Origin: Sphingopyxis sp. GW247-27LB
GTDB lineage: Bacteria > Pseudomonadota > Alphaproteobacteria > Sphingomonadales > Sphingomonadaceae
Length of the DNA: 64,000 nucleotides
Assembly: GCF_002277025.1 (NCBI RefSeq)
Contig: NZ_NIWD01000009.1
Location: 242,841-306,840 of the forward strand
Direction of reading: 5' to 3'
How positions within the stretch are numbered: the stretch's first letter is position 1; each line of letters opens with the position of its first letter. The notes beneath the pieces were generated by a model. It did no database searches. It saw nothing but the letters and a program-made list of their open reading frames with translations, and was not told the DNA's origin. The translations under genes and the position numbers were made by a program. Shown piece by piece: positions 1 to 64,000 of this stretch.

Positions 1-723
1 GAGGACCGCGGTCAGGCCATAGAGAAAGCCGTGGCGCTGCGCCGCGAGCGCGACGAAGCGTTCGAACCCCGCCTTGCGGATCTCGACGTCGCGCGAGGCG
101 ACCGCGATGACGCGGCCCTTGCTGATCAGGTAGGTTTCGGCGCGGTAATTGCCGACCGGAACGCGCGCCGGCACGGGAATGCGCGCGCGATAGAGCACCC
201 CTTCGCTGATCTCCACCGCGCGGGGGTTTTCATAGAAAAGGCCGAGCCGGCGATAGAGATCGATCAGCCCGCCCTCGAAGCGTTCGAGCTTCTTCGCTTC
301 GGAAAAGCCCGTCGGCGACATCGACAGGTTGCTGAGCCCGAGTTCGAAGATCGCCGCGGTACGCTCGTCGACCAGCTTGTCGATCGGGCGCGACGATCCG
401 ATCGCATAGAAGCCGGGCGAGGTGCGCAGGCGAATGCTGCTGGCGTTCACCCAGATGCCCGCGACGCGCTGTTTCTCGCGCAGCACGATCGGACGCACCG
501 GCCCTTTCAGCACGACGACGATATCAGCGCGGTCGTCGGGCAGGCGCTGGCCCGGATAGAGGATCGCGCCGAACAGCAGCAGTTCCTCGCCCGTGAAGCT
601 GTACTGGATGTCGATCGCGCGGTTCGACACGTCGGGCACCAGCCGCGGGTCGGCCGCCTGCACGCTCCCGGCGGGCAACAGCGTGGCGGCAAGCCCCAGC
701 AGCAAGGCGGCCAGGCGCGTCAT
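1..723 (-). CDS. TIGR02186-family (Alph_Pro_TM) membrane protein, 3' end outside window
   Basis: Reading the minus strand from the ATG at 723 gives an open frame of 241 codons that runs off the left edge, so the C-terminus is missing. It begins with a signal peptide (MTRLAALLLGLAATLLPAG, cleavage near VQAAD). A beta-rich exported domain follows, containing YSFTGEELLLFGAILYPG and later SPTGFSEAKKLERFEGGLID. This matches the alphaproteobacterial TIGR02186 family, which usually ends in a membrane helix lying beyond the edge here. Its ATG overlaps the stop of the upstream TauE-like permease (ATGA), so the two are translationally coupled. Family members commonly sit beside TauE/SafE permeases. The molecular function is unknown; a role in sulfur-compound or anion export is inference. 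Confidence 0.85.
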   Translation of the reverse strand, partial: MTRLAALLLGLAATLLPAGSVQAADPRLVPDVSNRAIDIQYSFTGEELLLFGAILYPGQRLPDDRADIVVVLKGPVRPIVLREKQRVAGIWVNASSIRLRTSPGFYAIGSSRPIDKLVDERTAAIFELGLSNLSMSPTGFSEAKKLERFEGGLIDLYRRLGLFYENPRAVEISEGVLYRARIPVPARVPVGNYRAETYLISKGRVIAVASRDVEIRKAGFERFVALAAQRHGFLYGLTAVL

Positions 724-1676
724 TGCACGGTATAGATTTCTTCGGGGCGGATGAAGAGGTCGACCCCCATGCGCAGCGCCACGAGAAGGACGATCACCGC
801 GAGCAGCAGCCGCAGATATTCGGGCCGAACCGACTGGGCGAAGCGCGCGCCGACCTGCGCGCCGGTGACGCTGCCGAGCAGCAGCAACCCCGCGAGCACG
901 ATGTCGACCGCACCCGTCGTCATCGCATGCACCATCGTCGTCGCGATCGTCACGAACAATATCTGGAACAGCGAGGTGCCGACGACCACCTGCGTCCCCA
1001 TGCCGAGCAGATAGACCATCGCGGGAACCATGATGAAGCCGCCGCCGACGCCGAGCAGCATCGTCAATATCCCGACCCCCATGCCGAGCAGCAGCGGCGC
1101 GAGCGGCGAGATATAGAGGCCCGAGCGATAGAAGCGCCAGCGCAGCGGCAGGTTGGCGACCATCGGGTGATGGCGGCGCTTGCGCGGGGGCGGCGGTATC
1201 CCCGCCTTCATCGCCCGCAGCGAGCCCCACGCCTCGCGCCCCATGATCGTGCCGACCGATCCCAGCATCGCGACATAGAGGATCGAGATCACCGTATCGA
1301 TCTGTCCCCAGGCGGTCAGCAGCTCGAACAGCCCCGCGCCGATCACCGACCCGACAAGGCCACCCGCGACGAGCACCGCGCCCATGCGCAGGTCGACGCC
1401 ATCGCGCTCGAGGTAGGCCATCGTCCCCGACACGCTGGCGCCCGTGACCTGCGTCGCCGCCGATGCCGCGGCCACCGTCGGCGGAATCCCGTAAAAGATC
1501 AGCAGCGGCGTGGTCAGGAAGCCGCCGCCGACGCCGAACATGCCCGACAGAAAGCCGACCCCGCCGCCGAGCAGGATGATGAACAGCGCGTTGACCGACA
1601 GGTTGGCGACAGGAAGATAGAGATCCAAGAACAGGCCCCGACGCGTGATGCCGGCGCCCGGGCGGCGCCGATTCAT
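720..1676 (-). CDS. TauE/SafE family permease (putative sulfite/organosulfonate exporter)
   Basis: This 318-residue polytopic inner-membrane protein shows the duplicated TauE/SafE pattern. A first glycine-rich helix (LGGGVGFLSGMFGVGGGFLT) is echoed in the second half by GVGILTMLLGVGGGFIMVP. About eight hydrophobic segments are visible, with a basic cytoplasmic loop (PPPPRKRRHHP) between the halves. The family exports sulfite, sulfoacetate or related anions; the substrate cannot be read from sequence. The ATG at 1676 adds an unusual basic leader (MNRRRPGAGITRRG). A TTG nearer LDLYLPVANLSVNALF, around 1628, would give the more usual N-terminus. Its TGA overlaps the ATG of the TIGR02186 gene downstream. 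Confidence 0.88.
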   Translation of the reverse strand: MNRRRPGAGITRRGLFLDLYLPVANLSVNALFIILLGGGVGFLSGMFGVGGGFLTTPLLIFYGIPPTVAAASAATQVTGASVSGTMAYLERDGVDLRMGAVLVAGGLVGSVIGAGLFELLTAWGQIDTVISILYVAMLGSVGTIMGREAWGSLRAMKAGIPPPPRKRRHHPMVANLPLRWRFYRSGLYISPLAPLLLGMGVGILTMLLGVGGGFIMVPAMVYLLGMGTQVVVGTSLFQILFVTIATTMVHAMTTGAVDIVLAGLLLLGSVTGAQVGARFAQSVRPEYLRLLLAVIVLLVALRMGVDLFIRPEEIYTVQ

Positions 1677-1737
1677 GCGACCCTAGACGATTTTTCCGGG
1701 CCGGGGAATCGGCTGCGCGCCTATGGCCGCGCGATTT

Positions 1738-2871
1738 TCAAAAGTCGGCCGCCAGCGTCACTGCGAGCCCGCTCGCGGGGCGCGCATCGCCCGCGACGCG
1801 CTGCCGCCAGTCGACCGCGATCCGGCTGCCCTGCCCGACGTCGGGCAGGCGCAGGGTCAACCGAGGGCCGACGTCGACCCGCGATGCGCCGGGCTGCGCC
1901 GCGGCAACCGCCAGCCCGCCGAGCCGCAGCGGCGCGTCCCTGCCAACCGCGTGATCGACGACGACCGCGGCCTCGGCGAAGCCGTCGCGGCGATGGGCGC
2001 CGACCACCCCGGCCTGGCCATATGCCTCCAGCCGGAAACCGCCCGGCAGCGCCACATCGCTGACGCCGCCGCCGACCGTCGCCGCCAGCGCGGTGCGCCC
2101 CTCGGGGCCCGCGGCAAGGCGCTGTTCGATCGCGATATCGACCGGCAGATGCGCCACCGGGGAGAAGGCCAGCCCGAGCGCGACCTCGCGCTGGCCCGGC
2201 CGGTCGGTCGCGATCGTCGCGCGCGCAAAGGCACGCGTCCGGCCCTGGTCGCTGAATCCATAGACGGCGCGCATCCCCGCCTGGCTGCCCCCGAGTTCGC
2301 CGCCCGCGGCGATCACTCCCGGCGCCGATGCCGAGCCCTGGCGCAGGAACAGCCACCCCGACAGCGACCAGCCCGAAAGATCGCGCGCCATCCAGAAAGG
2401 CTTGCCCGATCCGGGCTCGGCGCGCGCCGCGGCGTTCGCCGGCATCCAGATCGCGCCGGTCGGCACCGCCGCGCGTGCGTTACCCTGGGCCAGCGGCGAG
2501 AGCAGCCGCGCCATCAGCGCGAGGCGAAGGCCGTGACGATCGAGCCCGCCCCCCTTTCCGGCGAGCGCTGCGGCATGGCCTTGCCAGCCGCTGCGATCTT
2601 CGGCGACGGGTGGAACGCCCGAAACCGGATGCGATTTCGCGCTGCCGGCCACCGGCGCGTGATCCGCGGCAACGGGCGACGCCGCCGACATCGTGTTCAT
2701 GGCGAACCGGGACGGCGGCGACCAGGGCGAAGGCGGCATCGGCGGCACCGGGACGGCGGGATTCCAGTTCGCGAGCAGGCGCAGCGCGATCCAGCCGCCG
2801 CCGCAAAGCAGCAGGAAGCGCAGCGCCGGCGCATCGCGGCGCGCGCGTGGCCCCGCCTGCCGGATCATCAC
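1738..2871 (-). CDS. Hypothetical envelope protein, predicted outer-membrane beta-barrel domain
   Basis: The product has 377 residues. An early hydrophobic segment (LRFLLLCGGGWIALRLLANW) is followed by a Pro/Ala-rich linker to about residue 110. The C-terminal 240 residues show alternating hydrophobic/polar stretches (RAFARATIATD, LEAYGQAGVVG, LTLRLPDVGQ) and end in LAVTLAADF. A terminal phenylalanine after an amphipathic strand is typical of outer-membrane barrels. It starts at GTG 2871 or ATG 2868, overlapping the stop of the NfrB-like glycosyltransferase upstream, so the two form one unit. I recognise no named family. By analogy with the NfrA/NfrB pair it may be the outer-membrane partner of that glycosyltransferase, but it is far shorter than NfrA and I see no TPR region. 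Confidence 0.7.
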   Translation of the reverse strand: MMIRQAGPRARRDAPALRFLLLCGGGWIALRLLANWNPAVPVPPMPPSPWSPPSRFAMNTMSAASPVAADHAPVAGSAKSHPVSGVPPVAEDRSGWQGHAAALAGKGGGLDRHGLRLALMARLLSPLAQGNARAAVPTGAIWMPANAAARAEPGSGKPFWMARDLSGWSLSGWLFLRQGSASAPGVIAAGGELGGSQAGMRAVYGFSDQGRTRAFARATIATDRPGQREVALGLAFSPVAHLPVDIAIEQRLAAGPEGRTALAATVGGGVSDVALPGGFRLEAYGQAGVVGAHRRDGFAEAAVVVDHAVGRDAPLRLGGLAVAAAQPGASRVDVGPRLTLRLPDVGQGSRIAVDWRQRVAGDARPASGLAVTLAADF

Positions 2872-4280
2872 GGCAGGCGAACCGGCATGGCGACCGGGCG
2901 GGGAGCGGCTTCGGTGTCATGCTCGGTCTTGTCCCACACGACCTCGCCCGACCGCAGCATGTGGCAATAGATCGCCACCGCCCGCCACGTCGCAAGCACC
3001 GCGATGACATTGGCGACGAAGGCGCGCGGGGCCGCGCGCAACCCCTGCCGCCAGCCGTACCAGCGCGCGGTGAAGTGACAGCGCATGCCAAGCCGCCACA
3101 GCAGCAGCGCGGCCGCGAAATCCAGGAGAAGGCGCAGCCCCTCATGCGCGATCGGCGGCGGCCAGCCGATCATCCCCTGCCCCACCCAGCCCAATAGGGT
3201 CAGGACCAGCCCGGCATAGGCGGCGAGAATGACGGCGGCGGCGAGCGGTGCGCGCCGGTCGCGCCACAACATCCAGCGCGCGGCCCAGCCACGGGCGCCG
3301 CCCCCTTCGGCGACCGCGTTCCATCCCAGATGATCCCAGCCCTCGAGCGCGATCCCCGCGATCCACCGCGCCTTCTGTCGCATCGCGGCATCGGCGCGGC
3401 CCGGAAAACAGCCGCGCGACACGATCGGATCGCCCGCCCCCGCCGAGGCGGCGACGAAACGCGCGCGCAGGCCATGAGCGCCGAGGAGCATTCCTACCTC
3501 ATAATCCTCGGTCAGGCTGTCGGCGCGAAAGGGCCGCCCGTCGCGGTGGAGCGCGAGCAGCGACAGCGCGCCCCGCGACAGCGCGCATCCCACCCCCGCC
3601 GACGGGATCGGCAGGCCGAGCCGCGACCGAACCGCGAGTTCCTTTCCATGCGCCTCGGCGAATTCGTCGGCATAATGGCCGCCGACCCAGATCGCGCCCT
3701 TGCGGATCATCGGCACCACCGGAATCTGCACCATCGCATGGTCGGCGAGCATCGCGCGATAGAGCGCCAGTTCACCCCAATGGACATGATCCTCGGCGTC
3801 GTGGAGAACGACGGCGGCGAAGCGCGCGCCCTCCGCCCGTTCGTCGTCGAGCAGCGCCGCCCACAGCCGATTGAGATTGTCGCCCTTGGTCGTCGGGCCG
3901 TCCGCCGCGCCGATGACGAGGCGCAGCCGCGGATCGCGCGCGACCAGCGGCGAGACCGCGAGCAAGGTCGCGGCGTCGTTCGGATAGCAGCCGACATAGA
4001 GGCGAAAATCCTCGCCCTCCCAGGCGGCGAGTGTCCTCCGGAGCATCGCGGGAAGCACCGCCGCTTCATCCCAGGCGGGGACGAAAATCGCAAAGCTGCC
4101 GTCGACGACGCGCGTTCCGCCCCGGGCCGAGGGCTGCGAGCGACCGCGCGTCGCAAGCCACACCGCGTCGAGCAGCAGGTCGTCGAGCCCGATCAGCAGG
4201 ATGCCGACCGCCGCAAAAAGCATCAACTCGTGCGCGGCGCCATGCACGAACCACGGCAGCCATGCGATCGACAGTTCCAC
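2868..4280 (-). CDS. NfrB-like membrane glycosyltransferase (family 2)
   Basis: This 470-residue inner-membrane protein has an N-terminal hydrophobic segment (LMLFAAVGILLIGLDDLLLD) and a cytoplasmic GT-A domain from about 60 to 330. The domain shows FAIFVPAWDEAAVLP, a DxD-like HDAEDHVHW, an acidic TEDYEVG motif and QKARWIAGI, which resembles the QxxRW box of processive GT2 enzymes. Two or three C-terminal membrane helices follow. The layout matches the catalytic part of the phage N4 adsorption protein NfrB, without its C-terminal MshEN-type domain. In E. coli NfrB works with the outer-membrane protein NfrA on an exopolysaccharide. Start is GTG 4280. Its TGA overlaps the start of the predicted outer-membrane gene downstream. 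Confidence 0.85.
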   Translation of the reverse strand: MELSIAWLPWFVHGAAHELMLFAAVGILLIGLDDLLLDAVWLATRGRSQPSARGGTRVVDGSFAIFVPAWDEAAVLPAMLRRTLAAWEGEDFRLYVGCYPNDAATLLAVSPLVARDPRLRLVIGAADGPTTKGDNLNRLWAALLDDERAEGARFAAVVLHDAEDHVHWGELALYRAMLADHAMVQIPVVPMIRKGAIWVGGHYADEFAEAHGKELAVRSRLGLPIPSAGVGCALSRGALSLLALHRDGRPFRADSLTEDYEVGMLLGAHGLRARFVAASAGAGDPIVSRGCFPGRADAAMRQKARWIAGIALEGWDHLGWNAVAEGGGARGWAARWMLWRDRRAPLAAAVILAAYAGLVLTLLGWVGQGMIGWPPPIAHEGLRLLLDFAAALLLWRLGMRCHFTARWYGWRQGLRAAPRAFVANVIAVLATWRAVAIYCHMLRSGEVVWDKTEHDTEAAPRPVAMPVRLP

Positions 4281-4342
4281 CCCCGTGCCCCGTCTTCCCC
4301 GACGACGCCCCCGTCGCCATCTCGCGACAAGGGGTAATGGAA

Positions 4343-4362
4343 ACCCTTTCTTTGTAAAGGGT
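4343..4362. promoter_or_regulatory. Perfect inverted repeat in divergent promoter region
   Basis: ACCCTTT and AAAGGGT form a perfect 7-bp inverted repeat around a 6-base loop (CTTTGT). It lies in the 150-bp gap between the divergent NfrB-like gene (start 4280) and nhaA (start 4431). The position suits an operator or a hairpin in the nhaA leader. It is A/T-richer than its surroundings. Function is inferred from position and symmetry only. Confidence 0.35.
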
Positions 4363-4430
4363 GACGAACCGGGAAGCGCGCGTTACTAAGCCCGCGAAAA
4401 CATCCGATCTGGCAGGAATATAATCGCCCG

Positions 4431-5717
4431 ATGGCCCCCGGCCCCGCTACCCGTTCCGCGCTGCGCGACTTTCTCGAAAGCGAAAGCGCCGGCGGGATGC
4501 TGCTCATCCTCGCCGCGGCGCTGGCGATGATCGTGGCCAATTCGCCGCTCGGCGCCCTCTATCACGACGCGGTCCACGCGGTGACCGGCCCGATCCTCAC
4601 CGACAAGCTCGGGCCGATGACGGTGCATTTATGGATCAACGACGGGTTGATGGCGATCTTCTTCCTGCTCGTCGGGCTCGAGATCAAGCGCGAGTTCGTC
4701 GACGGACGGCTCGCGAGCTGGGACCGGCGGCGGCTGCCGATGATCGCCGCGGCGGCGGGCATGGCGGTGCCGGCGATCCTCTACATGCTCTTCGCGGGGT
4801 CCGAGCCGGGGCTGGCGCAAGGCTGGGCGATCCCCGCCGCGACCGACATCGCCTTCGCGATCGGCGTCCTCGCGCTGCTCGGAAAGCGCGCGCCGACCTC
4901 GCTCAAGCTTTTCCTCGTCACCGTCGCGATCGTCGACGACATGGGCGCGGTCGCGATCATCGCGCTTTTCTATACCGCGAAGATCGATCTCGCCGCGCTC
5001 GCGGCCGCGGCCGCGCTGCTCGCGCTGATGTTCGCGCTCAACCGCGCGGGCGTGAAGCGCCTGACCGTCTATCTGCTGGTCTTCGCGCTCCTCTGGTATG
5101 CGATGCTGCTGTCGGGGGTTCATGCGACGATCGCCGGTGTCCTCGCGGCGATGGCGATCCCCTTCGAAGCGACGCCGGGTGCGCCCGACAGCGCCGCTTC
5201 GCCGCTCCACCGCCTCGAACATGCGCTACACCCGTGGGTCGCCTTCGCCATCGTGCCGCTGTTCGGCTTCGCCAATGCCGGGGTCGACATCGGCGGGCTG
5301 ACCGCCGACCAGATCTTCGCGCCGCTGCCGCTCGGCGTGGCGGCGGGGCTGTTCCTGGGCAAGCAGATCGGCATTTTCGGCAGCGTCTGGCTCTCAGTCC
5401 GGTTCGGCATAGCGGGCAGGCTGCGCGGCGCGACCTGGCTCCAGGTCTATGGCGTCGCGCTGCTGTGCGGCATCGGCTTCACGATGAGCCTGTTCATCGG
5501 CGGCCTCGCCTTTCCGGGGAACGCCCTCTTGGTCGAGGAAGCGAAAATCGGCATATTGATGGGATCGCTCGTCGCCGCGCTCGCGGGTTTCGCGGTGCTC
5601 CGCTTCGCGCCGCCGCATCCCAGCCATGCCGCGATCGAGGCCGATAGCGATGCCGAGATCGACGGCGACGGCGATGTCCGCGACACGTCGGAAACGAAAG
5701 GAGCCGTGCCCGTCTGA
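4431..5717 (+). CDS. nhaA: Na+/H+ antiporter NhaA
   Basis: NhaA exchanges external H+ for internal Na+ or Li+ across the inner membrane. This 428-residue protein carries the family signatures: MAIFFLLVGLEIKREFVDG, the PAATDIAFAIGVLALLG helix with its conserved Asp, and AIVDDMGAVAIIALFYT, which holds the Asp-Asp pair of the transport site. The Gly-rich GIGFTMSLFIGGLAF helix lies near the end. About twelve hydrophobic helices are present. An acidic hydrophilic tail of some 35 residues (EADSDAEIDGDGDVRD) follows the last helix and is not part of the E. coli protein. The ATG at 4431 follows a GGCAGGAA stretch. The TGA overlaps the ATG of the downstream lipoprotein gene (TGATG). Confidence 0.97.
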   Translation: MAPGPATRSALRDFLESESAGGMLLILAAALAMIVANSPLGALYHDAVHAVTGPILTDKLGPMTVHLWINDGLMAIFFLLVGLEIKREFVDGRLASWDRRRLPMIAAAAGMAVPAILYMLFAGSEPGLAQGWAIPAATDIAFAIGVLALLGKRAPTSLKLFLVTVAIVDDMGAVAIIALFYTAKIDLAALAAAAALLALMFALNRAGVKRLTVYLLVFALLWYAMLLSGVHATIAGVLAAMAIPFEATPGAPDSAASPLHRLEHALHPWVAFAIVPLFGFANAGVDIGGLTADQIFAPLPLGVAAGLFLGKQIGIFGSVWLSVRFGIAGRLRGATWLQVYGVALLCGIGFTMSLFIGGLAFPGNALLVEEAKIGILMGSLVAALAGFAVLRFAPPHPSHAAIEADSDAEIDGDGDVRDTSETKGAVPV

Positions 5718-7309
5718 TGCGCACCCCCACGATCCTCCTGCTGCTCGCCGCGGGCACCGCGCTGTCGGGCTGCTACGCGCTCGACCCCGAAATGAAGCGC
5801 GTCGTTGCCGAGCGCAAGGCTCAGGAACGCGGCGCTCCCGCTGCGCCCGCTCCCGCCTCCGCCGCACCGGCACCGGGCCCGGACGGGGAGGAAAGCGCCC
5901 CCGCCAAGGTGAGCGTCAATGTTCCCGCGATCGACGTCCGCAGGATGGAGGTCGTCTCGGGCATGACCGACCTGCCGGCACCCGGCGCGCCGCCACCCGA
6001 AACCCCCGCCGCATCCGCCGGCGCCGACGCGAACGCCTGGCCGGCGCCCGCCGCGCCCGTCGACCCGACTGCGGCGACGTATGCCGCGCAGGCGGTCGAT
6101 GCGATCGCGTCGGCCTATGTGCTGCTGACCCTCGAGATCGGCACCCATGAAAGGGGCTATATCGACGCCTATTACGGCCCGCCGAGCCTGCTCGAAGCGG
6201 CGACCAAGGCGCCGCGCGACAAACCGACCCTGCTCGCCGCGGCGCGGCAGCTGATGGCCAAGCTCGATGCCGCGGCGCCCGATCTTTCCGACCCAATCGA
6301 GCGGCGCCGCGCCGCCTTCCTGCGTGCCCAGCTCCGCGCCGCCGAAACGCGGCTGATGATGATGGAGGGGACGCGCTTCCCCTTCGCCGAAGAGGCCGAG
6401 CGGTTGTTCGGCGTGCGCCCCCAATTGAAGCCGCTCGCGAGCTACGACGCGCAGCTCGCCGCGATCGCGGCGCTCGTCCCCGGCGACGGCTCGCTCGCGG
6501 CGCGGGTCGAGGCCTATCTCGACCGCTTCACCATCCCCAAGGACAAGCTGCAGCCGGTGTTCGACGCCGCGATCGCGCGCTGCCGCGGCCGCACCGCCGC
6601 GCATGTGACGATGCCCGAGGGCGAGAGCTTCGACCTGCAGTTCGTCACCGGCAAGAGCTGGAGCGGCTATAATTATTACCAGGGCGGCTATCACAGCATC
6701 ATCCAGGTCAACACCGACCTGCCGATCCGCCTGTCGCGTGCGCTCGACCTCGGCTGCCACGAAGGCTATCCGGGCCACCACCTGCTCAACATGAAACTCG
6801 AGGAGCAGCTGGTGAAGGCGCGCGGCTGGACCGAGTTCAGCGTCTATCCGCTCTACAGCCCGCAAAGCCTGATCGCCGAGGGCAGCGCCAATTACGGCAT
6901 CGACCTCGCCTTCCCCGACCGCACGCGGCCCGACACCGAGCGCGACGTGCTGATGCCGCTCGCCGGCATCGCGCCGCCGGGCGACGATCGCTACTGGCAG
7001 CTCAACGACGCGCTGAAGGCGTTGCAGGGCGCGCGCCTGACCATCGCGCAGCAATATCTCGACGGCGCAATCGACCGGCCGACCGCCGTGGCGCTAACGC
7101 AGAAATATCTGCTCGTGTCGCCGCAGCGCGCCGAGCAGTCGGTCGCCTTCACCGACCAGTATCGCAGCTATGTGATCAACTACGGCATCGGCGAGGACAT
7201 GGTCCGCGCCTATGTCGAGCGCGGCAGTCCCGACCGCGACGAAAGCTGGCGGCGGATGATGCTGATCCTCAGCGAACCGACGCTGCCGTCGGACCTTACC
7301 GCGCCATGA
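5717..7309 (+). CDS. DUF885-type metallopeptidase-like lipoprotein
   Basis: The 530-residue product begins with a lipoprotein signal (MRTPTILLLLAAGTALSGCY; Cys19 would be lipidated). A Pro/Ala-rich linker runs to about residue 115. The remainder is a helical domain containing HEGYPGHHLLNMKLEEQ, an HExGHxxH-like putative metal site, and an AEGSANYGIDLAFP segment that may supply a further ligand. This resembles DUF885 proteins, regarded as zinc peptidase-like. The predicted location is the periplasmic face of a membrane. Translation should be coupled to nhaA, since the start overlaps the nhaA stop by one base. Substrate and link to sodium transport are unknown. A convergent amidohydrolase gene begins only 18 bases beyond the stop. 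Confidence 0.78.
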   Translation: MRTPTILLLLAAGTALSGCYALDPEMKRVVAERKAQERGAPAAPAPASAAPAPGPDGEESAPAKVSVNVPAIDVRRMEVVSGMTDLPAPGAPPPETPAASAGADANAWPAPAAPVDPTAATYAAQAVDAIASAYVLLTLEIGTHERGYIDAYYGPPSLLEAATKAPRDKPTLLAAARQLMAKLDAAAPDLSDPIERRRAAFLRAQLRAAETRLMMMEGTRFPFAEEAERLFGVRPQLKPLASYDAQLAAIAALVPGDGSLAARVEAYLDRFTIPKDKLQPVFDAAIARCRGRTAAHVTMPEGESFDLQFVTGKSWSGYNYYQGGYHSIIQVNTDLPIRLSRALDLGCHEGYPGHHLLNMKLEEQLVKARGWTEFSVYPLYSPQSLIAEGSANYGIDLAFPDRTRPDTERDVLMPLAGIAPPGDDRYWQLNDALKALQGARLTIAQQYLDGAIDRPTAVALTQKYLLVSPQRAEQSVAFTDQYRSYVINYGIGEDMVRAYVERGSPDRDESWRRMMLILSEPTLPSDLTAP

Positions 7310-7320
7310 CCGCGGCGGGG

Positions 7321-7338
7321 CGGCGGATCACTCCGCCG
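7321..7338. terminator. Hairpin between convergent genes
   Basis: CGGCGGA and TCCGCCG pair perfectly over 7 bp around a TCAC loop, exactly between the converging ends of the DUF885 lipoprotein and amidohydrolase genes; the loop contains the amidohydrolase stop. No T-run follows, so a bidirectional terminator role is only suggested by position. Confidence 0.3.
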
Positions 7339-9067
7339 CCATCGCCAGTTCGACGCGCTGCGGTCCGCGGATCACGCCGCCGGGGGTCGGCCCCTGCATT
7401 TCGCCGTTCTGGAAGGTGACGACGCCCGACTTGATCGTCGCGACATAGCCGTCGGCCTTTTGCAGCAGGCGCTTGCCGCCCGCGGGCAGGTCGAAGGCGA
7501 GCCACGGCTTGCCGAGTTTGATCTCGTCCATGTCGATGACGTTCAGATCGGCGAGATAGCCGGGCGCGAGCAGCCCGCGATCCTCGAGTCCATAGAGCAA
7601 GGCGGTGTCGCGGCACTGGCGCTTCACCGCATGTTCGAGCGCGATGCGGGCGCCCGCGCGATCGCGCACCCAATGCTGCAGCATGAAGGTCGGCGACGCC
7701 GCATCGCAGATCGTCCCGCAATGCGCGCCGCCGTCGGACAGGCTGTTCACCGTGTCGTTCGCCGCCTGCAGATCCTCGAGGAAATTGAGGTTGCCGTCGC
7801 GGTAATTGAGGATCGGAAAATAGATGAAGCCCTTGCCATCGTCCTTCATCAGCAGCTCATAGGCATATTCGGACGGGCTCATCCCCGCGGCGGTCGCGCG
7901 CGCCATGATGCTTTCGTCCATCTTCGGCTCGTAATTGAAATCGGGGTCCATTTCGAACTGCACGGGCCAGCCCAATGCGACGATCTTGAGGAAATCGAGG
8001 ATGTCGCTTTCGGGCCAGACATTCTCCTCGTCGATCATCCGCGCCTTGAAGGCGGGGTCGCGAAGCTTCGCGAGTTGCTCGGCCCACGGCAGGTCGATGA
8101 TCTCGTTCCACGCGGGCTTGAAGCGGAACGGGTGGACGGTGCCCTGCCACGCCATGATGATGCCGTTGCCGCGCAAGGCGATCTGCGCGACGATGTTGGC
8201 GCCGCTCGCATTCTGCTGGCGCATTTCCGAAATCTGCTCTTCGAGCGGCAGTTCCTTGGCGATCGACTGGAGCGCGGCGAAGGTCACCGGCAGGCCGGTT
8301 TCGCGGCTGAGATCGCCCATCCACTGGAACTCGTTCCACTCGCGCTTCATGTCGCTCGCCATTTCGAACACGCCGTAGCCGACGCGGCCCATGGCGCGAC
8401 CGATCGCGATCAGCTCCTCGGCGGTCGCGGTGGTGCCGGGGACGAGTTCGCCGTCGACCGACTTGTGGAGCACGGTGCGGCTGGTCGAGAAGCCGAGCGC
8501 GCCGGCGCGCACACCTTCCTCGACGATGCGCGACATTTCGGCGATATCCGCCTCGGTCGGGATCGCGCCGGGCTTTTCGCGGTCGCCGAGCACATAGGCG
8601 CGCACCGCGCCGTGCGGGACGTGGCATGCGACGTCGACCGTGCGCGGCAGCCGTTCGAGCGCGTCCATATATTCGGGGAAGGTCTCCCAGTCCCACGCCA
8701 TGCCCTCGGCGAGCGCGGTGCCGGGGATGTCCTCGACGCCTTCCATCAGGCTGATCAGCCAGTCGTGGCGGTCGGGCTTGGCGGGGGCGAAGCCGACGCC
8801 GCAATTGCCCATCACGACCGTGGTGACCCCGTGCCAGCTCGATGGCGCCATTTCGGCATCCCATGTCGCCTGCCCGTCATAGTGGGTGTGAACGTCGACG
8901 AAGCCGGGGGTGACGATCCGGCCCTTCGCGTCGATCTCTTCGCGGCCGGCGCCCAGATTCTCGCCCACCGCGGCGATGCGATCGCCCTCGATCGCGACAT
9001 CGGCCACGAAGGGCGTGCCGCCCGTGCCATCGACGACCGTGCCGCCGCGAATTACCAGATCGTACAT
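7328..9067 (-). CDS. Amidohydrolase family protein (N-acyl-D-amino-acid deacylase-like)
   Basis: This 579-residue cytoplasmic metallohydrolase opens with the composite beta-sandwich pattern [17 protein letters not shown] and then the metal-binding [14 protein letters not shown] motif (HxH). Other landmarks are [32 protein letters not shown] with a probable catalytic Asp, and the C-terminal return to the sandwich ([14 protein letters not shown]). The pattern fits the D-aminoacylase/N-acyl-D-amino-acid deacylase branch of the amidohydrolase superfamily, commonly annotated only as amidohydrolase in sphingomonads. The true substrate is uncertain. The ATG at 9067 is divergent from the exported methyltransferase-like gene, with 126 bases between them. 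Confidence 0.88.
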
Positions 9068-9084
9068 CCCGACTCTCCCGATTT

Positions 9085-9103
9085 TTTCGTTTCAGGACGA
9101 AAC
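9085..9103. promoter_or_regulatory. Palindromic operator candidate
   Basis: Two overlapping perfect inverted repeats lie here: TTTCGT-N6-ACGAAA (9085-9102) and GTTTC-AGGAC-GAAAC (9089-9103). They are 18 bp upstream of the amidohydrolase start, inside the divergent promoter region. A site of this size could bind a dimeric repressor. No cognate regulator is encoded nearby. Confidence 0.35.
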
Positions 9104-9193
9104 CTATCACCAAATGCGCGATGTGCAAATAATCGCGCCGGAAGCCCGGCGAAGCGCTATGATGGCGTGACAAATCCAAAGGGAGTCGCCGCC

Positions 9194-9943
9194 ATGATCC
9201 GCTCGCTTACCCTCGCCCTCCTCCTTGCGACCGCCGCGCCCTCGCTCGCCGCCGAGCCCGCCGCCGCACCCGATTACAGCGCCGCGCTCGCCGATCCCGC
9301 GCGGCCCGCTGCCGACCGCGAACGCGACGCGGCGCGCAAGCCCGCCGAACTGCTCGCCTTCGCTGGGATCGCACCCGGCGAGGCGGTCGGCGATTATGTG
9401 ATGGGGGGCGGCTATGTCACCCGCCTCCTAGCCGCCGCGGTCGGGCCCGAGGGACATGTCTACGCCTTCCAGCCCGCCGAGTTCATCGCCTTCAAGAAGC
9501 AATATGGCGACGATCAGGCGGCGGTCGACGCCGCCTATGCCAATGTCGACGCGGTCGCGGGCCCCTTCGCCGCGCCGCCCTTTCCGGTGCCGCTCGACAC
9601 GATCATCACCGTGCAGAATTTCCACGACCTCTACCTCAAGCCCTTCCCCGAAGGCACCGGAGACAAGGCGAGCGCGGCGCTGTTCGCGGCGCTCAAGCCC
9701 GGCGGGACGCTGATCGTCGTCGATCACAGCGCCGCCGACGGCAGCGGCACGACATTGTCCGACAGCCTGCACCGCATCGACAAGGCGGCGGTCGTCGCGG
9801 CGCTCACCAAGGCGGGATTCGCGGTCGAGGCGGAAAGCGACCTCTATGCGCGGCCCGAAGATCCGCGTACGGCCAATGTCTTCGACCCTTCCATCCGCGG
9901 CAAGACCGACCAGTTCGCGCTGCGCTTCCGCAAACCCGAGTGA
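9194..9943 (+). CDS. Exported class I methyltransferase-like protein
   Basis: The ATG at 9194, preceded by AAAGGGAG, gives 249 residues beginning with a clear signal peptide (MIRSLTLALLLATAAPSLAA). The mature domain resembles class I SAM methyltransferases: the motif I region reads GDYVMGGGYVTRLLAAAVG, followed by GHVYAFQPAEF and by LKPGGTLIVVDHSA for motif III. The acidic residue that normally precedes the motif I glycines is not seen in its usual form. Proteins of this kind are widespread in sphingomonads and are annotated as class I SAM-dependent methyltransferases. A SAM-dependent reaction outside the cytoplasm is not obvious, so activity is doubtful. It is followed at 4 bases by the PhnA-like gene. 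Confidence 0.8.
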   Translation: MIRSLTLALLLATAAPSLAAEPAAAPDYSAALADPARPAADRERDAARKPAELLAFAGIAPGEAVGDYVMGGGYVTRLLAAAVGPEGHVYAFQPAEFIAFKKQYGDDQAAVDAAYANVDAVAGPFAAPPFPVPLDTIITVQNFHDLYLKPFPEGTGDKASAALFAALKPGGTLIVVDHSAADGSGTTLSDSLHRIDKAAVVAALTKAGFAVEAESDLYARPEDPRTANVFDPSIRGKTDQFALRFRKPE

Positions 9944-9947
9944 GACG

Positions 9948-10259
9948 ATGACCGGCAACGACGAAGATTATGTCTATGACGAGGCGAGCGGCGAATGGCT
10001 GTCCGCGAGCGAGGCCCGCGCGCGCGCCGAAGCCGCCGCGGCGGGGCCCGAGGTCCGCGACGCGGTGGGCAATCTGCTCGCCGACGGCGACTCGGTCGTG
10101 CTGGTCAAGGACTTGCAGGTGAAGGGCGCCGGGCAGACGCTGAAGGTCGGCACCGTGATCAAGTCGATCCGCCTGACCGGCGACGATCAGGAAATCGACT
10201 GCCGCCACGAAGGCATCAAGGGTCTGGTGCTGCGCGCCGAGTTCGTCCGCAAGCGCTAG
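9948..10259 (+). CDS. PhnA-like protein (alkylphosphonate utilisation family), no zinc ribbon
   Basis: The 103-residue product matches the C-terminal PhnA/YjdM domain: VRDAVGNLLADGDSVVLVKD, LQVKGAGQTLKVGTVIKSIR, then IDCRHEGIKGLVLRAEFVRK. The N-terminal Cys4 zinc ribbon of E. coli YjdM is absent; the N-terminus instead reads YVYDEASGEWLSA, with no cysteines. A role in phosphonate metabolism has not been established for the family, and no phn genes are nearby. The ATG at 9948 is chosen because it falls 4 bases after the methyltransferase stop; the longer upstream extension overlaps that gene. Confidence 0.82.
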   Translation: MTGNDEDYVYDEASGEWLSASEARARAEAAAAGPEVRDAVGNLLADGDSVVLVKDLQVKGAGQTLKVGTVIKSIRLTGDDQEIDCRHEGIKGLVLRAEFVRKR

Positions 10260-10277
10260 GCCTCAAGGGAGCGAGCA

Positions 10278-10607
10278 GTGCCTTACCTCTATCTCGCCAT
10301 CGCGATCGTCGCCGAGGTGATCGCGACATCCTTCCTGAAACAATCGGACGGCTTTCGGAACCTCGGCCCGTCGCTGGTCATGGCGGCGGGATACGCCATC
10401 GCCTTCTATTTCCTGTCGCTGGCGCTCCGCGACATCCCGACCGGCGTCGCCTATGCGATCTGGTCGGGGGTCGGCATCGTGCTGATCGCCACCGTCGCCT
10501 GGGTATTCCAGGGACAAAGGCTCGACGCGCCCGCGCTGTTTGGCATGGCGATGATCGTCGCGGGCGTCGCGATCCTGAACCTCTTTTCGAGGACCGCCGC
10601 CCACTGA
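10278..10607 (+). CDS. SMR family small multidrug efflux protein (EmrE/SugE-like)
   Basis: This 109-residue protein has four predicted transmembrane helices and the SMR hallmark glutamate in helix 1 (AIVAEVIATSFLK, Glu13, equivalent to EmrE Glu14). Other family features are AYAIWSGVGIVLIATVAWV in helix 3 and FGMAMIVAGVAILNLFS in helix 4. SMR proteins work as dimers exchanging protons for cationic drugs or guanidinium; the AYAIWSGVG sequence is nearer the EmrE type. The start is GTG 10278, with AAGGGAGCGAG just upstream. It probably shares a transcript with the two preceding genes. It ends 15 bases before the convergent glutaredoxin gene. Confidence 0.93.
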   Translation: MPYLYLAIAIVAEVIATSFLKQSDGFRNLGPSLVMAAGYAIAFYFLSLALRDIPTGVAYAIWSGVGIVLIATVAWVFQGQRLDAPALFGMAMIVAGVAILNLFSRTAAH

Positions 10608-10622
10608 TGCGTCAAAGCGAGC

Positions 10623-10955
10623 CTATTCGGCCCGCGTCGGGATGCCGTCCATCAGCGTATGCAGTTCGCCGGCGTCCCACATCTCCATCATGATATCGGA
10701 GCCGCCGACGAATTCGCCCTTCACATAGAGCTGGGGGATCGTCGGCCAGTCGGAAAATTCCTTGATCCCCTGGCGGATCTCCATGTCCTGCAGGACGTCG
10801 ACGGTATCATATTCGACGCCGAGCCGGTCGAGCATCGCGATCGCGCGCGAGGAAAAGCCGCACTGGGGAAAGAGCGGCGTACCCTTCATGAAGAGCAGCA
10901 CCGGATGGTCGCCAACCAGCTTGGCGATGCGGTCGTGGGTGGCGGGGTCGGTCAT
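10623..10955 (-). CDS. grxD: Monothiol glutaredoxin, Grx4 family
   Basis: The 110-residue product is a CGFS-type glutaredoxin, which binds and delivers [2Fe-2S] clusters. The sequence shows VLLFMKGTPLFPQCGFSSRA, with the active Cys32 in CGFS, then WPTIPQLYVKGEFVGGSDI, the conserved TIPQ cis-Pro region and the GGSD glutathione site. The length is typical. The ATG at 10955 (MTDPATHDR) is preferred to an in-frame upstream start that would add a basic extension. A BolA gene lies 53 bases upstream on the same strand. Grx4 and BolA form a conserved iron-sensing or cluster-trafficking pair, so co-expression makes sense. Confidence 0.95.
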   Translation of the reverse strand: MTDPATHDRIAKLVGDHPVLLFMKGTPLFPQCGFSSRAIAMLDRLGVEYDTVDVLQDMEIRQGIKEFSDWPTIPQLYVKGEFVGGSDIMMEMWDAGELHTLMDGIPTRAE

Positions 10956-11008
10956 TTGTCGGTCTCCGGTCGGGCGCCGCAATCCGGCGCCGCAAAAGCA
11001 TGGGGTTC

Positions 11009-11236
11009 CTATGAAGGAACGCCGGTCGTCAATTGCAAGGCATGAAGTTCGCCGCCCATGCGTCCCCCCAGCGCGGCATAGACCGCCTTGTGCTGCGCGA
11101 CGCGGGTCATGCCGCGAAAGGCGGCGCTGACGACGTGCGCGGCATAATGGTCGCCGTCGCCCGCAAGATCGGTGATCGTCACCTCGGCATCGGGAAAGGC
11201 GGCGGCGATCATCGCTCGCAGATCCTCTTCGCGCAT
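11009..11236 (-). CDS. bolA: BolA family protein
   Basis: A 75-residue BolA/IbaG-like protein beginning at ATG 11236 (MREEDLRAMIAAAFPDAEV); a GTG two codons earlier is possible. The family core is present: DLAGDGDHYAAHVVSAAFRG, then QHKAVYAALGGRMGGELHAL, with the conserved His of the invariant region and the C-terminal histidine. BolA proteins partner with CGFS glutaredoxins to hold a bridging [2Fe-2S] cluster, and the neighbouring grxD supports this. It lies between the zeta-subunit gene upstream and grxD downstream, all on the minus strand. Confidence 0.94.
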   Translation of the reverse strand: MREEDLRAMIAAAFPDAEVTITDLAGDGDHYAAHVVSAAFRGMTRVAQHKAVYAALGGRMGGELHALQLTTGVPS

Positions 11237-11254
11237 CGCCACAGGTGCACTCCC

Positions 11255-11581
11255 TCAGTTCTGGTCGTCGATGAACTGGCGGCGCGCCTCGGCGGTCTTT
11301 TCATTGAGCGCGGCGCGGATTTCGGCATCGCTGATCTCGACGTTGGCGGCGGTCAGGTCGCCCGCGAGCTTGCGGATCACATCCTCGTCACCGGCTTCCT
11401 CGAAATCGGCCTGCACCACCGCCTTCGCATAGGCGTCGGTTTCCTCGGGCGTCAGGCCCATGCGTTCGGCCGCCCATTCGCCGAGCAGCCGGTTGCGCCG
11501 CGCGGTGATGCGGAACAGCACGTCCTGGTCGCGGGCGAATTTCGCCTCCTGGGCCCGGCCGCGGTCGTCGAATGCGCTCAT
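11255..11581 (-). CDS. DUF1476 protein, F1-ATPase zeta (inhibitor) subunit
   Basis: The 108-residue helical protein starts at ATG 11581 with MSAFDDRGRAQEAKFARDQ, the characteristic start of DUF1476. The family includes the zeta subunit that inhibits ATP hydrolysis by F1FO-ATPase in Paracoccus. The next segment, RITARRNRLLGEWAAERMG, is also strongly conserved, and no signal or membrane helix is present. The inhibitory region in Paracoccus is the N-terminal stretch, which is well preserved here. Whether the protein inhibits the ATPase in this organism is inference. It precedes bolA and grxD on the same strand. Confidence 0.9.
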   Translation of the reverse strand: MSAFDDRGRAQEAKFARDQDVLFRITARRNRLLGEWAAERMGLTPEETDAYAKAVVQADFEEAGDEDVIRKLAGDLTAANVEISDAEIRAALNEKTAEARRQFIDDQN

Positions 11582-11796
11582 CTCGTCCTCATCTGGTGAA
11601 AATCCGTTCCTGTTGCAGATAGGTCGCGTCCCCCCGCGGCGCAAGCCGCCTGTGCGGCAGATCACTTCCCTTTTGCGAACAAGGGGCTTAAGGTCGGGGC
11701 AACGGGATGGGTCGTACCGCAGCACTATAAAAGACTGCGCCTTGCCGCCAAGCTGCCGCAGGGTGCGATTGCGTATGGCTTTGGGGGATTGCGACG

Positions 11797-14700
11797 ATGA
11801 CCGTTCGACAGGGCTTTCCTATGATTCTGGCCGCGCTCGCGCTGGGCGCGGGCAGCGCCGCGCAGGCGCAGGGCGACGACCCGACGCTGCGCGACAGCTT
11901 CGCGATCGGCAGCCAGGGCGGCTCGCTGTGCGAGGTTCAGGCGACCGTCCGCGACAGCGTGATCGAGGGGATGTTCGACCGCGCCTGGATGATCCTGTGC
12001 CGCGACGCGAGCCAGCCGGTCGGCTATGTCCGCATGCTGCGCGCGACCCCCGCCGAAGCCAAGGCGCGCGTCGAGCGCGGCCGTGCCGGCACGATCGATT
12101 GCGATGCCGCCGGCGCCTGCACCGTCAAGGGCAGCGACGTCGCCTGGCGCACCCGGATCGAGGCCGATGGCGACACCAGCTATGCCGCAGAGGGCTTCGC
12201 GGCTTATGGCGATGCGCTCGACCTCGCGCTCGAATCGATCCGCCGCCATGCGGTGGCACCCGGCGTGATCAAGGTCGCGACCACCTCCGTCGGCGGCGAT
12301 GACGGCTTCGCGCGCACGCTCGCCGGCACCATCGACGTCGACAAGGCGCTCGCCGAGGGATATCGGCGCAACCATAGCGGCGATTATGCCGACGCCGCCG
12401 AATTCTTCGAGGCGCTGTCGCGCCGCGCGCCGGGCGAGCAGCAAACCGCCGGGATCGACCCGACCGAGTTCACCCTCAACCGCGCGCTCCAGAAATCGAA
12501 TCTCGGCGAATTCGCCGAAGCCGATCGGCTGTTCGCCGAGGTCGAGGCGATCCCGACCGGCGACCCGGTGCAGCAGCGCCTGCGCCGCAATTTCCGCGCG
12601 ATCCATGCGCTCAACCAGCGCGATTACGATGGCGCGGCGGCGATCCTGCAAACGCCGATCCCGCCGCTGACCAGCGCGGTGACGGTCGAGGGCGACGCGG
12701 TGACGCTGACCCCCGAGATCGTCGCCGGGGTCAACGGCGGCAGTTCGGCGCGCGCGATCCAGCAAACATCGGATCGCGAACGGCTGACCCCCGCCGAGCG
12801 CGCGACGATCATCGACGCGCAGGCGACGCACCTGCTCGGCACCGTCGAACGCTTGCGCGGCAATGCCCGGGCGGCGAAAGCGGCGCAGCTCAAGGGGCTC
12901 GCCGACGCGATGGCGGTGCGCGAGGGGCGCGTGACCTCGATCGTCCGGCTACGCTCGCAGATGCTCGGCGAACTGGCGCTGTCCGAAGAGGCGCTCGGCG
13001 ACAAGGGAGCCGCCGACGCGCGCTTTCGCGAATCGGTCGACGCGCTCGCGGTCGAATATCCCGAAACCAACGCGCTCGCGTCGGCACGCGCGCGCTATGC
13101 GGCCTTTCTGTCGCGGCAAGGGCAGGACGAGCAGGCGCTGGGCATCTATCGCGAGGTGGTGACCGCGCTCGCGAGCTCGCAGCGGTCGACGACCGGCATG
13201 GCGAACATGATGGCGCCTTATTACCGGCTGCTCGCGGCGCGCGCGGCCACCGATCCCTCGGCGATCGGCGACTTCTTCGTCGCCAGCCAGCTCCAGATCC
13301 GGCCCGGCGTCGCCGACACGCAAGCGGTGCTCGCGCGCGAGCTGTCGGGCGGCAATGGCGAGGGCGCGCGGCTGTTCCGCCAGGCGACGAATCTCAATCG
13401 CGACATCGAGCGCGCACGGATCGAGGATGCGCGGCTCGCGCAGCTCCCCGCCACGCCCGAAATCGGTGCGATGCGCGCCGACCTCAAGACGCGGCTCGAC
13501 AATCTCGGCTTCCAGCAGGCGGAAACGATCGCGCAGCTTTCGGCCTTTCCGCAATATCGCGTCGTGGAACCGGGCAAGCTCGACCTCGCCGAGCTCCAGC
13601 AGGTGCTCCGCGGCGACGAAGCCTATCTGAAGATGCTCGTCGTCGGCGACGCCGTCTATGCGATGCTGATCGGGCACGACGATGCCAAGCTGTGGCGTGC
13701 CGACATCGGCGCGGCGGGGCTGGAGAATGCGGTCGACGCCATCCGCTCGACCATCTCGATCGTCGAGAATGGCCGGCGCGTCACCTACCCCTTCGACGCC
13801 GCGACCGCGCGCAAGCTCTATACGCAATTGTTCGGCCCCGTCGCCGACCGCCTGCCGGGGATCGCGCATCTGATCTTCGAACCCGACGGCGCGATGCTGC
13901 GGCTGCCGATCACTCTGCTCGTCACGTCCGACCAGGGGCTTGCCGATTACGAGCAGCGGCTGCTCGATGCCAACGCCGACCCGTTCGACATGCGCCAGAT
14001 CGCATGGCTGGGGCGGACGGTGCGGCCGAGCACCTCGGTCTCCGCGCTCGCCTTCCGCAATGCGCGGCAGACCGCGCCGTCGCACGCCGCCAACGAATAT
14101 TTCGGGCTCGGGCAGAACCAGCCGGTCACCGGCGCGCTGCCCTCGACGGGAACGCGCGGCGGCGAGATGTCGGCGGTCGACGGCGACTGCCAGTGGGATA
14201 TTTCGCAGTGGAGCCGCCCGATCTCGGCCGACGAGTTGGTCACCGCGCGGAACGCGATGGGCCGCGACGCCGCGACGCTGCTGACCGGCAGCGCCTTCAC
14301 CGACACGGCGGTCAAGACCCGCGCCGATCTCGACCAATATCGCATCATCCATTTCGCGACGCATGGTCTGGTCACCGCGCCGCGGGCCTCGTGCCCGGCG
14401 CGCCCGGTGCTCGTCACCTCGTTCGGCGACGGCGATTCGGACGGATTGCTCAGCTTCCAGGAAATCTACGACCTCAAGCTCGACGCCGACCTCGTCATCC
14501 TGTCGGCGTGCGACACCGCGGGCGCGGCATCGGTCGCCGCGACGCGCGAGGCGGGGGTGGCGAGCGGCGGCGGCAACGCGCTCGACGGGCTGGTCCGCGC
14601 CTTCATCGGTGCCGGCGGCCGCTCGGTGATCGCGAGCCACTGGCCCGCGCCCGACGATTTCGACGCGACCAAGCGGCTGATCGGCGGGCTGTTCGCGGCG

Positions 14701-14892
14701 CCGAAGGGAGAAAGCGTCGCCGACGCGCTGTGGGCGACGCAGACGAAGCTGATGGACGACAAGCAAACCTCGCATCCCTATTATTGGGCGGGCTTCGCGA
14801 TCATTGGCGACGGCGGGCAGGCGCTGCTGCAGGCTCCGGCGACGACCGCAGCCGCGCCGCAGGCCGGGGAGGCCGCCGGGCACGCCGGCTGA
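11797..14892 (+). CDS. Exported TPR protein with C-terminal CHAT (caspase-like) protease domain
   Basis: A 1031-residue protein with a signal peptide (MILAALALGAGSAAQA, reached after a short basic stretch). The middle region, about 190-500, is helical and TPR-like, with blocks such as NHSGDYADAAEFFEALSRR and YAAFLSRQGQDEQALGIYRE. The C-terminal third is a CHAT domain: His856 in IIHFATHGL and Cys905 in LVILSACDTAGA form the expected clan CD dyad, followed by GGRSVIASHWPAPDD and YYWAGFAIIGD. CHAT proteases cleave specific partners. Here the protein is apparently exported and is the first gene of a two-partner secretion operon, so processing of TpsA or an envelope partner is a reasonable but untested idea. 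The cyclase gene follows after 3 bases. Confidence 0.9.
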   Translation: MTVRQGFPMILAALALGAGSAAQAQGDDPTLRDSFAIGSQGGSLCEVQATVRDSVIEGMFDRAWMILCRDASQPVGYVRMLRATPAEAKARVERGRAGTIDCDAAGACTVKGSDVAWRTRIEADGDTSYAAEGFAAYGDALDLALESIRRHAVAPGVIKVATTSVGGDDGFARTLAGTIDVDKALAEGYRRNHSGDYADAAEFFEALSRRAPGEQQTAGIDPTEFTLNRALQKSNLGEFAEADRLFAEVEAIPTGDPVQQRLRRNFRAIHALNQRDYDGAAAILQTPIPPLTSAVTVEGDAVTLTPEIVAGVNGGSSARAIQQTSDRERLTPAERATIIDAQATHLLGTVERLRGNARAAKAAQLKGLADAMAVREGRVTSIVRLRSQMLGELALSEEALGDKGAADARFRESVDALAVEYPETNALASARARYAAFLSRQGQDEQALGIYREVVTALASSQRSTTGMANMMAPYYRLLAARAATDPSAIGDFFVASQLQIRPGVADTQAVLARELSGGNGEGARLFRQATNLNRDIERARIEDARLAQLPATPEIGAMRADLKTRLDNLGFQQAETIAQLSAFPQYRVVEPGKLDLAELQQVLRGDEAYLKMLVVGDAVYAMLIGHDDAKLWRADIGAAGLENAVDAIRSTISIVENGRRVTYPFDAATARKLYTQLFGPVADRLPGIAHLIFEPDGAMLRLPITLLVTSDQGLADYEQRLLDANADPFDMRQIAWLGRTVRPSTSVSALAFRNARQTAPSHAANEYFGLGQNQPVTGALPSTGTRGGEMSAVDGDCQWDISQWSRPISADELVTARNAMGRDAATLLTGSAFTDTAVKTRADLDQYRIIHFATHGLVTAPRASCPARPVLVTSFGDGDSDGLLSFQEIYDLKLDADLVILSACDTAGAASVAATREAGVASGGGNALDGLVRAFIGAGGRSVIASHWPAPDDFDATKRLIGGLFAAPKGESVADALWATQTKLMDDKQTSHPYYWAGFAIIGDGGQALLQAPATTAAAPQAGEAAGHAG

Positions 14893-14895
14893 ACG

Positions 14896-16983
14896 ATGGC
14901 GCGGGGGGAGGACATGGTGACCGCGCCCGATCCGGCGGCGCCGGCGGATCGTCCCGCGGCGGTTCCGCTCGGCAAGCGCATCCGGCGGCTGGCGACCCAG
15001 CTCGGCCCGTCGCGCCTTGCAGCGACGATCCTGTTCCTTTGCCTCGCGGTGCTGATCGCACGGCTAGGCTGGCAATTGCCGCTCGCGCGCGACGCCGAAC
15101 GCGCGCTCTACGACGCGCGCGCGACCGCGATGGCGCCGCATGTCGGGCAGGACAAGCGGATCGTCATGATCACCTATAATGACGAAACCCTGTTCAACAC
15201 CGGCATCCGCTCGCCGCTCGACCGGACGCTTCTCGCCCGCGCGCTCGCCAATATCGACCAGATGGGCGCGAAGGCGATCGGCATCGACATCGGCTTCGAT
15301 TCGCCGCGCCCCGACGATGCGCTCCTGCAGGCGCAGCTCCGCGCGATGCGGACGCCGACCTGGCTCGCCTATGTCGAACAGGCGAGCAATCCCGACACGA
15401 TCTTCTATGAACAGCAGAAATTCCTGCAGTCCTTCATCGCCGACGTGACGACTGCGAAGACCCGGCCGACGAGCGTCCTGTTCCACACCGACGACGACGG
15501 CGTGATCCGCAACTGGCCCGCCCGGCCCGCGGGACTGCCGCCGCTGATGGCCAATGCGCTGGCGCCGGTCGACCCGGCGCATGCCGATTATCGCGGCGCC
15601 ATCCGCTTCCTCCTTCCCGCGCGCGCGGATGCGGGACAAGAGGAGCCCGTGTTCGCCAACATCCCGATCGACGCTTTCGCGCTGCCGATGGACGCCGACA
15701 TGCGCGCCGGCTTCGCCGACCTGATCAAGGGGCGCTATGTGCTGATCGGCGGCGATATCATCGACGTCGACCGGTTCAACACCCCGCTCAGCCGCTTTCC
15801 CGACGCTGTCACCGGGCGCAACGAAACCATGATCGGGCTCGAGGTCCACGCGCATATGCTGGCGCAGCAGCTCGACCGGGCCTGGTTCGACCCGATCCCC
15901 GGCCCGGCGCTGTGGGTGCTCGCGGTCCTCGTCGTCGCGGCTGGCTCGCTCACCAGCCTCATCGACCTGCGTGCGCGCTGGGTCGCGCTCGCCTTCCTCG
16001 GCCAGATGGCCTTTTTCGTCGCTTTTCCTTTCTGGATGCAGGGTCGCGGGGTCGACACCACGACGCTTCCCGCCTTCGGCTGGGCGGTCGGCTGGCTGTT
16101 CGGCTATGCCGCCGTGGGCACCGCGGCGCGGACGATCGGATCGCGCCAGCGCGCCTTCGCGCAATCGGCACTCGGCAAATATCTGCCCGCCGACGTGGCA
16201 GCGCAGATCATGCGCGATCCCGACCAGCTGTCGCTGCACGGCGAACGGCGCAACATCTATTGCGTCTTCACCGACCTCGAAGGCTTCACCAAATTGAGCC
16301 ACGCCGTCACCCCCGAAACGGTGGCGCGGCTGCTCAACGAATATCTCGACCGCCTGTCGGACATCGTGCTCGACCATGGCGGAACGATCGACAAGTTCGT
16401 CGGCGACGCCATCGTCGCCTTCTGGGGCGCGCCGATCAGCCGGCCCGACGACGGGGAACGGGCGGCGGCGGCGGCGGTCGCCATGTACCAGGCGGGCGAG
16501 GCTTTTCGCGTCGACATGGCCGAAGGCGTCCCGCCGCTCGGCATGACGCGCGTCGGACTGCATGTCGGCGACGCGATCGTCGGCAATTTCGGCGGCGAGG
16601 GCCGCATCCAGTATACCGCGCTTGGCGACAGCATGAACACCGCCTCGCGCCTCGAATCAGCGAACAAGAGCCTGAATACCGGCGTGCTGATCTCGGCCGA
16701 GGCCGCCGAGCACGCCGGGCGCGACGATCTGGTGCCGATGGGCCGCGTCACGTTGCGCGGGCGCGCGCGGCCCGTCGACGTCTTCACCCCACGCCCCGAC
16801 CTGACGGGCGAACAGCGCGCGCGCATCGCGGCGATGGTCGCCGCGCACGAGGCGGGAGAAAAAAGCGCTTATGTGACCGGCGCCACAGCGGCGCAGACCG
16901 AATATGCGCAGGATGCCGCCATCATGTTTCTGGTAAAACGCCTGAACGAGACCGAAAGAGGAGAAAGCTATGTTCTGTCCTGA
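14896..16983 (+). CDS. CHASE2-domain class III adenylate cyclase
   Basis: The 695-residue membrane protein has an N-terminal helix (about 43-60), an extracytoplasmic CHASE2 sensor (about 65-330), three further helices (about 335-420) and a cytoplasmic class III cyclase domain (about 450-620). Catalytic residues are intact: metal-binding Asp460 (FTDLEGFT) and Asp504 (KFVGDAIVAFWGAP), purine-selecting Lys500 and Thr574, and Asn581 with Arg585 (SMNTASR). The Lys/Thr pair indicates ATP and the class IIIb type. CHASE2 ligands are unknown. The gene is the second of the operon; its last 14 bases overlap the FecR-like gene. It probably couples an envelope signal to cAMP synthesis. Confidence 0.93.
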   Translation: MARGEDMVTAPDPAAPADRPAAVPLGKRIRRLATQLGPSRLAATILFLCLAVLIARLGWQLPLARDAERALYDARATAMAPHVGQDKRIVMITYNDETLFNTGIRSPLDRTLLARALANIDQMGAKAIGIDIGFDSPRPDDALLQAQLRAMRTPTWLAYVEQASNPDTIFYEQQKFLQSFIADVTTAKTRPTSVLFHTDDDGVIRNWPARPAGLPPLMANALAPVDPAHADYRGAIRFLLPARADAGQEEPVFANIPIDAFALPMDADMRAGFADLIKGRYVLIGGDIIDVDRFNTPLSRFPDAVTGRNETMIGLEVHAHMLAQQLDRAWFDPIPGPALWVLAVLVVAAGSLTSLIDLRARWVALAFLGQMAFFVAFPFWMQGRGVDTTTLPAFGWAVGWLFGYAAVGTAARTIGSRQRAFAQSALGKYLPADVAAQIMRDPDQLSLHGERRNIYCVFTDLEGFTKLSHAVTPETVARLLNEYLDRLSDIVLDHGGTIDKFVGDAIVAFWGAPISRPDDGERAAAAAVAMYQAGEAFRVDMAEGVPPLGMTRVGLHVGDAIVGNFGGEGRIQYTALGDSMNTASRLESANKSLNTGVLISAEAAEHAGRDDLVPMGRVTLRGRARPVDVFTPRPDLTGEQRARIAAMVAAHEAGEKSAYVTGATAAQTEYAQDAAIMFLVKRLNETERGESYVLS

Positions 16984-17737
16984 CGCCCGGATGCGCCGCC
17001 TGGGGCTGGCCGCCGCGGCCGCCGCGATGACGGTCGCCGTCGCCGGAACCGCTGCCGCCCAGTCGATGGTCGTCCGTTCGACCGGTCCTTCGGCGAGCAA
17101 ATATCCGACCGGCACCAAACTCAAGGCCAGCGACAAGGTCACGCTCGTCGCCGGCGACCGTGTCGTCCTGATCCAGGGCGGCAAGACGCGCACGCTTTCG
17201 GGGCCCGGCAGCTACAGCGCCGGCGGCACCGTCCAGGCGAGCCAGACGACGGGCTCGACGGTCGCGCGCATGCTCGCCTCGGGTCCGCAGGGCCGTGCGC
17301 GCGGCGGTTTCACTCGCGGCGACCCCGGCGGGCCGCCGCCCGCCGACATCCATGCGCCGAATCTGTGGCTGGTCGATTATCGCGAGAGCGGCACGTTCTG
17401 CGTCGCCGACCCGGCGACGCTGATGCTCTGGCGCCCGCATATGGAGAGCGACGAGTTGCTCAAGATCGAGCAGGGCGACCGGAACGAAACCGTCGCCTTC
17501 GTTTCGGGGGCCAATTACCGCAAATGGCCGACCGCGACGATGCCGGTGCAATATGGCGTCGACTACCGGCTGTCGGGCGCGGGGCTGACCGCCCCCGTCT
17601 CGATCCGTTTCGCGCCGCTCGACGCGATGCCCGAAGGCGCCGACGGCGCCGCGGCCATGCTGGTCGCCAAGGGCTGCACGCCGCAGCTCGATCGGCTCGT
17701 CGACGCGATGGCGGGGTCGGAAACGGCGGGAGGCTGA
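16970..17737 (+). CDS. Small exported FecR-like protein of the TPS operon
   Basis: A 255-residue protein with a signal peptide (MRRLGLAAAAAAMTVAVAGT, cleaved near AAAQSM). The following domain, about 32-75, contains YPTGTKLKASDKVTLVAGDR and then KTRTLSGPGSYSAGG, the GTxL...L.aGDrv.l...g.t..l.GPG pattern of FecR-like domains. The C-terminal half (WLVDYRESGTFCVADPATLM, with a second Cys near the end in LVAKGCTPQ) may carry a disulfide. I do not recognise a named family. Its start overlaps the cyclase gene by 14 bases, and it precedes the TpsB gene. A role as periplasmic partner of the CHASE2 or CHAT protein is inference. Confidence 0.75.
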   Translation: MFCPDARMRRLGLAAAAAAMTVAVAGTAAAQSMVVRSTGPSASKYPTGTKLKASDKVTLVAGDRVVLIQGGKTRTLSGPGSYSAGGTVQASQTTGSTVARMLASGPQGRARGGFTRGDPGGPPPADIHAPNLWLVDYRESGTFCVADPATLMLWRPHMESDELLKIEQGDRNETVAFVSGANYRKWPTATMPVQYGVDYRLSGAGLTAPVSIRFAPLDAMPEGADGAAAMLVAKGCTPQLDRLVDAMAGSETAGG

Positions 17738-17916
17738 CGCGGTCGGGTTGTCGTTGAATCGGCCCGATCCATCTGATAATAGGAAAAGAACGCCGCCGGT
17801 CGAGCGGCCCCTCCTTTCCTTGGGTCGAAAACTTCCTGCTGCCGGCATTCCGGCGGTATCGGATGAATTTGGCGCAAGGTCGCAACGACGACCTTGCCGA
17901 CACGCAAGGGGTGGAC

Positions 17917-19740
17917 ATGGGCGACGTGGGGCTTTGGGATATCGATGAAGCGGCACGGCCCGCGCGACTGCGAAAACGCGCCGCGCTGGCCTGCTCGGCC
18001 GGGCTGATCGCCGCCGTGCTGCCCGCGGCCGCCTGGGCGCAGGCGACGCCGCAAATCCCGACGCGCGAGGAAATCCAACGTCCGGCGCTGCCGCCCGCCA
18101 CGCCGCCCGCCGAGCGGATCATCGCCGCCGACGACAGCATCGAACGCGCCCCCTGCCCGCTCGCCGATCCCCAATATGCGAATGTCCGCATCTCCGTGCG
18201 CCAGGTGCAATTCTCGAGCATCGAGGGGATCGACCCCGCCATGCTCGATGCCGCCTGGGCCGACCGGGTCGGCCAGGATCTGCCGATCTCGGTCGTCTGC
18301 GACATCCGCGACCGCGCCGCGACGATGCTGCGGTCGAAGGGCTATCTGGCCGCAGTCCGCGTGCCGCCCCAGACGATCGACGACGGCGTCGTCCGGCTCG
18401 ACATCCTCGCCGCGCGCATGACGCGGATCGAGGTGCGCGGCGACGCCGGCGCCAACGAAGGGCTGCTCCAGCGCTATCTTGCACGGCTCGACGACCAGCC
18501 GGTGTTCAACATCCTCGACGCCGAGCGCTACCTGTTGCTCGCGCGCGATATTCCCGGCATGGACGCGCGGCTGACCCTGCGTCCCGGCGCCAACCCTGGC
18601 GAAGTCGTCGGCGAGGTCACGGTCGTCCGCACCCCGCTGATCTTCGACGCCAGCATCCAGAATTTCGGATCGCACGACGTCGGCCGCTGGGGCGGCATCG
18701 CGCGGGCGCGGGTCGCCGGGCTCACCGGCATGGGCGACCTGACCACCGCAAGCATCTATTCGACCGCCGACCTCGACGAGCAGCAGGTGGTCCAGCTCGC
18801 GCACGAATTCCGCGTCGGCGGCGAAGGGCTGCGGCTCGGGGGCAGCTATACCTATGCGTGGACACGCCCCGACCTTCCCGGCCTCGCGATCAAGTCGAAT
18901 ACCCAGGTCATCAGCCTCTTTGCCTCCTATCCGCTGACCTTGACGCAAGCGCACCGGCTGACGCTCGGCGGCGGGCTCGACTTCATCGACCAGGACATCG
19001 GCCTCGGCGGCGTGCCGCTCAACCGCGACCGGCTGCGCGTCTTCAACCTGCGCGCCGACGCGAACTGGATCGACCCCGCATCGATCGCCGGCCGCAGCGG
19101 CTACAGCCCGTCGGAACCGCACTGGGCCTTCGCGACCTCGCTGGAGGCGCGGCAGGGCGTCAACTTCCTCGGCGCCAGCGACGACTGCGGTCCCGGTGGC
19201 GCGGCCTGCTTCCTGCCCGGCGCGGTCCCGCTGTCGCGCATCGAGGGCAAGCCCGACGCCTTCCTGCTGCGCGCCAATGCGCTCGCCGAATGGCGGCCGG
19301 TCAAGCAATTCACCTTGTCGGCGGCGCCGCGCGCGCAATGGGCGAGCGACCCGCTGCTCGCCTATGAGGAATTTTCGGGCGGCAATTTCACCGTCGGCCG
19401 CGGTTTCGACCCCGGCACGGTGATCGGCGACAGCGGCGCCGCGGTGTCGCTCGAGGCGCGCTACGGCTCGCTCGTCCCCGCCAATACCAGGAGCTTCGCC
19501 GTCCAGCCCTTCGCCTTCTTCGACGCGGCCTGGGTCTGGAACAAGGACAGCGCCTTCAACGGCCTCAATCCCCAGAAACTCTATTCGGCGGGAGGAGGCG
19601 TGCGCGTCACCTATGGCGACCTCGCGCGGCTCGACGTCACTTTCGCCGCCCCGCTCAACCGCCCCGCCCTGCTGGCCAAGCGGCCCGACCCCCGGCTGCT
19701 CGTCACGCTGACGACGCAGTTCGGCGTCCGGGCGCGCTGA
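17917..19740 (+). CDS. TpsB outer-membrane transporter (ShlB/FhaC/HecB family)
   Basis: TpsB proteins translocate a cognate TpsA exoprotein across the outer membrane. From ATG 17917, preceded by AAGGGG at 17906-17911, the product has 607 residues. A signal peptide is followed by ATPQIPTREEIQRPALP, a typical proline-rich FhaC-like helix/linker. A first POTRA-like domain contains RDRAATMLRSKGYLAAVR, and a second lies about 200-270. A 16-strand barrel follows, with GSHDVGRWGGIARARVAG and the conserved NFTVGRGFDPGTVIGDSG loop containing the VRGY-like tip (VGRGF). A longer start at 17863 is open but lacks this Shine-Dalgarno. The tpsA gene begins directly downstream. Confidence 0.93.
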   Translation: MGDVGLWDIDEAARPARLRKRAALACSAGLIAAVLPAAAWAQATPQIPTREEIQRPALPPATPPAERIIAADDSIERAPCPLADPQYANVRISVRQVQFSSIEGIDPAMLDAAWADRVGQDLPISVVCDIRDRAATMLRSKGYLAAVRVPPQTIDDGVVRLDILAARMTRIEVRGDAGANEGLLQRYLARLDDQPVFNILDAERYLLLARDIPGMDARLTLRPGANPGEVVGEVTVVRTPLIFDASIQNFGSHDVGRWGGIARARVAGLTGMGDLTTASIYSTADLDEQQVVQLAHEFRVGGEGLRLGGSYTYAWTRPDLPGLAIKSNTQVISLFASYPLTLTQAHRLTLGGGLDFIDQDIGLGGVPLNRDRLRVFNLRADANWIDPASIAGRSGYSPSEPHWAFATSLEARQGVNFLGASDDCGPGGAACFLPGAVPLSRIEGKPDAFLLRANALAEWRPVKQFTLSAAPRAQWASDPLLAYEEFSGGNFTVGRGFDPGTVIGDSGAAVSLEARYGSLVPANTRSFAVQPFAFFDAAWVWNKDSAFNGLNPQKLYSAGGGVRVTYGDLARLDVTFAAPLNRPALLAKRPDPRLLVTLTTQFGVRAR

Positions 19741-19743
19741 TCC

Positions 19744-22700
19744 ATGACTTTCGCATCGAGGACCCTTGCCATGCGTGCCACCTCCATCCCCTCGCCGATC
19801 CGTCAAGGCAGACGGCGCCTGCTCGGCAGTTGCGCCATCGCCGCGAGCCTCGCCGCGCTGGCCTTCGGTGGCCCCGCGATGGCGCAGGTCGCGGGCACGG
19901 GACAAGTGGTCGGCGGCAATGTGAACGGCGTCATCTCTCCCCCCGCAGCGCACGGCGGGGCCGGGCCAGCCGGTTCGACGCAGGTCGAGGTGACGGGCGC
20001 GCAGACGATCATCAACTGGACCCCGACCGACAACGCTCCCACCGGCGGTGCGATCGACTTCCTTCCCGCGGGGAACACGCTCGAATTCTATGGCCCCGGC
20101 CAATATACGGTGCTCAACCGCTTCACCGACGCGAGCGGCGGGTCGATCGGCCGCCAGGTCGCGCTCAACGGCACGGTCAACAGCTATATCGGCTCGCGCT
20201 TCGCCACCGGCGGCAACGCGCAGGGTGGCAGCATCTGGTTCTACAACGCCGGCGGGGTGCTGATCGGCAGCACCGGGGTCCTCAATGTCGGCAGCCTGGT
20301 GCTGACCGCCAACGACATCGATACCACCGGCGGACTGTTCGGGCCCGGCGGTGAAATCCGCTTTCGCGGCGCCGCGGGAACCTCAACGGTCGAGATCGCG
20401 TCCGGCGCGAGCGTCAACGCCGCCTATCCGGGCAGCGCCCTCGTCGCGGCCAATCCCGGCGGCAGCTATGTCGCGCTTGTCGCGCCGCGCATCGTCCAGA
20501 ACGGCATCGTCACCACCGACGGGTCGACCGCCTATGTCGCCGCCGAACAGGCCGACATTCGCATCAACAGCGGCCTGTTCGACATCAATGTTCTCGTCGG
20601 CGCGCAGGGCGGCACAGTCATCACCCACGGCGGACGCACCGTCGGCCCCGCGCACCAGCAGGGCGATACCGACCAAAACCGCATCTATATGGTCGCGATT
20701 CCCAAGAATAATGCGGTGTCGATGCTGGTGTCCGGCCAGGTCGGCTATGACGAAGCCACCACGGCGCAGACCGAGCCCGACGGGTCGGTGGTGCTGTCGG
20801 CGGGCTATAACGTCAACGGCGGGGCGATCGATACCATCCCGGCGAGCGGCATCGCAGCGAACATCACCGTCCACGATGTCTTCTTCGACAACGACACCGA
20901 AGCGCATGCCAGCGGCGCCTTTGTCGGCCAGCCGCTCGGCCAGATACCATCGGGGCCGCCCACCACCTTTTTGCCCGTCGGTCCCGGCCTGGTCGCCGTC
21001 GACGGCAACGCAACCTTCATCGGCGATGCCAGCGCGAGCCTGACCGTAGGAAACGGCGGCAGCGGGCAGACGATCGGCGCGACCGGCGACCTGACGCTGC
21101 TGTCGGGCGGCGCCAATGGCGCGCCGGGGAGTGCGACGGTCACCATCAATAACGGCGGCACCCTGGTCGCCGGCGGAACCCTGACGGTCTCCGCCGATGG
21201 CGCCTTCGCTGCGGCGACCGGCAACGGCCAGGGCGGCACCGCGAGCTTCACCCAGAATGGGGGCGTGGTCTCAGCGGGCCAGATCCGGCTCAGCGCCAAC
21301 GGCCTCGGCGATAACGATACGGGCGGCGGTGCCGGAACCGGCGGCGCCGCGACGATGAACCTGCTCGGCGGAACGCTGAACGTCGTGAGCCTCGCGGTGC
21401 AGGCCGATGGCATCGGCGGCAGGGGCTCGGACGGCACCGACGACAGCGCTCCCCTGCCAACCCCCGCGAGCGCGGGCGCCGCCGGCCAGGGCGGCACCGC
21501 GGCCATCACCATCGGCGGCACTGCCGCGGTCACCGCCGAAAATATGCAGGCGCACGCCGATGGACAGGGCGGCGACGGCGGCGATTTCAGCGCTTTCGCG
21601 GGCATCGGCGGCGATGCCGGCGCCGGCGCCAGCGGCACCGGCGGCACCGCGACGATCACCGTCGCGGTGCCGACGCTTAGTGTCGGCAGCCTGACCGCCA
21701 GCGCGAATGGCGCGGGCGGCAACGGCGGCAATGTCTTCGCATCGAGCAGCGGCGGCCCGTCGACGGGGTTGGGCACGGGCGGAACCGGCGGCACCGGCCA
21801 AGGCGGGATCGCGACGATCGACACGGGCATCGATATCCCGGCCATCCTCACCAGCAACGCGCGGGGGCTCGGCGGCAATGGCGGGTTCGGCATCGCGGGC
21901 GGCGATGGCGGCAGCGCCATCGGTGGGCTCGCACAATTCATCGTCAATGATTTCGATGCCGGAATCGGCAACATGGTCGTCGATGCTTCGGCCCAGGGTG
22001 GCAATGGTTCGATCTTCTCCGAGGCCGGAGAAGGCGGCGCTGGCGGCAACGCGACAGGCGGCACGGGGCGCATCGAGGCGACCGGCGCGAACGGCGCCGT
22101 GACGCTGAATCAGTCCCAGTTCGTCACCGGGGCGACGGGCGGCACCGGCGGTGACGGCGGCGCGGGCTTCTTTGCCACCTTCCCGGTCGGACCCGCGGGC
22201 GGCCAGGGCGGCGATGGAACCGGCGGCACGCTGGAAATCGCCGCCAGCAACGGCGCCACCGTCACGCTCGGCAGCGATTCGCCAGGTCTTGTACCGTTGA
22301 GCAGCGCGGGAACGGGGGGCACCGGCGGCGCCGGCTCCTACAATGGTTATGTGGAAGGCTCGATCGGCGGCGCGGGCGGCAATGGCGGCGCCGGGGTCGG
22401 CGGCACCGTGCGCCTGCTGGCGAACGGCGGCACGATCACGTCGGGCACCGACACGGTCGCCATCGACGTCGCGGGCACGTCGGGAAGCGGCGGCACCGGC
22501 GGCAACGGCGGCGGAACGGGCAATGACGGCGCTGCAGGGAACCAGCCCGCCACCACGGGCGGCCGCGTGATCATCGAGATCGCGGCCGGAACTTCCCCGG
22601 GACAGATCAATCTCGGCGCCACCAATCTGACCGCCAATGGCGACAACGCCGGCCGCATCGAACTGCGCGCGAACGGCGGCGGTATCGCGATGGCCAGCCT

Positions 22701-25700
22701 CAACGCGCAGGCGTCCGGGCTGGCCGATCCCACCAGCAACGACACCGACACGGCACGGGCGGGGATCTTCCTGGCCGCCAACGGCGGCGCGATCACCACC
22801 GGCGGCGACATGACGCTGACCACGGGCAGTTCGGTGGGTGCCTATGCCGGAACGGATGGGACGATCGGCGCCGGCGGCGCGCTGACGATCACCGCCGGCG
22901 ACCAGATCGACATTCGCCACGACGGCCGCACCGGCACCGCCGCGACCATCGGCGCCGACGGCAATATCACCGCCACCGCGACGAACGGCATAAGCGCCGC
23001 GACGGGCAGCCTGATCGACGCGGGCGGCACGTTATCGCTGACCGCCTCTGCGGGGCCCATCGCGACCGACCGCCTGCACGGCGCCGACATCGTGCTGAGC
23101 AGCAGCGGCGCGACCACCGTCGAGCACGCCGAAGCGGACAATGATTTCATCGCCAACGCGGCGAGCTTCGCGACCGGGCTCAATTCGATCATTACCGGCG
23201 GCGACATCGACATTTCCGCCGTCGGAGCGGTCGACCTCGGCAATTCGACCGCGGGCGGCTATGTTTCGGTCCTTGGCCAGGCGATCGACTTCAACGCGAT
23301 CGACGCCGGGACGACGGTCTCGCTCTATGCCGATGGCGCTGCTGCCAGCGGCATCACGGGCGGCGACATCACCGCGGGGGGCGCCATCAGCCTGACGGGC
23401 CAGGCAATCAACCTGTCGGGCACGGTCCAGACCCCGGCGTCGCTGTCGGCCTTTACGATCGACGGCGATCTCGCGATCGGGCTCGCCGATGTCGCGGGCA
23501 ATATCGGGATATTCGCCAACGGCGACCTGACCGGCACCTATCGCGCCGGCGGCAACGTCAATCTGCGCGCGACTGGAAACGCGACCGTCGAGGCCGACGC
23601 CGCGGGCACCTATCTCAATCCGTCGGGCATTCCGTCGGAAGGCTATGTCTTCGTCGATGCTGCGGGCAATGCGACGCTGACCGACAGCAGCGCGGCGACG
23701 ATGCTGGGCGTCCGATCCGGCGGCGCGACGAGCATCACGGGCGGCAGCGCGGGCGAGGATATCTTCGTCCTCGCCGGAACCACCGCGACCCTCGCCAATC
23801 TGACGGCGGGCGACGACCTCGACGTGACGTCGGGCGGCGCGATGACGATCAGCAACGCCGCGACCCTCGGCACCGGTGCCGACGATCGCCGGGTCGTCTA
23901 CGAACTGGGTCCCTCGTCGGGTTCGGCCCCGCCGGTCATGATGCTGCAAATCCAGTCGAGCACCCCCGACCTGTCGAACGCCACCCTGTCGGCGCCGACC
24001 GCGACGATCAACGCCGCGGACGTGACGGCCTTTTCCAACCTGAGCACGACCGCGGGCGGGACGGTGACCGGAACGGGCCTGCTGCAATCGGGCCTCACGA
24101 CGAACATCAGCGGCAGCGACCTGTCGCTCGAAGCGGTCACCGCGGGGACCGACGCGATCCTGACCGCGACCTCGGGCGGCGTCGTCGCCACCGGCGCGAT
24201 CGCGGCGGGGCACGACGTGACGATCGGCGCGCCCGGCAATATCGCGGTCGCCGAACTCGACGCGGGCGACGACGTCCGGCTCGACGCCGGCGGCACGCTC
24301 AGCGCCGGGGCGGCCTTCGCCTATGGAACCGGCCTCGACAATGAAAGCGACGGCAGCAACGTCGTCGCAACGTCGGGCGGCGCGCTTGGCTTTTCCGGCG
24401 ACATCAGCGCGGCGAACGGCACCACGCTGACCGGCGCCTCGATCGCCGCGCAGGCGATCGATGCCGGCGGCGATATCACCCTCACGACAACCTCGGGCGG
24501 CAGCGGCGCGATCGGCTTCACCGATGCGAGCGCGGGCGGCGATTTCCGGGCCACCGGCCAGTCGATCGCGTTCGCCAGCATCGATGCCAATGCGGTCGAT
24601 CTCATCGCCAATGGCGCCACAGCGGGCGCCGAGGGCATAAGCGGCGGCGCGATCACCGCCGACGACGATATCAACCTCTATGGAAACAGCATCGTCCTGA
24701 CGGGACTGGTGCAGGCCAATGAAGATATGTTCGCGACCGCCTTTGGCGATAGCGTCAGCTTCGGCACGATCAACGCCATCGGCCGCGTGAACATCGACGC
24801 CGACGCCGACATCAACGGCACGATCCGCTCGACGGGCAATGTGACGCTGAATGCGGGCGGCAATGTCACCGGTTCGGTTCGCGCCGACGGCGGCGGCCCC
24901 GATCCCGATGGCTTCCCCTATGAAGGCCGCCTGTTCGTCGATGCGGGCGGCAATGTCACGCTGACCGACAGCGCCGCGGCGAGCCTGTTCGGGGTCCACG
25001 GCGGCGGCAGCGTCACCATCACCGGCGCGACCGCGGGCGAGGACCTGTTCGTCAATGCCGGCTCCACCGCGACGCTGTCGGGCGTCACGGCCGGCGATGA
25101 CCTGACGGTCGAGGCGGCGGGCGCCATCAGCGTCACCAACTCGGGAACCACCGGGGCTGGAGCCGACGAACGCGAAATCTTTTATGCGGCCTGCTGCTCC
25201 AACCCGCTGTTCTTCGTCCTGCAAACGACCGACGTCGATCCCGACGGCTCGAACGTCGCGCTGACCAGCAGCGCCGGCAATATCGTCGCGAGCGACATAT
25301 CCGCGTTCAACGCGCTGACGGCGAACGCGGCGGGCACGCTTTCGGGAACCGGCTTGCTGCAGGCGGGCAGCGATATCCAGCTTATCGCGGCCGGTGCAGT
25401 GAACATCGCCGACGCCGATGCCGGCAACAGTTTGACGATCGACGCCGCGTCGATCGGCTTTGACGACCTGTCGGCGGGCGACAGCGCCGGGCTATTCGCC
25501 ACCGGCGCGGTCGCGGGCGGCACGATCACCGCCGGGGCCGATATCCAGATCAGCGGCGCCAGCATCGCGGTGGCGGGTGTCCAGAGCGACGGATCGCTGA
25601 ACGCGCAGGCGAACGGCGGCGGCGTCGCCATCGCCCAGGCCGATATCGCCGGCTTCGTCGATGTGACGGCCACGGGAACGATCGGCGGCGCCTATACGGC

Positions 25701-28047
25701 CGGCGGCGACATCCGGCTCAGCACCACCGGCTCGATCGACGCCAGCGTCAACGCGCTCGGCGGCTATCTCGACCCGAGCACCGACAATCCCGCGGCGGGC
25801 AACGCCTATCTCGACGCCGGCGGCAATATCGTCCTTGCGGACAGCAGCGCCGCCGACATGCTCGGCATCCGCGCTGGCGGCTCGGCGAGCGTGACAGCGG
25901 CCACCGCAGGCGAGGATGCGCTGGTCATCGCGGGGACGACCGCCAATCTGTCGGAGCTCAGTGCCGGCGACGACATCGACGTCCGCGCGGGCGGTGCGAT
26001 CACCGCGAATGATGTCCGCGCGACGGGCGACGGGCCCGACGGCTTCGCGCTTTTCTATTCGTCCGGATCGGGTTTCACCATCGGGCAGGGCGAAGGCAGC
26101 TCCAGCCTCGACGGGGCCGATATCGACCTCAATTCGTCGAGCGGTGCGATCAATGCGAGCGGGCTGTCGGCAGGCGACGATATCCTGCTGACCGCAGCGA
26201 CGGCGATCGCCGTCAACGGCGGCGGAACGCTGGGGCTCGGCGTCACCGGAGGCGACAGCAGCATCCGCACGCAAAGCGCGACCGCGACGCTCGGCAGCCT
26301 CAGCGCCGCCGACGACGTCGTGGTGAACGCAACCGGCGCGGTCGGCGTCACCGCCCCCCTCCTCGCCGGACGCGACATCGCGATCACTGCCGGCTCGGCC
26401 GATCTCGCGACGCTGATGACCCCCGCGGGCGACCGGGTCGACACGCTCCGCGCCGACGGCAATGTCGGCGTAACGGCGAGCGGCACGATCGATGGCGGCG
26501 CGATCACCGCAGGAGGCAATGTTGCGCTCGACGGGGCGACCGGGGTGACGGTCGACGCGATCGCCAGCCAGGGCGCCACCAGCCTGACGAGCGATGCGGG
26601 CGCGATCATGGTCGGTGCGCTCGCCTCGGGCGGCGCGGTCGACGCAAGCGGCGACAGCGTCGAGATCCGGGGCAGCGGCAGCCTCGTCTTCGCAAACCTT
26701 GTGACCGATGTCGGCGACGCCACGGTGCGGACCGACGGCGATCTGTCGGTCACGAACGGCGACGTCGCGGGGCTCGCCACGCTCGGCAGCGACAACGCGC
26801 GCCTGACGGTGACGGCGCTGACCGCGGGCGGCACCCGGCTCGAAGCCTTCGGCCCGATGGCGCTGACCAATGTCAGCGTCGACGGCGATATTTCGGTCTA
26901 CGGCCAGTCGGCGCTGCAGATCGACGGCGTCGTGACCGGCGAGTCGATCTCGATCGCCTCGACCGATATTTCGATCGGCTCCAATGCGCGCGTGGGCACC
27001 GCCGGCGTCACCGGAAGCCTGGGGATCACGAACAACGATAACAGCCGCCAGACCTTCATCGGCGGCGACGGCACAGGCAATGGCTATAATATCGACGCCG
27101 GCGAGCTGAGCCGCATCTATGGAAGCGACATCGCCATCCACGCGTCAGAGGTCGACACGTCGAACTTCCGCTTTATCGGCAGCGGCCCGCCCGATGTGGT
27201 GATCGACGATTTCACGATGACCGCGGGCGGTTCGACATCGAACCTCGGCGCGAACGGATCGCTGACGATCGACACGTCGGGAACGGCGCGGGTGATCGGC
27301 GACGTCGCGCTGACAGGCATGAGCGACGCCAATACGCTCAACATCCTCGCCGACGACTCGTTCGAAGTGGTTCTGGGCGAAGGTTCGATCCGGCTGTCGG
27401 GCGCCAGCAGCGATGCGCCAGCAGGAATGCTCCGCATCGCTTCGGAGGACGTCATCGTTGCGACCCTCGCGGCGATCGACGATGTCGCCGCCGCGACGAC
27501 GACCGACGCGATCGAGGAGCGGCTGGCGCAGAACGACGGGATCATAAGCGACGACGGCGCCCTGTACGCGGGCGGCATCAACGTCAGCGTCTTCAATGGC
27601 TTCTATGTCCAGAACAGCGGCGCGGGCACCGATTATGGCGAACGCCGCGGGCTGATCTTCGGCGCGGGCGGTCTCACCGTGAACACCGAAGGGTCGGGAA
27701 CACGGCTCGTCATCAACGGTGTCCACCTCGGCCCGCAGGGGCCGGTGACGGGGCTCGACACCATCCCGCTGCTGACCGTCAGCGATTTCGAGGAACGGTC
27801 GACCTTCAACGGCTGTGTGATCGCCAACACCGGCGCCTGCGTCGTGGTCGTGTTCCCGAACGAAAGCGGCTTCCCGGTCCAGGACGTCATCGAAGAGGAA
27901 AGCAACGACGACGATGGCGACGGCACCAGCCTGCCGACGGCGCTGATCACGATGCGCGCGATCGATCCGCTGACCGGTGAGCCGCTGCTCGACGATCCGG
28001 TGACCGGCGCGGGCAACGACGATCTGTGGACGCCCCCCGCCGAATAG
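19744..28047 (+). CDS. TpsA exoprotein with filamentous-haemagglutinin N-terminal domain
   Basis: This 2767-residue protein is the probable substrate of the upstream TpsB. A long signal peptide (basic IRQGRRRLLGSC, then a hydrophobic core to PAMAQV) precedes the TPS domain, about 50-330, with GSIWFYNAGGVLIGSTGVLN, the N(P)xG-type motif region of beta-helical exoproteins. A Gly-rich section, about 430-950, is full of GGTGG and GGNGG. Three homologous beta-helical modules follow (23206-26220). The tail holds Cys2691 and Cys2699 and an acidic EEESNDDDGDG stretch. No autotransporter barrel, VENN motif or toxin domain is seen, so a surface adhesin or matrix fibre fits best. ATG 19771 with GAGGA upstream is an equally good start. 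Confidence 0.9.
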   Translation: MTFASRTLAMRATSIPSPIRQGRRRLLGSCAIAASLAALAFGGPAMAQVAGTGQVVGGNVNGVISPPAAHGGAGPAGSTQVEVTGAQTIINWTPTDNAPTGGAIDFLPAGNTLEFYGPGQYTVLNRFTDASGGSIGRQVALNGTVNSYIGSRFATGGNAQGGSIWFYNAGGVLIGSTGVLNVGSLVLTANDIDTTGGLFGPGGEIRFRGAAGTSTVEIASGASVNAAYPGSALVAANPGGSYVALVAPRIVQNGIVTTDGSTAYVAAEQADIRINSGLFDINVLVGAQGGTVITHGGRTVGPAHQQGDTDQNRIYMVAIPKNNAVSMLVSGQVGYDEATTAQTEPDGSVVLSAGYNVNGGAIDTIPASGIAANITVHDVFFDNDTEAHASGAFVGQPLGQIPSGPPTTFLPVGPGLVAVDGNATFIGDASASLTVGNGGSGQTIGATGDLTLLSGGANGAPGSATVTINNGGTLVAGGTLTVSADGAFAAATGNGQGGTASFTQNGGVVSAGQIRLSANGLGDNDTGGGAGTGGAATMNLLGGTLNVVSLAVQADGIGGRGSDGTDDSAPLPTPASAGAAGQGGTAAITIGGTAAVTAENMQAHADGQGGDGGDFSAFAGIGGDAGAGASGTGGTATITVAVPTLSVGSLTASANGAGGNGGNVFASSSGGPSTGLGTGGTGGTGQGGIATIDTGIDIPAILTSNARGLGGNGGFGIAGGDGGSAIGGLAQFIVNDFDAGIGNMVVDASAQGGNGSIFSEAGEGGAGGNATGGTGRIEATGANGAVTLNQSQFVTGATGGTGGDGGAGFFATFPVGPAGGQGGDGTGGTLEIAASNGATVTLGSDSPGLVPLSSAGTGGTGGAGSYNGYVEGSIGGAGGNGGAGVGGTVRLLANGGTITSGTDTVAIDVAGTSGSGGTGGNGGGTGNDGAAGNQPATTGGRVIIEIAAGTSPGQINLGATNLTANGDNAGRIELRANGGGIAMASLNAQASGLADPTSNDTDTARAGIFLAANGGAITTGGDMTLTTGSSVGAYAGTDGTIGAGGALTITAGDQIDIRHDGRTGTAATIGADGNITATATNGISAATGSLIDAGGTLSLTASAGPIATDRLHGADIVLSSSGATTVEHAEADNDFIANAASFATGLNSIITGGDIDISAVGAVDLGNSTAGGYVSVLGQAIDFNAIDAGTTVSLYADGAAASGITGGDITAGGAISLTGQAINLSGTVQTPASLSAFTIDGDLAIGLADVAGNIGIFANGDLTGTYRAGGNVNLRATGNATVEADAAGTYLNPSGIPSEGYVFVDAAGNATLTDSSAATMLGVRSGGATSITGGSAGEDIFVLAGTTATLANLTAGDDLDVTSGGAMTISNAATLGTGADDRRVVYELGPSSGSAPPVMMLQIQSSTPDLSNATLSAPTATINAADVTAFSNLSTTAGGTVTGTGLLQSGLTTNISGSDLSLEAVTAGTDAILTATSGGVVATGAIAAGHDVTIGAPGNIAVAELDAGDDVRLDAGGTLSAGAAFAYGTGLDNESDGSNVVATSGGALGFSGDISAANGTTLTGASIAAQAIDAGGDITLTTTSGGSGAIGFTDASAGGDFRATGQSIAFASIDANAVDLIANGATAGAEGISGGAITADDDINLYGNSIVLTGLVQANEDMFATAFGDSVSFGTINAIGRVNIDADADINGTIRSTGNVTLNAGGNVTGSVRADGGGPDPDGFPYEGRLFVDAGGNVTLTDSAAASLFGVHGGGSVTITGATAGEDLFVNAGSTATLSGVTAGDDLTVEAAGAISVTNSGTTGAGADEREIFYAACCSNPLFFVLQTTDVDPDGSNVALTSSAGNIVASDISAFNALTANAAGTLSGTGLLQAGSDIQLIAAGAVNIADADAGNSLTIDAASIGFDDLSAGDSAGLFATGAVAGGTITAGADIQISGASIAVAGVQSDGSLNAQANGGGVAIAQADIAGFVDVTATGTIGGAYTAGGDIRLSTTGSIDASVNALGGYLDPSTDNPAAGNAYLDAGGNIVLADSSAADMLGIRAGGSASVTAATAGEDALVIAGTTANLSELSAGDDIDVRAGGAITANDVRATGDGPDGFALFYSSGSGFTIGQGEGSSSLDGADIDLNSSSGAINASGLSAGDDILLTAATAIAVNGGGTLGLGVTGGDSSIRTQSATATLGSLSAADDVVVNATGAVGVTAPLLAGRDIAITAGSADLATLMTPAGDRVDTLRADGNVGVTASGTIDGGAITAGGNVALDGATGVTVDAIASQGATSLTSDAGAIMVGALASGGAVDASGDSVEIRGSGSLVFANLVTDVGDATVRTDGDLSVTNGDVAGLATLGSDNARLTVTALTAGGTRLEAFGPMALTNVSVDGDISVYGQSALQIDGVVTGESISIASTDISIGSNARVGTAGVTGSLGITNNDNSRQTFIGGDGTGNGYNIDAGELSRIYGSDIAIHASEVDTSNFRFIGSGPPDVVIDDFTMTAGGSTSNLGANGSLTIDTSGTARVIGDVALTGMSDANTLNILADDSFEVVLGEGSIRLSGASSDAPAGMLRIASEDVIVATLAAIDDVAAATTTDAIEERLAQNDGIISDDGALYAGGINVSVFNGFYVQNSGAGTDYGERRGLIFGAGGLTVNTEGSGTRLVINGVHLGPQGPVTGLDTIPLLTVSDFEERSTFNGCVIANTGACVVVVFPNESGFPVQDVIEEESNDDDGDGTSLPTALITMRAIDPLTGEPLLDDPVTGAGNDDLWTPPAE
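21070..22570 (+). repeat. Gly-rich coding repeats in tpsA (GGTGG/GGNGG)
   Basis: Within the TpsA frame, codons for Gly-Gly-Thr/Asn-Gly-Gly recur many times, interspersed with short beta-strand-like segments such as ATITVAVPTLSVGSLTASA. At DNA level this gives many ggcggcaccggcggc tracts, prone to slippage and recombination. The frame stays open throughout, so it is a coding repeat and not an intergenic array. Confidence 0.8.
23206..24480 (+). repeat. TpsA module 1 of 3
   Basis: First of three related protein modules. Landmarks are ITGGDITAGGAISLTGQAI, YVFVDAAGNATLTDSSA, GGSAGEDIFVLAGTTA and GTGLLQSG. The same landmarks recur in order in the next two modules, indicating internal duplication. 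Confidence 0.75.
24505..25380 (+). repeat. TpsA module 2 of 3
   Basis: Second module: ISGGAITADDDINLYGNSI, RLFVDAGGNVTLTDSAA, GATAGEDLFVNAGSTA and GTGLLQAG match the landmarks of the first module in order. It also carries an unusual vicinal cysteine pair (YAACCSNP, near 25188-25205) absent from the other copies. Confidence 0.75.
25396..26220 (+). repeat. TpsA module 3 of 3
   Basis: Third module: GGTITAGADIQISGASI, NAYLDAGGNIVLADSSA and ATAGEDALVIAGTTA align with the other copies. It diverges after ITANDVRATGDGPDG, and no GTGLLQ-type end is seen. Confidence 0.7.
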
Positions 28048-28093
28048 GGGTTTCGGTTGACGGGGTGCCCCGGCGCAAGGCATGGGCGCGGCG

Positions 28094-29554
28094 ATGACCG
28101 ATGCCTCTGCCCCCGCGCCGCTGCGGCTGTTCAACAGCTTGACGCGCAGCCTGGAAGACTTCCGGCCCGTCCACCCCGGCGAGGCGCGCGTCTATTCGTG
28201 CGGGCCGACGGTCTACAACTATCCGCACATCGGCAATATGCGCGCCTATGTCTTCGCCGACACGCTGGGGCGCACGCTGTCGTTCAAGGGCTACAAACTC
28301 ACCCACGTCATCAACATCACCGACGTCGGCCATCTGACCGACGACGCCGACGCGGGCGAGGACAAGCTGGAGAAGGCGGCGGCGGAAAAGGCCCAAAAAG
28401 GTGAAAAAACGTCGATCTGGGACATTGCGCGCCATTATACCGAGGCCTATTGGGCCGACGTGAAGGCGCTCAATATTCGCCAGCCCGCGCACTGGTCGAT
28501 CGCGACCGACTATGTCCCAGCGATGATCGACTTCGCGAAAGCGATCGCCGACAAGCATTGCTACGAGCTCGACGGCGGCCTCTATTTCGACACCACGACC
28601 GTCGCCGACTATGGCCGCCTCGCCCGCCACGGCAGTGACGAGGGCGAGAGCCGCATCGACCCCGTCGACGGCAAGCGCCACCCCGCCGATTTCGCCATCT
28701 GGCGCAAGACCCCGACGGGCGAAAAGCGCCAGATGGAATGGGATTCGCCCTGGGGCCGCGGCGCGCCCGGCTGGCACCTCGAATGCTCGGTGATGTCGGA
28801 GGCGTTGCTCGGCTTCCCCTTCGACATCCATACCGGCGGCATCGATCACCGCGAGATCCATCACCCGAACGAGATCGCGCAGAACCAGGCGCACGGCTGC
28901 TCGGCCGACAGCGGCGCACGCCTGTGGATGCACAATAATTTCCTCGTCGACCGCAGCGGCAAAATGTCGAAATCGAGCGGCGAATTCCTGCGCGTGCAGC
29001 TTCTGATCGACAAGGGCTACCACCCCCTCGCCTACCGCCTGATGTGCCTGCAGGCGCATTACCGCAGCGAGCTGGAATTTTCGTGGGAAGGGCTCGGCGC
29101 GGCGCTGACGCGGCTGAAGCGGCTGGTGATGGCCGCGGCACCGGCCCGCGAAGCCGAAGCAGCGCCGGTGACCGACAACCGCCTCGCCGACCTGCTCGCG
29201 CGCTTCGACGCGGCGATATCCGACGATCTCAACACGCCCGTCGCGCTGACGCTGATCGAAGATGTGGCGGCGATGAAGAAGGTCGATGCTGGACAGAAGC
29301 GCGCGGCGCTCGAAACGATGGATCGCGTGCTCGGTCTCGAAATCCTGACCCTGTCGCGCGCCGACCTTCGCATCCGCCCCAAGGCCGCGACGATCACCGA
29401 AGCCGAAATCGAAACCGCGCTCGCCCGCCGCAAGGAAGCCCGCGCCGCCAAGGACTTCGCCGCCTCCGACGCGCTGCGCGACGAACTCAACGCCGCGGGG
29501 GTCGAGGTGATGGACGGCGACCCGCTGGGCTGGGACTGGCGGCTGGAGGCATAG
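28094..29554 (+). CDS. cysS: Cysteine--tRNA ligase
   Basis: CysRS attaches cysteine to tRNA-Cys. The 486-residue product (from ATG 28094, MTDASAPAPLRLFNS; an in-frame ATG at 28082 adds four residues) has the class I signatures: the zinc/HIGH region VYSCGPTVYNYPHIGNMR, the zinc ligands in GWHLECSVMS and the TGGIDHREIHHPNE segment, and KMSKSSGEF as the KMSKS loop. The C-terminal anticodon-binding domain is complete (ALARRKEARAAKDFAASDAL). It lies 46 bases after tpsA on the same strand, but there is no functional link. A palindromic repeat begins three bases after its stop. Confidence 0.97.
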   Translation: MTDASAPAPLRLFNSLTRSLEDFRPVHPGEARVYSCGPTVYNYPHIGNMRAYVFADTLGRTLSFKGYKLTHVINITDVGHLTDDADAGEDKLEKAAAEKAQKGEKTSIWDIARHYTEAYWADVKALNIRQPAHWSIATDYVPAMIDFAKAIADKHCYELDGGLYFDTTTVADYGRLARHGSDEGESRIDPVDGKRHPADFAIWRKTPTGEKRQMEWDSPWGRGAPGWHLECSVMSEALLGFPFDIHTGGIDHREIHHPNEIAQNQAHGCSADSGARLWMHNNFLVDRSGKMSKSSGEFLRVQLLIDKGYHPLAYRLMCLQAHYRSELEFSWEGLGAALTRLKRLVMAAAPAREAEAAPVTDNRLADLLARFDAAISDDLNTPVALTLIEDVAAMKKVDAGQKRAALETMDRVLGLEILTLSRADLRIRPKAATITEAEIETALARRKEARAAKDFAASDALRDELNAAGVEVMDGDPLGWDWRLEA

Positions 29555-29556
29555 TT

Positions 29557-29654
29557 CCCCTCCCGCTTGCGGGAGGGGTCAGGGGAGGGCATGTAGAGCC
29601 AACCCGCAGCGGACGACAGGCCCTCCCCCGGTCCCTCCCGCAAGCGGGAGGGGA
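29557..29654. repeat. Paired palindromic intergenic repeat (cccctcccgc type)
   Basis: Two near-identical palindromes, cccctcccgcttgcgggagggg at 29557-29578 broken here as cccctcccgc/ttgcgggagggg, and ccctcccg/caagcgggaggg at 29633-29654, bracket a 54-base spacer and fill the gap between cysS and the dehydrogenase gene. The right arm ends in gggaggggag, which sits 5 bases before the next ATG and so can act as its Shine-Dalgarno. Confidence 0.8.
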
Positions 29655-29659
29655 GATAT

Positions 29660-30598
29660 ATGACCATCACCGTCCTGTCCGGCCTGATCCGCCCGCTCGT
29701 CGAGAACCGCCTCCCCGACTGGGTCGAACCCCGCTTCTTCATGAGCAAGGAAGAAGCGATGGCGCTCGCCCCCGAAGCCGAGATCGGCTGGTTCGACATG
29801 TACGACAAGAAGGATATGGCGGCGGCGATCGAAGCGGCGACGAAGCTCCGATGGCTCAATTCGATCTATGCCGGGGTCGACGGCATGCCGCTCGACCTGC
29901 TGCGACAGCGCGGAACGGTCGTCACCAACGGCGCCGGGATCAACGCGATCACGATCGCCGAATATGTGGTGATGGGGATGCTGACCGTCGCCAAGGGCTA
30001 TCGCGACGTCGTCCGCGCGCAGGACCGCCGCGAATGGCTGCTCGATTCGCCGGGCAAGGTCGAGCTTTACGGATCGAAGGCGCTGCTGCTCGGCTATGGA
30101 GCGATCGGCAAGCTGATCGAGGAGCGGCTGAGGGGCTTTGCAGTCGACGTGACGATCGTGCGCCGGTCGCCGGGCGCGAACAGCCTGTCGCCCGACCAGT
30201 GGCGCGCGCGGCTCGGCGAGTTCGACTGGGTGATCCTCGCCGTTCCCGCGACGCCGGAGACCGACGGCATGATCGGCGCCGGAGAGTTGGCGGCGATGAA
30301 ACCGAGCGCGACGCTGATCAACATCGCGCGCGGCAGCGTCGTCGATCAGGCCGCGCTCGTCGCGGCGCTGAACGAGCAACAAATCGCCGCGGCCTTCCTC
30401 GACGTCACGACCCCCGAACCGCTCCCGGAGGGCGACCCGCTGTGGAGCCTCGACAACGCGCATGTCACCATGCACCTGTCAGGCCGCGCGCAGGACAAGA
30501 TGTTCGTCCGCGCGGCGGAGCGCTTCCTCGACAATCTGGGCCGCTGGCAGCGCGGAGAGCCCGTCGCGCCGCAGGTCGACCTGACGCTGGGCTATTAG
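29660..30598 (+). CDS. D-2-hydroxyacid dehydrogenase family protein
   Basis: This 312-residue NAD(P)-dependent oxidoreductase has the Rossmann motif ALLLGYGAIGKLIEERL. The three catalytic elements of the family are in place: Arg in LINIARGSVVDQAAL, Glu in DVTTPEPLPEGDPLWS, and His in HVTMHLSGRAQD. The N-terminal catalytic half carries LRWLNSIYAGVDGMP and the GAGINAITIAEYVVMGML helix. The family interconverts 2-oxoacids and D-2-hydroxyacids; the substrate (glyoxylate, hydroxypyruvate or other) cannot be assigned. The ribosome-binding sequence appears to come from the end of the adjacent palindromic repeat. Confidence 0.9.
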   Translation: MTITVLSGLIRPLVENRLPDWVEPRFFMSKEEAMALAPEAEIGWFDMYDKKDMAAAIEAATKLRWLNSIYAGVDGMPLDLLRQRGTVVTNGAGINAITIAEYVVMGMLTVAKGYRDVVRAQDRREWLLDSPGKVELYGSKALLLGYGAIGKLIEERLRGFAVDVTIVRRSPGANSLSPDQWRARLGEFDWVILAVPATPETDGMIGAGELAAMKPSATLINIARGSVVDQAALVAALNEQQIAAAFLDVTTPEPLPEGDPLWSLDNAHVTMHLSGRAQDKMFVRAAERFLDNLGRWQRGEPVAPQVDLTLGY

Positions 30599-30603
30599 AA
30601 GGG

Positions 30604-31452
30604 CTAGACCGGCCGCTCGGCCTTCAGCTCGCGCACCAGCGGCTGCAGCCGCTCGTCATATTTGGCGAGCATCGTGTGCGCGCCGGCATGGTCGTAGAAG
30701 CTGACGAGCTCGCGCCCGTTCCAGTGGTGGAGCGCATAGGCGGGGTCCTCGGCGACGATCATCGGGCGGTCGTCGGGTTGCTCCTCGTCGATCGGGCGGA
30801 GGTCCAGCGAAACCTGCGGCGCGATCGAGGAGCATATGGCAACGGTGCGGCCCTCCCAGGCGACGGTAACGCTGCGGTGGAGGTGGCCGCAGATCAGCCC
30901 GCGCACCTGGGGATGCCGCCGCACGACCGCGGTGAAGCGGTGAACCCAGGGTTCGTCGCTATGCGTGTTCATCCAGTCGATACCGCATTCGACCGGCGGA
31001 TGGTGCATCACGATATAGGTGGGCTTTGCCCTATCCTTCGCCAGTTCGGCCTCGAGCCACGCCGCGCGCGCCTCGCAATAGGCGCCGCCGTGGCGCCCCT
31101 CCTCGAGCGTGTCGATCGTGACCAGCCGCAATTCGGGGAGGTCGATGCTGTACTGGATGAAGCCGTTGCCGTCGTCGAAGCCGGGGAAATAGTCGCGGAA
31201 ATTGTCGCGCAGGTCGTGATTGCCGACACTCGGCCACACAGGAAAGGGACAGCGCGAAAAGGCGGTCGCGAGGCGGCGGTAGCTCGCGGGGTCGCCGCGA
31301 TCGGTGATGTCGCCGGTGGCGAGCAGCAGGTCGGGCCGGTTGGGCCCCTTCATCAGCACGTCGAGCACCTCGTCGAGGCGCTTGCGGTTATATTCGGCCG
31401 GATTGTCCGGATCGAAACCGATATGGATATCGGTGATCTGGGCGATCAGCAT
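30604..31452 (-). CDS. Class III cyclic-nucleotide phosphodiesterase (CpdA-like)
   Basis: The 282-residue metallophosphoesterase has every family motif: QITDIHIGF (DxH), LLATGDITDRG (GD), SVGNHDLRDNF (GNHD), YIVMHHPPVE (H) and LICGHLHRSV (GHxH). The order, spacing and length match E. coli CpdA, which hydrolyses 3',5'-cAMP using two metals. No signal peptide is present, so it is cytoplasmic. It starts 42 bases after the FHA/decaheme cytochrome gene on the same strand, so it may be the last gene of that operon. Since that operon encodes a protein with two cyclic-nucleotide-binding domains, a role in resetting the signal is attractive inference. Other nucleotide phosphates remain possible substrates. 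Confidence 0.88.
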   Translation of the reverse strand: MLIAQITDIHIGFDPDNPAEYNRKRLDEVLDVLMKGPNRPDLLLATGDITDRGDPASYRRLATAFSRCPFPVWPSVGNHDLRDNFRDYFPGFDDGNGFIQYSIDLPELRLVTIDTLEEGRHGGAYCEARAAWLEAELAKDRAKPTYIVMHHPPVECGIDWMNTHSDEPWVHRFTAVVRRHPQVRGLICGHLHRSVTVAWEGRTVAICSSIAPQVSLDLRPIDEEQPDDRPMIVAEDPAYALHHWNGRELVSFYDHAGAHTMLAKYDERLQPLVRELKAERPV

Positions 31453-31494
31453 CTCCGTCCCCTGCTCCGTGCCGGCGCGCCGGCCGGCCGATGA

Positions 31495-33435
31495 TTAGCC
31501 ACCCCCTCGCACCCGACTCAAGGCCGGGGCGCGCCATGTCGCATCGTAAAGGCCCCGGCGTTCGGGCCCTGTGATCTCGCGCACAGCGTAGACGCCGCGC
31601 GGCGGCCGATCTGTGATGGCGGTCACATCCTTGCGGCGCTGGCGCTCGGGCATCCACGGCTTGCCGCCGTCGTCATGATATTCGTGGCACATCGCGCAGG
31701 GCGATGCGGTCGCGGTCCCGACCTTCGCCGTCGCCAGTCGCGCGCCGTCGCCGCCGACATGGCAGGTGCGACACTGGCCGAGCCCCGGCACGAGCAACTC
31801 GCTCGCCAGCTTCGATCCTTTCGCCGCGGTGTGGCAATCGGCGCAGTCGGTTTCCTTGTGCGCCGCATGGTCGAACCAGCCCTTTTCGAGGAAACGCGGC
31901 GTCTGGTGCACCGCCATCACGCGCCAGCCGTTACCCGATCGCGGCGCGAAGATTGTGTGGCAGTCATAGCAGGCGCCCCCCTTCGAGAAGACCGCGCGCA
32001 CCGCATCCTCCGCCCGTCCCGGGCGCACCGCGGCCTCGCGGAAATAGATGTTGTAGACCTGCCCCTCGGCATATTGGCCCGGACGCCGCCGCGCCATGCC
32101 GCCGAGCTGGAGCGGTCGCGTCGGCGGGGTCGAGCGATAATAGGCATAAAGGTCGGCGACGACCTGATCGGGTTCGCCGTGGCGGAGCGTGCGGGTGACC
32201 CCGCCGACGGTCTCGAACGCGAGGCTGTGGCACATCGCGCAGTCGCGCTCCATCGCGACCGGCGCGATGCGGACGCCGTCTGCCTCGGGCCGGTGGCAAT
32301 TCTCGCATTCGAGCTTTTGCCCAAAGCCGAACCGGCCGCGGAAGCTCGCGGCCATGCGCGCGACGCCGCCCCCGGCCTGAAGGTGGAGGTCGTGCGGGAA
32401 TTTGAGGCCGTCATGATCGAGAAGGGGCTTGCCGGGGATCGCACGCATCGGCCTGGCACCCGGCGCGGCGCGGACCAGCGGGCGGAAGCCCGGGTGGCTG
32501 GTCCCGAAATCGCCCGCGTCGGCAACGCTCGCCTTGAACCCTGCGGCCGTCAGCCGCGCCGCCATGCCCGCGTGGCAGTCGGCGCAGAAGGCCTGCGGCG
32601 TCGCGGGCATTGGCCCGGCGCCCTCATGCTCGGTATGGCAGCCGACGCAGCGGCCCTGCGGCTTGTTGAACGCATTCGCGAAGCCCGCCAGTACCTTCTC
32701 CCCCATTCCCGGGGGAGCGCGGGCGGCGAGCAGCATCGCGGTCGGCGCGCCGGCGTGGCTCGCGCTCATCGCCTTGTGCTCGCCGGTGTGGCAGCCGACG
32801 CACGCCTTGTCGGTGACCGCGACGAAGGGTTCGACATGGCAGGCTTGGCAGTCGTTCTTCAGGTTCGCATGCGCGCTCGACAGCGGCCCCGACAGCCAGG
32901 CGCTGTCGGCGTGATAACCCTGCGGCCGTTCGTCGACGCCCTTGTAGCTGTGCCACGCCCAGATCGGCCCGATCAGGAAGGCGAGCAGCACGAACAGCGC
33001 GAAGGTCCAGGCGCCGACGCGCTTGCCGGGCATGGTCCCCGCGAGCGAGAAGGCCTTGGCCTCGTCGACGTCCTTCGACGATTGCGACAGCTCGTCGATC
33101 CGCTCGACGAGCAGGATGATAGCCTCGCCCTCGCGCGCGATCGTCAGCCGGTGGCCGCCGAAACGCAGTTCGGCGCCCGCGGCGCTGTCGATGTCGGCGC
33201 TGTCGAGCGTCCGCCCGTTGAGGTCGAAGCCGAGCCCTTCCTGCGCGGCGATGCGGACATGCCGTCCGTCGGCGCTCGCGATGGTGGCGTGATGCGGGTT
33301 CACGGCGAGATCGGCGATGTGGATCGCGTTGCCGCTGTCGCGCCCGAGCGAGATCGTGTCGCCCGGCAGCGCGAGATCGCGGACGATCTGCTTGCCCGTC
33401 TTGGTCGTCGCGATGCGGCGCAGGATGAAGCTCAT
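31495..33435 (-). CDS. FHA-domain transmembrane decaheme cytochrome c
   Basis: The 646-residue protein has three parts. Residues 1-110 form an FHA-like domain (TISLGRDSGNAIHIADLAVN, then PHHATIASADG). A single membrane helix lies at about 141-161. The rest, predicted periplasmic, holds ten CXXCH haem-attachment motifs at residues 196, 212, 263, 284, 377, 399, 489, 531, 555 and 580. Many extra histidines (for example FPHDLHL, WFDHAAHK) can serve as distal ligands. In the FHA part the usual Ser-Arg before the His is Asn-Pro, so phosphothreonine binding is uncertain. With the membrane cytochrome-b-like and flavin/Fe-S genes directly upstream, it probably accepts electrons at the periplasmic side. 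Confidence 0.88.
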   Translation of the reverse strand: MSFILRRIATTKTGKQIVRDLALPGDTISLGRDSGNAIHIADLAVNPHHATIASADGRHVRIAAQEGLGFDLNGRTLDSADIDSAAGAELRFGGHRLTIAREGEAIILLVERIDELSQSSKDVDEAKAFSLAGTMPGKRVGAWTFALFVLLAFLIGPIWAWHSYKGVDERPQGYHADSAWLSGPLSSAHANLKNDCQACHVEPFVAVTDKACVGCHTGEHKAMSASHAGAPTAMLLAARAPPGMGEKVLAGFANAFNKPQGRCVGCHTEHEGAGPMPATPQAFCADCHAGMAARLTAAGFKASVADAGDFGTSHPGFRPLVRAAPGARPMRAIPGKPLLDHDGLKFPHDLHLQAGGGVARMAASFRGRFGFGQKLECENCHRPEADGVRIAPVAMERDCAMCHSLAFETVGGVTRTLRHGEPDQVVADLYAYYRSTPPTRPLQLGGMARRRPGQYAEGQVYNIYFREAAVRPGRAEDAVRAVFSKGGACYDCHTIFAPRSGNGWRVMAVHQTPRFLEKGWFDHAAHKETDCADCHTAAKGSKLASELLVPGLGQCRTCHVGGDGARLATAKVGTATASPCAMCHEYHDDGGKPWMPERQRRKDVTAITDRPPRGVYAVREITGPERRGLYDATWRAPALSRVRGGG

Positions 33436-33445
33436 CGTCCCCCGC

Positions 33446-34327
33446 CTACCAATAGAAGAAGACGCTGATGATGTGCGCCGACAGCGCCGCGATCAGCGCG
33501 AAGGTCAGCGGCACATGCACATAGAGCCAGATTTCGAGCAGCGCGCGCAGCCGGAGATGCTCGCGCAGCCGCGCCAGCGCCGCCTCCTTCTGCGACAGCA
33601 GCGCGATCACCTTCGCGCGCGCCTCGGCATCGCCGCCCAGGGCCTCGGCCAGCGCCGCGCGCGCCGTCGCGGTCGCGCGATTGGGATAGCGACCGGTCAG
33701 CCGCGCCGCGATCCCGCCGGCGAACGGATCCTGTTCGAGCGAGGCGAGAACCGGCGCCGCCTCGTCCGGCGGCAGCGGCTGCGCGGCGGCGTGGAGCTGG
33801 CGGTCGAAGGCGCGGATCGCCTCGAGCATCTGCATCTGCGTCATCTGCTCGCGGTTGTTCGACAGCGCCTGCGGCAGCAGCGCATAGACGGCGACGCCAT
33901 AGAGGCCCGACAGGATCACCAGCATCATCAGCGCCCAGGCGAGCGTGTGGACGTTCCAGCCGAGCTGGAAGCCGGTGTGCCAGGTGCCGATGACGATCAG
34001 GCTGAGACCCAGATAGACATGCGCCGAGGTCCACGCCTTCAGCGACCAGAAGTCGCTCGTCATCCGGCGTTTGCGATAGCCGAGTGCGGTGAGCCAGAGG
34101 ATCAGCAGCGCGCCGATCGTCCCGAGCGTATAGCCGTACCAGCTGCCGCCATTGGGCCGCGGAGTCACGTCAATCAGCGTATAGGAGACGATGACGAGCA
34201 GGCAGAGCCCGCCCGAGATCTTCGCCCAGCGGAAATTGGCGTGGCGCAGGAAGCCTTCGTGCCGCCGTTCGCGCACGCGCTCGGTCTGGGTCGCCTTCGC
34301 GCGCCGACGGCGAAAGAGCGTCGCCAT
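33446..34327 (-). CDS. Membrane cytochrome-b-like subunit
   Basis: From ATG 34327 the product has 293 residues with about five transmembrane helices (roughly 36-54, 63-83, 100-120, 126-150 and 262-290) and a soluble loop of about 100 residues before the last helix. Histidines inside or beside helices (His103, His117, His127, His271, His285; for example SAHVYLGLSLIVIGTWHTGF and YVHVPLTFALIAALSAHI) are plausible b-haem ligands. Its start overlaps the stop of the flavoprotein gene by one base, and it ends 10 bases before the decaheme cytochrome start, so it is positioned to pass electrons across the membrane. No named family is recognised; haem content is inference. Confidence 0.75.
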   Translation of the reverse strand: MATLFRRRRAKATQTERVRERRHEGFLRHANFRWAKISGGLCLLVIVSYTLIDVTPRPNGGSWYGYTLGTIGALLILWLTALGYRKRRMTSDFWSLKAWTSAHVYLGLSLIVIGTWHTGFQLGWNVHTLAWALMMLVILSGLYGVAVYALLPQALSNNREQMTQMQMLEAIRAFDRQLHAAAQPLPPDEAAPVLASLEQDPFAGGIAARLTGRYPNRATATARAALAEALGGDAEARAKVIALLSQKEAALARLREHLRLRALLEIWLYVHVPLTFALIAALSAHIISVFFYW

Positions 34328-36765
34328 CAGCCGGCGTCCTCTTCGAGCCGCGCGATCGACAGGAATTCTTCGGGCGACACGCGGATCGCGGCGCCCGTGG
34401 GACACGCGCGCACGCAGGCGGGACCGCCCGCCAGTCCCTTGCACATGTCGCATTTGACCGCGATCTTCTTCGGCTTCTTGCCCTCGGGCATGTTCGCCTT
34501 GGTCCATTTGGACGACGGCTCGCCGGGCCCCGGCCCGCGCCCCAGGAGCAGCCAGCTGAGCAGCCCCGGCTTCGGCGGCGGCGCCGCCTCCATGCGGATC
34601 ACCCCATAGGGGCAGTTGCGCATGCAGTTGCCGCAGCCGATGCAGCCTTCTTCCATGAACACTTCGCCGTCGGGGCCGCGGTGGATGACGTTGGGCGGAC
34701 AGTCGGCCATGCAGTGCGGATGCTCGCAGTGGCGGCAGCTCGTCGGGACATGCAGGTGAGCGAAGGTCTTGCCCGCCTCGCGGTCGAGCCGCGAGAGTCC
34801 TTCGTGGCTGTCGGCGCACGCCTTTTCGCAATTGTCGCAGCCGACGCACAGATTCTCGTCGATCAGCAAGGCATCGGTCGCCTCGCCGAGCCCCTCCTTC
34901 ATGATGAAGCTCGCGGTGTCCGAATAAAGATCGACGGCGCTCGAATAGCTCGCCTTGCGCGATTCGATGAAGCTGTTCATCTGCGCGCGCTCGGCGACCG
35001 CCTTCTCGGTCGCCTCGCGCACCTGCGGCCGCGCCGCGAGCATCGCCTGGAAGCCCGCGCCGGTCAGCTTGATCACCTCGCTGCCGACCGCCGCCTTCAC
35101 CGTCGCGTTGCGGGGTGCGCCGCTCAGCACCGCCATCTCGCCGAAGTAGCTGCCGGCGGGCAGGTAGCGGAGGAAGATCGGCTTGCCGCCGATGCTCTTC
35201 TCGACCACCATCGACCCCGACCGGATAACATAGACATCGTCCCCCGCATCGCCCTCTTCGAGCACGGTCTTGCCTGCGGGCACGCGGATCACCTCGGCGC
35301 CATCGACGACGGGCGCGAGATCGTCGACGGTCAGCCCGCCCTTGAAGATCTGGAGCAGCTGGCGTTCGAGCGAGATGCGCTCGATCACGCGCTTCGCGCC
35401 CGGTACCGCGCCCATCAGCTTGATCGCGGCGGTGCGCGACATCTCGACGAAGATGCTGTCCTCGCCGGCGCGGATCGTCGCGCCGCGCTTGCGGCCCGAG
35501 ATCAGCCCGACCTCGCCGAAGATCGAACCCTGCTCGATCGGCACGGTCACCCCCGGCGCGACCTCGACCAGCGCGTGGCCGTCGGCGATCGCGAACAGCG
35601 ACGATCCGGGCTCGTCCTTCTCGAACACCACCTCGCCTTGTCGGTAGAAGGCGACCTTCGAATCGAGCATGAATTCGCGCATCTGCAGCGGCGACACGTC
35701 GGCGAAGATGCGCACGCGCGTCCGCAGGAAGTCGAGCCATTCGCTGACCGATTTCGGCCCCGGCAAATCGGCGAAGATCGCCGCCAGATCCTTTTCGTCG
35801 GCGGGAGTCAGCGCGGCGTTGCCGTTCAGGAACTCGACGACGTCATAGCCCTGGTTCATGCAATGCTTGATCAGCGGATAGCCTGCGAGCGCGCCGATGA
35901 CATAGATGCCCGGCACCACCGTCTCGAAGGTCGGCGACAGCTTCGGAAAGGCCTCGCGGTCGGGACCGGTGAATTCGATCCCCATCGATTCGACGAAGGC
36001 GCGTGGCGCGACCGAGCCGAGGCGCGCGACGATGACGTCGCACTGAATCCTCTCGTCGCCGGTCGGCGTCTCGAGCGTCAGCCAGCCCTCCTCGACCAGC
36101 TTGGGCTGCGTTTCGGTGCGGACGCTGATCGCGCCATTCTCGCCCGCCTCCATCAGGTCGGAGACATTCTTCGCCTTGGCGCGCGCGAAATCCTTCGAGC
36201 GATTGAGGATGGTCACCCGGTTCTCGAGCGCCTCCTCGGCGACGCCGAGCGCATTCTCGATCCCCGCGTCGCCCGATCCGACGACGGTGATATGCCGGTC
36301 CTTGAAATCCTCGGGATCGTCGACCTGATAGATGATGTGCGGCAGGTCGTTGCCGGGGCAGCGCATCCGGTTCGGATTGCCCTGCGTCCCGATCGCGAGC
36401 ACGATCGTCTCGGCGACGATCGTATCGCCCTTCGCGGTCTTGATCTGGAATGCGCCCTTCGCGCCCGTCACTTCGACGACCTCGGCGCGATAGAGGATGT
36501 TCACCTTGTTCGCCGCGGCATCCTCCTCCCAGATGCCCAGGATCGCCTCGCGCGAGCCTTCATCGAAGCGGCAGTCGGAACGCAGGTCGAGGCGAGCGGG
36601 CGTCGCCATGACATGCTTGCCCTTCTGATATTTGAAGATGGTGTCAGAGAGGTGATCGGTCTTTTCGAGGAGCACATGGCTCAATCCGAGCTGCGCCGCG
36701 CGCGACGCGGCGCTGAGACCCGCCGGCCCCGACCCGATGATCGCGACCTTGACCGCTTCGCTCAT
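34327..36765 (-). CDS. Flavoprotein with two cNMP-binding domains and four 4Fe-4S clusters
   Basis: This 812-residue cytoplasmic fusion begins with a thioredoxin-reductase/YpdA-like part (1-330) having FAD (GSGPAG, 11-16) and NAD(P) (GSGDAG, 163-168) motifs. Two cyclic-nucleotide-binding domains follow (about 355-455 and 480-580), with cassettes FGEVGLISGRKRGATIRA (416-433) and FGEMAVLSGAPRNATVKA (541-558); the second keeps the phosphate-binding Arg. A ferredoxin-type end has four Cys quartets (640/643/646/650, 677/680/685/689, 708/711/714/718, 772/775/784/788). No redox-active CxxC of thioredoxin reductase is seen. Electrons likely pass from NAD(P)H via FAD and Fe-S to the membrane subunit, gated by cAMP or cGMP; the gating is inference. 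Confidence 0.92.
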   Translation of the reverse strand: MSEAVKVAIIGSGPAGLSAASRAAQLGLSHVLLEKTDHLSDTIFKYQKGKHVMATPARLDLRSDCRFDEGSREAILGIWEEDAAANKVNILYRAEVVEVTGAKGAFQIKTAKGDTIVAETIVLAIGTQGNPNRMRCPGNDLPHIIYQVDDPEDFKDRHITVVGSGDAGIENALGVAEEALENRVTILNRSKDFARAKAKNVSDLMEAGENGAISVRTETQPKLVEEGWLTLETPTGDERIQCDVIVARLGSVAPRAFVESMGIEFTGPDREAFPKLSPTFETVVPGIYVIGALAGYPLIKHCMNQGYDVVEFLNGNAALTPADEKDLAAIFADLPGPKSVSEWLDFLRTRVRIFADVSPLQMREFMLDSKVAFYRQGEVVFEKDEPGSSLFAIADGHALVEVAPGVTVPIEQGSIFGEVGLISGRKRGATIRAGEDSIFVEMSRTAAIKLMGAVPGAKRVIERISLERQLLQIFKGGLTVDDLAPVVDGAEVIRVPAGKTVLEEGDAGDDVYVIRSGSMVVEKSIGGKPIFLRYLPAGSYFGEMAVLSGAPRNATVKAAVGSEVIKLTGAGFQAMLAARPQVREATEKAVAERAQMNSFIESRKASYSSAVDLYSDTASFIMKEGLGEATDALLIDENLCVGCDNCEKACADSHEGLSRLDREAGKTFAHLHVPTSCRHCEHPHCMADCPPNVIHRGPDGEVFMEEGCIGCGNCMRNCPYGVIRMEAAPPPKPGLLSWLLLGRGPGPGEPSSKWTKANMPEGKKPKKIAVKCDMCKGLAGGPACVRACPTGAAIRVSPEEFLSIARLEEDAG

Positions 36766-36975
36766 ACGGCGCCCGCGCCAAATCCGACCGCTCGAAGCAG
36801 TCGATTCCCGCGGATGCAGACAAATGCGCGCATGGGCATCCTACCCCCCATCGCCAGCCCCCGGCGACCAATAACGGATGCGACCCGGACTTATGTCCTG
36901 GATGCGAAGCTATGCCCTTGAAAGCGGGAGGAGGTCAACTGGTGACGAAGAGATTCTGGTGGGGGGCCGCCGGCG

Positions 36976-37749
36976 TCAGGCGAGCTCGAAGATCGCCGCG
37001 ATGCGGTCCGATGCGACCGGCTCGAAACGCGACCAGCCGTCGGGGCCCAGCTTTTCGAGCGGGCGGAACCGCGCCTTGTACGCCATGCGCGCCGATCCCT
37101 CGATCCAATAGCCGAGATAGACATAGGGCAGCCCCGCGCCCGCCGCGCGCTGCACATGGTCGAGGATGATATAGGTGCCGAGCCCCTCGCGCAGCGGATG
37201 CGCGGTGTCGAAGAAGCTGTAGATCATCGACAGCCCGTCGCCCTGCCGGTCGGTCAGGCAGCAGCCGACCAGGCGGCCGGGGCTGCCGTCAGCCGTCGGC
37301 TCGCGATATTCGATCATATAGGAATCGACCGGGGTTTGCTCGACCATGTCGGCGAAATCCTGCTCGTCCATGTCGGCCATACCCCCATTGGGGTGGCGCG
37401 ACTGGAGATAGGAGCGCAGCAACGCATATTGCTCGTCGGTCGCCCAGGGTTTGCACGCGGTGGCGACGAGGTCGCCGTTGCGGCGCAAATTGCGCTTCTG
37501 CGACTGGCTGGGCGCGAAGGCGTTCGCGCACACGCGCACCGACACGCACGCCGAACAATCGGCGCAACTCGGCCGGTAGGCGACCGATTGGCTGCGGCGG
37601 AACCCGATACGGCCCAGCGCGTCGTTGAGCTCGTTCGCGTTATGGCCGCCGAGTTCGGTGAACACCTTGCGCTCGGTCTTGCCCGCCAGATAAGGGCAGG
37701 GCGCCGGGCTGGTGACGAAGAAGCGCGGAAAACGAAACGGCGCGGACAC
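36976..37749 (-). CDS. bpt: Aspartate/glutamate leucyltransferase (Bpt; arginyl-tRNA transferase family)
   Basis: The 257-residue enzyme transfers Leu from Leu-tRNA to N-terminal Asp/Glu, marking proteins for ClpS/ClpAP degradation. The family signatures are clear: [20 protein letters not shown], then the Cys-rich [29 protein letters not shown], and [20 protein letters not shown]. The length suits the bacterial Bpt branch rather than eukaryotic Ate1. The start is GTG 37749. The 255-base region upstream holds a cluster of GAATC sites and a 14-base direct repeat. Confidence 0.94.
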
Positions 37750-37870
37750 GCGAGACAGGCCTCCGGACTAGTGATGCGAGCCCTCCCACGTGGGGTCCCG
37801 ACACGCGACATGCACCGAATATGCCGCGCGCCGTCAATGGTGCAAACATCATTTACCATTTTTGTCCGTC

Positions 37871-37938
37871 CCGAACTGAATCAGGGGCGAAATTTTCTGA
37901 ATCGCGCGGTAACTTTTGTGCCGAACTGAATCAGAATC
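37871..37938. promoter_or_regulatory. GANTC cluster with 14-bp direct repeat upstream of bpt
   Basis: CCGAACTGAATCAG occurs at 37871-37884 and again at 37921-37934. GAATC, the CcrM methyltransferase target GANTC, occurs at 37878, 37899, 37928 and 37934, four times within 61 bases. This is dense for GC-rich DNA. It lies about 120-190 bases upstream of the bpt GTG. The rest of the 37750-38004 intergenic region shows no gene. Confidence 0.45.
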
Positions 37939-38004
37939 GACGTCGACCGCCAAACGGAACGCAGCTCAGCTATAGCCCTTGAGTCCGTCGCCGGCGCACG
38001 CCGG

Positions 38005-38367
38005 TTAGCGCCAGTGGATCTGCGCTCCGGGTTCGATAAGGGCTTTGAGCTTCTGGAGCTCGGATATCAGGACGTCCAGGCTCTCGCGCTTGAAAACGAA
38101 CGGCAGTTCGGCCCCGCCGTGAAGCGTCATGAACAGCATCGGCTCATCCTGCGCTGTCTTCCCGGTCTGCATCCCGACCGGGCGGAGCAACTGCGCTTCG
38201 CGATCCGGCCCCTCGACCTTTTCGAGTTCGGCGACCAGCGCACCCGCCAGGACCGCGGAACATTCGGCGCCTATCTCAAAGCGGTGAAGCGCCTGGTCCT
38301 CATCCTTCACGGTGAAGTGAACGCCGCCGTCCTTCGCCGACCATTCGACAACCTCGACATATCTCAA
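38005..38367 (-). CDS. Hypothetical protein, 120 residues
   Basis: Not recognised. A small acidic soluble protein (RYVEVVEWSAKDGGVHFTV, HGGAELPFVFKRESLDVLI) with mixed alpha/beta character and no signal or membrane segment. The start is TTG 38367, chosen because AAGAGGAA (complement of 38374-38381) lies 6 bases upstream at ideal spacing. It follows the 265-residue orphan after 50 bases on the same strand, so the two likely form an operon. Function cannot be assigned. Confidence 0.65.
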   Translation of the reverse strand: MRYVEVVEWSAKDGGVHFTVKDEDQALHRFEIGAECSAVLAGALVAELEKVEGPDREAQLLRPVGMQTGKTAQDEPMLFMTLHGGAELPFVFKRESLDVLISELQKLKALIEPGAQIHWR

Positions 38368-38417
38368 TGCAAATTCCTCTTGATTCGACCATCATCGTGC
38401 AAGCGAAGCGGGATCGC

Positions 38418-39215
38418 TCAATCCTTGGGGTAGAGCAGCCTCGCCGGCCGGCGCTCGCGGGCCGTCTTGAACAGCGAATAGGTCTGCCCGACGATTTCCG
38501 TAACACCCGAAATCGACGCCATATAGCTTTCGAGCTCGGGCGTCTTCTTCGCCTCGATCAGCCGCGTCGGCGCCGCCGGATCCGGGCCATCGAACCGGAC
38601 ATAGAAAAGCGGTTCGCCGCGCCGCAGGATCAGGTCCTTCGTCGTGTCGTGCCACTCGAACGCCCACTGCAAGGGGCGCGGCCAGATATCGATCGGAAAG
38701 CGACCGCTGATCTGAATGCCCGGCCGGTCGGGCGTATAATGGAAGAGTGGCGGATATTGATTGACATAGACCGGGTCGTCCGAAACGAAGACGTAAGACG
38801 TCAGCATCTGGAGGACGGGGCGCTGCGGGTGGCGCCATTCGTGCCGCGGCTGGAACACGATCCACCGTTGCAGCGCCTCGGCGCGGATCGGGCTCTTTTC
38901 TGCGAGCACATTCGTGATTTCCATCCCCCCGCCGGTCAGGTTGAGCCGCAGGTGGACGTCGATGGGGCAATTGATCACGAAGTGGCGGCGGTCGAAATCC
39001 AGCACGGACGGGCATTGTCCGACCGATCGGGGGTCCTTGCTCTGCGACTCGATCCGCACGGGCCGCGGAGTGTCCCAGATGACGCTGGCGCCTTCGACAT
39101 TGAGCAGCCAGCCGACGGTATAGGCGCGGGATTCGCTTACCGCAGACCCTTCGGAACTTGGCTCGGGTTCGGTCTCGGTGGCGCCCGCACCTTTCGAAAA
39201 CAAATTCCTCAACAT
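38418..39215 (-). CDS. Hypothetical protein, 265 residues
   Basis: Not recognised. The soluble protein has a Glu/Ser-rich N-terminus (TETEPEPSSEGSAVSES), then a beta-rich domain with several tryptophans and a conserved-looking core: NQYPPLFHYTPDRPGIQISG, then RFPIDIWPRPLQWAFEWHD. The last section (LRRGEPLFYVRFDGPDP) resembles a beta-sandwich edge. No signal, membrane or catalytic motif is obvious. ATG 39215 is the only good start, but it has no strong Shine-Dalgarno. It heads a two-gene unit between bpt and pyruvate kinase. Confidence 0.7.
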   Translation of the reverse strand: MLRNLFSKGAGATETEPEPSSEGSAVSESRAYTVGWLLNVEGASVIWDTPRPVRIESQSKDPRSVGQCPSVLDFDRRHFVINCPIDVHLRLNLTGGGMEITNVLAEKSPIRAEALQRWIVFQPRHEWRHPQRPVLQMLTSYVFVSDDPVYVNQYPPLFHYTPDRPGIQISGRFPIDIWPRPLQWAFEWHDTTKDLILRRGEPLFYVRFDGPDPAAPTRLIEAKKTPELESYMASISGVTEIVGQTYSLFKTARERRPARLLYPKD

Positions 39216-39359
39216 ATGCGAACGGGCACCCTTCTCTCACCGCTGTGGGGACCAACGCATTACCGTATCGACCCCCCGAAGCATAGACAGGAGATTCGGA
39301 CGGGGCGCAGCATCCCCGAACGGAAAAGCCGCGCCGGGTTTCCCCATTCTGCCGTCACA

Positions 39360-40832
39360 TCATCCATATCCCTTCAATTCATCGCCAGTCAGCGTCGCGA
39401 CGTGCAGCACGTTGGTCGATCCCGGCGTCCCGAAGGGAACCCCCGCCATCATCACCAGCTTCGCGCCGGCGCGGCCGATGCCGTGGCGCAGCGCCATGCG
39501 CTTGCCCTTGGCGATCATCTCCTCGAAGCTGCCGATGTCCTTCGTCGGAACGGCGTGCGCGCCCCACAGCAGGCCAAGCCGCCGCGCGGCTTCCTTCTTG
39601 GGCGTCAGCACGAGCAGCGGTGCGCCCGGGCGCTCGCGCGCGACGCGGCGCGCCGTCGACCCCGACGCGGTGAAGCAGATGATCGCATCGGCGCCGATCG
39701 TCCCGATGATGCTCCCCGCCGCCTCGGCGAGCGCATCAGCGGTCGTCGCGTCGGGAAAGGTCTCGGTGAAATGGAGCCGGCGGTAGTAATCGGGATCGCT
39801 TTCGACCGAGCGCGCGATCGAATCCATCATCGCCACCGCCTCGACCGGCCAGGCGCCCGCGGCGGTCTCGGCCGACAGCATGATCGCGTCGGCCCCGTCG
39901 TAGATCGCGGTCGCGACGTCGGACACTTCGGCGCGGGTCGGGGTCGGCGAGACGATCATCGATTCGAGCATCTGCGTCGCGACGACCACCGGCTTGCCCA
40001 TCCGCCGCGCGGTCGCGACGATGCGCTTCTGGAGCGGCGGCACCGCCTCGGGCGGCAGTTCGACCCCCAGGTCGCCGCGCGCGACCATCGCGGCGTCGGC
40101 GATCTCCAATATCTCCTCGAGCCGCTGCACCCCCGACGGCTTCTCGAACTTGACGAGCAGCGCCGCCTTGCCGCCGATCAGCCGCCGCGCCTCGGCGACG
40201 TCCTCGGGACGCTGCACGAAGGAGAGCGCGATCCAGTCGACATGCTGATCGAGCGCGAAGGCGAGGTCCCGGCGATCCTTTTCGGTGAGCGCCGCGAGCG
40301 GCACGACGACATCGGGGACATTGACCCCCTTGCGATCCGAGATCCGGCCGCCGACCTCGACGATCGTTTCGATGCGATCCGGCGACACGCTTTGCACGCG
40401 CAGCACCAGCTTGCCGTCGTCGACCAACAGGCGCGTGCCGGGCTCGAGCGCGGCGAACAGCTCGGGATGCGGCAAATGGACGCGCGTCGCGTCGCCCGGC
40501 GCCTTGTCGGTATCGAGAACGAAGCTCTTGTCCTTCACCAGATCGGCGGGCCCGGCCTTGAAGGTCCCGACGCGCAGCTTCGGCCCCTGCAGGTCGACGA
40601 GGATCGTCGTCGGGCGGCCGGTGTCCTTTTCGAGCGCGCGGATCGCCGCGATGACCTTCGCATGGCCTTCGTGGTCGCCGTGGCTCATGTTGACGCGGAA
40701 GGCATCGGCGCCGGCGCGGTGCAGCGCCGCGATCATTTCGGGATTCGCGCTCGCAGGACCAAGGGTCGCCAGGATGCGCACTTTGCGCTGGCGGGGGGTG
40801 AAACTCTGGACCACGATTGCTCCGCTTGTCAT
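39360..40832 (-). CDS. pyk: Pyruvate kinase
   Basis: Pyruvate kinase makes pyruvate and ATP from phosphoenolpyruvate and ADP. From ATG 40832 the product has 490 residues. The landmarks are RKVRILATLGPAS, FRVNMSHGDHEGH, TILVDLQGPKLRVG, the active-site Lys/Glu region LLVKFEKPSGVQRLEEI, MVARGDLGVELPPE and VVATQMLESMI, followed by a complete C-terminal domain (GADAIICFTASGSTARRVA). ATG 40859 (MPRKNRNGK) is another possible start; neither has a strong Shine-Dalgarno. It is divergent from the DUF1244 gene across a short gap that must hold both promoters. Confidence 0.96.
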   Translation of the reverse strand: MTSGAIVVQSFTPRQRKVRILATLGPASANPEMIAALHRAGADAFRVNMSHGDHEGHAKVIAAIRALEKDTGRPTTILVDLQGPKLRVGTFKAGPADLVKDKSFVLDTDKAPGDATRVHLPHPELFAALEPGTRLLVDDGKLVLRVQSVSPDRIETIVEVGGRISDRKGVNVPDVVVPLAALTEKDRRDLAFALDQHVDWIALSFVQRPEDVAEARRLIGGKAALLVKFEKPSGVQRLEEILEIADAAMVARGDLGVELPPEAVPPLQKRIVATARRMGKPVVVATQMLESMIVSPTPTRAEVSDVATAIYDGADAIMLSAETAAGAWPVEAVAMMDSIARSVESDPDYYRRLHFTETFPDATTADALAEAAGSIIGTIGADAIICFTASGSTARRVARERPGAPLLVLTPKKEAARRLGLLWGAHAVPTKDIGSFEEMIAKGKRMALRHGIGRAGAKLVMMAGVPFGTPGSTNVLHVATLTGDELKGYG

Positions 40833-40925
40833 TTTGCCGTTACGGTTCTTGCGGGGCATGGCGCGTTGATCGCGCCAAGGCAACCGCCGTATAGCTATTC
40901 AGTCCCCAAAGGAGAGAAACGCCCG

Positions 40926-41255
40926 ATGTCCTGCAGCGAAGACCAGACCGCCGCCCCCGATGCGCTCGACGCCCTCGACGATGCCGTCGCGGCGGCCGCC
41001 TTCCGCCGGCTGGTGCGACTGCTCCGCCATCGCCACGATGCGGCGAACATCGATCTGATGGGCCTCGCCGGCTTCTGCCGCAACTGCCTTGGCGACTGGA
41101 TCGCCGAGGCGGGGGACATGGACAAGGAATCGGGCCGCGCGATCGTCCACGGCATGCCGACCGCCGAATGGAAGGCGCGCCATCACACCCCGGCGACCGA
41201 CGAACAGCTCGCCCGGATGGAAGAAAGCATGGCGAAGAATCCCGGACCTCGCTAG
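40926..41255 (+). CDS. DUF1244 domain protein
   Basis: The 109-residue protein starts at ATG 40926, with GGAGAGAAAC upstream. It has the DUF1244 core FRRLVRLLRHRHDAANIDLM followed by GLAGFCRNCLGDWIAEA, including the FCRNCL Cys pair, and the GMPTAEWKARHHTPAT end. The family is small, mostly proteobacterial and functionally uncharacterised; the CRNC pair suggests a metal or redox site. The gapR gene follows 54 bases later on the same strand. Confidence 0.9.
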   Translation: MSCSEDQTAAPDALDALDDAVAAAAFRRLVRLLRHRHDAANIDLMGLAGFCRNCLGDWIAEAGDMDKESGRAIVHGMPTAEWKARHHTPATDEQLARMEESMAKNPGPR

Positions 41256-41309
41256 TTGGGCGCCGAGGCGATTCTCGCCGCGCAAAATCCAACCCCAGCG
41301 GAGTCCAAA

Positions 41310-41552
41310 ATGAGCGAAGCCATCACTGCCGACGAACAACTGCGCCTTTTCATCGAGCGCATCGAGCGGCTGGAAGAAGAGAAAAAGGGCATCGCCGACG
41401 ATATCCGCGACGTCTACAACGAATCCAAGTCGCAGGGCTATGATCCCAAGATCATGCGCCAGATCGTCCGCCTCCGCAAAATGCCGATCCACGATCGCAA
41501 GGAGATGGAAGCGATCCTCGACGTGTATAAATCGGCGCTCGGCATCGACTGA
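41310..41552 (+). CDS. gapR: GapR family nucleoid protein (DUF2312)
   Basis: GapR is an essential alphaproteobacterial DNA-binding protein that clamps overtwisted DNA ahead of replication and transcription. The 80-residue product has the family sequence: [20 protein letters not shown], then [19 protein letters not shown], then [17 protein letters not shown]. The first helix forms the coiled coil and the basic RLRKM region contacts DNA. ATG 41310 is preferred over an upstream frame opening because it gives the usual length and a GCGGAG stretch precedes it. Confidence 0.93.
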
Positions 41553-41583
41553 CGCGGGCGCCACGCCATAGGGAGACGATAGG

Positions 41584-41901
41584 ATGTTCAGCACCACGAC
41601 CAATGCAGTCGAAGGCCAGCCGGTTCGCGAATATCTGGGCATCGTCACCGGCGAGGTCATCGTCGGCGCCAATCTGTTCCGCGACCTGTTCGCCAGCATC
41701 ACCGACATCGTCGGCGGCCGCTCGGGCAAATATGAGGATGTCCTCGCCCGCGCCCGCAAGGAAGCGATTGCCGAGATGGAAGCCGAGGCCGCGCGCCTCG
41801 GCGGCAATGCGGTGATCGGCGTCGACCTCGACTATGAGGTGCTCGGCCAGAACGGGTCGATGCTGATGGTGTCGGCGAGCGGAACCGCGGTCGTTCTCTG
41901 A
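41584..41901 (+). CDS. YbjQ family (UPF0145) putative heavy-metal-binding protein
   Basis: The 105-residue soluble protein matches the YbjQ family: [56 protein letters not shown] and then [15 protein letters not shown]. The fold forms a pentamer; metal binding has been proposed but is not evident in the sequence, which has no cysteines. AGGGAGACGATAGG just before ATG 41584 is a good ribosome site. Position between gapR and yebC suggests no shared pathway. Confidence 0.9.
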
Positions 41902-41973
41902 CACGGCGGTTGTCTCGAAAAGCCGCGCACGCTAGGGCGGCGCCACATTTTTCCATATCGATGGAGGTAGGCC

Positions 41974-42720
41974 GTGGCCGGCCATAGCAAATTCAAGAAC
42001 ATCATGTACCGCAAGGGCGCGCAGGACAAGAAGCGCAGCGCCCTCTTCTCCAAGCTCGCGCGCGAAATCACCGTCGCGGCGAAGATGGGCCTGCCCGATC
42101 CCGACGCCAACGCGCGCCTCCGTGCGGCGGTCAACGCGGCGAAGGCGCAGTCGATGCCCAAGGACAATATCCAGCGCGCGATCGACAAGGCGGCGGGCAA
42201 CGACGGCGAGAATTACGAGGAAATCCGCTACGAGGGTTATGGCCCCGGCGGCGTCTCGCTGATCGTCGAGGCGCTGACCGACAACCGCAACCGCACCGCG
42301 ACCAACGTCCGCACCGCCTTCGCCAAGAACGGCGGCAATCTGGGCACGTCGGGCAGCGTGTCGCACGGGTTCGACCGGCTCGGCCAGATCACCTATCCGG
42401 CGAGCTCGGGCGACGCCGACACGGTGTTCGAGGCCGCGCTCGACGCCGGCGCCGACGACGTCGAATCGTCCGAGGACGGCCACGAGATCTGGACCAGCGT
42501 CGAGAATCTGCACGAGGTCGCCAAGGCGCTCGAAGCCAAGCTCGGCGACGCCGAGGGCGTGAAGCTCGCCTGGCGCCCGACGCTGAAGAGCGAGGTCGCC
42601 GACGAAGCGACGGCGCAGACGCTGTTCAAGCTGATCGATACGCTCGACGACGACGACGACGTCCAGACCGTGTGGGGCAATTACGACATCCCCGACGCGG
42701 TGATGGAGAAACTGGGGTGA
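41974..42720 (+). CDS. yebC: YebC/PmpR family protein (TACO1-like)
   Basis: The 248-residue protein begins at GTG 41974, 6 bases after GGAGG (41963-41967). It opens with the invariant [20 protein letters not shown], continues with [39 protein letters not shown] and [16 protein letters not shown], and has a full acidic C-terminal domain. The family was described as a DNA-binding regulator; more recent work links YebC to translation of proline-rich stretches. It commonly precedes the ruvC/ruvA/ruvB genes, as here. A palindromic repeat separates it from ruvC. Confidence 0.95.
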
Positions 42721-42726
42721 ATTTAC

Positions 42727-42811
42727 CCCCCCTCCCCTTCAGGGGTGGGGTCCATCGGCCTCGCGCAACCTCGACAGCCCCCACCCCAACCCCTCCCCTG
42801 AAGGGGAGGGG
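42727..42811. repeat. Paired palindromic intergenic repeat (cccctccccttcagggg type)
   Basis: Between yebC and ruvC, cccctccccttcagggg at about 42727-42745 pairs with cccctgaaggggagggg ending at 42811, with ccccacccc next to the inner edge. The same arms recur at 62938-63061. The right arm ends 9 bases before the ruvC ATG, so its aaggggagggg is the only Shine-Dalgarno candidate for ruvC. Confidence 0.8.
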
Positions 42812-42820
42812 CTTCCGGTC

Positions 42821-43294
42821 ATGATCATCCTCGGCCTCGACCCTTCGCTCTCTTGCACCGGCTGGGGCGTGATCCGCGTCGAGGGCAGCCGGATCAGCCA
42901 CGTCGCCAACGGCCAGGTCAAGACCGACGCCAAGGCCGCGCTGCCCGACCGGCTCGCCCATCTCGACACCGTCCTCGCCGCGGTCATCGCCGACCATGCG
43001 CCCGTCTCGGCCGCGGTTGAGGAAGTGTTCGTCAACGACAATCCGCAATCGACGCTGAAGCTCGCACACGCCCGCGGCGTCGCCCTCCTCGCCTGCGCGC
43101 GCGGCGGCCTCCCCGTCGCCGAATATGCCCCGCGCCTCGTCAAAAAGGCGATCGTCGGCACCGGCGGCGCGGCGAAGGAGCAGGTGCAGGCGATGCTCCG
43201 CGTGCTGCTGCCCGGCGCGAAGGTCGCGGGCGCCGACGCGGCGGACGCGCTGGCAGTCGCGATCTGTCACGCCAATCATCGGAGCCTGGGATAA
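42821..43294 (+). CDS. ruvC: Holliday junction resolvase RuvC
   Basis: RuvC cleaves Holliday junctions made by RecA and moved by RuvAB. The 157-residue product has the four acidic catalytic residues in the expected order and spacing: Asp7 (ILGLDPSL), Glu67 ([11 protein letters not shown]), Asp139 and Asp142 ([15 protein letters not shown]). [13 protein letters not shown] and [15 protein letters not shown] are also conserved. Length is normal. A 211-base gap without a recognisable gene separates it from ruvA. Confidence 0.97.
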
Positions 43295-43505
43295 GCATAT
43301 TCCAAAGTTCAGGAAAGTTCAGCCCAACGACGTCCCCCTTGGCCTTCCGTAATGCGCCCGACTCGACCGGCCGCATCCTTCGCCTGAAAAGTCCGATGAA
43401 GGCTGACACGGCCGAACAATGTAGGAAAGGCCTAATTGACGGTGCGAAGGAGACGGCGGCGGGAAATTGATTCCCTTTTCGTTCTCCCCGCGCTAGCACC
43501 GGTCC

Positions 43506-44105
43506 ATGATCGCAAAACTGACGGGACGGCTCGATTCAAGCGGCGCAGGCCATGCGGTGATCGACGTCGGCGGCGTCGGCTATCTGGTCGAGGCCTCGGC
43601 GCGCACTTTGGACGCGCTCGGCCCCGCCGGCGGCGAGGTCACCATCCACACCGAAATGCTGGTCGGCGAGGATTTCCTGCGCCTTCTCGGCTTCGCGCGC
43701 GCCGAGGAGCGCGACTGGTTCCGCCTGCTCACCAGCGTCCAGGGCGTCGGCGCCAAGGTCGCGCTCGCGATCCTCTCGGCGCTCGAAGTCGCCGAGCTCC
43801 AGCGCGCGCTCGCCAGCGGCGACAGCGCGATGATCGCGCGCGCCAACGGCGTCGGGCCAAAGCTGGCGCAGCGCATCACGCACGAACTGAAGGACAAGGC
43901 CGGAGCGCTGGGCGGCATCGCGGGGAGCGCCGGTGCCAGCGTCCCCACCGGCGGCCCGCTCGCCGACGCCGTCGCCGCGCTCACCGGCCTCGGCTTCAAG
44001 CCCGGCGAAGCGAGCGCGGCGGTCGCGGCGGCGAGCGAGGAGCTGGGAGCCGGCGCAACCTTGGATGCGCTGGTGCGCGCCGCACTCAAGAAGGCCGCGA
44101 AATGA
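43506..44105 (+). CDS. ruvA: Holliday junction branch-migration protein RuvA
   Basis: RuvA binds the four-way junction and loads RuvB. The 199-residue product has the N-terminal OB-fold ([20 protein letters not shown]), the helix-hairpin-helix segments ([17 protein letters not shown] and [19 protein letters not shown]), and the C-terminal RuvB-binding domain ([19 protein letters not shown]). Its stop overlaps the start of the GFA-family gene (ATGA). Three genes lie between it and ruvB, unlike the usual ruvAB pair. Confidence 0.97.
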
Positions 44106-44512
44106 CCGAAATCACCCGCCACGCCTCCTGCCGCTGCGGCGAGATCCGCATCACCTGCACCGGCGAGCCGATCCGCGTGTCGGTGTGCCACTGCCGCGAG
44201 TGCAAGGCGCGGAGCGGCAGCGCCTTCGCCGCGCAGGCCCGCTTTCCGGCCGAGCAGGTCCGCATCGAAGGCGAAGCGAAAACGAAGATGTGGCAATATA
44301 CCGGTGCCAGCGGCAACACCGCCGACTTCTTCTTTTGCGGCACCTGCGGTTCGGGCGTCTGGTATCGGGCGCGGCCCTATCATGACGCCTATGCGATCCC
44401 GCTCGGGAATTTCGAGCCCGGCCACGGCTTCGTGCCCGACTATTCGGTCTACGAAGAGCGCAAGGAGCCTTGGGTTTCGATCGCCGGCGAGGCGATAGAA
44501 CATTATGACTAA
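44102..44512 (+). CDS. GFA family (CENP-V/GFA domain) zinc protein
   Basis: The 136-residue protein has the GFA zinc-binding pattern: [26 protein letters not shown] and later [14 protein letters not shown], giving seven or more cysteines for two zinc sites. The name comes from glutathione-dependent formaldehyde-activating enzyme, but most family members have no proven activity. It overlaps ruvA by four bases, so translation is coupled. Its stop is followed by a palindromic repeat. Confidence 0.9.
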
Positions 44513-44531
44513 GCGCCGCCCCCTCTTCCTC

Positions 44532-44570
44532 GTCATGCTGAACTTGTTTCAGCATCCACGACCCTGAGCG
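44532..44570 (+). repeat. REP-like palindrome, copy 1 (left of GIY-YIG gene)
   Basis: The element reads gtcatgctgaacttgtttc followed by agcatccacgaccctgagcg. Its core gctgaacttgtttcagc is an imperfect palindrome. An inverted copy lies at 44892-44923 and a related direct copy at 44948-44980, so the elements bracket the nuclease gene. Confidence 0.8.
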
Positions 44571-44577
44571 AGCGGTC

Positions 44578-44919
44578 ATGCGCGATGTCTTTCAACCCTG
44601 CATCTACATTCTCGCCAGCTACCTCAATGGCACCCTGTATATCGGCGTCACATCGAATCTCGTTCAGCGCATGTGGCAGCACCGCAGCGGAATCACGAAA
44701 GGCTTTGCGGCAAGATACCGGACCCACCGGCTGGTCCACTTCGAACTGTTCGACACGATGCACGAAGCCATTTCCCGCGAAAAGCAATTGAAACGCTGGC
44801 ATCGCCAATGGAAGATCAATCTCATCGAGACCGGCAATCCCGAGTGGCGCGATCTGGCCTTCGAAATCGGCGCCGGACCGATCGGCCGGGCCATGGATGC
44901 TGAAACAAGTTCAGCATGA
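44578..44919 (+). CDS. GIY-YIG nuclease family protein
   Basis: The 113-residue protein shows the single-domain GIY-YIG fold: CIYILASYLNGTLYIGVTS for the name motif, then NLVQRMWQHRSG with the catalytic Arg, ISREKQLKRWHRQWK with the metal-binding Glu, and GNPEWRDLAF at the end. The family resembles small YhbQ/UPF0213-like nucleases. Its last eight codons (MDAETSSA) and stop lie inside the flanking inverted repeat, so the C-terminus was formed by the repeat. The start is 8 bases after the left repeat. Gene and repeats look like one unit placed between ruvA and ruvB. Confidence 0.88.
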   Translation: MRDVFQPCIYILASYLNGTLYIGVTSNLVQRMWQHRSGITKGFAARYRTHRLVHFELFDTMHEAISREKQLKRWHRQWKINLIETGNPEWRDLAFEIGAGPIGRAMDAETSSA

Positions 44920-44923
44920 CGAG
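44892..44923 (-). repeat. REP-like palindrome, copy 2 (inverted)
   Basis: Reads atggatgctgaaacaagttc then agcatgacg, the reverse complement of the element at 44532. It overlaps the last codons of the GIY-YIG gene. Confidence 0.8.
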
Positions 44924-44947
44924 GTTTGTGATATCGCCTTTTTTCTT

Positions 44948-44980
44948 CGTCACCCTGAACTTGTTTCAGGGTCCAAGGCC
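44948..44980 (+). repeat. REP-like palindrome, copy 3
   Basis: Reads cgtcaccctgaacttgtttc then agggtccaaggcc, a variant of copy 1 in the same orientation with compensating stem changes (ccctgaac/tttcaggg). It precedes the small membrane protein gene. Confidence 0.8.
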
Positions 44981-44995
44981 CAGCGGTGCGCGGAC

Positions 44996-45163
44996 ATGCA
45001 GCAAATGAAACTGAAACGGATCGCGGGGTATATCGCCTTTGCCATTTTCTTCATGGTGATCGGTCATTTCGGCCCCGAGTTTCTGACCTATTCCCGCATC
45101 GACACATGCCTCGACGGGGGTGGCGCATGGAATTATCAAGCTGAGCGTTGCACCTTCCAATGA
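44996..45163 (+). CDS. Small single-helix membrane protein
   Basis: A 55-residue ORF beginning [11 protein letters not shown], with one transmembrane helix ([14 protein letters not shown]) and a short C-terminal domain having two cysteines ([20 protein letters not shown]), presumably disulfide-linked outside the cytoplasm. ATG 45005 is an alternative start. Its TGA overlaps the ruvB ATG (ATGA), which supports real translation. Function is unknown. Confidence 0.7.
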
Positions 45164-46185
45164 CCGACTCGATCACCACCCCCCTGCGCACCCCCGAGGA
45201 CGCCGACGCGGCGCTGCGTCCCAAGTCGCTCGCCGAATTCGTCGGGCAGGCGGCGGCGCGCGAGAATCTGCGTATCTTCATCGAGGCGGCGAAAACCCGG
45301 TCGGACGCGCTCGACCATGTGCTCTTCTTCGGCCCGCCGGGGCTCGGCAAGACGACGCTGGCGCAGATCGTCGCGCGCGAGCTTGGCGTCGGCTTCCGCT
45401 CGACCTCGGGGCCGGTGATCGCGAAGGCGGGCGACCTCGCGGCATTGCTCACCAATCTCGAGGACGGCGACGTCCTGTTCATCGACGAGATCCACCGGCT
45501 CGCGCCCGCGGTCGAGGAAATTCTCTATCCGGCGATGGAGGACCGCGCGCTCGACATCATGATCGGCGAGGGGCCGTCGGCGCGCAGCGTGCGGATCGAC
45601 CTGCCCAAATTCACGCTCGTCGGGGCGACGACGCGGCAGGGCCTGCTGACGACGCCGCTGCGCGACCGCTTCGGCATTCCGGTGCGGCTCAATTTCTATA
45701 CCCATGCCGAGCTCGAACAGGTGATCGGCCGCGCAGCGCGGCTGCTGGGCCTCGGCATCGCGCCCGACGGCGCGCTCGAAATCGCCAAACGCTCGCGCGG
45801 AACGCCGCGCATCGCCGGGCGGCTGCTGCGCCGCGTACGCGATTTCGCGACGGTGGCGGGTGCGGCGGTGGTCGATGCGAAAGCCGCCGATGCCGCGCTC
45901 AACCGGCTCGAAGTCGACGCGCTCGGGCTCGACGCGATGGACCGGCGTTACCTCACAATGATCGCCGACATTTATCGCGGTGGTCCGGTCGGGGTCGAGA
46001 CGCTGGCAGCGGGGCTTTCGGAGCCGCGCGACACGATCGAGGACGTGATCGAGCCCTATCTGCTCCAGATCGGCCTGATCGCTCGCACCGCGCGCGGGCG
46101 GATGCTCAACGCGAGCGCGTGGAAGCATCTCGGGCTCAATCCGCCGGCCGGCACGCAGGACGGGCTGTTCGACCAGGGAAAATAG
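45160..46185 (+). CDS. ruvB: Holliday junction helicase motor RuvB
   Basis: RuvB is the hexameric AAA+ motor of branch migration. The 341-residue product has Walker A ([14 protein letters not shown]), Walker B ([10 protein letters not shown]), sensor 1 ([11 protein letters not shown]), the [12 protein letters not shown] segment, and the C-terminal winged helix ([20 protein letters not shown]). ATG 45160 is chosen because it overlaps the stop of the small upstream gene and gives the usual N-terminus; an upstream in-frame ATG at 45148 lies inside that gene. Confidence 0.97.
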
Positions 46186-46285
46186 GCCGGAAAACCGCCG
46201 CTCCTTCCGCCAAATGCCGCTGGCCTGCGACGAATGGTGAAAGGGGGGTTTGCGACGAGTCGTGCACCGGCTATCGGTCTGAGCA

Positions 46286-46765
46286 ATGGCTGACGTCCCT
46301 CCCCCCTTCGTCCCCGGCGCTTTCGTGGGGGCCGCGCATCATTACCGGACGCGCGTCTATTTCGAGGACACCGACCTCAGCGGCATCGTCTATCACGCCA
46401 ATTATCTGCGCTATATGGAGCGTGCGCGGTCGGACATGCTGCGGCTCGCCGGCATCGACCAGCGTGCGGCGATGGAGGCGGGCGACGGCGCCTGGGCGGT
46501 GACCGATCTCGCGATCAAATATCTGAGGCCCGCGAAGCTCGACGACGACCTGCTGGTCGTCAGCACCGTCGAGGCGGTGCGCGGCGCGAGCGTCGTCATC
46601 GCCCAGCGCATCCTTCGCGGTCATCATACGTTATCGGGCGAAATGCTGACGGACGGCCGCGTCACGGCGGCCTTTCTGTCGCCCGAAGGCCGGCCGCGGC
46701 GCCAGCCGGCGGGCTGGGCCAGCCGTTTCACCGCGATCATGAATGGAGAGAGCATCCCTTGCTAG
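46286..46765 (+). CDS. ybgC: Tol-Pal-associated acyl-CoA thioesterase YbgC
   Basis: The 159-residue hotdog-fold thioesterase carries the 4HBT motif YFEDTDLSGIVYHANYLRYM with the catalytic Asp and YHANYL helix. VTDLAIKYLRPAKLDDDLLV follows. YbgC hydrolyses acyl-CoA or acyl-ACP and is encoded first in most tol-pal clusters; its role there is not settled. It overlaps the tolQ start by seven bases. Confidence 0.95.
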   Translation: MADVPPPFVPGAFVGAAHHYRTRVYFEDTDLSGIVYHANYLRYMERARSDMLRLAGIDQRAAMEAGDGAWAVTDLAIKYLRPAKLDDDLLVVSTVEAVRGASVVIAQRILRGHHTLSGEMLTDGRVTAAFLSPEGRPRRQPAGWASRFTAIMNGESIPC

Positions 46766-47457
46766 ACAATATCAAGCTGGCCGCCGACGCGGCGACCCTG
46801 TCCCCCGTCGCGCTCTTCCTGCAGGCCGATGTCATCGTCAAGGCCGTGATGATCGGCCTGCTCGCCGCGTCGGTCTATGTCTGGGCCACCATCTTCACCC
46901 ACGGTCGCGGCGTCGGCAAGCTGATGCGTGCGTCGGAGCGGTTCGAGCGCGATTTCTGGCGCGCGGGCAATATCGACAAATTCTATGACGAGAACGGCCG
47001 CGAGGAACTGCCGAGCGCCAAGGTGCTGGCCGCAGGCATTTCCGAATGGCGCCGCTCGACCGCCGGCAAGACGGTCGACCGCGAAGGCACCCGCGAACGG
47101 CTGGGCATCGCTATGAACAGCGCGATCGCAGGCGAAGTCGACCGCCTCGCGGAGAAGATCGGCACGCTGGCGACGATCGGCGCGGTCGCCCCCTTCGTCG
47201 GCCTGTTTGGCACCGTCTGGGGCATCATGCGCAGCTTCACCGCGATCGCGGCGGAGAATAACAGCAGCCTCGCGGTGGTCGCCCCGGGCATCGCCGAGGC
47301 CCTCTTTGCGACCGCGATCGGCCTGTTCGCCGCCATCCCCGCGGTGATCGCCTACAATGCCTTCTCGCAGCGGCTGAACCGCCTCGAATCGCGGCTCGGC
47401 CGCTTTGCCGACGGGCTGCACGCGACCTTCAGCCGCGAACTGGAGGTCGAAGCCTGA
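46759..47457 (+). CDS. tolQ: TolQ, inner-membrane proton-channel subunit of Tol-Pal
   Basis: TolQ forms the proton-driven stator with TolR. The 232-residue protein has three membrane helices: ADVIVKAVMIGLLAASVYVW, LATIGAVAPFVGLFGTVWGI and ALFATAIGLFAAIPAVIAYN. The conserved Thr/Pro/Gly features of helices 2 and 3 are present. The start is TTG 46759, inside the end of ybgC; GGAGAG lies upstream at 46745. Its TGA overlaps the tolR ATG. The rare start and overlaps suggest tight translational coupling. Confidence 0.96.
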   Translation: MLDNIKLAADAATLSPVALFLQADVIVKAVMIGLLAASVYVWATIFTHGRGVGKLMRASERFERDFWRAGNIDKFYDENGREELPSAKVLAAGISEWRRSTAGKTVDREGTRERLGIAMNSAIAGEVDRLAEKIGTLATIGAVAPFVGLFGTVWGIMRSFTAIAAENNSSLAVVAPGIAEALFATAIGLFAAIPAVIAYNAFSQRLNRLESRLGRFADGLHATFSRELEVEA

Positions 47458-47921
47458 TGGCGATGAGCGGACCATCCGGCGGCGGCGGCGGACGCCGCGG
47501 GCGCGGCGGGCGGCGCACGCCGATGTCGGAGATCAACGTCACCCCGCTCGTCGACGTGATGCTGGTGCTGCTGATCATCTTCATGATCACCGCGCCGCTG
47601 CTCACCGCCGCGGTGCCGATCGACCTGCCCGACAGCCGCGCCAAGCCGCTCGACACCGAGGAGCGCGAGCCGGTTCAGCTCTCGATCGGCGGCGACGACA
47701 CCATCTATATCGGCGAGGATCCGGTCAGCGAGGCCGAACTGCCCGCGCGGCTCTCGGCAATCGCGCAGGCGGATGCGGGCCAGGACCGGCCACGCCAGAT
47801 CATGCTGCGCGCCGACAAGGGACTCGACTACGGCCGGGTGATGCAGGTGATGGGCGAGCTTAACCGCGCCGGCCTCTCGCGCATCGCCTTGGTCACGACG
47901 GGTTCAGAAACCGGGCAATAG
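47457..47921 (+). CDS. tolR: TolR (ExbD/TolR family)
   Basis: The 154-residue protein has a glycine-rich cytoplasmic N-terminus (SGGGGGRRGRGGRRT), then the single TolR helix with its proton-carrying Asp (EINVTPLVDVMLVLLIIFMI). A periplasmic domain follows, ending DKGLDYGRVMQVMGELNRAG. TolR links the TolQ motor to peptidoglycan and TolA. The start overlaps the tolQ stop by one base. Confidence 0.96.
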   Translation: MAMSGPSGGGGGRRGRGGRRTPMSEINVTPLVDVMLVLLIIFMITAPLLTAAVPIDLPDSRAKPLDTEEREPVQLSIGGDDTIYIGEDPVSEAELPARLSAIAQADAGQDRPRQIMLRADKGLDYGRVMQVMGELNRAGLSRIALVTTGSETGQ

Positions 47922-47930
47922 GCTGGGAAA

Positions 47931-48755
47931 ATGGCCGAACAACGGGCATCAAGGGGCATGGAAAGGAACGGCGTCGCCATCGCGGTGGCGCTGCACGTCC
48001 TCGTCATCGGCCTGCTCTCGGTGCAATGGACCGCCGGCGACCGGCGCTTCGACAACCCGCCGATGGAGGTCGACCTGATCGCCGAGACCGCCGCGACCTC
48101 GACCGCTCCCGAGATCAGCGATCTGCCGCCCGCGGCGCGGCTGGGCGAGGAATATGCGACCGACATAGCGGCGCCCGAGCCCGTCCCCACGCCGCCGCTC
48201 CCCGAACCGGTGGCGGCGCCGACGCCGGCTCCATCGCCGAGGCAGGTGACACGCCCCAAGCCCGCCCCCCCCAAGAAGCAGCAACCGGCGCAGAAAGCAC
48301 AGCCCAAACCCTCGCCCAAGGCGACGCCGAAGCCCAAGGACAAACCGACGCGGCCGACCGGCCGGCTCGACGGCATCGCCGAGGGCCTGTCGCGATCACA
48401 GCCCAAGCAGTCGTCGAGCAAGGGCGCCCCGGCGGCGGCGACCGCCGCCGAGGTCAAACGCTCGATCGACGTCAGCATCAAGGCGGCGGTGGGGCCGCGC
48501 TGGAACAGCTGCCGCGTTTCGGGCATCGATGTCGACCAGCTCAAGACGGTGGTGAAATTCCGCCTGACCCGGTCGGGCGCGCTCGCGGGCTTCACGAGCG
48601 TCACCACCACCGGCGAGAACGACAGCAACACGTTCCAGATCAAGCGCCACCAGGAATGCGCAAAACGCGCGGTCGAACTCGCCGCCCCCTTCGATCTGCC
48701 AGCCGAAAATTATGATTTCTGGCAGAATTACACGCTCGATTTCATCAAGAGGTAA
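47931..48755 (+). CDS. tolA: TolA-like energy-transducing protein
   Basis: The 274-residue protein has an N-terminal membrane helix (VAIAVALHVLVIGLLSVQW), a Pro/Ala/Lys-rich periplasmic spacer (PAPPKKQQPAQKAQPKP), and a C-terminal TolA/TonB-like domain (about 175-270) with two cysteines (WNSCRV, HQECAK). The spacer is far shorter than the long helical TolA domain of E. coli. It sits 9 bases after tolR and before tolB, which fixes its role as the TolA of this system. Confidence 0.9.
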   Translation: MAEQRASRGMERNGVAIAVALHVLVIGLLSVQWTAGDRRFDNPPMEVDLIAETAATSTAPEISDLPPAARLGEEYATDIAAPEPVPTPPLPEPVAAPTPAPSPRQVTRPKPAPPKKQQPAQKAQPKPSPKATPKPKDKPTRPTGRLDGIAEGLSRSQPKQSSSKGAPAAATAAEVKRSIDVSIKAAVGPRWNSCRVSGIDVDQLKTVVKFRLTRSGALAGFTSVTTTGENDSNTFQIKRHQECAKRAVELAAPFDLPAENYDFWQNYTLDFIKR

Positions 48756-48760
48756 GAGAG

Positions 48761-50140
48761 ATGACCCTCCGCCCACTCAGCCTTTCGCTCGCGCTGCTGC
48801 TGACCGCCGCGCCGGTTTTCGCGCAGGAAACGGCCGCCCCCGCGGCGCCGACACCGCCTGCGGTCACCCAGACCGAACCCCGCGAGACGATCGAGGGCCA
48901 GCTCTCGCAGGACCGCACCGTCATCGCGGTTCCCGCGCTCGCGACCCCCGCGGTCGCGACCGTCGCGGGGCTTCGCACCGACAACCTCGGCCGCCAGATC
49001 GCCGAGGTGATCGCCGCCGACCTCGAGCGCAGCGGGCTTTACGCGCCGCTCGGCCCTGCCAGTGTCCGCGCGATCACCATGCCCGAGGTCACCGCGCCGC
49101 GCTTCGCCGACTGGAAGGCGCGCAATGCCGAGAATGTCGTCCACGGCTTCGTGCGGACCAGCGGCACCGGCGGGCTGATCGTCGGCTGCTATCTTTACGA
49201 TACCGCGCTCGGCAGCGAGCTGGTGCGCCAGGGTTTCGAGATCCAGCCGGGCGACTGGCGCCGCGCCGCGCACAAATGCGCCGACGCCATCTATTCGCGC
49301 CTGTCGGGCGAATCGCCCTTCTTCGACAGCCGCATCGCCTATATCGCCGAGAGCGGACCCAAGGGGAACCGCACCAAGCAGCTCGCGATCATGGATTCGG
49401 ACGGCGGCAACCACAAATTCATCACCAACGGCCAGGCGCTCGCGCTGAGCCCGCGCTTCTCGCCCGATTACAAGAAGATCGTCTATGTCAGCTATCTGGC
49501 TGATCGCGTCCGCGTCTTCATCTACAATGTCGATACGGGGTCGCAGAAGCTGGTGACCGAAAGCCGCAACGCGACCTTCGCGCCGCGCTGGTCGCCCGAT
49601 GGCCGCCAGATCCTCTTTTCGATGGCGGTCGGCGGCAACACCGACATCTATCGCATCTCGGCCGAGGGCGGGACGCCGGTACGGCTGACCAACACGCCCG
49701 GCATCGACGTCGGCGGCAGCTTCTCGCCCGACGGCAGGAAGATCGTGTTCGAAAGCGACCGGTCGGGCAGCCAGCAGCTCTATACGATGAACATCGACGG
49801 ATCGGGCCAGCAGCGGATCAGCTTCGGCGGCGGGCGCTACGCCACCCCCGAATGGTCGCCGCGCGGCGACCTGATCGCTTTCACCCGCATGGGCGGCGGC
49901 GAGTTCCGCATCGGCGTGATGACGCCCTCGGGCGGCGGCGTCCGCATGCTGACCAACAGCTGGCAGGACGAGGCGCCGACCTGGGCGCCGAACGGCCGCG
50001 TGATCCAGTTCTTCCGCACCACGGCGGGGCGCGACGGCAAGTCGAGCATCTGGCAGGTTGACCTGACCGGCGTGAACCTGCGCCGCCTGCCGACCCCGCG
50101 CGACGGATCGGACCCGAGCTGGGGCCCGATCCGGCCCTGA
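48761..50140 (+). CDS. tolB: TolB periplasmic beta-propeller
   Basis: The 459-residue periplasmic protein begins with a signal peptide (LSLSLALLLTAAPVFAQE). The N-terminal alpha/beta domain (RQIAEVIAADLERSGLYAPL) precedes a six-bladed propeller with repeated SPDG blades: FSPDYKKIVYVSYLADR, WSPDGRQILFSM, FSPDGRKIVFESDRSGSQQL, WSPRGDLIAFTRMG and WAPNGRVIQF. TolB binds Pal and is released by TolA. AAGAGAG precedes ATG 48761, five bases after tolA. Confidence 0.97.
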   Translation: MTLRPLSLSLALLLTAAPVFAQETAAPAAPTPPAVTQTEPRETIEGQLSQDRTVIAVPALATPAVATVAGLRTDNLGRQIAEVIAADLERSGLYAPLGPASVRAITMPEVTAPRFADWKARNAENVVHGFVRTSGTGGLIVGCYLYDTALGSELVRQGFEIQPGDWRRAAHKCADAIYSRLSGESPFFDSRIAYIAESGPKGNRTKQLAIMDSDGGNHKFITNGQALALSPRFSPDYKKIVYVSYLADRVRVFIYNVDTGSQKLVTESRNATFAPRWSPDGRQILFSMAVGGNTDIYRISAEGGTPVRLTNTPGIDVGGSFSPDGRKIVFESDRSGSQQLYTMNIDGSGQQRISFGGGRYATPEWSPRGDLIAFTRMGGGEFRIGVMTPSGGGVRMLTNSWQDEAPTWAPNGRVIQFFRTTAGRDGKSSIWQVDLTGVNLRRLPTPRDGSDPSWGPIRP

Positions 50141-50255
50141 CGCGGCGGAACCAAAGCGCCCCCCTAGGGTTCAAAAGGGGTTCCGTAATCACTTCAACCT
50201 AAGTTAACCTCGCCTCGTGCGGGATCAAATGCACAACAACAGAAGGACCGATACC

Positions 50256-50771
50256 ATGACGATACGCAAAACCACCGCCATGATCGCGGCCATCACCATG
50301 CTGGCAGTCGGCGCCTGCTCGAAAAAGGCGCCCGAAGTCCTGCCCCCGGCGCCCGAAGGCACCGACACCGGTTCCGCCGACAGCGGCATCGGCAACGCCG
50401 TGATCCCCGGATCGCAGCAGGACTTCGTCGCCAACGTCTCGTCGGACCGCGTGTTCTTCGATTACGACCAGTATAACGTCGATGCGGAGGACCAGGCGAC
50501 GCTGCAGAGCCAGGCGCAATGGCTGCAACGCAACCCCGCCGTCCGCGTCACGCTGGAGGGTCATGCGGATGAACGCGGCACCCGCGACTACAACCTCGCG
50601 CTCGGCGAGCGCCGCGCCAATGCCGCGAAGAACTACCTCGCCTCGCTCGGGATCGACCCGAGCCGCATCCAGGTCATCAGCTATGGCAAGGAACGTCCGG
50701 CCGAGCTCGGTTCGAACGAAGCCGCCTGGGCGAAGAACCGCCGTGCGGTGACGGTCGTCATCGGGCAGTAA
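50256..50771 (+). CDS. pal: Peptidoglycan-associated lipoprotein Pal
   Basis: The 171-residue lipoprotein has a lipobox (MLAVGACSKK) and an OmpA-like peptidoglycan-binding domain: VFFDYDQYNVDAEDQATLQ, then LEGHADERGTRDYNLALGER and RIQVISYGKERPAELG. Pal anchors the outer membrane to peptidoglycan and helps outer-membrane constriction at division. ATG 50256 is supported by AGAAGGA at 50241-50247. Its 3' end overlaps the convergent prepilin peptidase gene by 14 bases. Confidence 0.97.
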   Translation: MTIRKTTAMIAAITMLAVGACSKKAPEVLPPAPEGTDTGSADSGIGNAVIPGSQQDFVANVSSDRVFFDYDQYNVDAEDQATLQSQAQWLQRNPAVRVTLEGHADERGTRDYNLALGERRANAAKNYLASLGIDPSRIQVISYGKERPAELGSNEAAWAKNRRAVTVVIGQ

Positions 50772-51549
50772 GCGCCGCGAGCCACGGCCAGAGCGGCACC
50801 GCCGCGAAGGCTGCGGCGCACAGGAAAACACCGAAAGGGACCCGCCGCGATGCCAGCGGCGGGTCCCCTTTTCCTTGGGTGAGAAGCGCCCAGCCGACCC
50901 CGCCGAGGCTTGCGAGCAGCAGCAGCAGCGGCAGCGGCTGCCAGCCGAGCCAGGCGCCGATCGCGGCAACGAGCTTGGGGTCGCCGCCGCCCATGCCATC
51001 GTGCCCGCGCGCGCGGCGCCAGCCCCAGGCGACGAGCGCGAGAATCACCCCGCCAGCGAGCGCACCGATCCAGCGGTCGAGCAGCGCGGTGCCGAGCAAC
51101 GGACCTGCTAACGCCAGCCCGACAACCGCGAGCAGCCCATTGAGCCGATCGGGCAGCCACATATGGCGCGCATCGAGCAGCGCGAGCGGGAGCAGCAGCC
51201 AGCCGAACAGCGCCCAGAGCCAACCCGAAGTGCCCGGTATTACAGCTAACGCGAGCGCACCGATGAGCGCGGACGCGAGCTCGACGCGCCCGTGAAAGGG
51301 ATCGATCGGCGCATCGCACCGGCGGCAGCGGCCGCGTAGCCAGAGCGCCGACAGCAGCGGCACGAGATCGCGCGCGCCGAGCGGCGCGTCGCAGACGTCG
51401 CAGCGCGACCGCCCCGCAACCGAGCGCCCGGCGGGCCAGCGCAGCACGAGTGTCGCGATGAAGCTGCCGAGAATCGCGCCGATCAGCGCCGCGAGGGCGA
51501 TCCCCGCGCCGATCGGGAGCGCATTCAGGAACGCGGGACCCGCTTCCAC
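50758..51549 (-). CDS. gspO: Prepilin peptidase (A24 family) of the type II secretion system
   Basis: The enzyme cleaves the short leaders of the pseudopilins GspG-K and N-methylates them. The 263-residue membrane protein has the Cys4 cytoplasmic zinc motif (SRCDVCDAP and RGRCRRCDAP) and the two catalytic Asp residues, in LALLDARHMWLPDRL and in the GMGGGDPKLVAAIGAWLG motif (GxGDxK). Start is GTG 51549. It lies 102 bases after gspN, separated by a large inverted repeat, and ends inside the last bases of convergent pal. Confidence 0.94.
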   Translation of the reverse strand: MEAGPAFLNALPIGAGIALAALIGAILGSFIATLVLRWPAGRSVAGRSRCDVCDAPLGARDLVPLLSALWLRGRCRRCDAPIDPFHGRVELASALIGALALAVIPGTSGWLWALFGWLLLPLALLDARHMWLPDRLNGLLAVVGLALAGPLLGTALLDRWIGALAGGVILALVAWGWRRARGHDGMGGGDPKLVAAIGAWLGWQPLPLLLLLASLGGVGWALLTQGKGDPPLASRRVPFGVFLCAAAFAAVPLWPWLAALTAR

Positions 51550-51562
51550 GCCCTATCCTACC

Positions 51563-51634
51563 CCGTTCGCGTCGAGCGAAGTCGAGACGCCCCTCGATCC
51601 AGCATGGCGTCTCGACTTCGCTCGACGCGAACGG
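51563..51634. repeat. 28-bp perfect inverted repeat between gspN and gspO
   Basis: The arms 51563-51590 and 51607-51634 are perfect reverse complements over 28 bp (core gtcgagcgaagtcgagac and its complement), with a 16-base loop. The transcript would form a very stable hairpin between gspN and gspO. Such elements are common intergenic repeats in sphingomonads, from memory. It could attenuate or insulate gspO. Confidence 0.9.
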
Positions 51635-51651
51635 AAGAAAGAAGGCATGTC

Positions 51652-52371
51652 CTAGAAGCGGCCGCTGGTCGCGAGCCGGAAGCCGCCCTGTCCGGCCCGG
51701 AAGCCGAGCGCGACGAGCGCCGCCGCCATCGCGGGGTCGTCGTCGACGTTGATCGCGAACTCGGCCCGCCAAGCGCCGCTGCCGTCGAACGAGAGGATCA
51801 GCCGCTCCATTCCCGATTGGCTGGCGAGCGCCGCCTGCGCCCGCCCCTTCGCGCAGGACAGCGGGCCCGACAGGCCGCGCGACAGGTCGAGCCCCGCGAT
51901 CGGCGCCGCGACCGACAGTTGCAACCGCCCGCCCGCTTCGGCGCATTTCCCCGCCGCATCGAAGCGGACTGTCGCGCCCTCGAACCGCAAGGTGTCGACC
52001 GGGATCATGCCGAGGCCGCCCGACAGGCTGGTCACGCCATTGACCTCCGAAAGGCCGCGGGGATCGCTGCCGTGCAGCCGCCCCGCGAGCGCGCCGAGCC
52101 GCTCGTCGCCGCGCTCGAAGGCGAGTTCGGTTCGCCCGCTCAGCAGCGCGAGCGGCGACAGGCTGGCGTCGAGCGTGCCGAGCGGCAAGGCGCCCAGCCG
52201 CGCGTCGACGAGTTCGGACGACCAGACCGATCCGCGCACCGCGCGCGCGCTGAACCCGGCATCGGACGCGCCCGACAGGGCGAGCGCGAGCCGCATCGGA
52301 AAGGTCGCGGCGATCAGCAGCAGCGCGAACAGCGCCGCGGCGATGATCCAGCGCTTCGTGCCGCGCGTCAT
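51652..52371 (-). CDS. gspN: Type II secretion system protein GspN
   Basis: The 239-residue protein has one N-terminal membrane anchor (WIIAAALFALLLIAATFPM) and a periplasmic beta-rich domain (VRGSVWSSELVDARLGALPL, DTLRFEGATVRFDAAG) characteristic of GspN. GspN is an accessory subunit, absent from many systems, whose role is unclear. Its start overlaps the gspM stop by four bases. Confidence 0.88.
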   Translation of the reverse strand: MTRGTKRWIIAAALFALLLIAATFPMRLALALSGASDAGFSARAVRGSVWSSELVDARLGALPLGTLDASLSPLALLSGRTELAFERGDERLGALAGRLHGSDPRGLSEVNGVTSLSGGLGMIPVDTLRFEGATVRFDAAGKCAEAGGRLQLSVAAPIAGLDLSRGLSGPLSCAKGRAQAALASQSGMERLILSFDGSGAWRAEFAINVDDDPAMAAALVALGFRAGQGGFRLATSGRF

Positions 52372-52850
52372 TGGCCGCCCTTTCTGAGTTCGGCGGTCAT
52401 GCCGACCGTGCCGTCGGCGGCCGGCGTGATGGTGAGCTGGTCGACGACGAAGCCCTGCGTCTCGAGCGAAGCGAGCCAGTCGGTCAGCACCGGCGCCTTG
52501 GCCGTCGCGATCGCGATGGTCGCCTGCGCCGCGCCGCGCGCCTCGTTACGGTCGAGCGTCAGCCCGATCTCGCCCGCCGACTGCGCGAGATATTGGTCGA
52601 TCGCCACCGCGTCGACCGCCGTGGCGACCGATTTCGCGGGGCGCCGCGCGAGCAGGGCGACCTTGGCGGCGACGCGCCCCTCGCGCTCGATCGCGGCGCG
52701 GTGATCACCCTCCAGATCGGCGAAGGCGGCATAGGCCGGACGCCCGAGCGCCCACAGGAGCACGCCAAGCGCCAGCGCGCCCGCGATGCCGACCAGCCAG
52801 CGCTCGCGCAGCGACAGTCCCGTCCACCAGCTTTGCACCCGTTCCATCAT
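52368..52850 (-). CDS. gspM: Type II secretion system protein GspM
   Basis: A 160-residue inner-membrane protein: a short cytoplasmic segment (MMERVQSWWTGLSLRERW), one helix (LVGIAGALALGVLLWALG) and a ferredoxin-like periplasmic domain (APVLTDWLASLETQGFVVDQ). GspM partners GspL in the assembly platform. The sequence family is poorly conserved; the call rests on topology, length and position. It overlaps gspL and gspN by four bases each. Confidence 0.9.
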   Translation of the reverse strand: MMERVQSWWTGLSLRERWLVGIAGALALGVLLWALGRPAYAAFADLEGDHRAAIEREGRVAAKVALLARRPAKSVATAVDAVAIDQYLAQSAGEIGLTLDRNEARGAAQATIAIATAKAPVLTDWLASLETQGFVVDQLTITPAADGTVGMTAELRKGGQ

Positions 52851-53998
52851 GGCACCGCCCGGATCGTGATATTCGCCATCTGCTGCCCGTCGGCACCCGC
52901 CATCGGCTGCGCGGTGACGCGGTAGCCGCGCGTCTGGAGCGCGAGCAGCACCCGGTTGAGGTCCTCGACGCGCGGCGCCGCCAGCGACGTCGTCAGCGTG
53001 CCGTCGGTACGGTGCGACAGCGTCTTCAGCGTCACCCCCGGCGTATCCTGCATCGCGTCGTAGAGCGCCGACGCGGGCACCGAAAAGGCGAGCGGCCCGC
53101 CACCCGCCGCCGCGAGACGCCGGTCGAGCTCGGCTTCCGCCGCCTCGGCGTCGGGAGCGGCAACGCCCGCCTTCTTCGCCATCGCGACAACCGCCGCGTC
53201 GGCGCGCTGCGTGTCGGAACCGAGGCGGATCGCGTGGACGATCGGGATGGCGAGGCTGACCGCGACGAGCGCGAGCAGCAGCCGCTTTCCCCACAGGACC
53301 TGTGCGGGATCGACCGCCCAGCGCCGCTTCGGCTTCCACGCGCCACTGAGCAGGTCGAGCGGCGGCGCGGCGAGCGACAGCAGCAGCGCCTCGCGCATCC
53401 GTTCGGCATCGAGCGGCACGATGGTGCGTCCGGCGGCGATCAGCGTATCGAGTTGGGGGTCGGAGACATAAGCGCGGTCGTCGGTGCGGACGATCTGCTC
53501 GCGCCCCACCGCAGCGGTCCACAGCGTGTCGGGCTCGGGCGGCGGCACCATGGCGCCCGCCGGCACGATTGCCGCGGGGTCGAGACCACGCTCCTGCAGC
53601 CATTCGGTCCATATCCTCATCGCCGCGTGCGTCGTCACCGCGACCGGCACCGCCTGCCCCGCGGTCGCGGGTTGCCCCGCGGCGATGTGGAGGTCCGCGG
53701 GATCGCCGAGACAGTGTTTCAGCGCCTCGATCCGCGCCGCCGCCGCCGCCTGCGCCGGCGCGGCGTCGGGGAAATGATGCCAGCGGACCGGAACGTCGGC
53801 GGCCGGAGCAAGCGCGATCAGCCGATGGTCGCCGTTCGCCTCATCGCGCGGGTGCTCCCACGCGTCGACCCAGCCGTCGTCCTGTCCCGAATCAACGACG
53901 AGGCCGTCGTCGATTCGCAACCACGCGACGTCGGTCGCCGCCGAAGCGGCATCGAGCGCCGCGAGCGGCGGCAACCAGAGAATCAGCGTCGACGTCAT
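52847..53998 (-). CDS. gspL: Type II secretion system protein GspL
   Basis: The 383-residue protein has a cytoplasmic actin-like domain (1-240), which recruits GspE, a membrane helix (LLLALVAVSLAIPIVHAIRL) and a periplasmic ferredoxin-like domain (YDAMQDTPGVTLKTLSHR). ATG 53998 (MTSTLILWLPPLAALDA) is preferred to an upstream start overlapping gspK more deeply. It starts two bases before the gspK stop. Confidence 0.92.
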   Translation of the reverse strand: MTSTLILWLPPLAALDAASAATDVAWLRIDDGLVVDSGQDDGWVDAWEHPRDEANGDHRLIALAPAADVPVRWHHFPDAAPAQAAAAARIEALKHCLGDPADLHIAAGQPATAGQAVPVAVTTHAAMRIWTEWLQERGLDPAAIVPAGAMVPPPEPDTLWTAAVGREQIVRTDDRAYVSDPQLDTLIAAGRTIVPLDAERMREALLLSLAAPPLDLLSGAWKPKRRWAVDPAQVLWGKRLLLALVAVSLAIPIVHAIRLGSDTQRADAAVVAMAKKAGVAAPDAEAAEAELDRRLAAAGGGPLAFSVPASALYDAMQDTPGVTLKTLSHRTDGTLTTSLAAPRVEDLNRVLLALQTRGYRVTAQPMAGADGQQMANITIRAVP

Positions 53999-53999
53999 C

Positions 54000-55004
54000 T
54001 CAATCGCTTTCGCCCCAGTCGCGGCGCACGATCGCCGGGGGCGCGGCTCCGGCCGCCAGTGCGCCGCCCCAGGCATCGATGAGAGATTGTGCCGTCAAAT
54101 CCCCGTCCCCCATCGTCACATGCGTCGTCAGCGCGAGCCACCGGCTGGTCACGCCCGCCTGTTCGTCGACCCCGTTCGGCGGCTCGAACCGTTCGAGCGC
54201 GCGCGTCTGCCAGAATCGCACGCTGCTGCCATAGCCGCCGGCGGGCCGCGCGGCCAGCGCCGCCCGCGCGTCGGCGAGGCCGATTTCGCCGGGCATCAGC
54301 ATCGCGATCAACGGCGCCTGTTCGGGAGCGAGCGTATTGACGTTGAGCTTCACCGGATCGGCGACGGGCAAGGCACAGATCCACGGTTTCAGCCGCGCAT
54401 AGATTTTGGAGGTCACGCCGCGCACCGCGCGCCATTCGCTGACGTCGGCCATCATGCGGTTGGCGGGCAGATAACTCGCCTCCAACCCGCGATAGACGCC
54501 GTCCTCTGCGCCCAGCGGACCTTCGTTGCTGTCGCTGTCGATCCAGTCGGCGGTCGCGCCCGCGATCGATTCCGCCTCGCCGCGACCCACGCCGAGCAGC
54601 GCCATCAGCTCGGCGAACTGGCGAACAGTCACCGCGCGCTGGCTGAGCCGGCCGGGTGCCGCCTCGATGACCAGACTGTTGAGATTGAAGCAATTGTTCG
54701 CATCGGTGAGCCGCGCCGTCCCCTGCCCGCCCGGCAGCGGCAGAACGAAATCGCGCCCCAACCAGTCGCCCGCGAGCGTCAGCTTGGCGGGGTCGCGGGC
54801 GACGAGATCGGCAACGCGGCGCAGCGCGATCTGTTCGGCGGCGAAACTGTAGGCGCGGCCCTGGTCGACCGCGGCGGCGCTGCCCGCGATCCGCGTCGCG
54901 AGCGTCAGCCGGTCGAGCGCGGTCGCCGCGATCACCGCCATCACCGCGACGAGCAGCAGCACGCTGAGCAGCGCCGCGCCGCGTTCCTGGGATCCGCGCG
55001 TCAT
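54000..55004 (-). CDS. gspK: Type II secretion minor pseudopilin GspK
   Basis: GspK caps the pseudopilus with GspI and GspJ. The 334-residue product has a prepilin leader (MTRGSQERG) and a hydrophobic helix (AALLSVLLLVAVMAVIAATA) lacking the usual Glu at position +5, as is normal for GspK. The large alpha domain follows (DANNCFNLNSLV, VKLNVNTLAPEQAPLIAML). It overlaps gspJ by four bases. Confidence 0.94.
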   Translation of the reverse strand: MTRGSQERGAALLSVLLLVAVMAVIAATALDRLTLATRIAGSAAAVDQGRAYSFAAEQIALRRVADLVARDPAKLTLAGDWLGRDFVLPLPGGQGTARLTDANNCFNLNSLVIEAAPGRLSQRAVTVRQFAELMALLGVGRGEAESIAGATADWIDSDSNEGPLGAEDGVYRGLEASYLPANRMMADVSEWRAVRGVTSKIYARLKPWICALPVADPVKLNVNTLAPEQAPLIAMLMPGEIGLADARAALAARPAGGYGSSVRFWQTRALERFEPPNGVDEQAGVTSRWLALTTHVTMGDGDLTAQSLIDAWGGALAAGAAPPAIVRRDWGESD

Positions 55005-55729
55005 GGTGCCGGAACCTCGACGCCGGGGGGCGGAGGCGGGGTCGGCGCGGTGAGGAAGAGGAGGACCAGCGGCGCGCGGCCGGTGCGCGTCAGCCGCAGC
55101 TCGAGCGCGCGCGGCAGGCGATCGGCAAGCCCAGAATTCCACGTCTCGCTCCAGTTGCCGGCCTCGTCGCGATAGCGGATCGCGGCGCCGGTCACCTCGC
55201 CCGCCAGCCGGTCGCCGTCGCCGAGCGCGGTGCCGTCCAGCATCGGCTGCGTCGCGCGGCGCCACTCACCGCCGACGAGCGCATAGCCGACGCGCTCGAC
55301 CGCGGGGCGCGGCCCCGCATCGAGCGCGCTCGCGCCGCCGTGCACGAAGGCGAAGCCGGTCGCCGACCCGACGAAGGCGGGCACCTCCTCGCCCGAGGGG
55401 CCGCGCGTCGCGCGCGGCAGCGCCTGCGCCAAATCGTTCGCCATCACCGCGCGCAGCCGGTTGATCCCGCCCATCGCCTTCAATCGCCCCTGCACCGCAT
55501 CCTGCGTGTCGACGCTGCTGCGCAAAAGGCCGACGCCCATCGCCGCGATCGCCGCGAAGATCGACAGCGCCACGAGCATTTCGACGAGCGTGAAACCGCG
55601 CTGCCCGTCAGAGCAGCGCGCCCCGGCGGAAGCCGAGGCCTCCAGAGGCCGCGCGGACCGTCGCTTTGCAGCGCCCTGGACCCCGGCTTTCGCCGGGGAA
55701 CACGGGAATGGTAGCAGACGATGCCTCAT
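55001..55729 (-). CDS. gspJ: Type II secretion minor pseudopilin GspJ with enlarged leader
   Basis: The 242-residue product has the pseudopilin motif QRGFTLVEMLVALSIFAAIA and a beta-rich C-terminal domain (VERVGYALVGGEWRRATQ). The leader before the cleavage Gly is 45 residues from ATG 55729 (MRHRLLPFPC...), against 6-10 in typical homologues. Its DNA contains the repeat-like ccccggctttcgccgggg at 55681-55698, so the extra codons look like an in-frame repeat insertion. Cleavage should still restore a normal mature pseudopilin. It overlaps gspI and gspK by four bases. Confidence 0.92.
   Translation of the reverse strand: MRHRLLPFPCSPAKAGVQGAAKRRSARPLEASASAGARCSDGQRGFTLVEMLVALSIFAAIAAMGVGLLRSSVDTQDAVQGRLKAMGGINRLRAVMANDLAQALPRATRGPSGEEVPAFVGSATGFAFVHGGASALDAGPRPAVERVGYALVGGEWRRATQPMLDGTALGDGDRLAGEVTGAAIRYRDEAGNWSETWNSGLADRLPRALELRLTRTGRAPLVLLFLTAPTPPPPPGVEVPAP
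55678..55705. repeat. REP-like palindrome inside the gspJ leader
   Basis: ggaccccggctttcgccggg followed by gaacacgg contains the perfect palindromic arms ccccggc/gccgggg around tttc. Elements of this form are typical of intergenic sphingomonad DNA. Here it lies within codons that encode CSPAKAGVQG of the GspJ leader, in frame. Confidence 0.7.
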
Positions 55730-56100
55730 CGCGACGGCCGGATGATCGTCAGCACCGCCTGCCCGCGCCCGCGTTCGGGCCGCACGGCGAGGTCGATGCG
55801 CAGCAGGCTGTCGTCGGCGGTCTTCGCGACGCGCTGGTCGACCCGCCAGTTGCGGCCGCCGTTCGCGACGCGGCTGGTGCTCGCGCCGATCGTCGGCGGC
55901 GCGGGGTCGGTCCAAAGCTCGACCGCGCGGTTCTGCGCGACGATGCCCGCCATCGTGCTTTCGTCGAGATCGCCCGCGGTGCGCACCGCATAGGCGTCGA
56001 GCCGCACCAGCGTCAGCGCCGCGATGCTGATGATGCTCAGCGCAACGAGCATTTCGAGCAGGGTGAAGCCGCCTTCGCCCGCCGGGACGTCACGGACCAC
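55726..56100 (-). CDS. gspI: Type II secretion minor pseudopilin GspI
   Basis: The 124-residue product has a short leader and the motif EGGFTLLEMLVALSIISIAA with Glu at +5, followed by a small globular domain (QNRAVELWTDPAP). GspI starts minor pseudopilin assembly with GspJ and GspK. The start is GTG 56100, overlapping the gspH end by 11 bases. Confidence 0.93.
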   Translation of the reverse strand: MVRDVPAGEGGFTLLEMLVALSIISIAALTLVRLDAYAVRTAGDLDESTMAGIVAQNRAVELWTDPAPPTIGASTSRVANGGRNWRVDQRVAKTADDSLLRIDLAVRPERGRGQAVLTIIRPSR

Positions 56101-56593
56101 GGCTGACCTCCCCCGCCGCCGAGACGCGCACGACCTCGCGCGCGTCGCCGCCCGTCAGCACGACCGCCTGCGGCGTCGGGCTGGTGCCGACGCGGTCGAA
56201 GAGGATGCGCGTCACGCCCTCGCCGCTGGCTGCGATGAATCGCAGCCCGCCCGGCCAGTTCCGCTGTTCGAAGGCGCGGCCGGGGAGCGGCTGCCACGCG
56301 CCGCTCACCCGCCGCTCGAAACCATAGCCCGACGGCGCCAGATTGACCGCGACGCTGCGCCCCTCGATCACCGCGACGTCGCGCGCGGCGGCAAGGCGCG
56401 CGGCGAGCCGGTCGGCCTCGCCCCGCACGTCACGTTCCTCGCCCGGAATGGTGAGCACGACCGCAGCGGCCGCGAGCGCGAGGATCGAGAGCACGACCAT
56501 CAGTTCGACCAGCGTGAAGCCGTTCGCGCGCGGCTTGCCGTCACCGGGCCGTCCGGCCCTAGCGGTCTCCACCGTGGATGTCCGCATTGTCAT
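56090..56593 (-). CDS. gspH: Type II secretion minor pseudopilin GspH
   Basis: From ATG 56593 (MTMRTSTVETARAG) the product has 167 residues, with the pseudopilin motif RANGFTLVELMVVLSILALA and a GspH-like domain (LAAARDVAVIEGRSVAVNL). ATG 56587 is equally possible. The gene overlaps the gspG end by about 35 bases, which gives it a 25-residue basic leader. Confidence 0.92.
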   Translation of the reverse strand: MTMRTSTVETARAGRPGDGKPRANGFTLVELMVVLSILALAAAAVVLTIPGEERDVRGEADRLAARLAAARDVAVIEGRSVAVNLAPSGYGFERRVSGAWQPLPGRAFEQRNWPGGLRFIAASGEGVTRILFDRVGTSPTPQAVVLTGGDAREVVRVSAAGEVSRGP

Positions 56594-57059
56594 CGGCCCC
56601 ACCGGGCGCGCCGTCGGCGCCCAGCGACCAGACGTCGAAGGCCGCGCCGTTCGGCCCCGGCGCCTGATAATTATAGGGGCGGCCCCACGGATCCGCGGGC
56701 AGCTTCTTGATATAACCGCCGCGGCGATAGCGTTCGGGCTGGGCGAGCGACGGCGGCGCGGTGACGAGCGCGTTCAGCCCGTCGGTCGACGCGGGATAGG
56801 TCAGATTGTCGAGCCGATATTGCTCGAGCGCGTTTTCGAGCGTCGCGATATCGGCCTTCGCCTTGGTGACCATCGCGCGGTCCTGGCTCGGCAGCACGTT
56901 GATCATCACCACCGTCGCGAGCAGCCCGATGATGAAGATGACGACCATCAGCTCGGTCAGGGTGAAGCCGCGCTCGCCCTTGCGGCGGCGGCGCGGAGCG
57001 GCGGGGCGCGAGATGTCGAGCATCAGGCGAAAGATTAGCTTCATCAGCGACATTTTCAT
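56559..57059 (-). CDS. gspG: Type II secretion major pseudopilin GspG
   Basis: GspG polymerises into the pseudopilus. The 166-residue product carries ERGFTLTELMVVIFIIGLLA after a 31-residue leader that is longer than usual. Conserved features follow: DIATLENALEQYRLDNLTYP, GYIKKLPADPWGRPYNY, and the calcium-loop region GADGAPGGADDNADI. It overlaps gspF by four bases. Confidence 0.96.
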   Translation of the reverse strand: MKMSLMKLIFRLMLDISRPAAPRRRRKGERGFTLTELMVVIFIIGLLATVVMINVLPSQDRAMVTKAKADIATLENALEQYRLDNLTYPASTDGLNALVTAPPSLAQPERYRRGGYIKKLPADPWGRPYNYQAPGPNGAAFDVWSLGADGAPGGADDNADIHGGDR

Positions 57060-58279
57060 AGTCCTGCAAGGTTCTGCAACTGGAGGATGGGCAAGAGGAT
57101 GGCGAGGATGATCAGCGCGACGCACGACCCCATAACGACAATTATGACAGGTTCGAGTAAGGCCATCGAGGCCGCGGTGAAGCGGTCGAACTCGCGCTCC
57201 AGATAGTCCGCCGCGCGCTCGAGCATCTGCTCCAGCCGCCCCGCGCTCTCGCCGCTCGCGGTCATGTAGACGAGGAGCGGCGGAAACACCCCGGCGTCGC
57301 GCAGCGCGGCCGACAGGCTGCCCCCGGCGCGCACCTGGTCGACAAGCCCCGCGGTCGCCCCGGCGAGCGCGGCATTGCGGATCGTCGGGACGGTCAGGCG
57401 CAGCCCCTCGACCAGCGGCAGGCGGCTCGACACCATCGTCGACAGCGTCCGCGCGAAGCGCGCGGCATAGAGATCGCGGAGCAGCCGCCCGATCAGCGGC
57501 AGCCGCAGCAGCCGCGCGTCGACGCGCGCCTTGAACGCCGGGCGCCGCATCGCGCTGACCCAGCCGAAGGCGGCGGCGGCGATCAGCAGCGCGATCAGCC
57601 ACCACCAGTTCGCCGCGAAGCTCGACAGCGCGATGACGGCGCGGGTCAGGAAGGGAAGTTGCTGCCCGACGTCGGTGAACTGTTCGACGACGCGCGGGAC
57701 GACGAAGATCATCAGCGCCGCGACGACGCCGATCGCGACGACCGCGAGCACCAGCGGATAGGCGAGTGCCGCGACCAGCTTGCCGCGCACTTCGGCCTGG
57801 CGTTCGAGCAGGTCGGCGAGGCGCGCGAGGATGACCGTCAGGCTGCCCGTCGTCTCGCCCGCCGCGACCATCGCGCGATAGAGCGGCGGAAAGCTCGGCG
57901 CCTGCCGCGCCATCGCATCGGCGAGGCGGCGGCCTTCGAGGAGGCCAGCGTGGACGTCACCGATGACGAGCCGCGCGCTTTCCGCCTCGCTCTGGCGGGT
58001 GAGCGTCCTTAGCGCCTCCTCGAGCGGCGCGACCTCCGCAAGCGTCGCGAGCTGGCGGGTGAAGAGCGCGAGTTCCTTGGCGGACAACCGATTCCGGCGA
58101 AAGGCGAGCAGCGAGCGCCCCGCCGAGGCGCGCGACCCCGCGGGTTCGACCGCGACGATGTGGAGATGCCGCCGGATGAGGTCGGCGCGCGCGGCGTCGT
58201 CGTTGGCCGCGGTCAACCGCCCCTTGCGCTCGCGCCCCTGGCGGTCGATCGCCACATAGCGAAAGTCAGGCATCGACAT
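57056..58279 (-). CDS. gspF: Type II secretion inner-membrane platform protein GspF
   Basis: The 407-residue polytopic protein has the duplicated T2SSF domain, with KELALFTRQLATLAEVAPLE in the first half and ARFARTLSTMVSSRLPLVEG in the second, and three membrane helices (ALAYPLVLAVVAIGVVAALM, the WWWLIALLIAAAAFGW region and IIVVMGSCVALIILAILLPI). It starts at ATG 58279 or 58273, overlapping the gspE end by up to 14 bases. Confidence 0.96.
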   Translation of the reverse strand: MSMPDFRYVAIDRQGRERKGRLTAANDDAARADLIRRHLHIVAVEPAGSRASAGRSLLAFRRNRLSAKELALFTRQLATLAEVAPLEEALRTLTRQSEAESARLVIGDVHAGLLEGRRLADAMARQAPSFPPLYRAMVAAGETTGSLTVILARLADLLERQAEVRGKLVAALAYPLVLAVVAIGVVAALMIFVVPRVVEQFTDVGQQLPFLTRAVIALSSFAANWWWLIALLIAAAAFGWVSAMRRPAFKARVDARLLRLPLIGRLLRDLYAARFARTLSTMVSSRLPLVEGLRLTVPTIRNAALAGATAGLVDQVRAGGSLSAALRDAGVFPPLLVYMTASGESAGRLEQMLERAADYLEREFDRFTAASMALLEPVIIVVMGSCVALIILAILLPILQLQNLAGL

Positions 58280-59771
58280 CCTCGCGCCGCGCGACGCGGA
58301 TCGCCTCCTCGGGCGTCGTCAGCCCCTTGGCGACCATCGCGCGCGCCGCACTGGCGAGCGTCGGCGCCTTCAGGAAAGCATGCTTGGCGATCATCGCCTC
58401 GTCACCGCCGGCGTAGATGTAGCGGCGGACGGTCTCGTCGACCTTGATCGCCTCGAACACGCCGATGCGGCCCTTGAAGCCCGTGTGGCCGCACTGATCG
58501 CAGCCCTTGGGGCGCCAGATGACGGTGCCGATATCGAGCCCGAGCATCGCCGCGATGCTGTTGTCGGCCTGCACCGGCTCGCGGCAATGGTCGCAGAGCT
58601 TGCGCACGAGGCGCTGCGCGATGACCGCGCGGAGCGTCGAGGCGAGAAGAAATGGCTCGACCTTCAGATCCTTGAGGCGCGTGATCGCGCCCACCGCATC
58701 GTTGGTGTGGACGGTCGACAGCACGAGGTGGCCGGTCAGCGACGCCTGCACCGCGATGTCGGCGGTCTCGCGGTCGCGGATTTCGCCGACCATCACCACG
58801 TCGGGGTCCTGCCGCAGAATCGCGCGCAGCCCCGCGGCGAAATCGAGCCCGACCTTCGCGTTGACCTGCGTCTGGCCGACGCCGTCGACCGCATATTCGA
58901 CCGGATCCTCGACGGTCAGGATATTGCGCTGGCCGTCGTTGAGCTGCTTCAGCGCGGCATAGAGCGTCGTCGTCTTGCCCGACCCGGTCGGGCCGGTGAC
59001 GAGGATGATGCCGTTGGGCTCGGCGAGCGCCTCGCGCAGGATGCGGTCGGCCTCGCCCGACAGGCCGAGCACGTCGAAGTCGATCCCCGCCGTATCCTTG
59101 TCGAGGATGCGCATCACGACGCGCTCGCCCGCGCGGCTGGGCAGCGTCGAGACGCGGACGTCGATCGCTTTCCCCGCCAGCGTCAGCGCGATGCGCCCGT
59201 CCTGCGGCACGCGGCGCTCGGCGATGTCGAGCCGCGCCATCACCTTGATGCGGCTGACGACGACGGGCGCCACGTGGGGCGGCATGCGCAGATGCTCGCG
59301 CAGCACGCCGTCGGTGCGCATCCGCACGACCAGCCCGCTTTCATAGGGCTCGATATGGATGTCGCTGACGCCCTGGCGGACGGCTTCGGCGATGATCGCG
59401 TTGATCAGGCGGATCGCGGGGGCGTCGTCGGCGCTGTCGAGCAGATCCTCGGCGCTCGGCAGGCTGAGGTCGAGGTCGCCGCCATCGAGCGACCCCGCCA
59501 TCGCGCTCGTCGCGTCAACGGCATAATGGTCGGAAAGCAGCCGGTCGAAATCGGCGGCGTTGGCGCTCACGACGCGCAGCGGCTGCGCGAGGTGGCGCTT
59601 GACCTCGATCAGCACCGCGGCGTCACTGCCCTCGCGCAGGGTCGCGAGCCAGCGGCCCATGTTGTCCGGGGCGCCGTCGGGCGCGATCACGACGCCGTGC
59701 GCGCGCGCGAAACCATAGGGAATGTCGACCGGCGCCGCGGGCGGCTGCGCGGCCGGATCGCCGTCGCTCAC
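58266..59771 (-). CDS. gspE: Type II secretion ATPase GspE
   Basis: GspE is the cytoplasmic motor that drives pseudopilus assembly. The 501-residue product has Walker A (ILVTGPTGSGKTTTLYAALK), the Asp box (ILTVEDPVEYAVDGVGQTQV), Walker B (DVVMVGEIRDRETADIAVQA), the His box (GHLVLSTVHTNDAVGAITRL) and the Cys4 zinc element (LCDHCREP, KGCDQCGHTG). The N-terminal GspL-binding domain is present. Start is GTG 59771, overlapping the gspD stop. Confidence 0.97.
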   Translation of the reverse strand: MSDGDPAAQPPAAPVDIPYGFARAHGVVIAPDGAPDNMGRWLATLREGSDAAVLIEVKRHLAQPLRVVSANAADFDRLLSDHYAVDATSAMAGSLDGGDLDLSLPSAEDLLDSADDAPAIRLINAIIAEAVRQGVSDIHIEPYESGLVVRMRTDGVLREHLRMPPHVAPVVVSRIKVMARLDIAERRVPQDGRIALTLAGKAIDVRVSTLPSRAGERVVMRILDKDTAGIDFDVLGLSGEADRILREALAEPNGIILVTGPTGSGKTTTLYAALKQLNDGQRNILTVEDPVEYAVDGVGQTQVNAKVGLDFAAGLRAILRQDPDVVMVGEIRDRETADIAVQASLTGHLVLSTVHTNDAVGAITRLKDLKVEPFLLASTLRAVIAQRLVRKLCDHCREPVQADNSIAAMLGLDIGTVIWRPKGCDQCGHTGFKGRIGVFEAIKVDETVRRYIYAGGDEAMIAKHAFLKAPTLASAARAMVAKGLTTPEEAIRVARREDVDA

Positions 59772-61927
59772 GGCTGTTCTCCATCGGCTGCGGTCGAGGG
59801 CGGGATGTCGACCGGCACGGGCGGCGCGGGGGCTATGGTGACGTCGGCGGCGGTCGGCGCGCTCGGCGCCGGCGGCACGGTGCCCAGATAGTCGCGCACC
59901 AGCGCGTCGATCGCGGGCTCCCGGTCGGGGTTCCGCTGGGCCTGGAAGTCGCGGATATAGCCATAGCGGCGCGCGGTGAGCGCGGCATTGTCCTCGCGAT
60001 TGCGGAGGATCGTCGGGCGGATGAAGACCATCAGATTGGTCTTGGCGCGGCTGCGGCTCCGCGACTTGAACAGTTCGCCGATCAGCGGAATGTCGCTCAA
60101 GAGCGGAATACGCTCGATCGTGCGGCGCTCGTCGTCGTTGAGCAGCCCGCCGATCGCGAACATCTCGCCGTCGTCGACGGTCAGCACCGTCTCGAACGAG
60201 CGCTTGTTGAGGATGAGGTCGCTGTTGCGCGACGACACCGGGCCGGCGACGCTCGACACCTCCTGCCGGATGAACATCTTGACCTCGCCCGCGCCGTTGA
60301 CCTGCGGCGTGACCTCGAGCTTGATGCCGACCTCCTCGCGCTGGACGGTACGGAAGGCGTTGTCGAAATTGTCGGACAGCGCTTCGCCGGTGGTGATCGG
60401 CACCTCCTGCCCGACGAGGAATTTCGCCTGCTGGTTGTCGAGCGTCACGATATGCGGGGTGGCGAGCAGGTTCGACGTGGTGTCGGATTTCACCGCGTTG
60501 ATGATCGCGCCGAACACGGTGTTCTTGCCGATGTCGCCCGCGAAGCCCGCGAAGCCGCCGGTCGCCGACAGCAGCGACGCCGCGGCGGCCTCCTGCAGGC
60601 TGTTGCCGAGCGAACTGTTCTGCTGGGTCACGACCGTGTCGCCGTTGACCGTCGTCGTTTCCTGCGAGAGCTGGTGCGCGGCATAGGCGCCGCCGAGCGT
60701 CAATATGTTGGGCGAGGCGTTGCCGTAGCTCGTCGCGGCGAAGGGGATGTTCTTGCCGCCGAGCAGGAACTGGACGCCGAGCTTCTTCGCGGCATCGTCG
60801 CCGATCTCGACCACGATCGCCTCGACCAGCACCTGCGGGCGCCGCGTGTCGAGCTGGCGGATCAGTTCGCCAAGCTGGCGCTGCACATCGGCGTTGGCGG
60901 CGACGATGATCGCATTGGCGCCTTCGTAGCGGGTGATGATCGCGGGCCCGCGCGTCGCGATGCTGCCGCCCGAGCCGCTGGTCGAAACGGGCGTCGTCGC
61001 CGCCGGGGCGGCAGCGGGCGCCGCCGCGCTGCCGTCGGAAGAGGACGACGAAGCCGGGGACAGGCCGGCTTTCTGCGCCGGATCGCTGCCGCCGCCGACG
61101 AGCTGCTGCAAGGTCGGAAGCAAGGTTTCGGCATTGGCATGTTCGAGCCAGTAGACGCGCAATTCGGTACCGCCCGCCGCCTTCTGGTCGAGGTCGTTCG
61201 CCATCGCGACGAAGCGCGCGACGAGCGCCTGGTCGCCCCGGAGCGCGATTGCGTTGCTGCTGTCGATCGGCACGATCGCGACCGGCGCCTGCGCCCCCTC
61301 GCCCGCGGCGGGAACGAGCGCCTGCAGCGCGGCGGCGATCTCGCGCGCGCCGGCGTTCTTTAGCGTCACGATCTGGCTGGTCGAGCTGTCGCGGTCGATG
61401 CTCGCCGCGAGCGTGCGGATGCGGCGGATATTATCGGCGAAGTCGGCGACGACCAGGCTGTTGGCGTTGCGGTTGGCGGTCAGCGAGCCCTGCGGGCTGA
61501 CGAGCGGGCGCAGCGTTTCGACCGCCGCCACCGCGTCGATATGCCGAAGGCGGATGATCTCGGTCACGAACTGGTTCTGCGCCGCGCGCGCGCTGCCGAT
61601 GCGGCCGGGCTGCGACGCCGCGCCGTCGATCGGCTGGATGCGGTAGCTGCCGTTCGGCCCCGGCACAGCGACGAGCCCGTTCGAGCGCAGCGTCGCGAGG
61701 AAAATCTCGAAATACTCGCTTCGCGACAGCGGCCGGTCGGTGACGACCGATACCTTGCCGTTGACGCGCCCGTCGATGACGAAGGTGCGCCCGGTGATCC
61801 GCGCCGCATCCTGGATGAAGGCGCGAATGTCGGCGTCGCGGACGTTCAGCGTATATTGGGCGAACACCGGTGCCGGCGTGGCGGAAACCAGCGCGGCGGC
61901 GAGCATCAAGGACAGTTTGAGACGCAT
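59768..61927 (-). CDS. gspD: Type II secretion outer-membrane secretin GspD
   Basis: The 719-residue product has a signal peptide (LSLMLAAALVSATPAPVFA), N0-N3 domains (TLNVRDADIRAFIQDAARIT; the N3 loop holds a long Ser/Ala insert) and the secretin barrel (QVLVEAIVVEIGDDAAKKLG; VKSDTTSNLLATPHIVTLDN; VGQEVPITTG; RIPLLSDIPLIGELFKS). A pilotin-binding S-domain is not obvious at the Pro-rich end. The multimer forms the exit channel. It starts 5 bases after gspC. Confidence 0.97.
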   Translation of the reverse strand: MRLKLSLMLAAALVSATPAPVFAQYTLNVRDADIRAFIQDAARITGRTFVIDGRVNGKVSVVTDRPLSRSEYFEIFLATLRSNGLVAVPGPNGSYRIQPIDGAASQPGRIGSARAAQNQFVTEIIRLRHIDAVAAVETLRPLVSPQGSLTANRNANSLVVADFADNIRRIRTLAASIDRDSSTSQIVTLKNAGAREIAAALQALVPAAGEGAQAPVAIVPIDSSNAIALRGDQALVARFVAMANDLDQKAAGGTELRVYWLEHANAETLLPTLQQLVGGGSDPAQKAGLSPASSSSSDGSAAAPAAAPAATTPVSTSGSGGSIATRGPAIITRYEGANAIIVAANADVQRQLGELIRQLDTRRPQVLVEAIVVEIGDDAAKKLGVQFLLGGKNIPFAATSYGNASPNILTLGGAYAAHQLSQETTTVNGDTVVTQQNSSLGNSLQEAAAASLLSATGGFAGFAGDIGKNTVFGAIINAVKSDTTSNLLATPHIVTLDNQQAKFLVGQEVPITTGEALSDNFDNAFRTVQREEVGIKLEVTPQVNGAGEVKMFIRQEVSSVAGPVSSRNSDLILNKRSFETVLTVDDGEMFAIGGLLNDDERRTIERIPLLSDIPLIGELFKSRSRSRAKTNLMVFIRPTILRNREDNAALTARRYGYIRDFQAQRNPDREPAIDALVRDYLGTVPPAPSAPTAADVTIAPAPPVPVDIPPSTAADGEQP

Positions 61928-61932
61928 AAACC

Positions 61933-62811
61933 CTATGACTTTGAAAGGAAGATCGCGACGGGGACGACGTTGGCACCGCGCTCGACCTCGAGCGAGAGGC
62001 GCGCGCCGGGGGTGAACTGGCCCGCGAGCCCGGCGGCGTCGCCCGCCGAACCGATCGGGCGTCCGTTGACCGAGCGAATCACATCGCCGGGACGCAGGCC
62101 GGCGGCGCGGAAGGTCGCCCCGTCGCCCTGCGGCTGGACGACGAGCCCGGTCACCCGGCCGTTTTCGGTGCGCGGCGCGAAGCCGACCCCGGCTTTCAGC
62201 GCCGCGGGCGACAGTTCGCCGCCCGCGTTCGGGGCGCTTGCCGAGCCCGGCTCGGGGGTCGGCGCGGGCAGCGGGGCCGCCGGATTGGCGACCGGCGCGT
62301 CGCCGCTCTGGTCGAGGAACAGGCTTTCCTGCGCACCGCCGCGATCGAGCGTGACATGGTCGAACGCGACCCCGGCGAGCCGGACCCCCGGAGCAATCTC
62401 GTCGCCGACGGCGTAGCTCGCCTGCACCCCGTCCTCGCCCGCGATGATCGCCGACCCACCGCCCGTCGCCTCGTTGAGGTTGATGCCGTAGAGGGTGAGG
62501 CCGAGCGAGGTGACCGTCGCGCTCGCGGGACCCTGCGCGCCCGTGCGGAAGAAGGGGTCGAAGCCGGCGAACAGCGCGCGGCGTTCGGCGGGTGAAGCAA
62601 TGACCGCGGTCTGCGGCTGCCACGCGCCGAGCGGCGACAGCGGAACGATGAGGGTCCAGAGCAGGCGCACGCACTGCCAGACGAGCAGCGCGCCAATCAG
62701 CGCGAGGATGAGCCGCGGTCCCAGATCGCGCGCCGACCGCGAGCGGGGACGCAGCCAGGCGGGCAGCGCACGCGGCAGCCGAACGGCCGATCCGGGCATC
62801 AGCGTCGCCAT
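61933..62811 (-). CDS. gspC: Type II secretion inner-membrane protein GspC
   Basis: GspC links the inner platform to the secretin. From ATG 62811 (MATLMPGSAVRL) the product has 292 residues: a cytoplasmic N-terminus, one helix (LILALIGALLVWQCVRLLWT), a homology region (TSLGLTLYGINLNEATGGGS), a Pro-rich linker, and a C-terminal PDZ domain (ATFRAAGLRPGDVIRSVNGR). It heads the gsp operon; AGGAACATCCT precedes the start. The 260-base gap upstream is mostly repeat DNA. Confidence 0.94.
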   Translation of the reverse strand: MATLMPGSAVRLPRALPAWLRPRSRSARDLGPRLILALIGALLVWQCVRLLWTLIVPLSPLGAWQPQTAVIASPAERRALFAGFDPFFRTGAQGPASATVTSLGLTLYGINLNEATGGGSAIIAGEDGVQASYAVGDEIAPGVRLAGVAFDHVTLDRGGAQESLFLDQSGDAPVANPAAPLPAPTPEPGSASAPNAGGELSPAALKAGVGFAPRTENGRVTGLVVQPQGDGATFRAAGLRPGDVIRSVNGRPIGSAGDAAGLAGQFTPGARLSLEVERGANVVPVAIFLSKS

Positions 62812-62937
62812 AGGATGTTCCTGTCCCCCAAAAAGTGGCCGTCTCGCGAATCGCCTAGGGGCGATTGGTGACAATCGGTTGACAGGAAGATTACAGTTTT
62901 TTGTCAGAGGGGCGAGTCTGGCGGTGACACCTCTTCG

Positions 62938-63061
62938 CCCTCCCCTTCAGGGGAGGGCAGCGAGACTTGCGAACTTGTTCGCTAGTCGCAGCGGGTGGGG
63001 TGCATCGGCCTTGCGCAAGGCCGATGCACCCCACCCCAACCCTTCCCCTGAAGGGGAGGGG
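62938..63061. repeat. Compound palindromic intergenic repeat
   Basis: Outer arms ccctccccttcaggggaggg (62938-62957) and ccttcccctgaaggggaggg (from 63041) flank a perfect 42-bp palindrome at 62994-63035 (21-bp arms with no loop, centre cttgc/gcaag). The outer arms match those of the yebC-ruvC element. It lies between the TonB receptor stop (63072) and gspC. Confidence 0.85.
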
Positions 63062-63071
63062 CTAAAAGGCG

Positions 63072-64000
63072 TCAGAACTTCACCGACGCGCTCAGCGAGA
63101 AGCTGCGTCCCAGCTTGTAGCGGTTGAAGTAGATGCGATTGTCGCCCGCTTCCTGCACTTCCTTGTAGCTGCGGCCGGTCAGATTGCGCGCCTCGAACTT
63201 CAGTTCGATCTCCTTGCCCATCAGCTGCAATCCCTGACGCGCGACGAAATCGAGCGAGATGCCCGGCTTTTCGAGGAGGTCGGGCTGCCCCGAAGGGCCG
63301 CGGCTGGTGACGCGCGGGCTGGCATAGGTGAGGAGCAGGGTCTGCTGCGACAGCCGGTCGGTGTCCTCGAGCCCGATTTGGACGTTGACCAGATGGTCCG
63401 ACTGGCCGGTGAGCGGCGAGCCGTCGAAGAAATAATCGCCCGCATCGTGCACCACGCCGTTGATCGTGGTGGTGTCGCCGTCGCGGACCTGAATGTCCGA
63501 CTTGGTATAGGTGTAGTTGCCGATCAGCACGAGGCGGCGGCTCTGCCAGAAGGCCGCATCCGACATGGTATCGAGCGGGATATATTTCTGCAGCTCGAAC
63601 TCGGCGCCATAGAGCGTCGCCTTGGGGGCGTTCGCATAGCTGGTGTTCACCGAGGAATCGGAGATCGAGGTATAGGCCTCGATCGGATTGTCGATCGACT
63701 TGTAGAAGGCGGCCGCCGAGAAGCGCTGGTCGCGGTCGAAATACCATTCGTAGCGCGCCTCGGCATTCCACAGGGTGCTGTCGGTCAGCGAGGGGTTGCC
63801 GCGGAACAGGCGGTTCGATTCGGGATCCTGATAGACCTGCGCGACCAGTTCGCGGAACTGCGGGCGCGCGATCGTCTTCGACCCGTTCAGGCGAAGCTGC
63901 ATGTCGGGCGCGACTTCCCAGGTCAGGGTGATCGCGGGCAGCCAATAGTCGTTCTTGAGGTTGGTCGGGACGATCGCCGACGAACCGCTGTTGAACAGGT
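63072..64000 (-). CDS. TonB-dependent receptor, C-terminal part (5' end outside window)
   Basis: The open frame continues from the right edge to the stop at 63072, giving about 309 residues with no start. It is the end of a TonB-dependent receptor barrel: DYWLPAITLTWEVAPD, MQLRLNGSKTIARPQFREL, LFRGNPSLTDSTLWNAEARY, YEWYFDRDQRFSAAAFYKSI, LKFEARNLTGRSYKEVQEAG, and a terminal strand ending in Phe (SLSASVKF). The plug, TonB box and any substrate clue are outside the window. The short GNPSL and KTIARPQFREL pattern resembles the receptors abundant in sphingomonads. Confidence 0.9.
   Translation of the reverse strand, partial: LFNSGSSAIVPTNLKNDYWLPAITLTWEVAPDMQLRLNGSKTIARPQFRELVAQVYQDPESNRLFRGNPSLTDSTLWNAEARYEWYFDRDQRFSAAAFYKSIDNPIEAYTSISDSSVNTSYANAPKATLYGAEFELQKYIPLDTMSDAAFWQSRRLVLIGNYTYTKSDIQVRDGDTTTINGVVHDAGDYFFDGSPLTGQSDHLVNVQIGLEDTDRLSQQTLLLTYASPRVTSRGPSGQPDLLEKPGISLDFVARQGLQLMGKEIELKFEARNLTGRSYKEVQEAGDNRIYFNRYKLGRSFSLSASVKF

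Follow-up and report, generated by a model that had tools for sequence, protein, structure and literature searches.

Most known electron-export conduits belong to metal reducers or iron oxidisers, and their regulation has been described as transcriptional. In porin-cytochrome conduits, electrons enter at the inner membrane through quinol oxidases, of which CymA and CbcL are examples. The Mtr/Mto, PCC, PCC3 and Uet conduits combine an inner-membrane entry with multihaem cytochromes on both sides of an outer-membrane barrel, an arrangement also proposed here for a gene set of Sphingopyxis sp. GW247-27LB. Unlike in Mtr-type conduits, the outer cytochrome of this set bears LVIVD repeats, the porin-like protein has no Pfam or NCBIfam match, and in the inner module a predicted NAD(P)H flavoprotein that also carries cyclic-nucleotide domains takes the place of the quinol oxidase.

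A second comparison concerns signalling. According to an excerpt of PMC13001267, the CHASE2 cyclases CyaD1, CyaD2 and CyaK of Sinorhizobium meliloti act together with the outer-membrane protein NsrA, and the present set would likewise couple a CHASE2 cyclase to an outer-membrane beta-barrel. The output described in that excerpt is the transcription factor Clr, whereas the effector proposed here is the electron-input enzyme itself. A search of the open-licence literature, which does not by itself show absence from print, returned no account of this system.

The four-gene cluster

The window, that is, the whole 64,000-nucleotide stretch that was analysed, contains four genes on the minus strand within 30604..36765, all found among its open reading frames:

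34327..36765, minus strand: gene 1, flavoprotein, 812 aa (Pfam, NCBIfam and PDB matches, alignment)
33446..34327, minus strand: gene 2, inner-membrane protein, likely a diheme cytochrome b, 293 aa
31495..33435, minus strand: gene 3, FHA-TM-decaheme cytochrome c, 646 aa
30604..31452, minus strand: gene 4, class III (calcineurin-like) phosphodiesterase resembling CpdA, Rv0805 and SpdA, 282 aa, with the full set of metal ligands

The preliminary description of this DNA had read them as one tightly packed same-strand cluster, and its coordinates were right: genes 1 and 2 overlap by 1 nt, and gaps of 10 and 42 nt separate genes 2 and 3 and genes 3 and 4. Conservation of gene order among relatives had been set beforehand as a test of the cluster. 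In a scan of named genomes, the order 1-2-3-4 is kept on a single strand in 71 of 80 loci and, with the co-occurrence seen across the family, this rules out a chance assemblage. Seven of the nine other loci end at a contig edge; the remaining two (L105 and L132) carry genes 1 to 3 only, the absence of gene 4 being judged at E <= 1e-10. Of 21 stretches, 6 showed no gene 4 next to gene 3, and in one the two lie 4.8 kb apart. In two distant genomes (L052 and L055) genes 1 and 2 form a single polypeptide, a fusion which supports a physical link between the two products.

The inner-membrane module

Gene 1 had been described as a flavoprotein fused to two cyclic-nucleotide-binding domains and four 4Fe-4S sites, and Pfam bears this out with Pyr_redox_2, two cNMP_binding stretches and Fer4 domains. 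An FAD/NAD(P)H oxidoreductase part (residues ~1-315) is followed by the two cyclic-nucleotide-binding domains (~350-600) and by four 4Fe-4S sites, whose cysteines lie between residues 640 and 788. The 16 Fe-S cysteines, in four groups, and the glycines of the FAD and NAD(P) sites are identical in 13/13 aligned relatives. In cyclic-nucleotide-binding proteins the phosphate-binding cassette holds a ribose-binding Glu and a phosphate-binding Arg; both cassettes of gene 1 are intact (E418/R427 and E543/R552), again identical in 13/13, and nucleotide binding is predicted.

Matches in the PDB by sequence are to ferredoxin-NADP reductases and, over residues 634-801, to HycB-type chains. With YpdA and the TrxR-like ferredoxin-NADP reductases gene 1 has in common the two-Rossmann FAD/NAD(P) fold, yet it differs from them in its fusion to two cyclic-nucleotide domains and four 4Fe-4S sites and in the absence of CxxC. 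The best NCBIfam model, TIGR04018 (YpdA), scores 132.5 bits against a cut-off of 339.9, and an assignment as YpdA bacillithiol disulfide reductase was set aside. Only Cys 65, 136, 242 and 302 precede residue 640, none of them in an invariant column; the redox-active CxxC of thioredoxin reductases is missing, and gene 1 was accordingly not assigned as a thioredoxin reductase or other disulfide reductase. Four 4Fe-4S groups are also found in subunits of the HycB, DmsB and NrfC types, which are separate polypeptides, whereas here the Fe-S part belongs to the dehydrogenase itself.

The product of gene 2 had been presented as a five-helix, His-rich membrane protein. Its nine histidines agree with this; the five segments are recovered by a simple hydropathy scan at a lax threshold, and four at a strict one. 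The pattern H103-x13-H117, H127, H271-x13-H285 is invariant in 13/13 and in 40/40 sequences, and two helices each bearing two His about 14 residues apart (H103/H117 and H271/H285) are the arrangement of a cytochrome b561 or diheme cytochrome b. The window protein stays below the Pfam PF01292 cut-off (18.3 against 30.1 bits), and 7 of 13 family members match that model at E <= 0.01. Gene 2 is likely to encode a diheme cytochrome b. A PDB search with its sequence alone gave nothing useful; its profile retrieved six chains at E 0.03-0.16, and ATP synthase subunit b accounted for five of these.

Gene 3 conforms to the FHA-TM-decaheme architecture first assigned to it, with ten CXXCH motifs and a single transmembrane segment (137-164, hydropathy scan). 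The ten haem motifs and nine further His recur in 12 or more of the 13 aligned sequences. Taken alone, the window protein matches the Pfam FHA model weakly (16.7 bits, cut-off 20.7) and a PDB search with its sequence gave nothing useful; across the alignment, FHA is recognised at E <= 0.01 in 12 of 13 members, and a search with the family profile brings up FHA chains, GarA among them (best E 2.7e-6). The FHA-fold domain is predicted to be cytoplasmic and the decaheme part periplasmic. Phosphothreonine readers contact the phosphate through an Arg and a Ser: R32 is present in 13/13, while the column of N46 holds Ser in 1/13. Because the contact Ser is absent in 12/13, a phosphothreonine reader was rejected and a docking domain appears the more likely role. 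Gene 3 partly resembles the MtrC/MtrF domain II/IV model, which 9 of 13 members match at E <= 0.01 (best 1.1e-9), the window protein scoring 18.7 bits against a cut-off of 30.

Gene 4 matches Pfam Metallophos and carries the complete class III motif, its metal ligands D8, H10, D48, N78, H79, H150, H190 and H192 being kept in 8/8. With CpdA, Rv0805 and SpdA it has all metal ligands in common and a match over most of its length; unlike them, it is genetically tied to an electron-transfer complex. The earlier label of CpdA-like phosphodiesterase holds for the enzyme class, but less so for CpdA: the best NCBIfam model is SpdA (137 of 400 bits), followed by CpdA (80.8 of 225), both under their cut-offs. 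The NCBIfam title of the SpdA model is 2',3'-cyclic nucleotide phosphodiesterase, and gene 4 may act on such nucleotides.

A second cytochrome set

The functional unit appears to be wider than 30604..36765. Many relatives have, next to the cluster, a second set that consists of a tetraheme cytochrome, an HbpS-like lipoprotein, a porin-like protein and a decaheme-LVIVD cytochrome (hereafter the outer cytochrome). In Sphingopyxis sp. GW247-27LB this set is encoded about 426 kb from the four genes. Of 21 stretches, 9 have some or all of it alongside genes 1-3, and the outer cytochrome lies within 10 kb of the cluster in 40 of 80 named loci.

In the family, which by its named members I take to be the sphingomonads, gene 3 is present in 118 of 298 sampled genomes; the outer cytochrome accompanies it in 118/118 and is found in 1/180 without it, that one being an incomplete genome. 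Across the phylum the figures are 11/15 with gene 3 and 0/383 without; within the genus, two genomes (G014 and G016) have neither. The inner module also occurs in other classes. Four distant genomes with gene 3 (G060, G093, G212 and G213) gave no outer cytochrome at E <= 1e-30; of these, G213 still has genes for the porin-like and HbpS-like proteins, reaching close to where its contig ends.

The porin-like gene is adjacent to a multihaem cytochrome gene. Its product has no sequence relative in Pfam, NCBIfam or, by profile, the PDB; a C-terminal aromatic residue, noted by eye, would suit a barrel, and a crude measure of beta-strand alternation gives 0.086 against 0.068 +/- 0.023 for shuffled sequences. 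The set most likely belongs to the conduit, and an outer-membrane location is proposed for it. For that reason, the earlier picture of a path ending at periplasmic haems is revised: the conduit most likely continues beyond them.

A CHASE2 cyclase and its neighbours

At lower coordinates of the window, on the plus strand, lies a further group of genes:

11821..14892, plus strand: CHAT-domain protein, whose gene immediately precedes that of the cyclase, as it also does in G547, G471 and L165
14896..16983, plus strand: CHASE2-class III cyclase with adenylate-type residues, a conserved partner of the conduit
16970..17737, plus strand: exported protein of no known family, the next gene after the cyclase; in L159, L160 and L165 a homologue separates the cyclase from the tetraheme cytochrome
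17863..19740, plus strand: TpsB transporter (ShlB/FhaC type), between cyclase and TpsA
19771..28047, plus strand: TpsA-like large repeat exoprotein, placed likewise in G547 and G471

At E <= 1e-20 a CHASE2 cyclase is present in 22/22 chosen genomes with gene 3 and in 0/13 without, a comparison of 35 genomes that is lineage-biased, for a control gene of the window, accessory and unrelated, scored 18/22 against 4/13. In 18 of the 22, no more than 25 kb separates the cyclase from conduit genes, and in the other four it is not found within 30 kb of either module; the match in G186 is weak. In L159, L160 and L165 it is directly upstream of the outer set and on the same strand, and in G547 and G471 the whole locus is in one piece. 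Complete but sequence-diverged CHASE2 cyclases stand near the set in G359, of the same family, and in G432 and G424, outside it.

Class III cyclases rely on two metal-binding Asp, a Lys and Thr that select adenine, and an Asn and Arg that stabilise the transition state. All are present in the window cyclase and its five closest relatives; among 14 aligned cyclases the Lys is kept in 14, the Thr in 12 (Ser in L098 and L116) and the Asn in 13 (not in L049). The window cyclase is a probable source of cAMP. In G317 the cyclase adjoining the conduit lacks the catalytic Asn, so this relative's enzyme may be inactive.

TpsB scored 18/22 with gene 3 against 2/13 without, and CHAT 19/22 against 2/13. 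With the control at 18/22 against 4/13, the association of CHAT is weaker than that of the cyclase, and TpsB does not clearly exceed the control. CHAT and the TPS pair were thus rejected as firm members of the system; since their position is fixed, they are kept as loosely associated.

Proposed pathway and alternatives

Taken together, I regard it as moderately probable that these genes make up a two-membrane electron-export pathway, with NAD(P)H input gated by locally made cAMP, of which the four genes would be the inner-membrane half. NAD(P)H would reduce the FAD of gene 1, and electrons would pass through its four 4Fe-4S clusters to the two b haems of gene 2 and on to the ten periplasmic c haems of gene 3. 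From there, the separate tetraheme cytochrome would carry them to the porin-like protein and the decaheme-LVIVD cytochrome at the outer membrane, which would deliver them to an extracellular acceptor. Since the cyclic-nucleotide domains sit between the FAD and Fe-S parts of the polypeptide, cAMP bound to them would open or close the FAD-to-Fe-S step. The CHASE2 cyclase, whose sensor domain is expected to face the periplasm, would make this cAMP and gene 4 would probably remove it.

A more specific version is offered tentatively, namely that the second messenger switches the wire directly: cAMP from a surface-sensing cyclase would bind the tandem domains of the input enzyme, which are arranged as in protein kinase A, and the phosphodiesterase would reset the wire. 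What the cyclase senses may be the condition of the conduit at the outer membrane, which would close a loop from surface contact to current. If the cyclic-nucleotide sites do act on electron flow, this would be an allosterically gated electron wire and a novel means of turning respiration on or off. Sphingomonads are mostly aerobic, and the pathway would give them a predicted route to respire on solids or humic matter.

The same conduit might be ungated, with cyclic-nucleotide domains serving structure or assembly and the cyclase acting on other genes via a CRP-type regulator. Folds of this type can lose ligand binding, and the CHAT and TPS genes may be the cyclase's real partners; the cassette Glu and Arg are nonetheless identical in both domains in 13/13, and the cyclase co-occurs with and adjoins electron-transfer genes, which makes this reading rather unlikely. 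Multihaem wires are also reversible in principle, and the outer cytochrome could take electrons from Fe(II) or another donor, genes 3, 2 and 1 carrying them inward to NAD(P)+ or the quinone pool. Table 1 of PMC10734462, as excerpted, lists a 10-haem 'Forkhead-associated protein' cluster, a candidate counterpart of gene 3, in 27 of 87 iron-oxidising Gallionellaceae genomes. Against such uptake, NAD(P)+ reduction from donors near 0 mV costs extra energy and no coupling subunit is seen in the cluster, whereas gene 1, of NAD(P)H-dehydrogenase type, is the natural input; uptake is accordingly held to be unlikely.

Finally, the task of the outer cytochrome and HbpS-like lipoprotein might lie outside respiration, in reducing and processing, at the cell surface, haem, selenite/tellurite or metal ions. 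The HbpS-like, haem-degrading domain PF03928 next to the porin-like gene is in line with this, as is the similarity over 51 residues between the outer cytochrome and ExtM, which belongs to a selenite/tellurite reduction operon (64 of 800 bits); this match, however, spans one short haem stretch and stays under the cut-off, and such processing seems highly improbable. Under the export reading, if gene 3 corresponds to the FHA-decaheme proteins left without a role in the excerpted Gallionellaceae survey (PMC10734462), the genes described here would provide a partner set for them.

Genomic context

Homologues of genes 1 and 3 were found in 12 of 72,556 plasmid records, each a large Sphingobium plasmid. 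A plasmid origin of the window was rejected, for its contig bears housekeeping genes, e.g. CysS, and is taken to be chromosomal.

A conserved cluster that appears to be half of a larger system

The preliminary description read four adjoining genes as a cyclic-nucleotide- and FHA-linked transmembrane electron conduit with its own phosphodiesterase. All four are present in the window, and their coordinates and domains are confirmed:

34327-36765, minus: gene 1, flavoprotein with Pyr_redox_2, two cNMP_binding stretches and Fer4 domains (Pfam)
33446-34327, minus: gene 2, membrane protein with weak similarity to cytochrome b561 (18.3 bits against a cut-off of 30.1)
31495-33435, minus: gene 3, FHA-like domain, one transmembrane segment (137-164) and ten CXXCH motifs
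30604-31452, minus: gene 4, calcineurin-like phosphodiesterase

The interpretation as a whole is partly supported and is extended: the four genes appear to make up the inner half of a bigger system, which is conserved in many genomes and has a cyclase of its own.

Relatives of gene 1 occur in at least 549 stretches (E <= 1e-3; 84,980 species genomes), which may include remote or partial ones; among the matches listed, Sphingopyxis flava is the closest named one (94%), which places the window in a Sphingopyxis genome. Gene order, which that description had proposed to check, was counted in the best 80 of these stretches: 1-2-3-4 is retained on a single strand in 71, genes 1-2-3 in six, and less in three. 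In seven of the nine incomplete loci the contig breaks off no more than about 3.1 kb past gene 1, and the other two (L105, L132) have room and no gene 4 at E <= 1e-10. Gene 4 comes immediately after gene 3 in 14 of 21 fetched stretches; in one (L049) the distance is 4.8 kb downstream, and a search of six distant stretches (L050-L055) did not find it. Genes 1-3 are therefore taken as the core, and gene 4 as a common partner.

A proposed outer gene set

In Sphingobium herbicidovorans the cluster adjoins all or part of a second, proposed outer, gene set. Its members are a C554-type tetraheme cytochrome, an HbpS-like protein, a porin-like protein (about 612 aa) and the outer cytochrome, a decaheme protein with LVIVD repeats (about 1320-1430 aa). 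All or part of this set stands beside the cluster in 9 of the 21 fetched stretches. The outer cytochrome lies within 10 kb of the cluster in 40 of the best 80 named loci; none of these is among the 15 loci closest to the window, and all 40 are among the other 65, of which some are short contigs. In the genome under study the set is complete and lies about 426 kb from the cluster, on the window's contig; by eye, its proteins have signal peptides, the HbpS-like protein a lipobox and the porin-like protein a C-terminal aromatic residue. The porin-like protein has no model match in Pfam or NCBIfam.

Given this separation and the partial adjacency elsewhere, linkage between cluster and outer set is often broken, yet the two nearly always occur together. 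Of 298 family genomes, 118 have gene 3 and 119 have the outer cytochrome, with 118 common to both (Fisher 3e-84, ignoring phylogeny); the single genome with the outer cytochrome alone (G472) is 67% complete. Across 398 genomes of the phylum, all 11 with the outer cytochrome (E <= 1e-30) are within the 15 with gene 3 (E <= 1e-10; Fisher 1.6e-18), gene 3 being alone in G060, G093, G212 and G213. Within the genus, two genomes (G014, G016) have neither, and in one that is 73% complete (G030) the outer cytochrome occurs without gene 3.

A cyclase as the probable cAMP source

On the strand opposite genes 1-4, the window holds the series CHAT - CHASE2 cyclase - exported protein - TpsB - TpsA - CysS, including:

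14896-16983, plus: CHASE2 class III cyclase
16970-17737, plus: exported protein of 255 aa, directly after the cyclase
19771-28047, plus: TpsA-like repeat exoprotein of 2758 aa, probably a surface filament

Two genomes (G547, G471) join all parts in loci of about 32 and 36 kb, in which the series from CHAT to CysS runs on into tetraheme - HbpS - porin - outer cytochrome and then the converging genes 4-3-2-1; G471 has about 4.7 kb of intervening DNA after CysS. The window keeps the same order, with a single dehydrogenase gene in place of the four outer genes. In three further genomes (G409, G657, G693) the tetraheme gene is immediately preceded, on its own strand, by the genes for the cyclase and the small exported protein.

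Thirty-five genomes were selected to examine the association: every one of the 19 family members in the phylum sample, the 3 non-family genomes with both modules, 8 further family genomes with gene 3, and 5 further Sphingopyxis (3 with and 2 without gene 3). The cyclase (E <= 1e-20) occurs in 22 of 22 genomes with gene 3 and in 0 of 13 without, and in 18 of the 22 a cyclase match is no more than 25 kb from gene 3 or from the outer cytochrome (exceptions G002, G186, G405, G503). The nearby gene in G359, of the same family, and in G432 and G424, which do not belong to it, encodes a CHASE2 cyclase that is complete although diverged. The sample is lineage-biased, since a control gene from the window scores 18/22 against 4/13. 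CHAT (19/22 against 2/13) and TpsB (18/22 against 2/13) are not clearly above that control; the association of the cyclase with gene 3 exceeds it.

In the window cyclase the two metal-binding Asp, the adenine-type residues Lys and Thr and the transition-state residues Asn and Arg are all present; the cyclase beside the conduit in G317 (L049) is without the Asn. A precedent for pairing a CHASE2 cyclase with an outer-membrane beta-barrel is found in Sinorhizobium meliloti, where the barrel NsrA feeds the cyclases CyaD1, CyaD2 and CyaK, the effector being a transcription factor (PMC13001267).

The exported protein has no match in Pfam or NCBIfam; its gene comes after that of the cyclase in the window, as do those of homologues with 32-43% identity in five further genomes, and a weak homologue precedes the cyclase in L164.

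Conserved residues and a possible mechanism

Genes 1-3 were each aligned in 13 members with 24%-70% identity to the window proteins. Gene 1 shows no variation (13/13) in its 16 Fe-S cysteines, in the glycines that mark the FAD and NAD(P) sites, or in the key residues E418/R427 and E543/R552 of the two cyclic-nucleotide cassettes. Its four 4Fe-4S groups resemble HycB/DmsB-type subunits; the flavoprotein part is like YpdA, but scores far under that family's cut-off and is without CxxC.

Five His of gene 2 are invariant (H103, H117, H127, H271, H285; 13/13, and 40/40 in a second set), of which H103/H117 and H271/H285 are each spaced by 14. Two His pairs 14 apart are the classical pattern for a stack of two b haems spanning a membrane. 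Two distant genomes (L052, L055) encode genes 1 and 2 as a single polypeptide of 1118-1123 aa.

Gene 3 retains its ten haem motifs in 13/13 members, one being CX4CH in L052 and L055. Nine additional His are retained in at least 12/13, and a tenth in 12/13 (the window protein having it two residues earlier), which amounts to roughly one distal ligand for each haem. The phosphate-contacting Arg of the FHA domain is present in 13/13, the Ser in 1/13 only. Similarity to the MtrC/MtrF domain model is partial (9/13 members at E <= 0.01, best 1.1e-9), and the window protein alone is under its cut-off. One copy (L042, genome G032, 10914-12848) has nine CXXCH, not ten.

In the simplest chain, electrons would pass from NAD(P)H to FAD, the four 4Fe-4S groups, two b haems, ten c haems, the tetraheme and the outer decaheme cytochrome; electron direction, cAMP gate and final acceptor are inferences. 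By function this would be a porin-cytochrome type conduit, with the porin-like protein as a putative barrel. Since the tandem cyclic-nucleotide domains lie between the FAD and Fe-S domains in the polypeptide, nucleotide binding could shift one against the other; a direct cAMP gate, if true, would make the system more than one more electron conduit. Gene 4 as the putative phosphodiesterase step is the weakest link, because its best NCBIfam match, SpdA, is named as a 2',3'-cyclic nucleotide enzyme and is under cut-off; its substrate is thus conjectural.

The open-licence literature searched yielded one possible trace of the system: a Gallionellaceae survey table places a ten-haem "Forkhead-associated protein" under "Other" in 27 of 87 iron-oxidiser genomes, with no other occurrence of "forkhead" in its main text (PMC10734462).

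Neighbouring genes and replicons

A TPR protein like CcmH/NrfG haem-lyase subunits is divergent from gene 1 in 61 of the best 80 loci; in the genome under study it stands with the outer set (L059:5141-6232) rather than with gene 1. An ELFV-family glutamate dehydrogenase gene repeatedly adjoins conduit genes (L059:6067-7587, L046, L048, L049, L050; 17 of the best 80 loci), and by eye G317 and G359 also have acetolactate-synthase-like and aldehyde-dehydrogenase-like genes there, all of these being possibly suppliers of NAD(P)H. By look of the N-terminal sequences, window 50758-62811 resembles a type II secretion operon. Genes 1 and 3 occur on 12 large Sphingobium plasmids, including NZ_CP020539.1 (Sphingobium herbicidovorans pMSHV), the one whose neighbouring genes were read, so a replicon can carry the system; one of the 12 is predicted to be conjugative.
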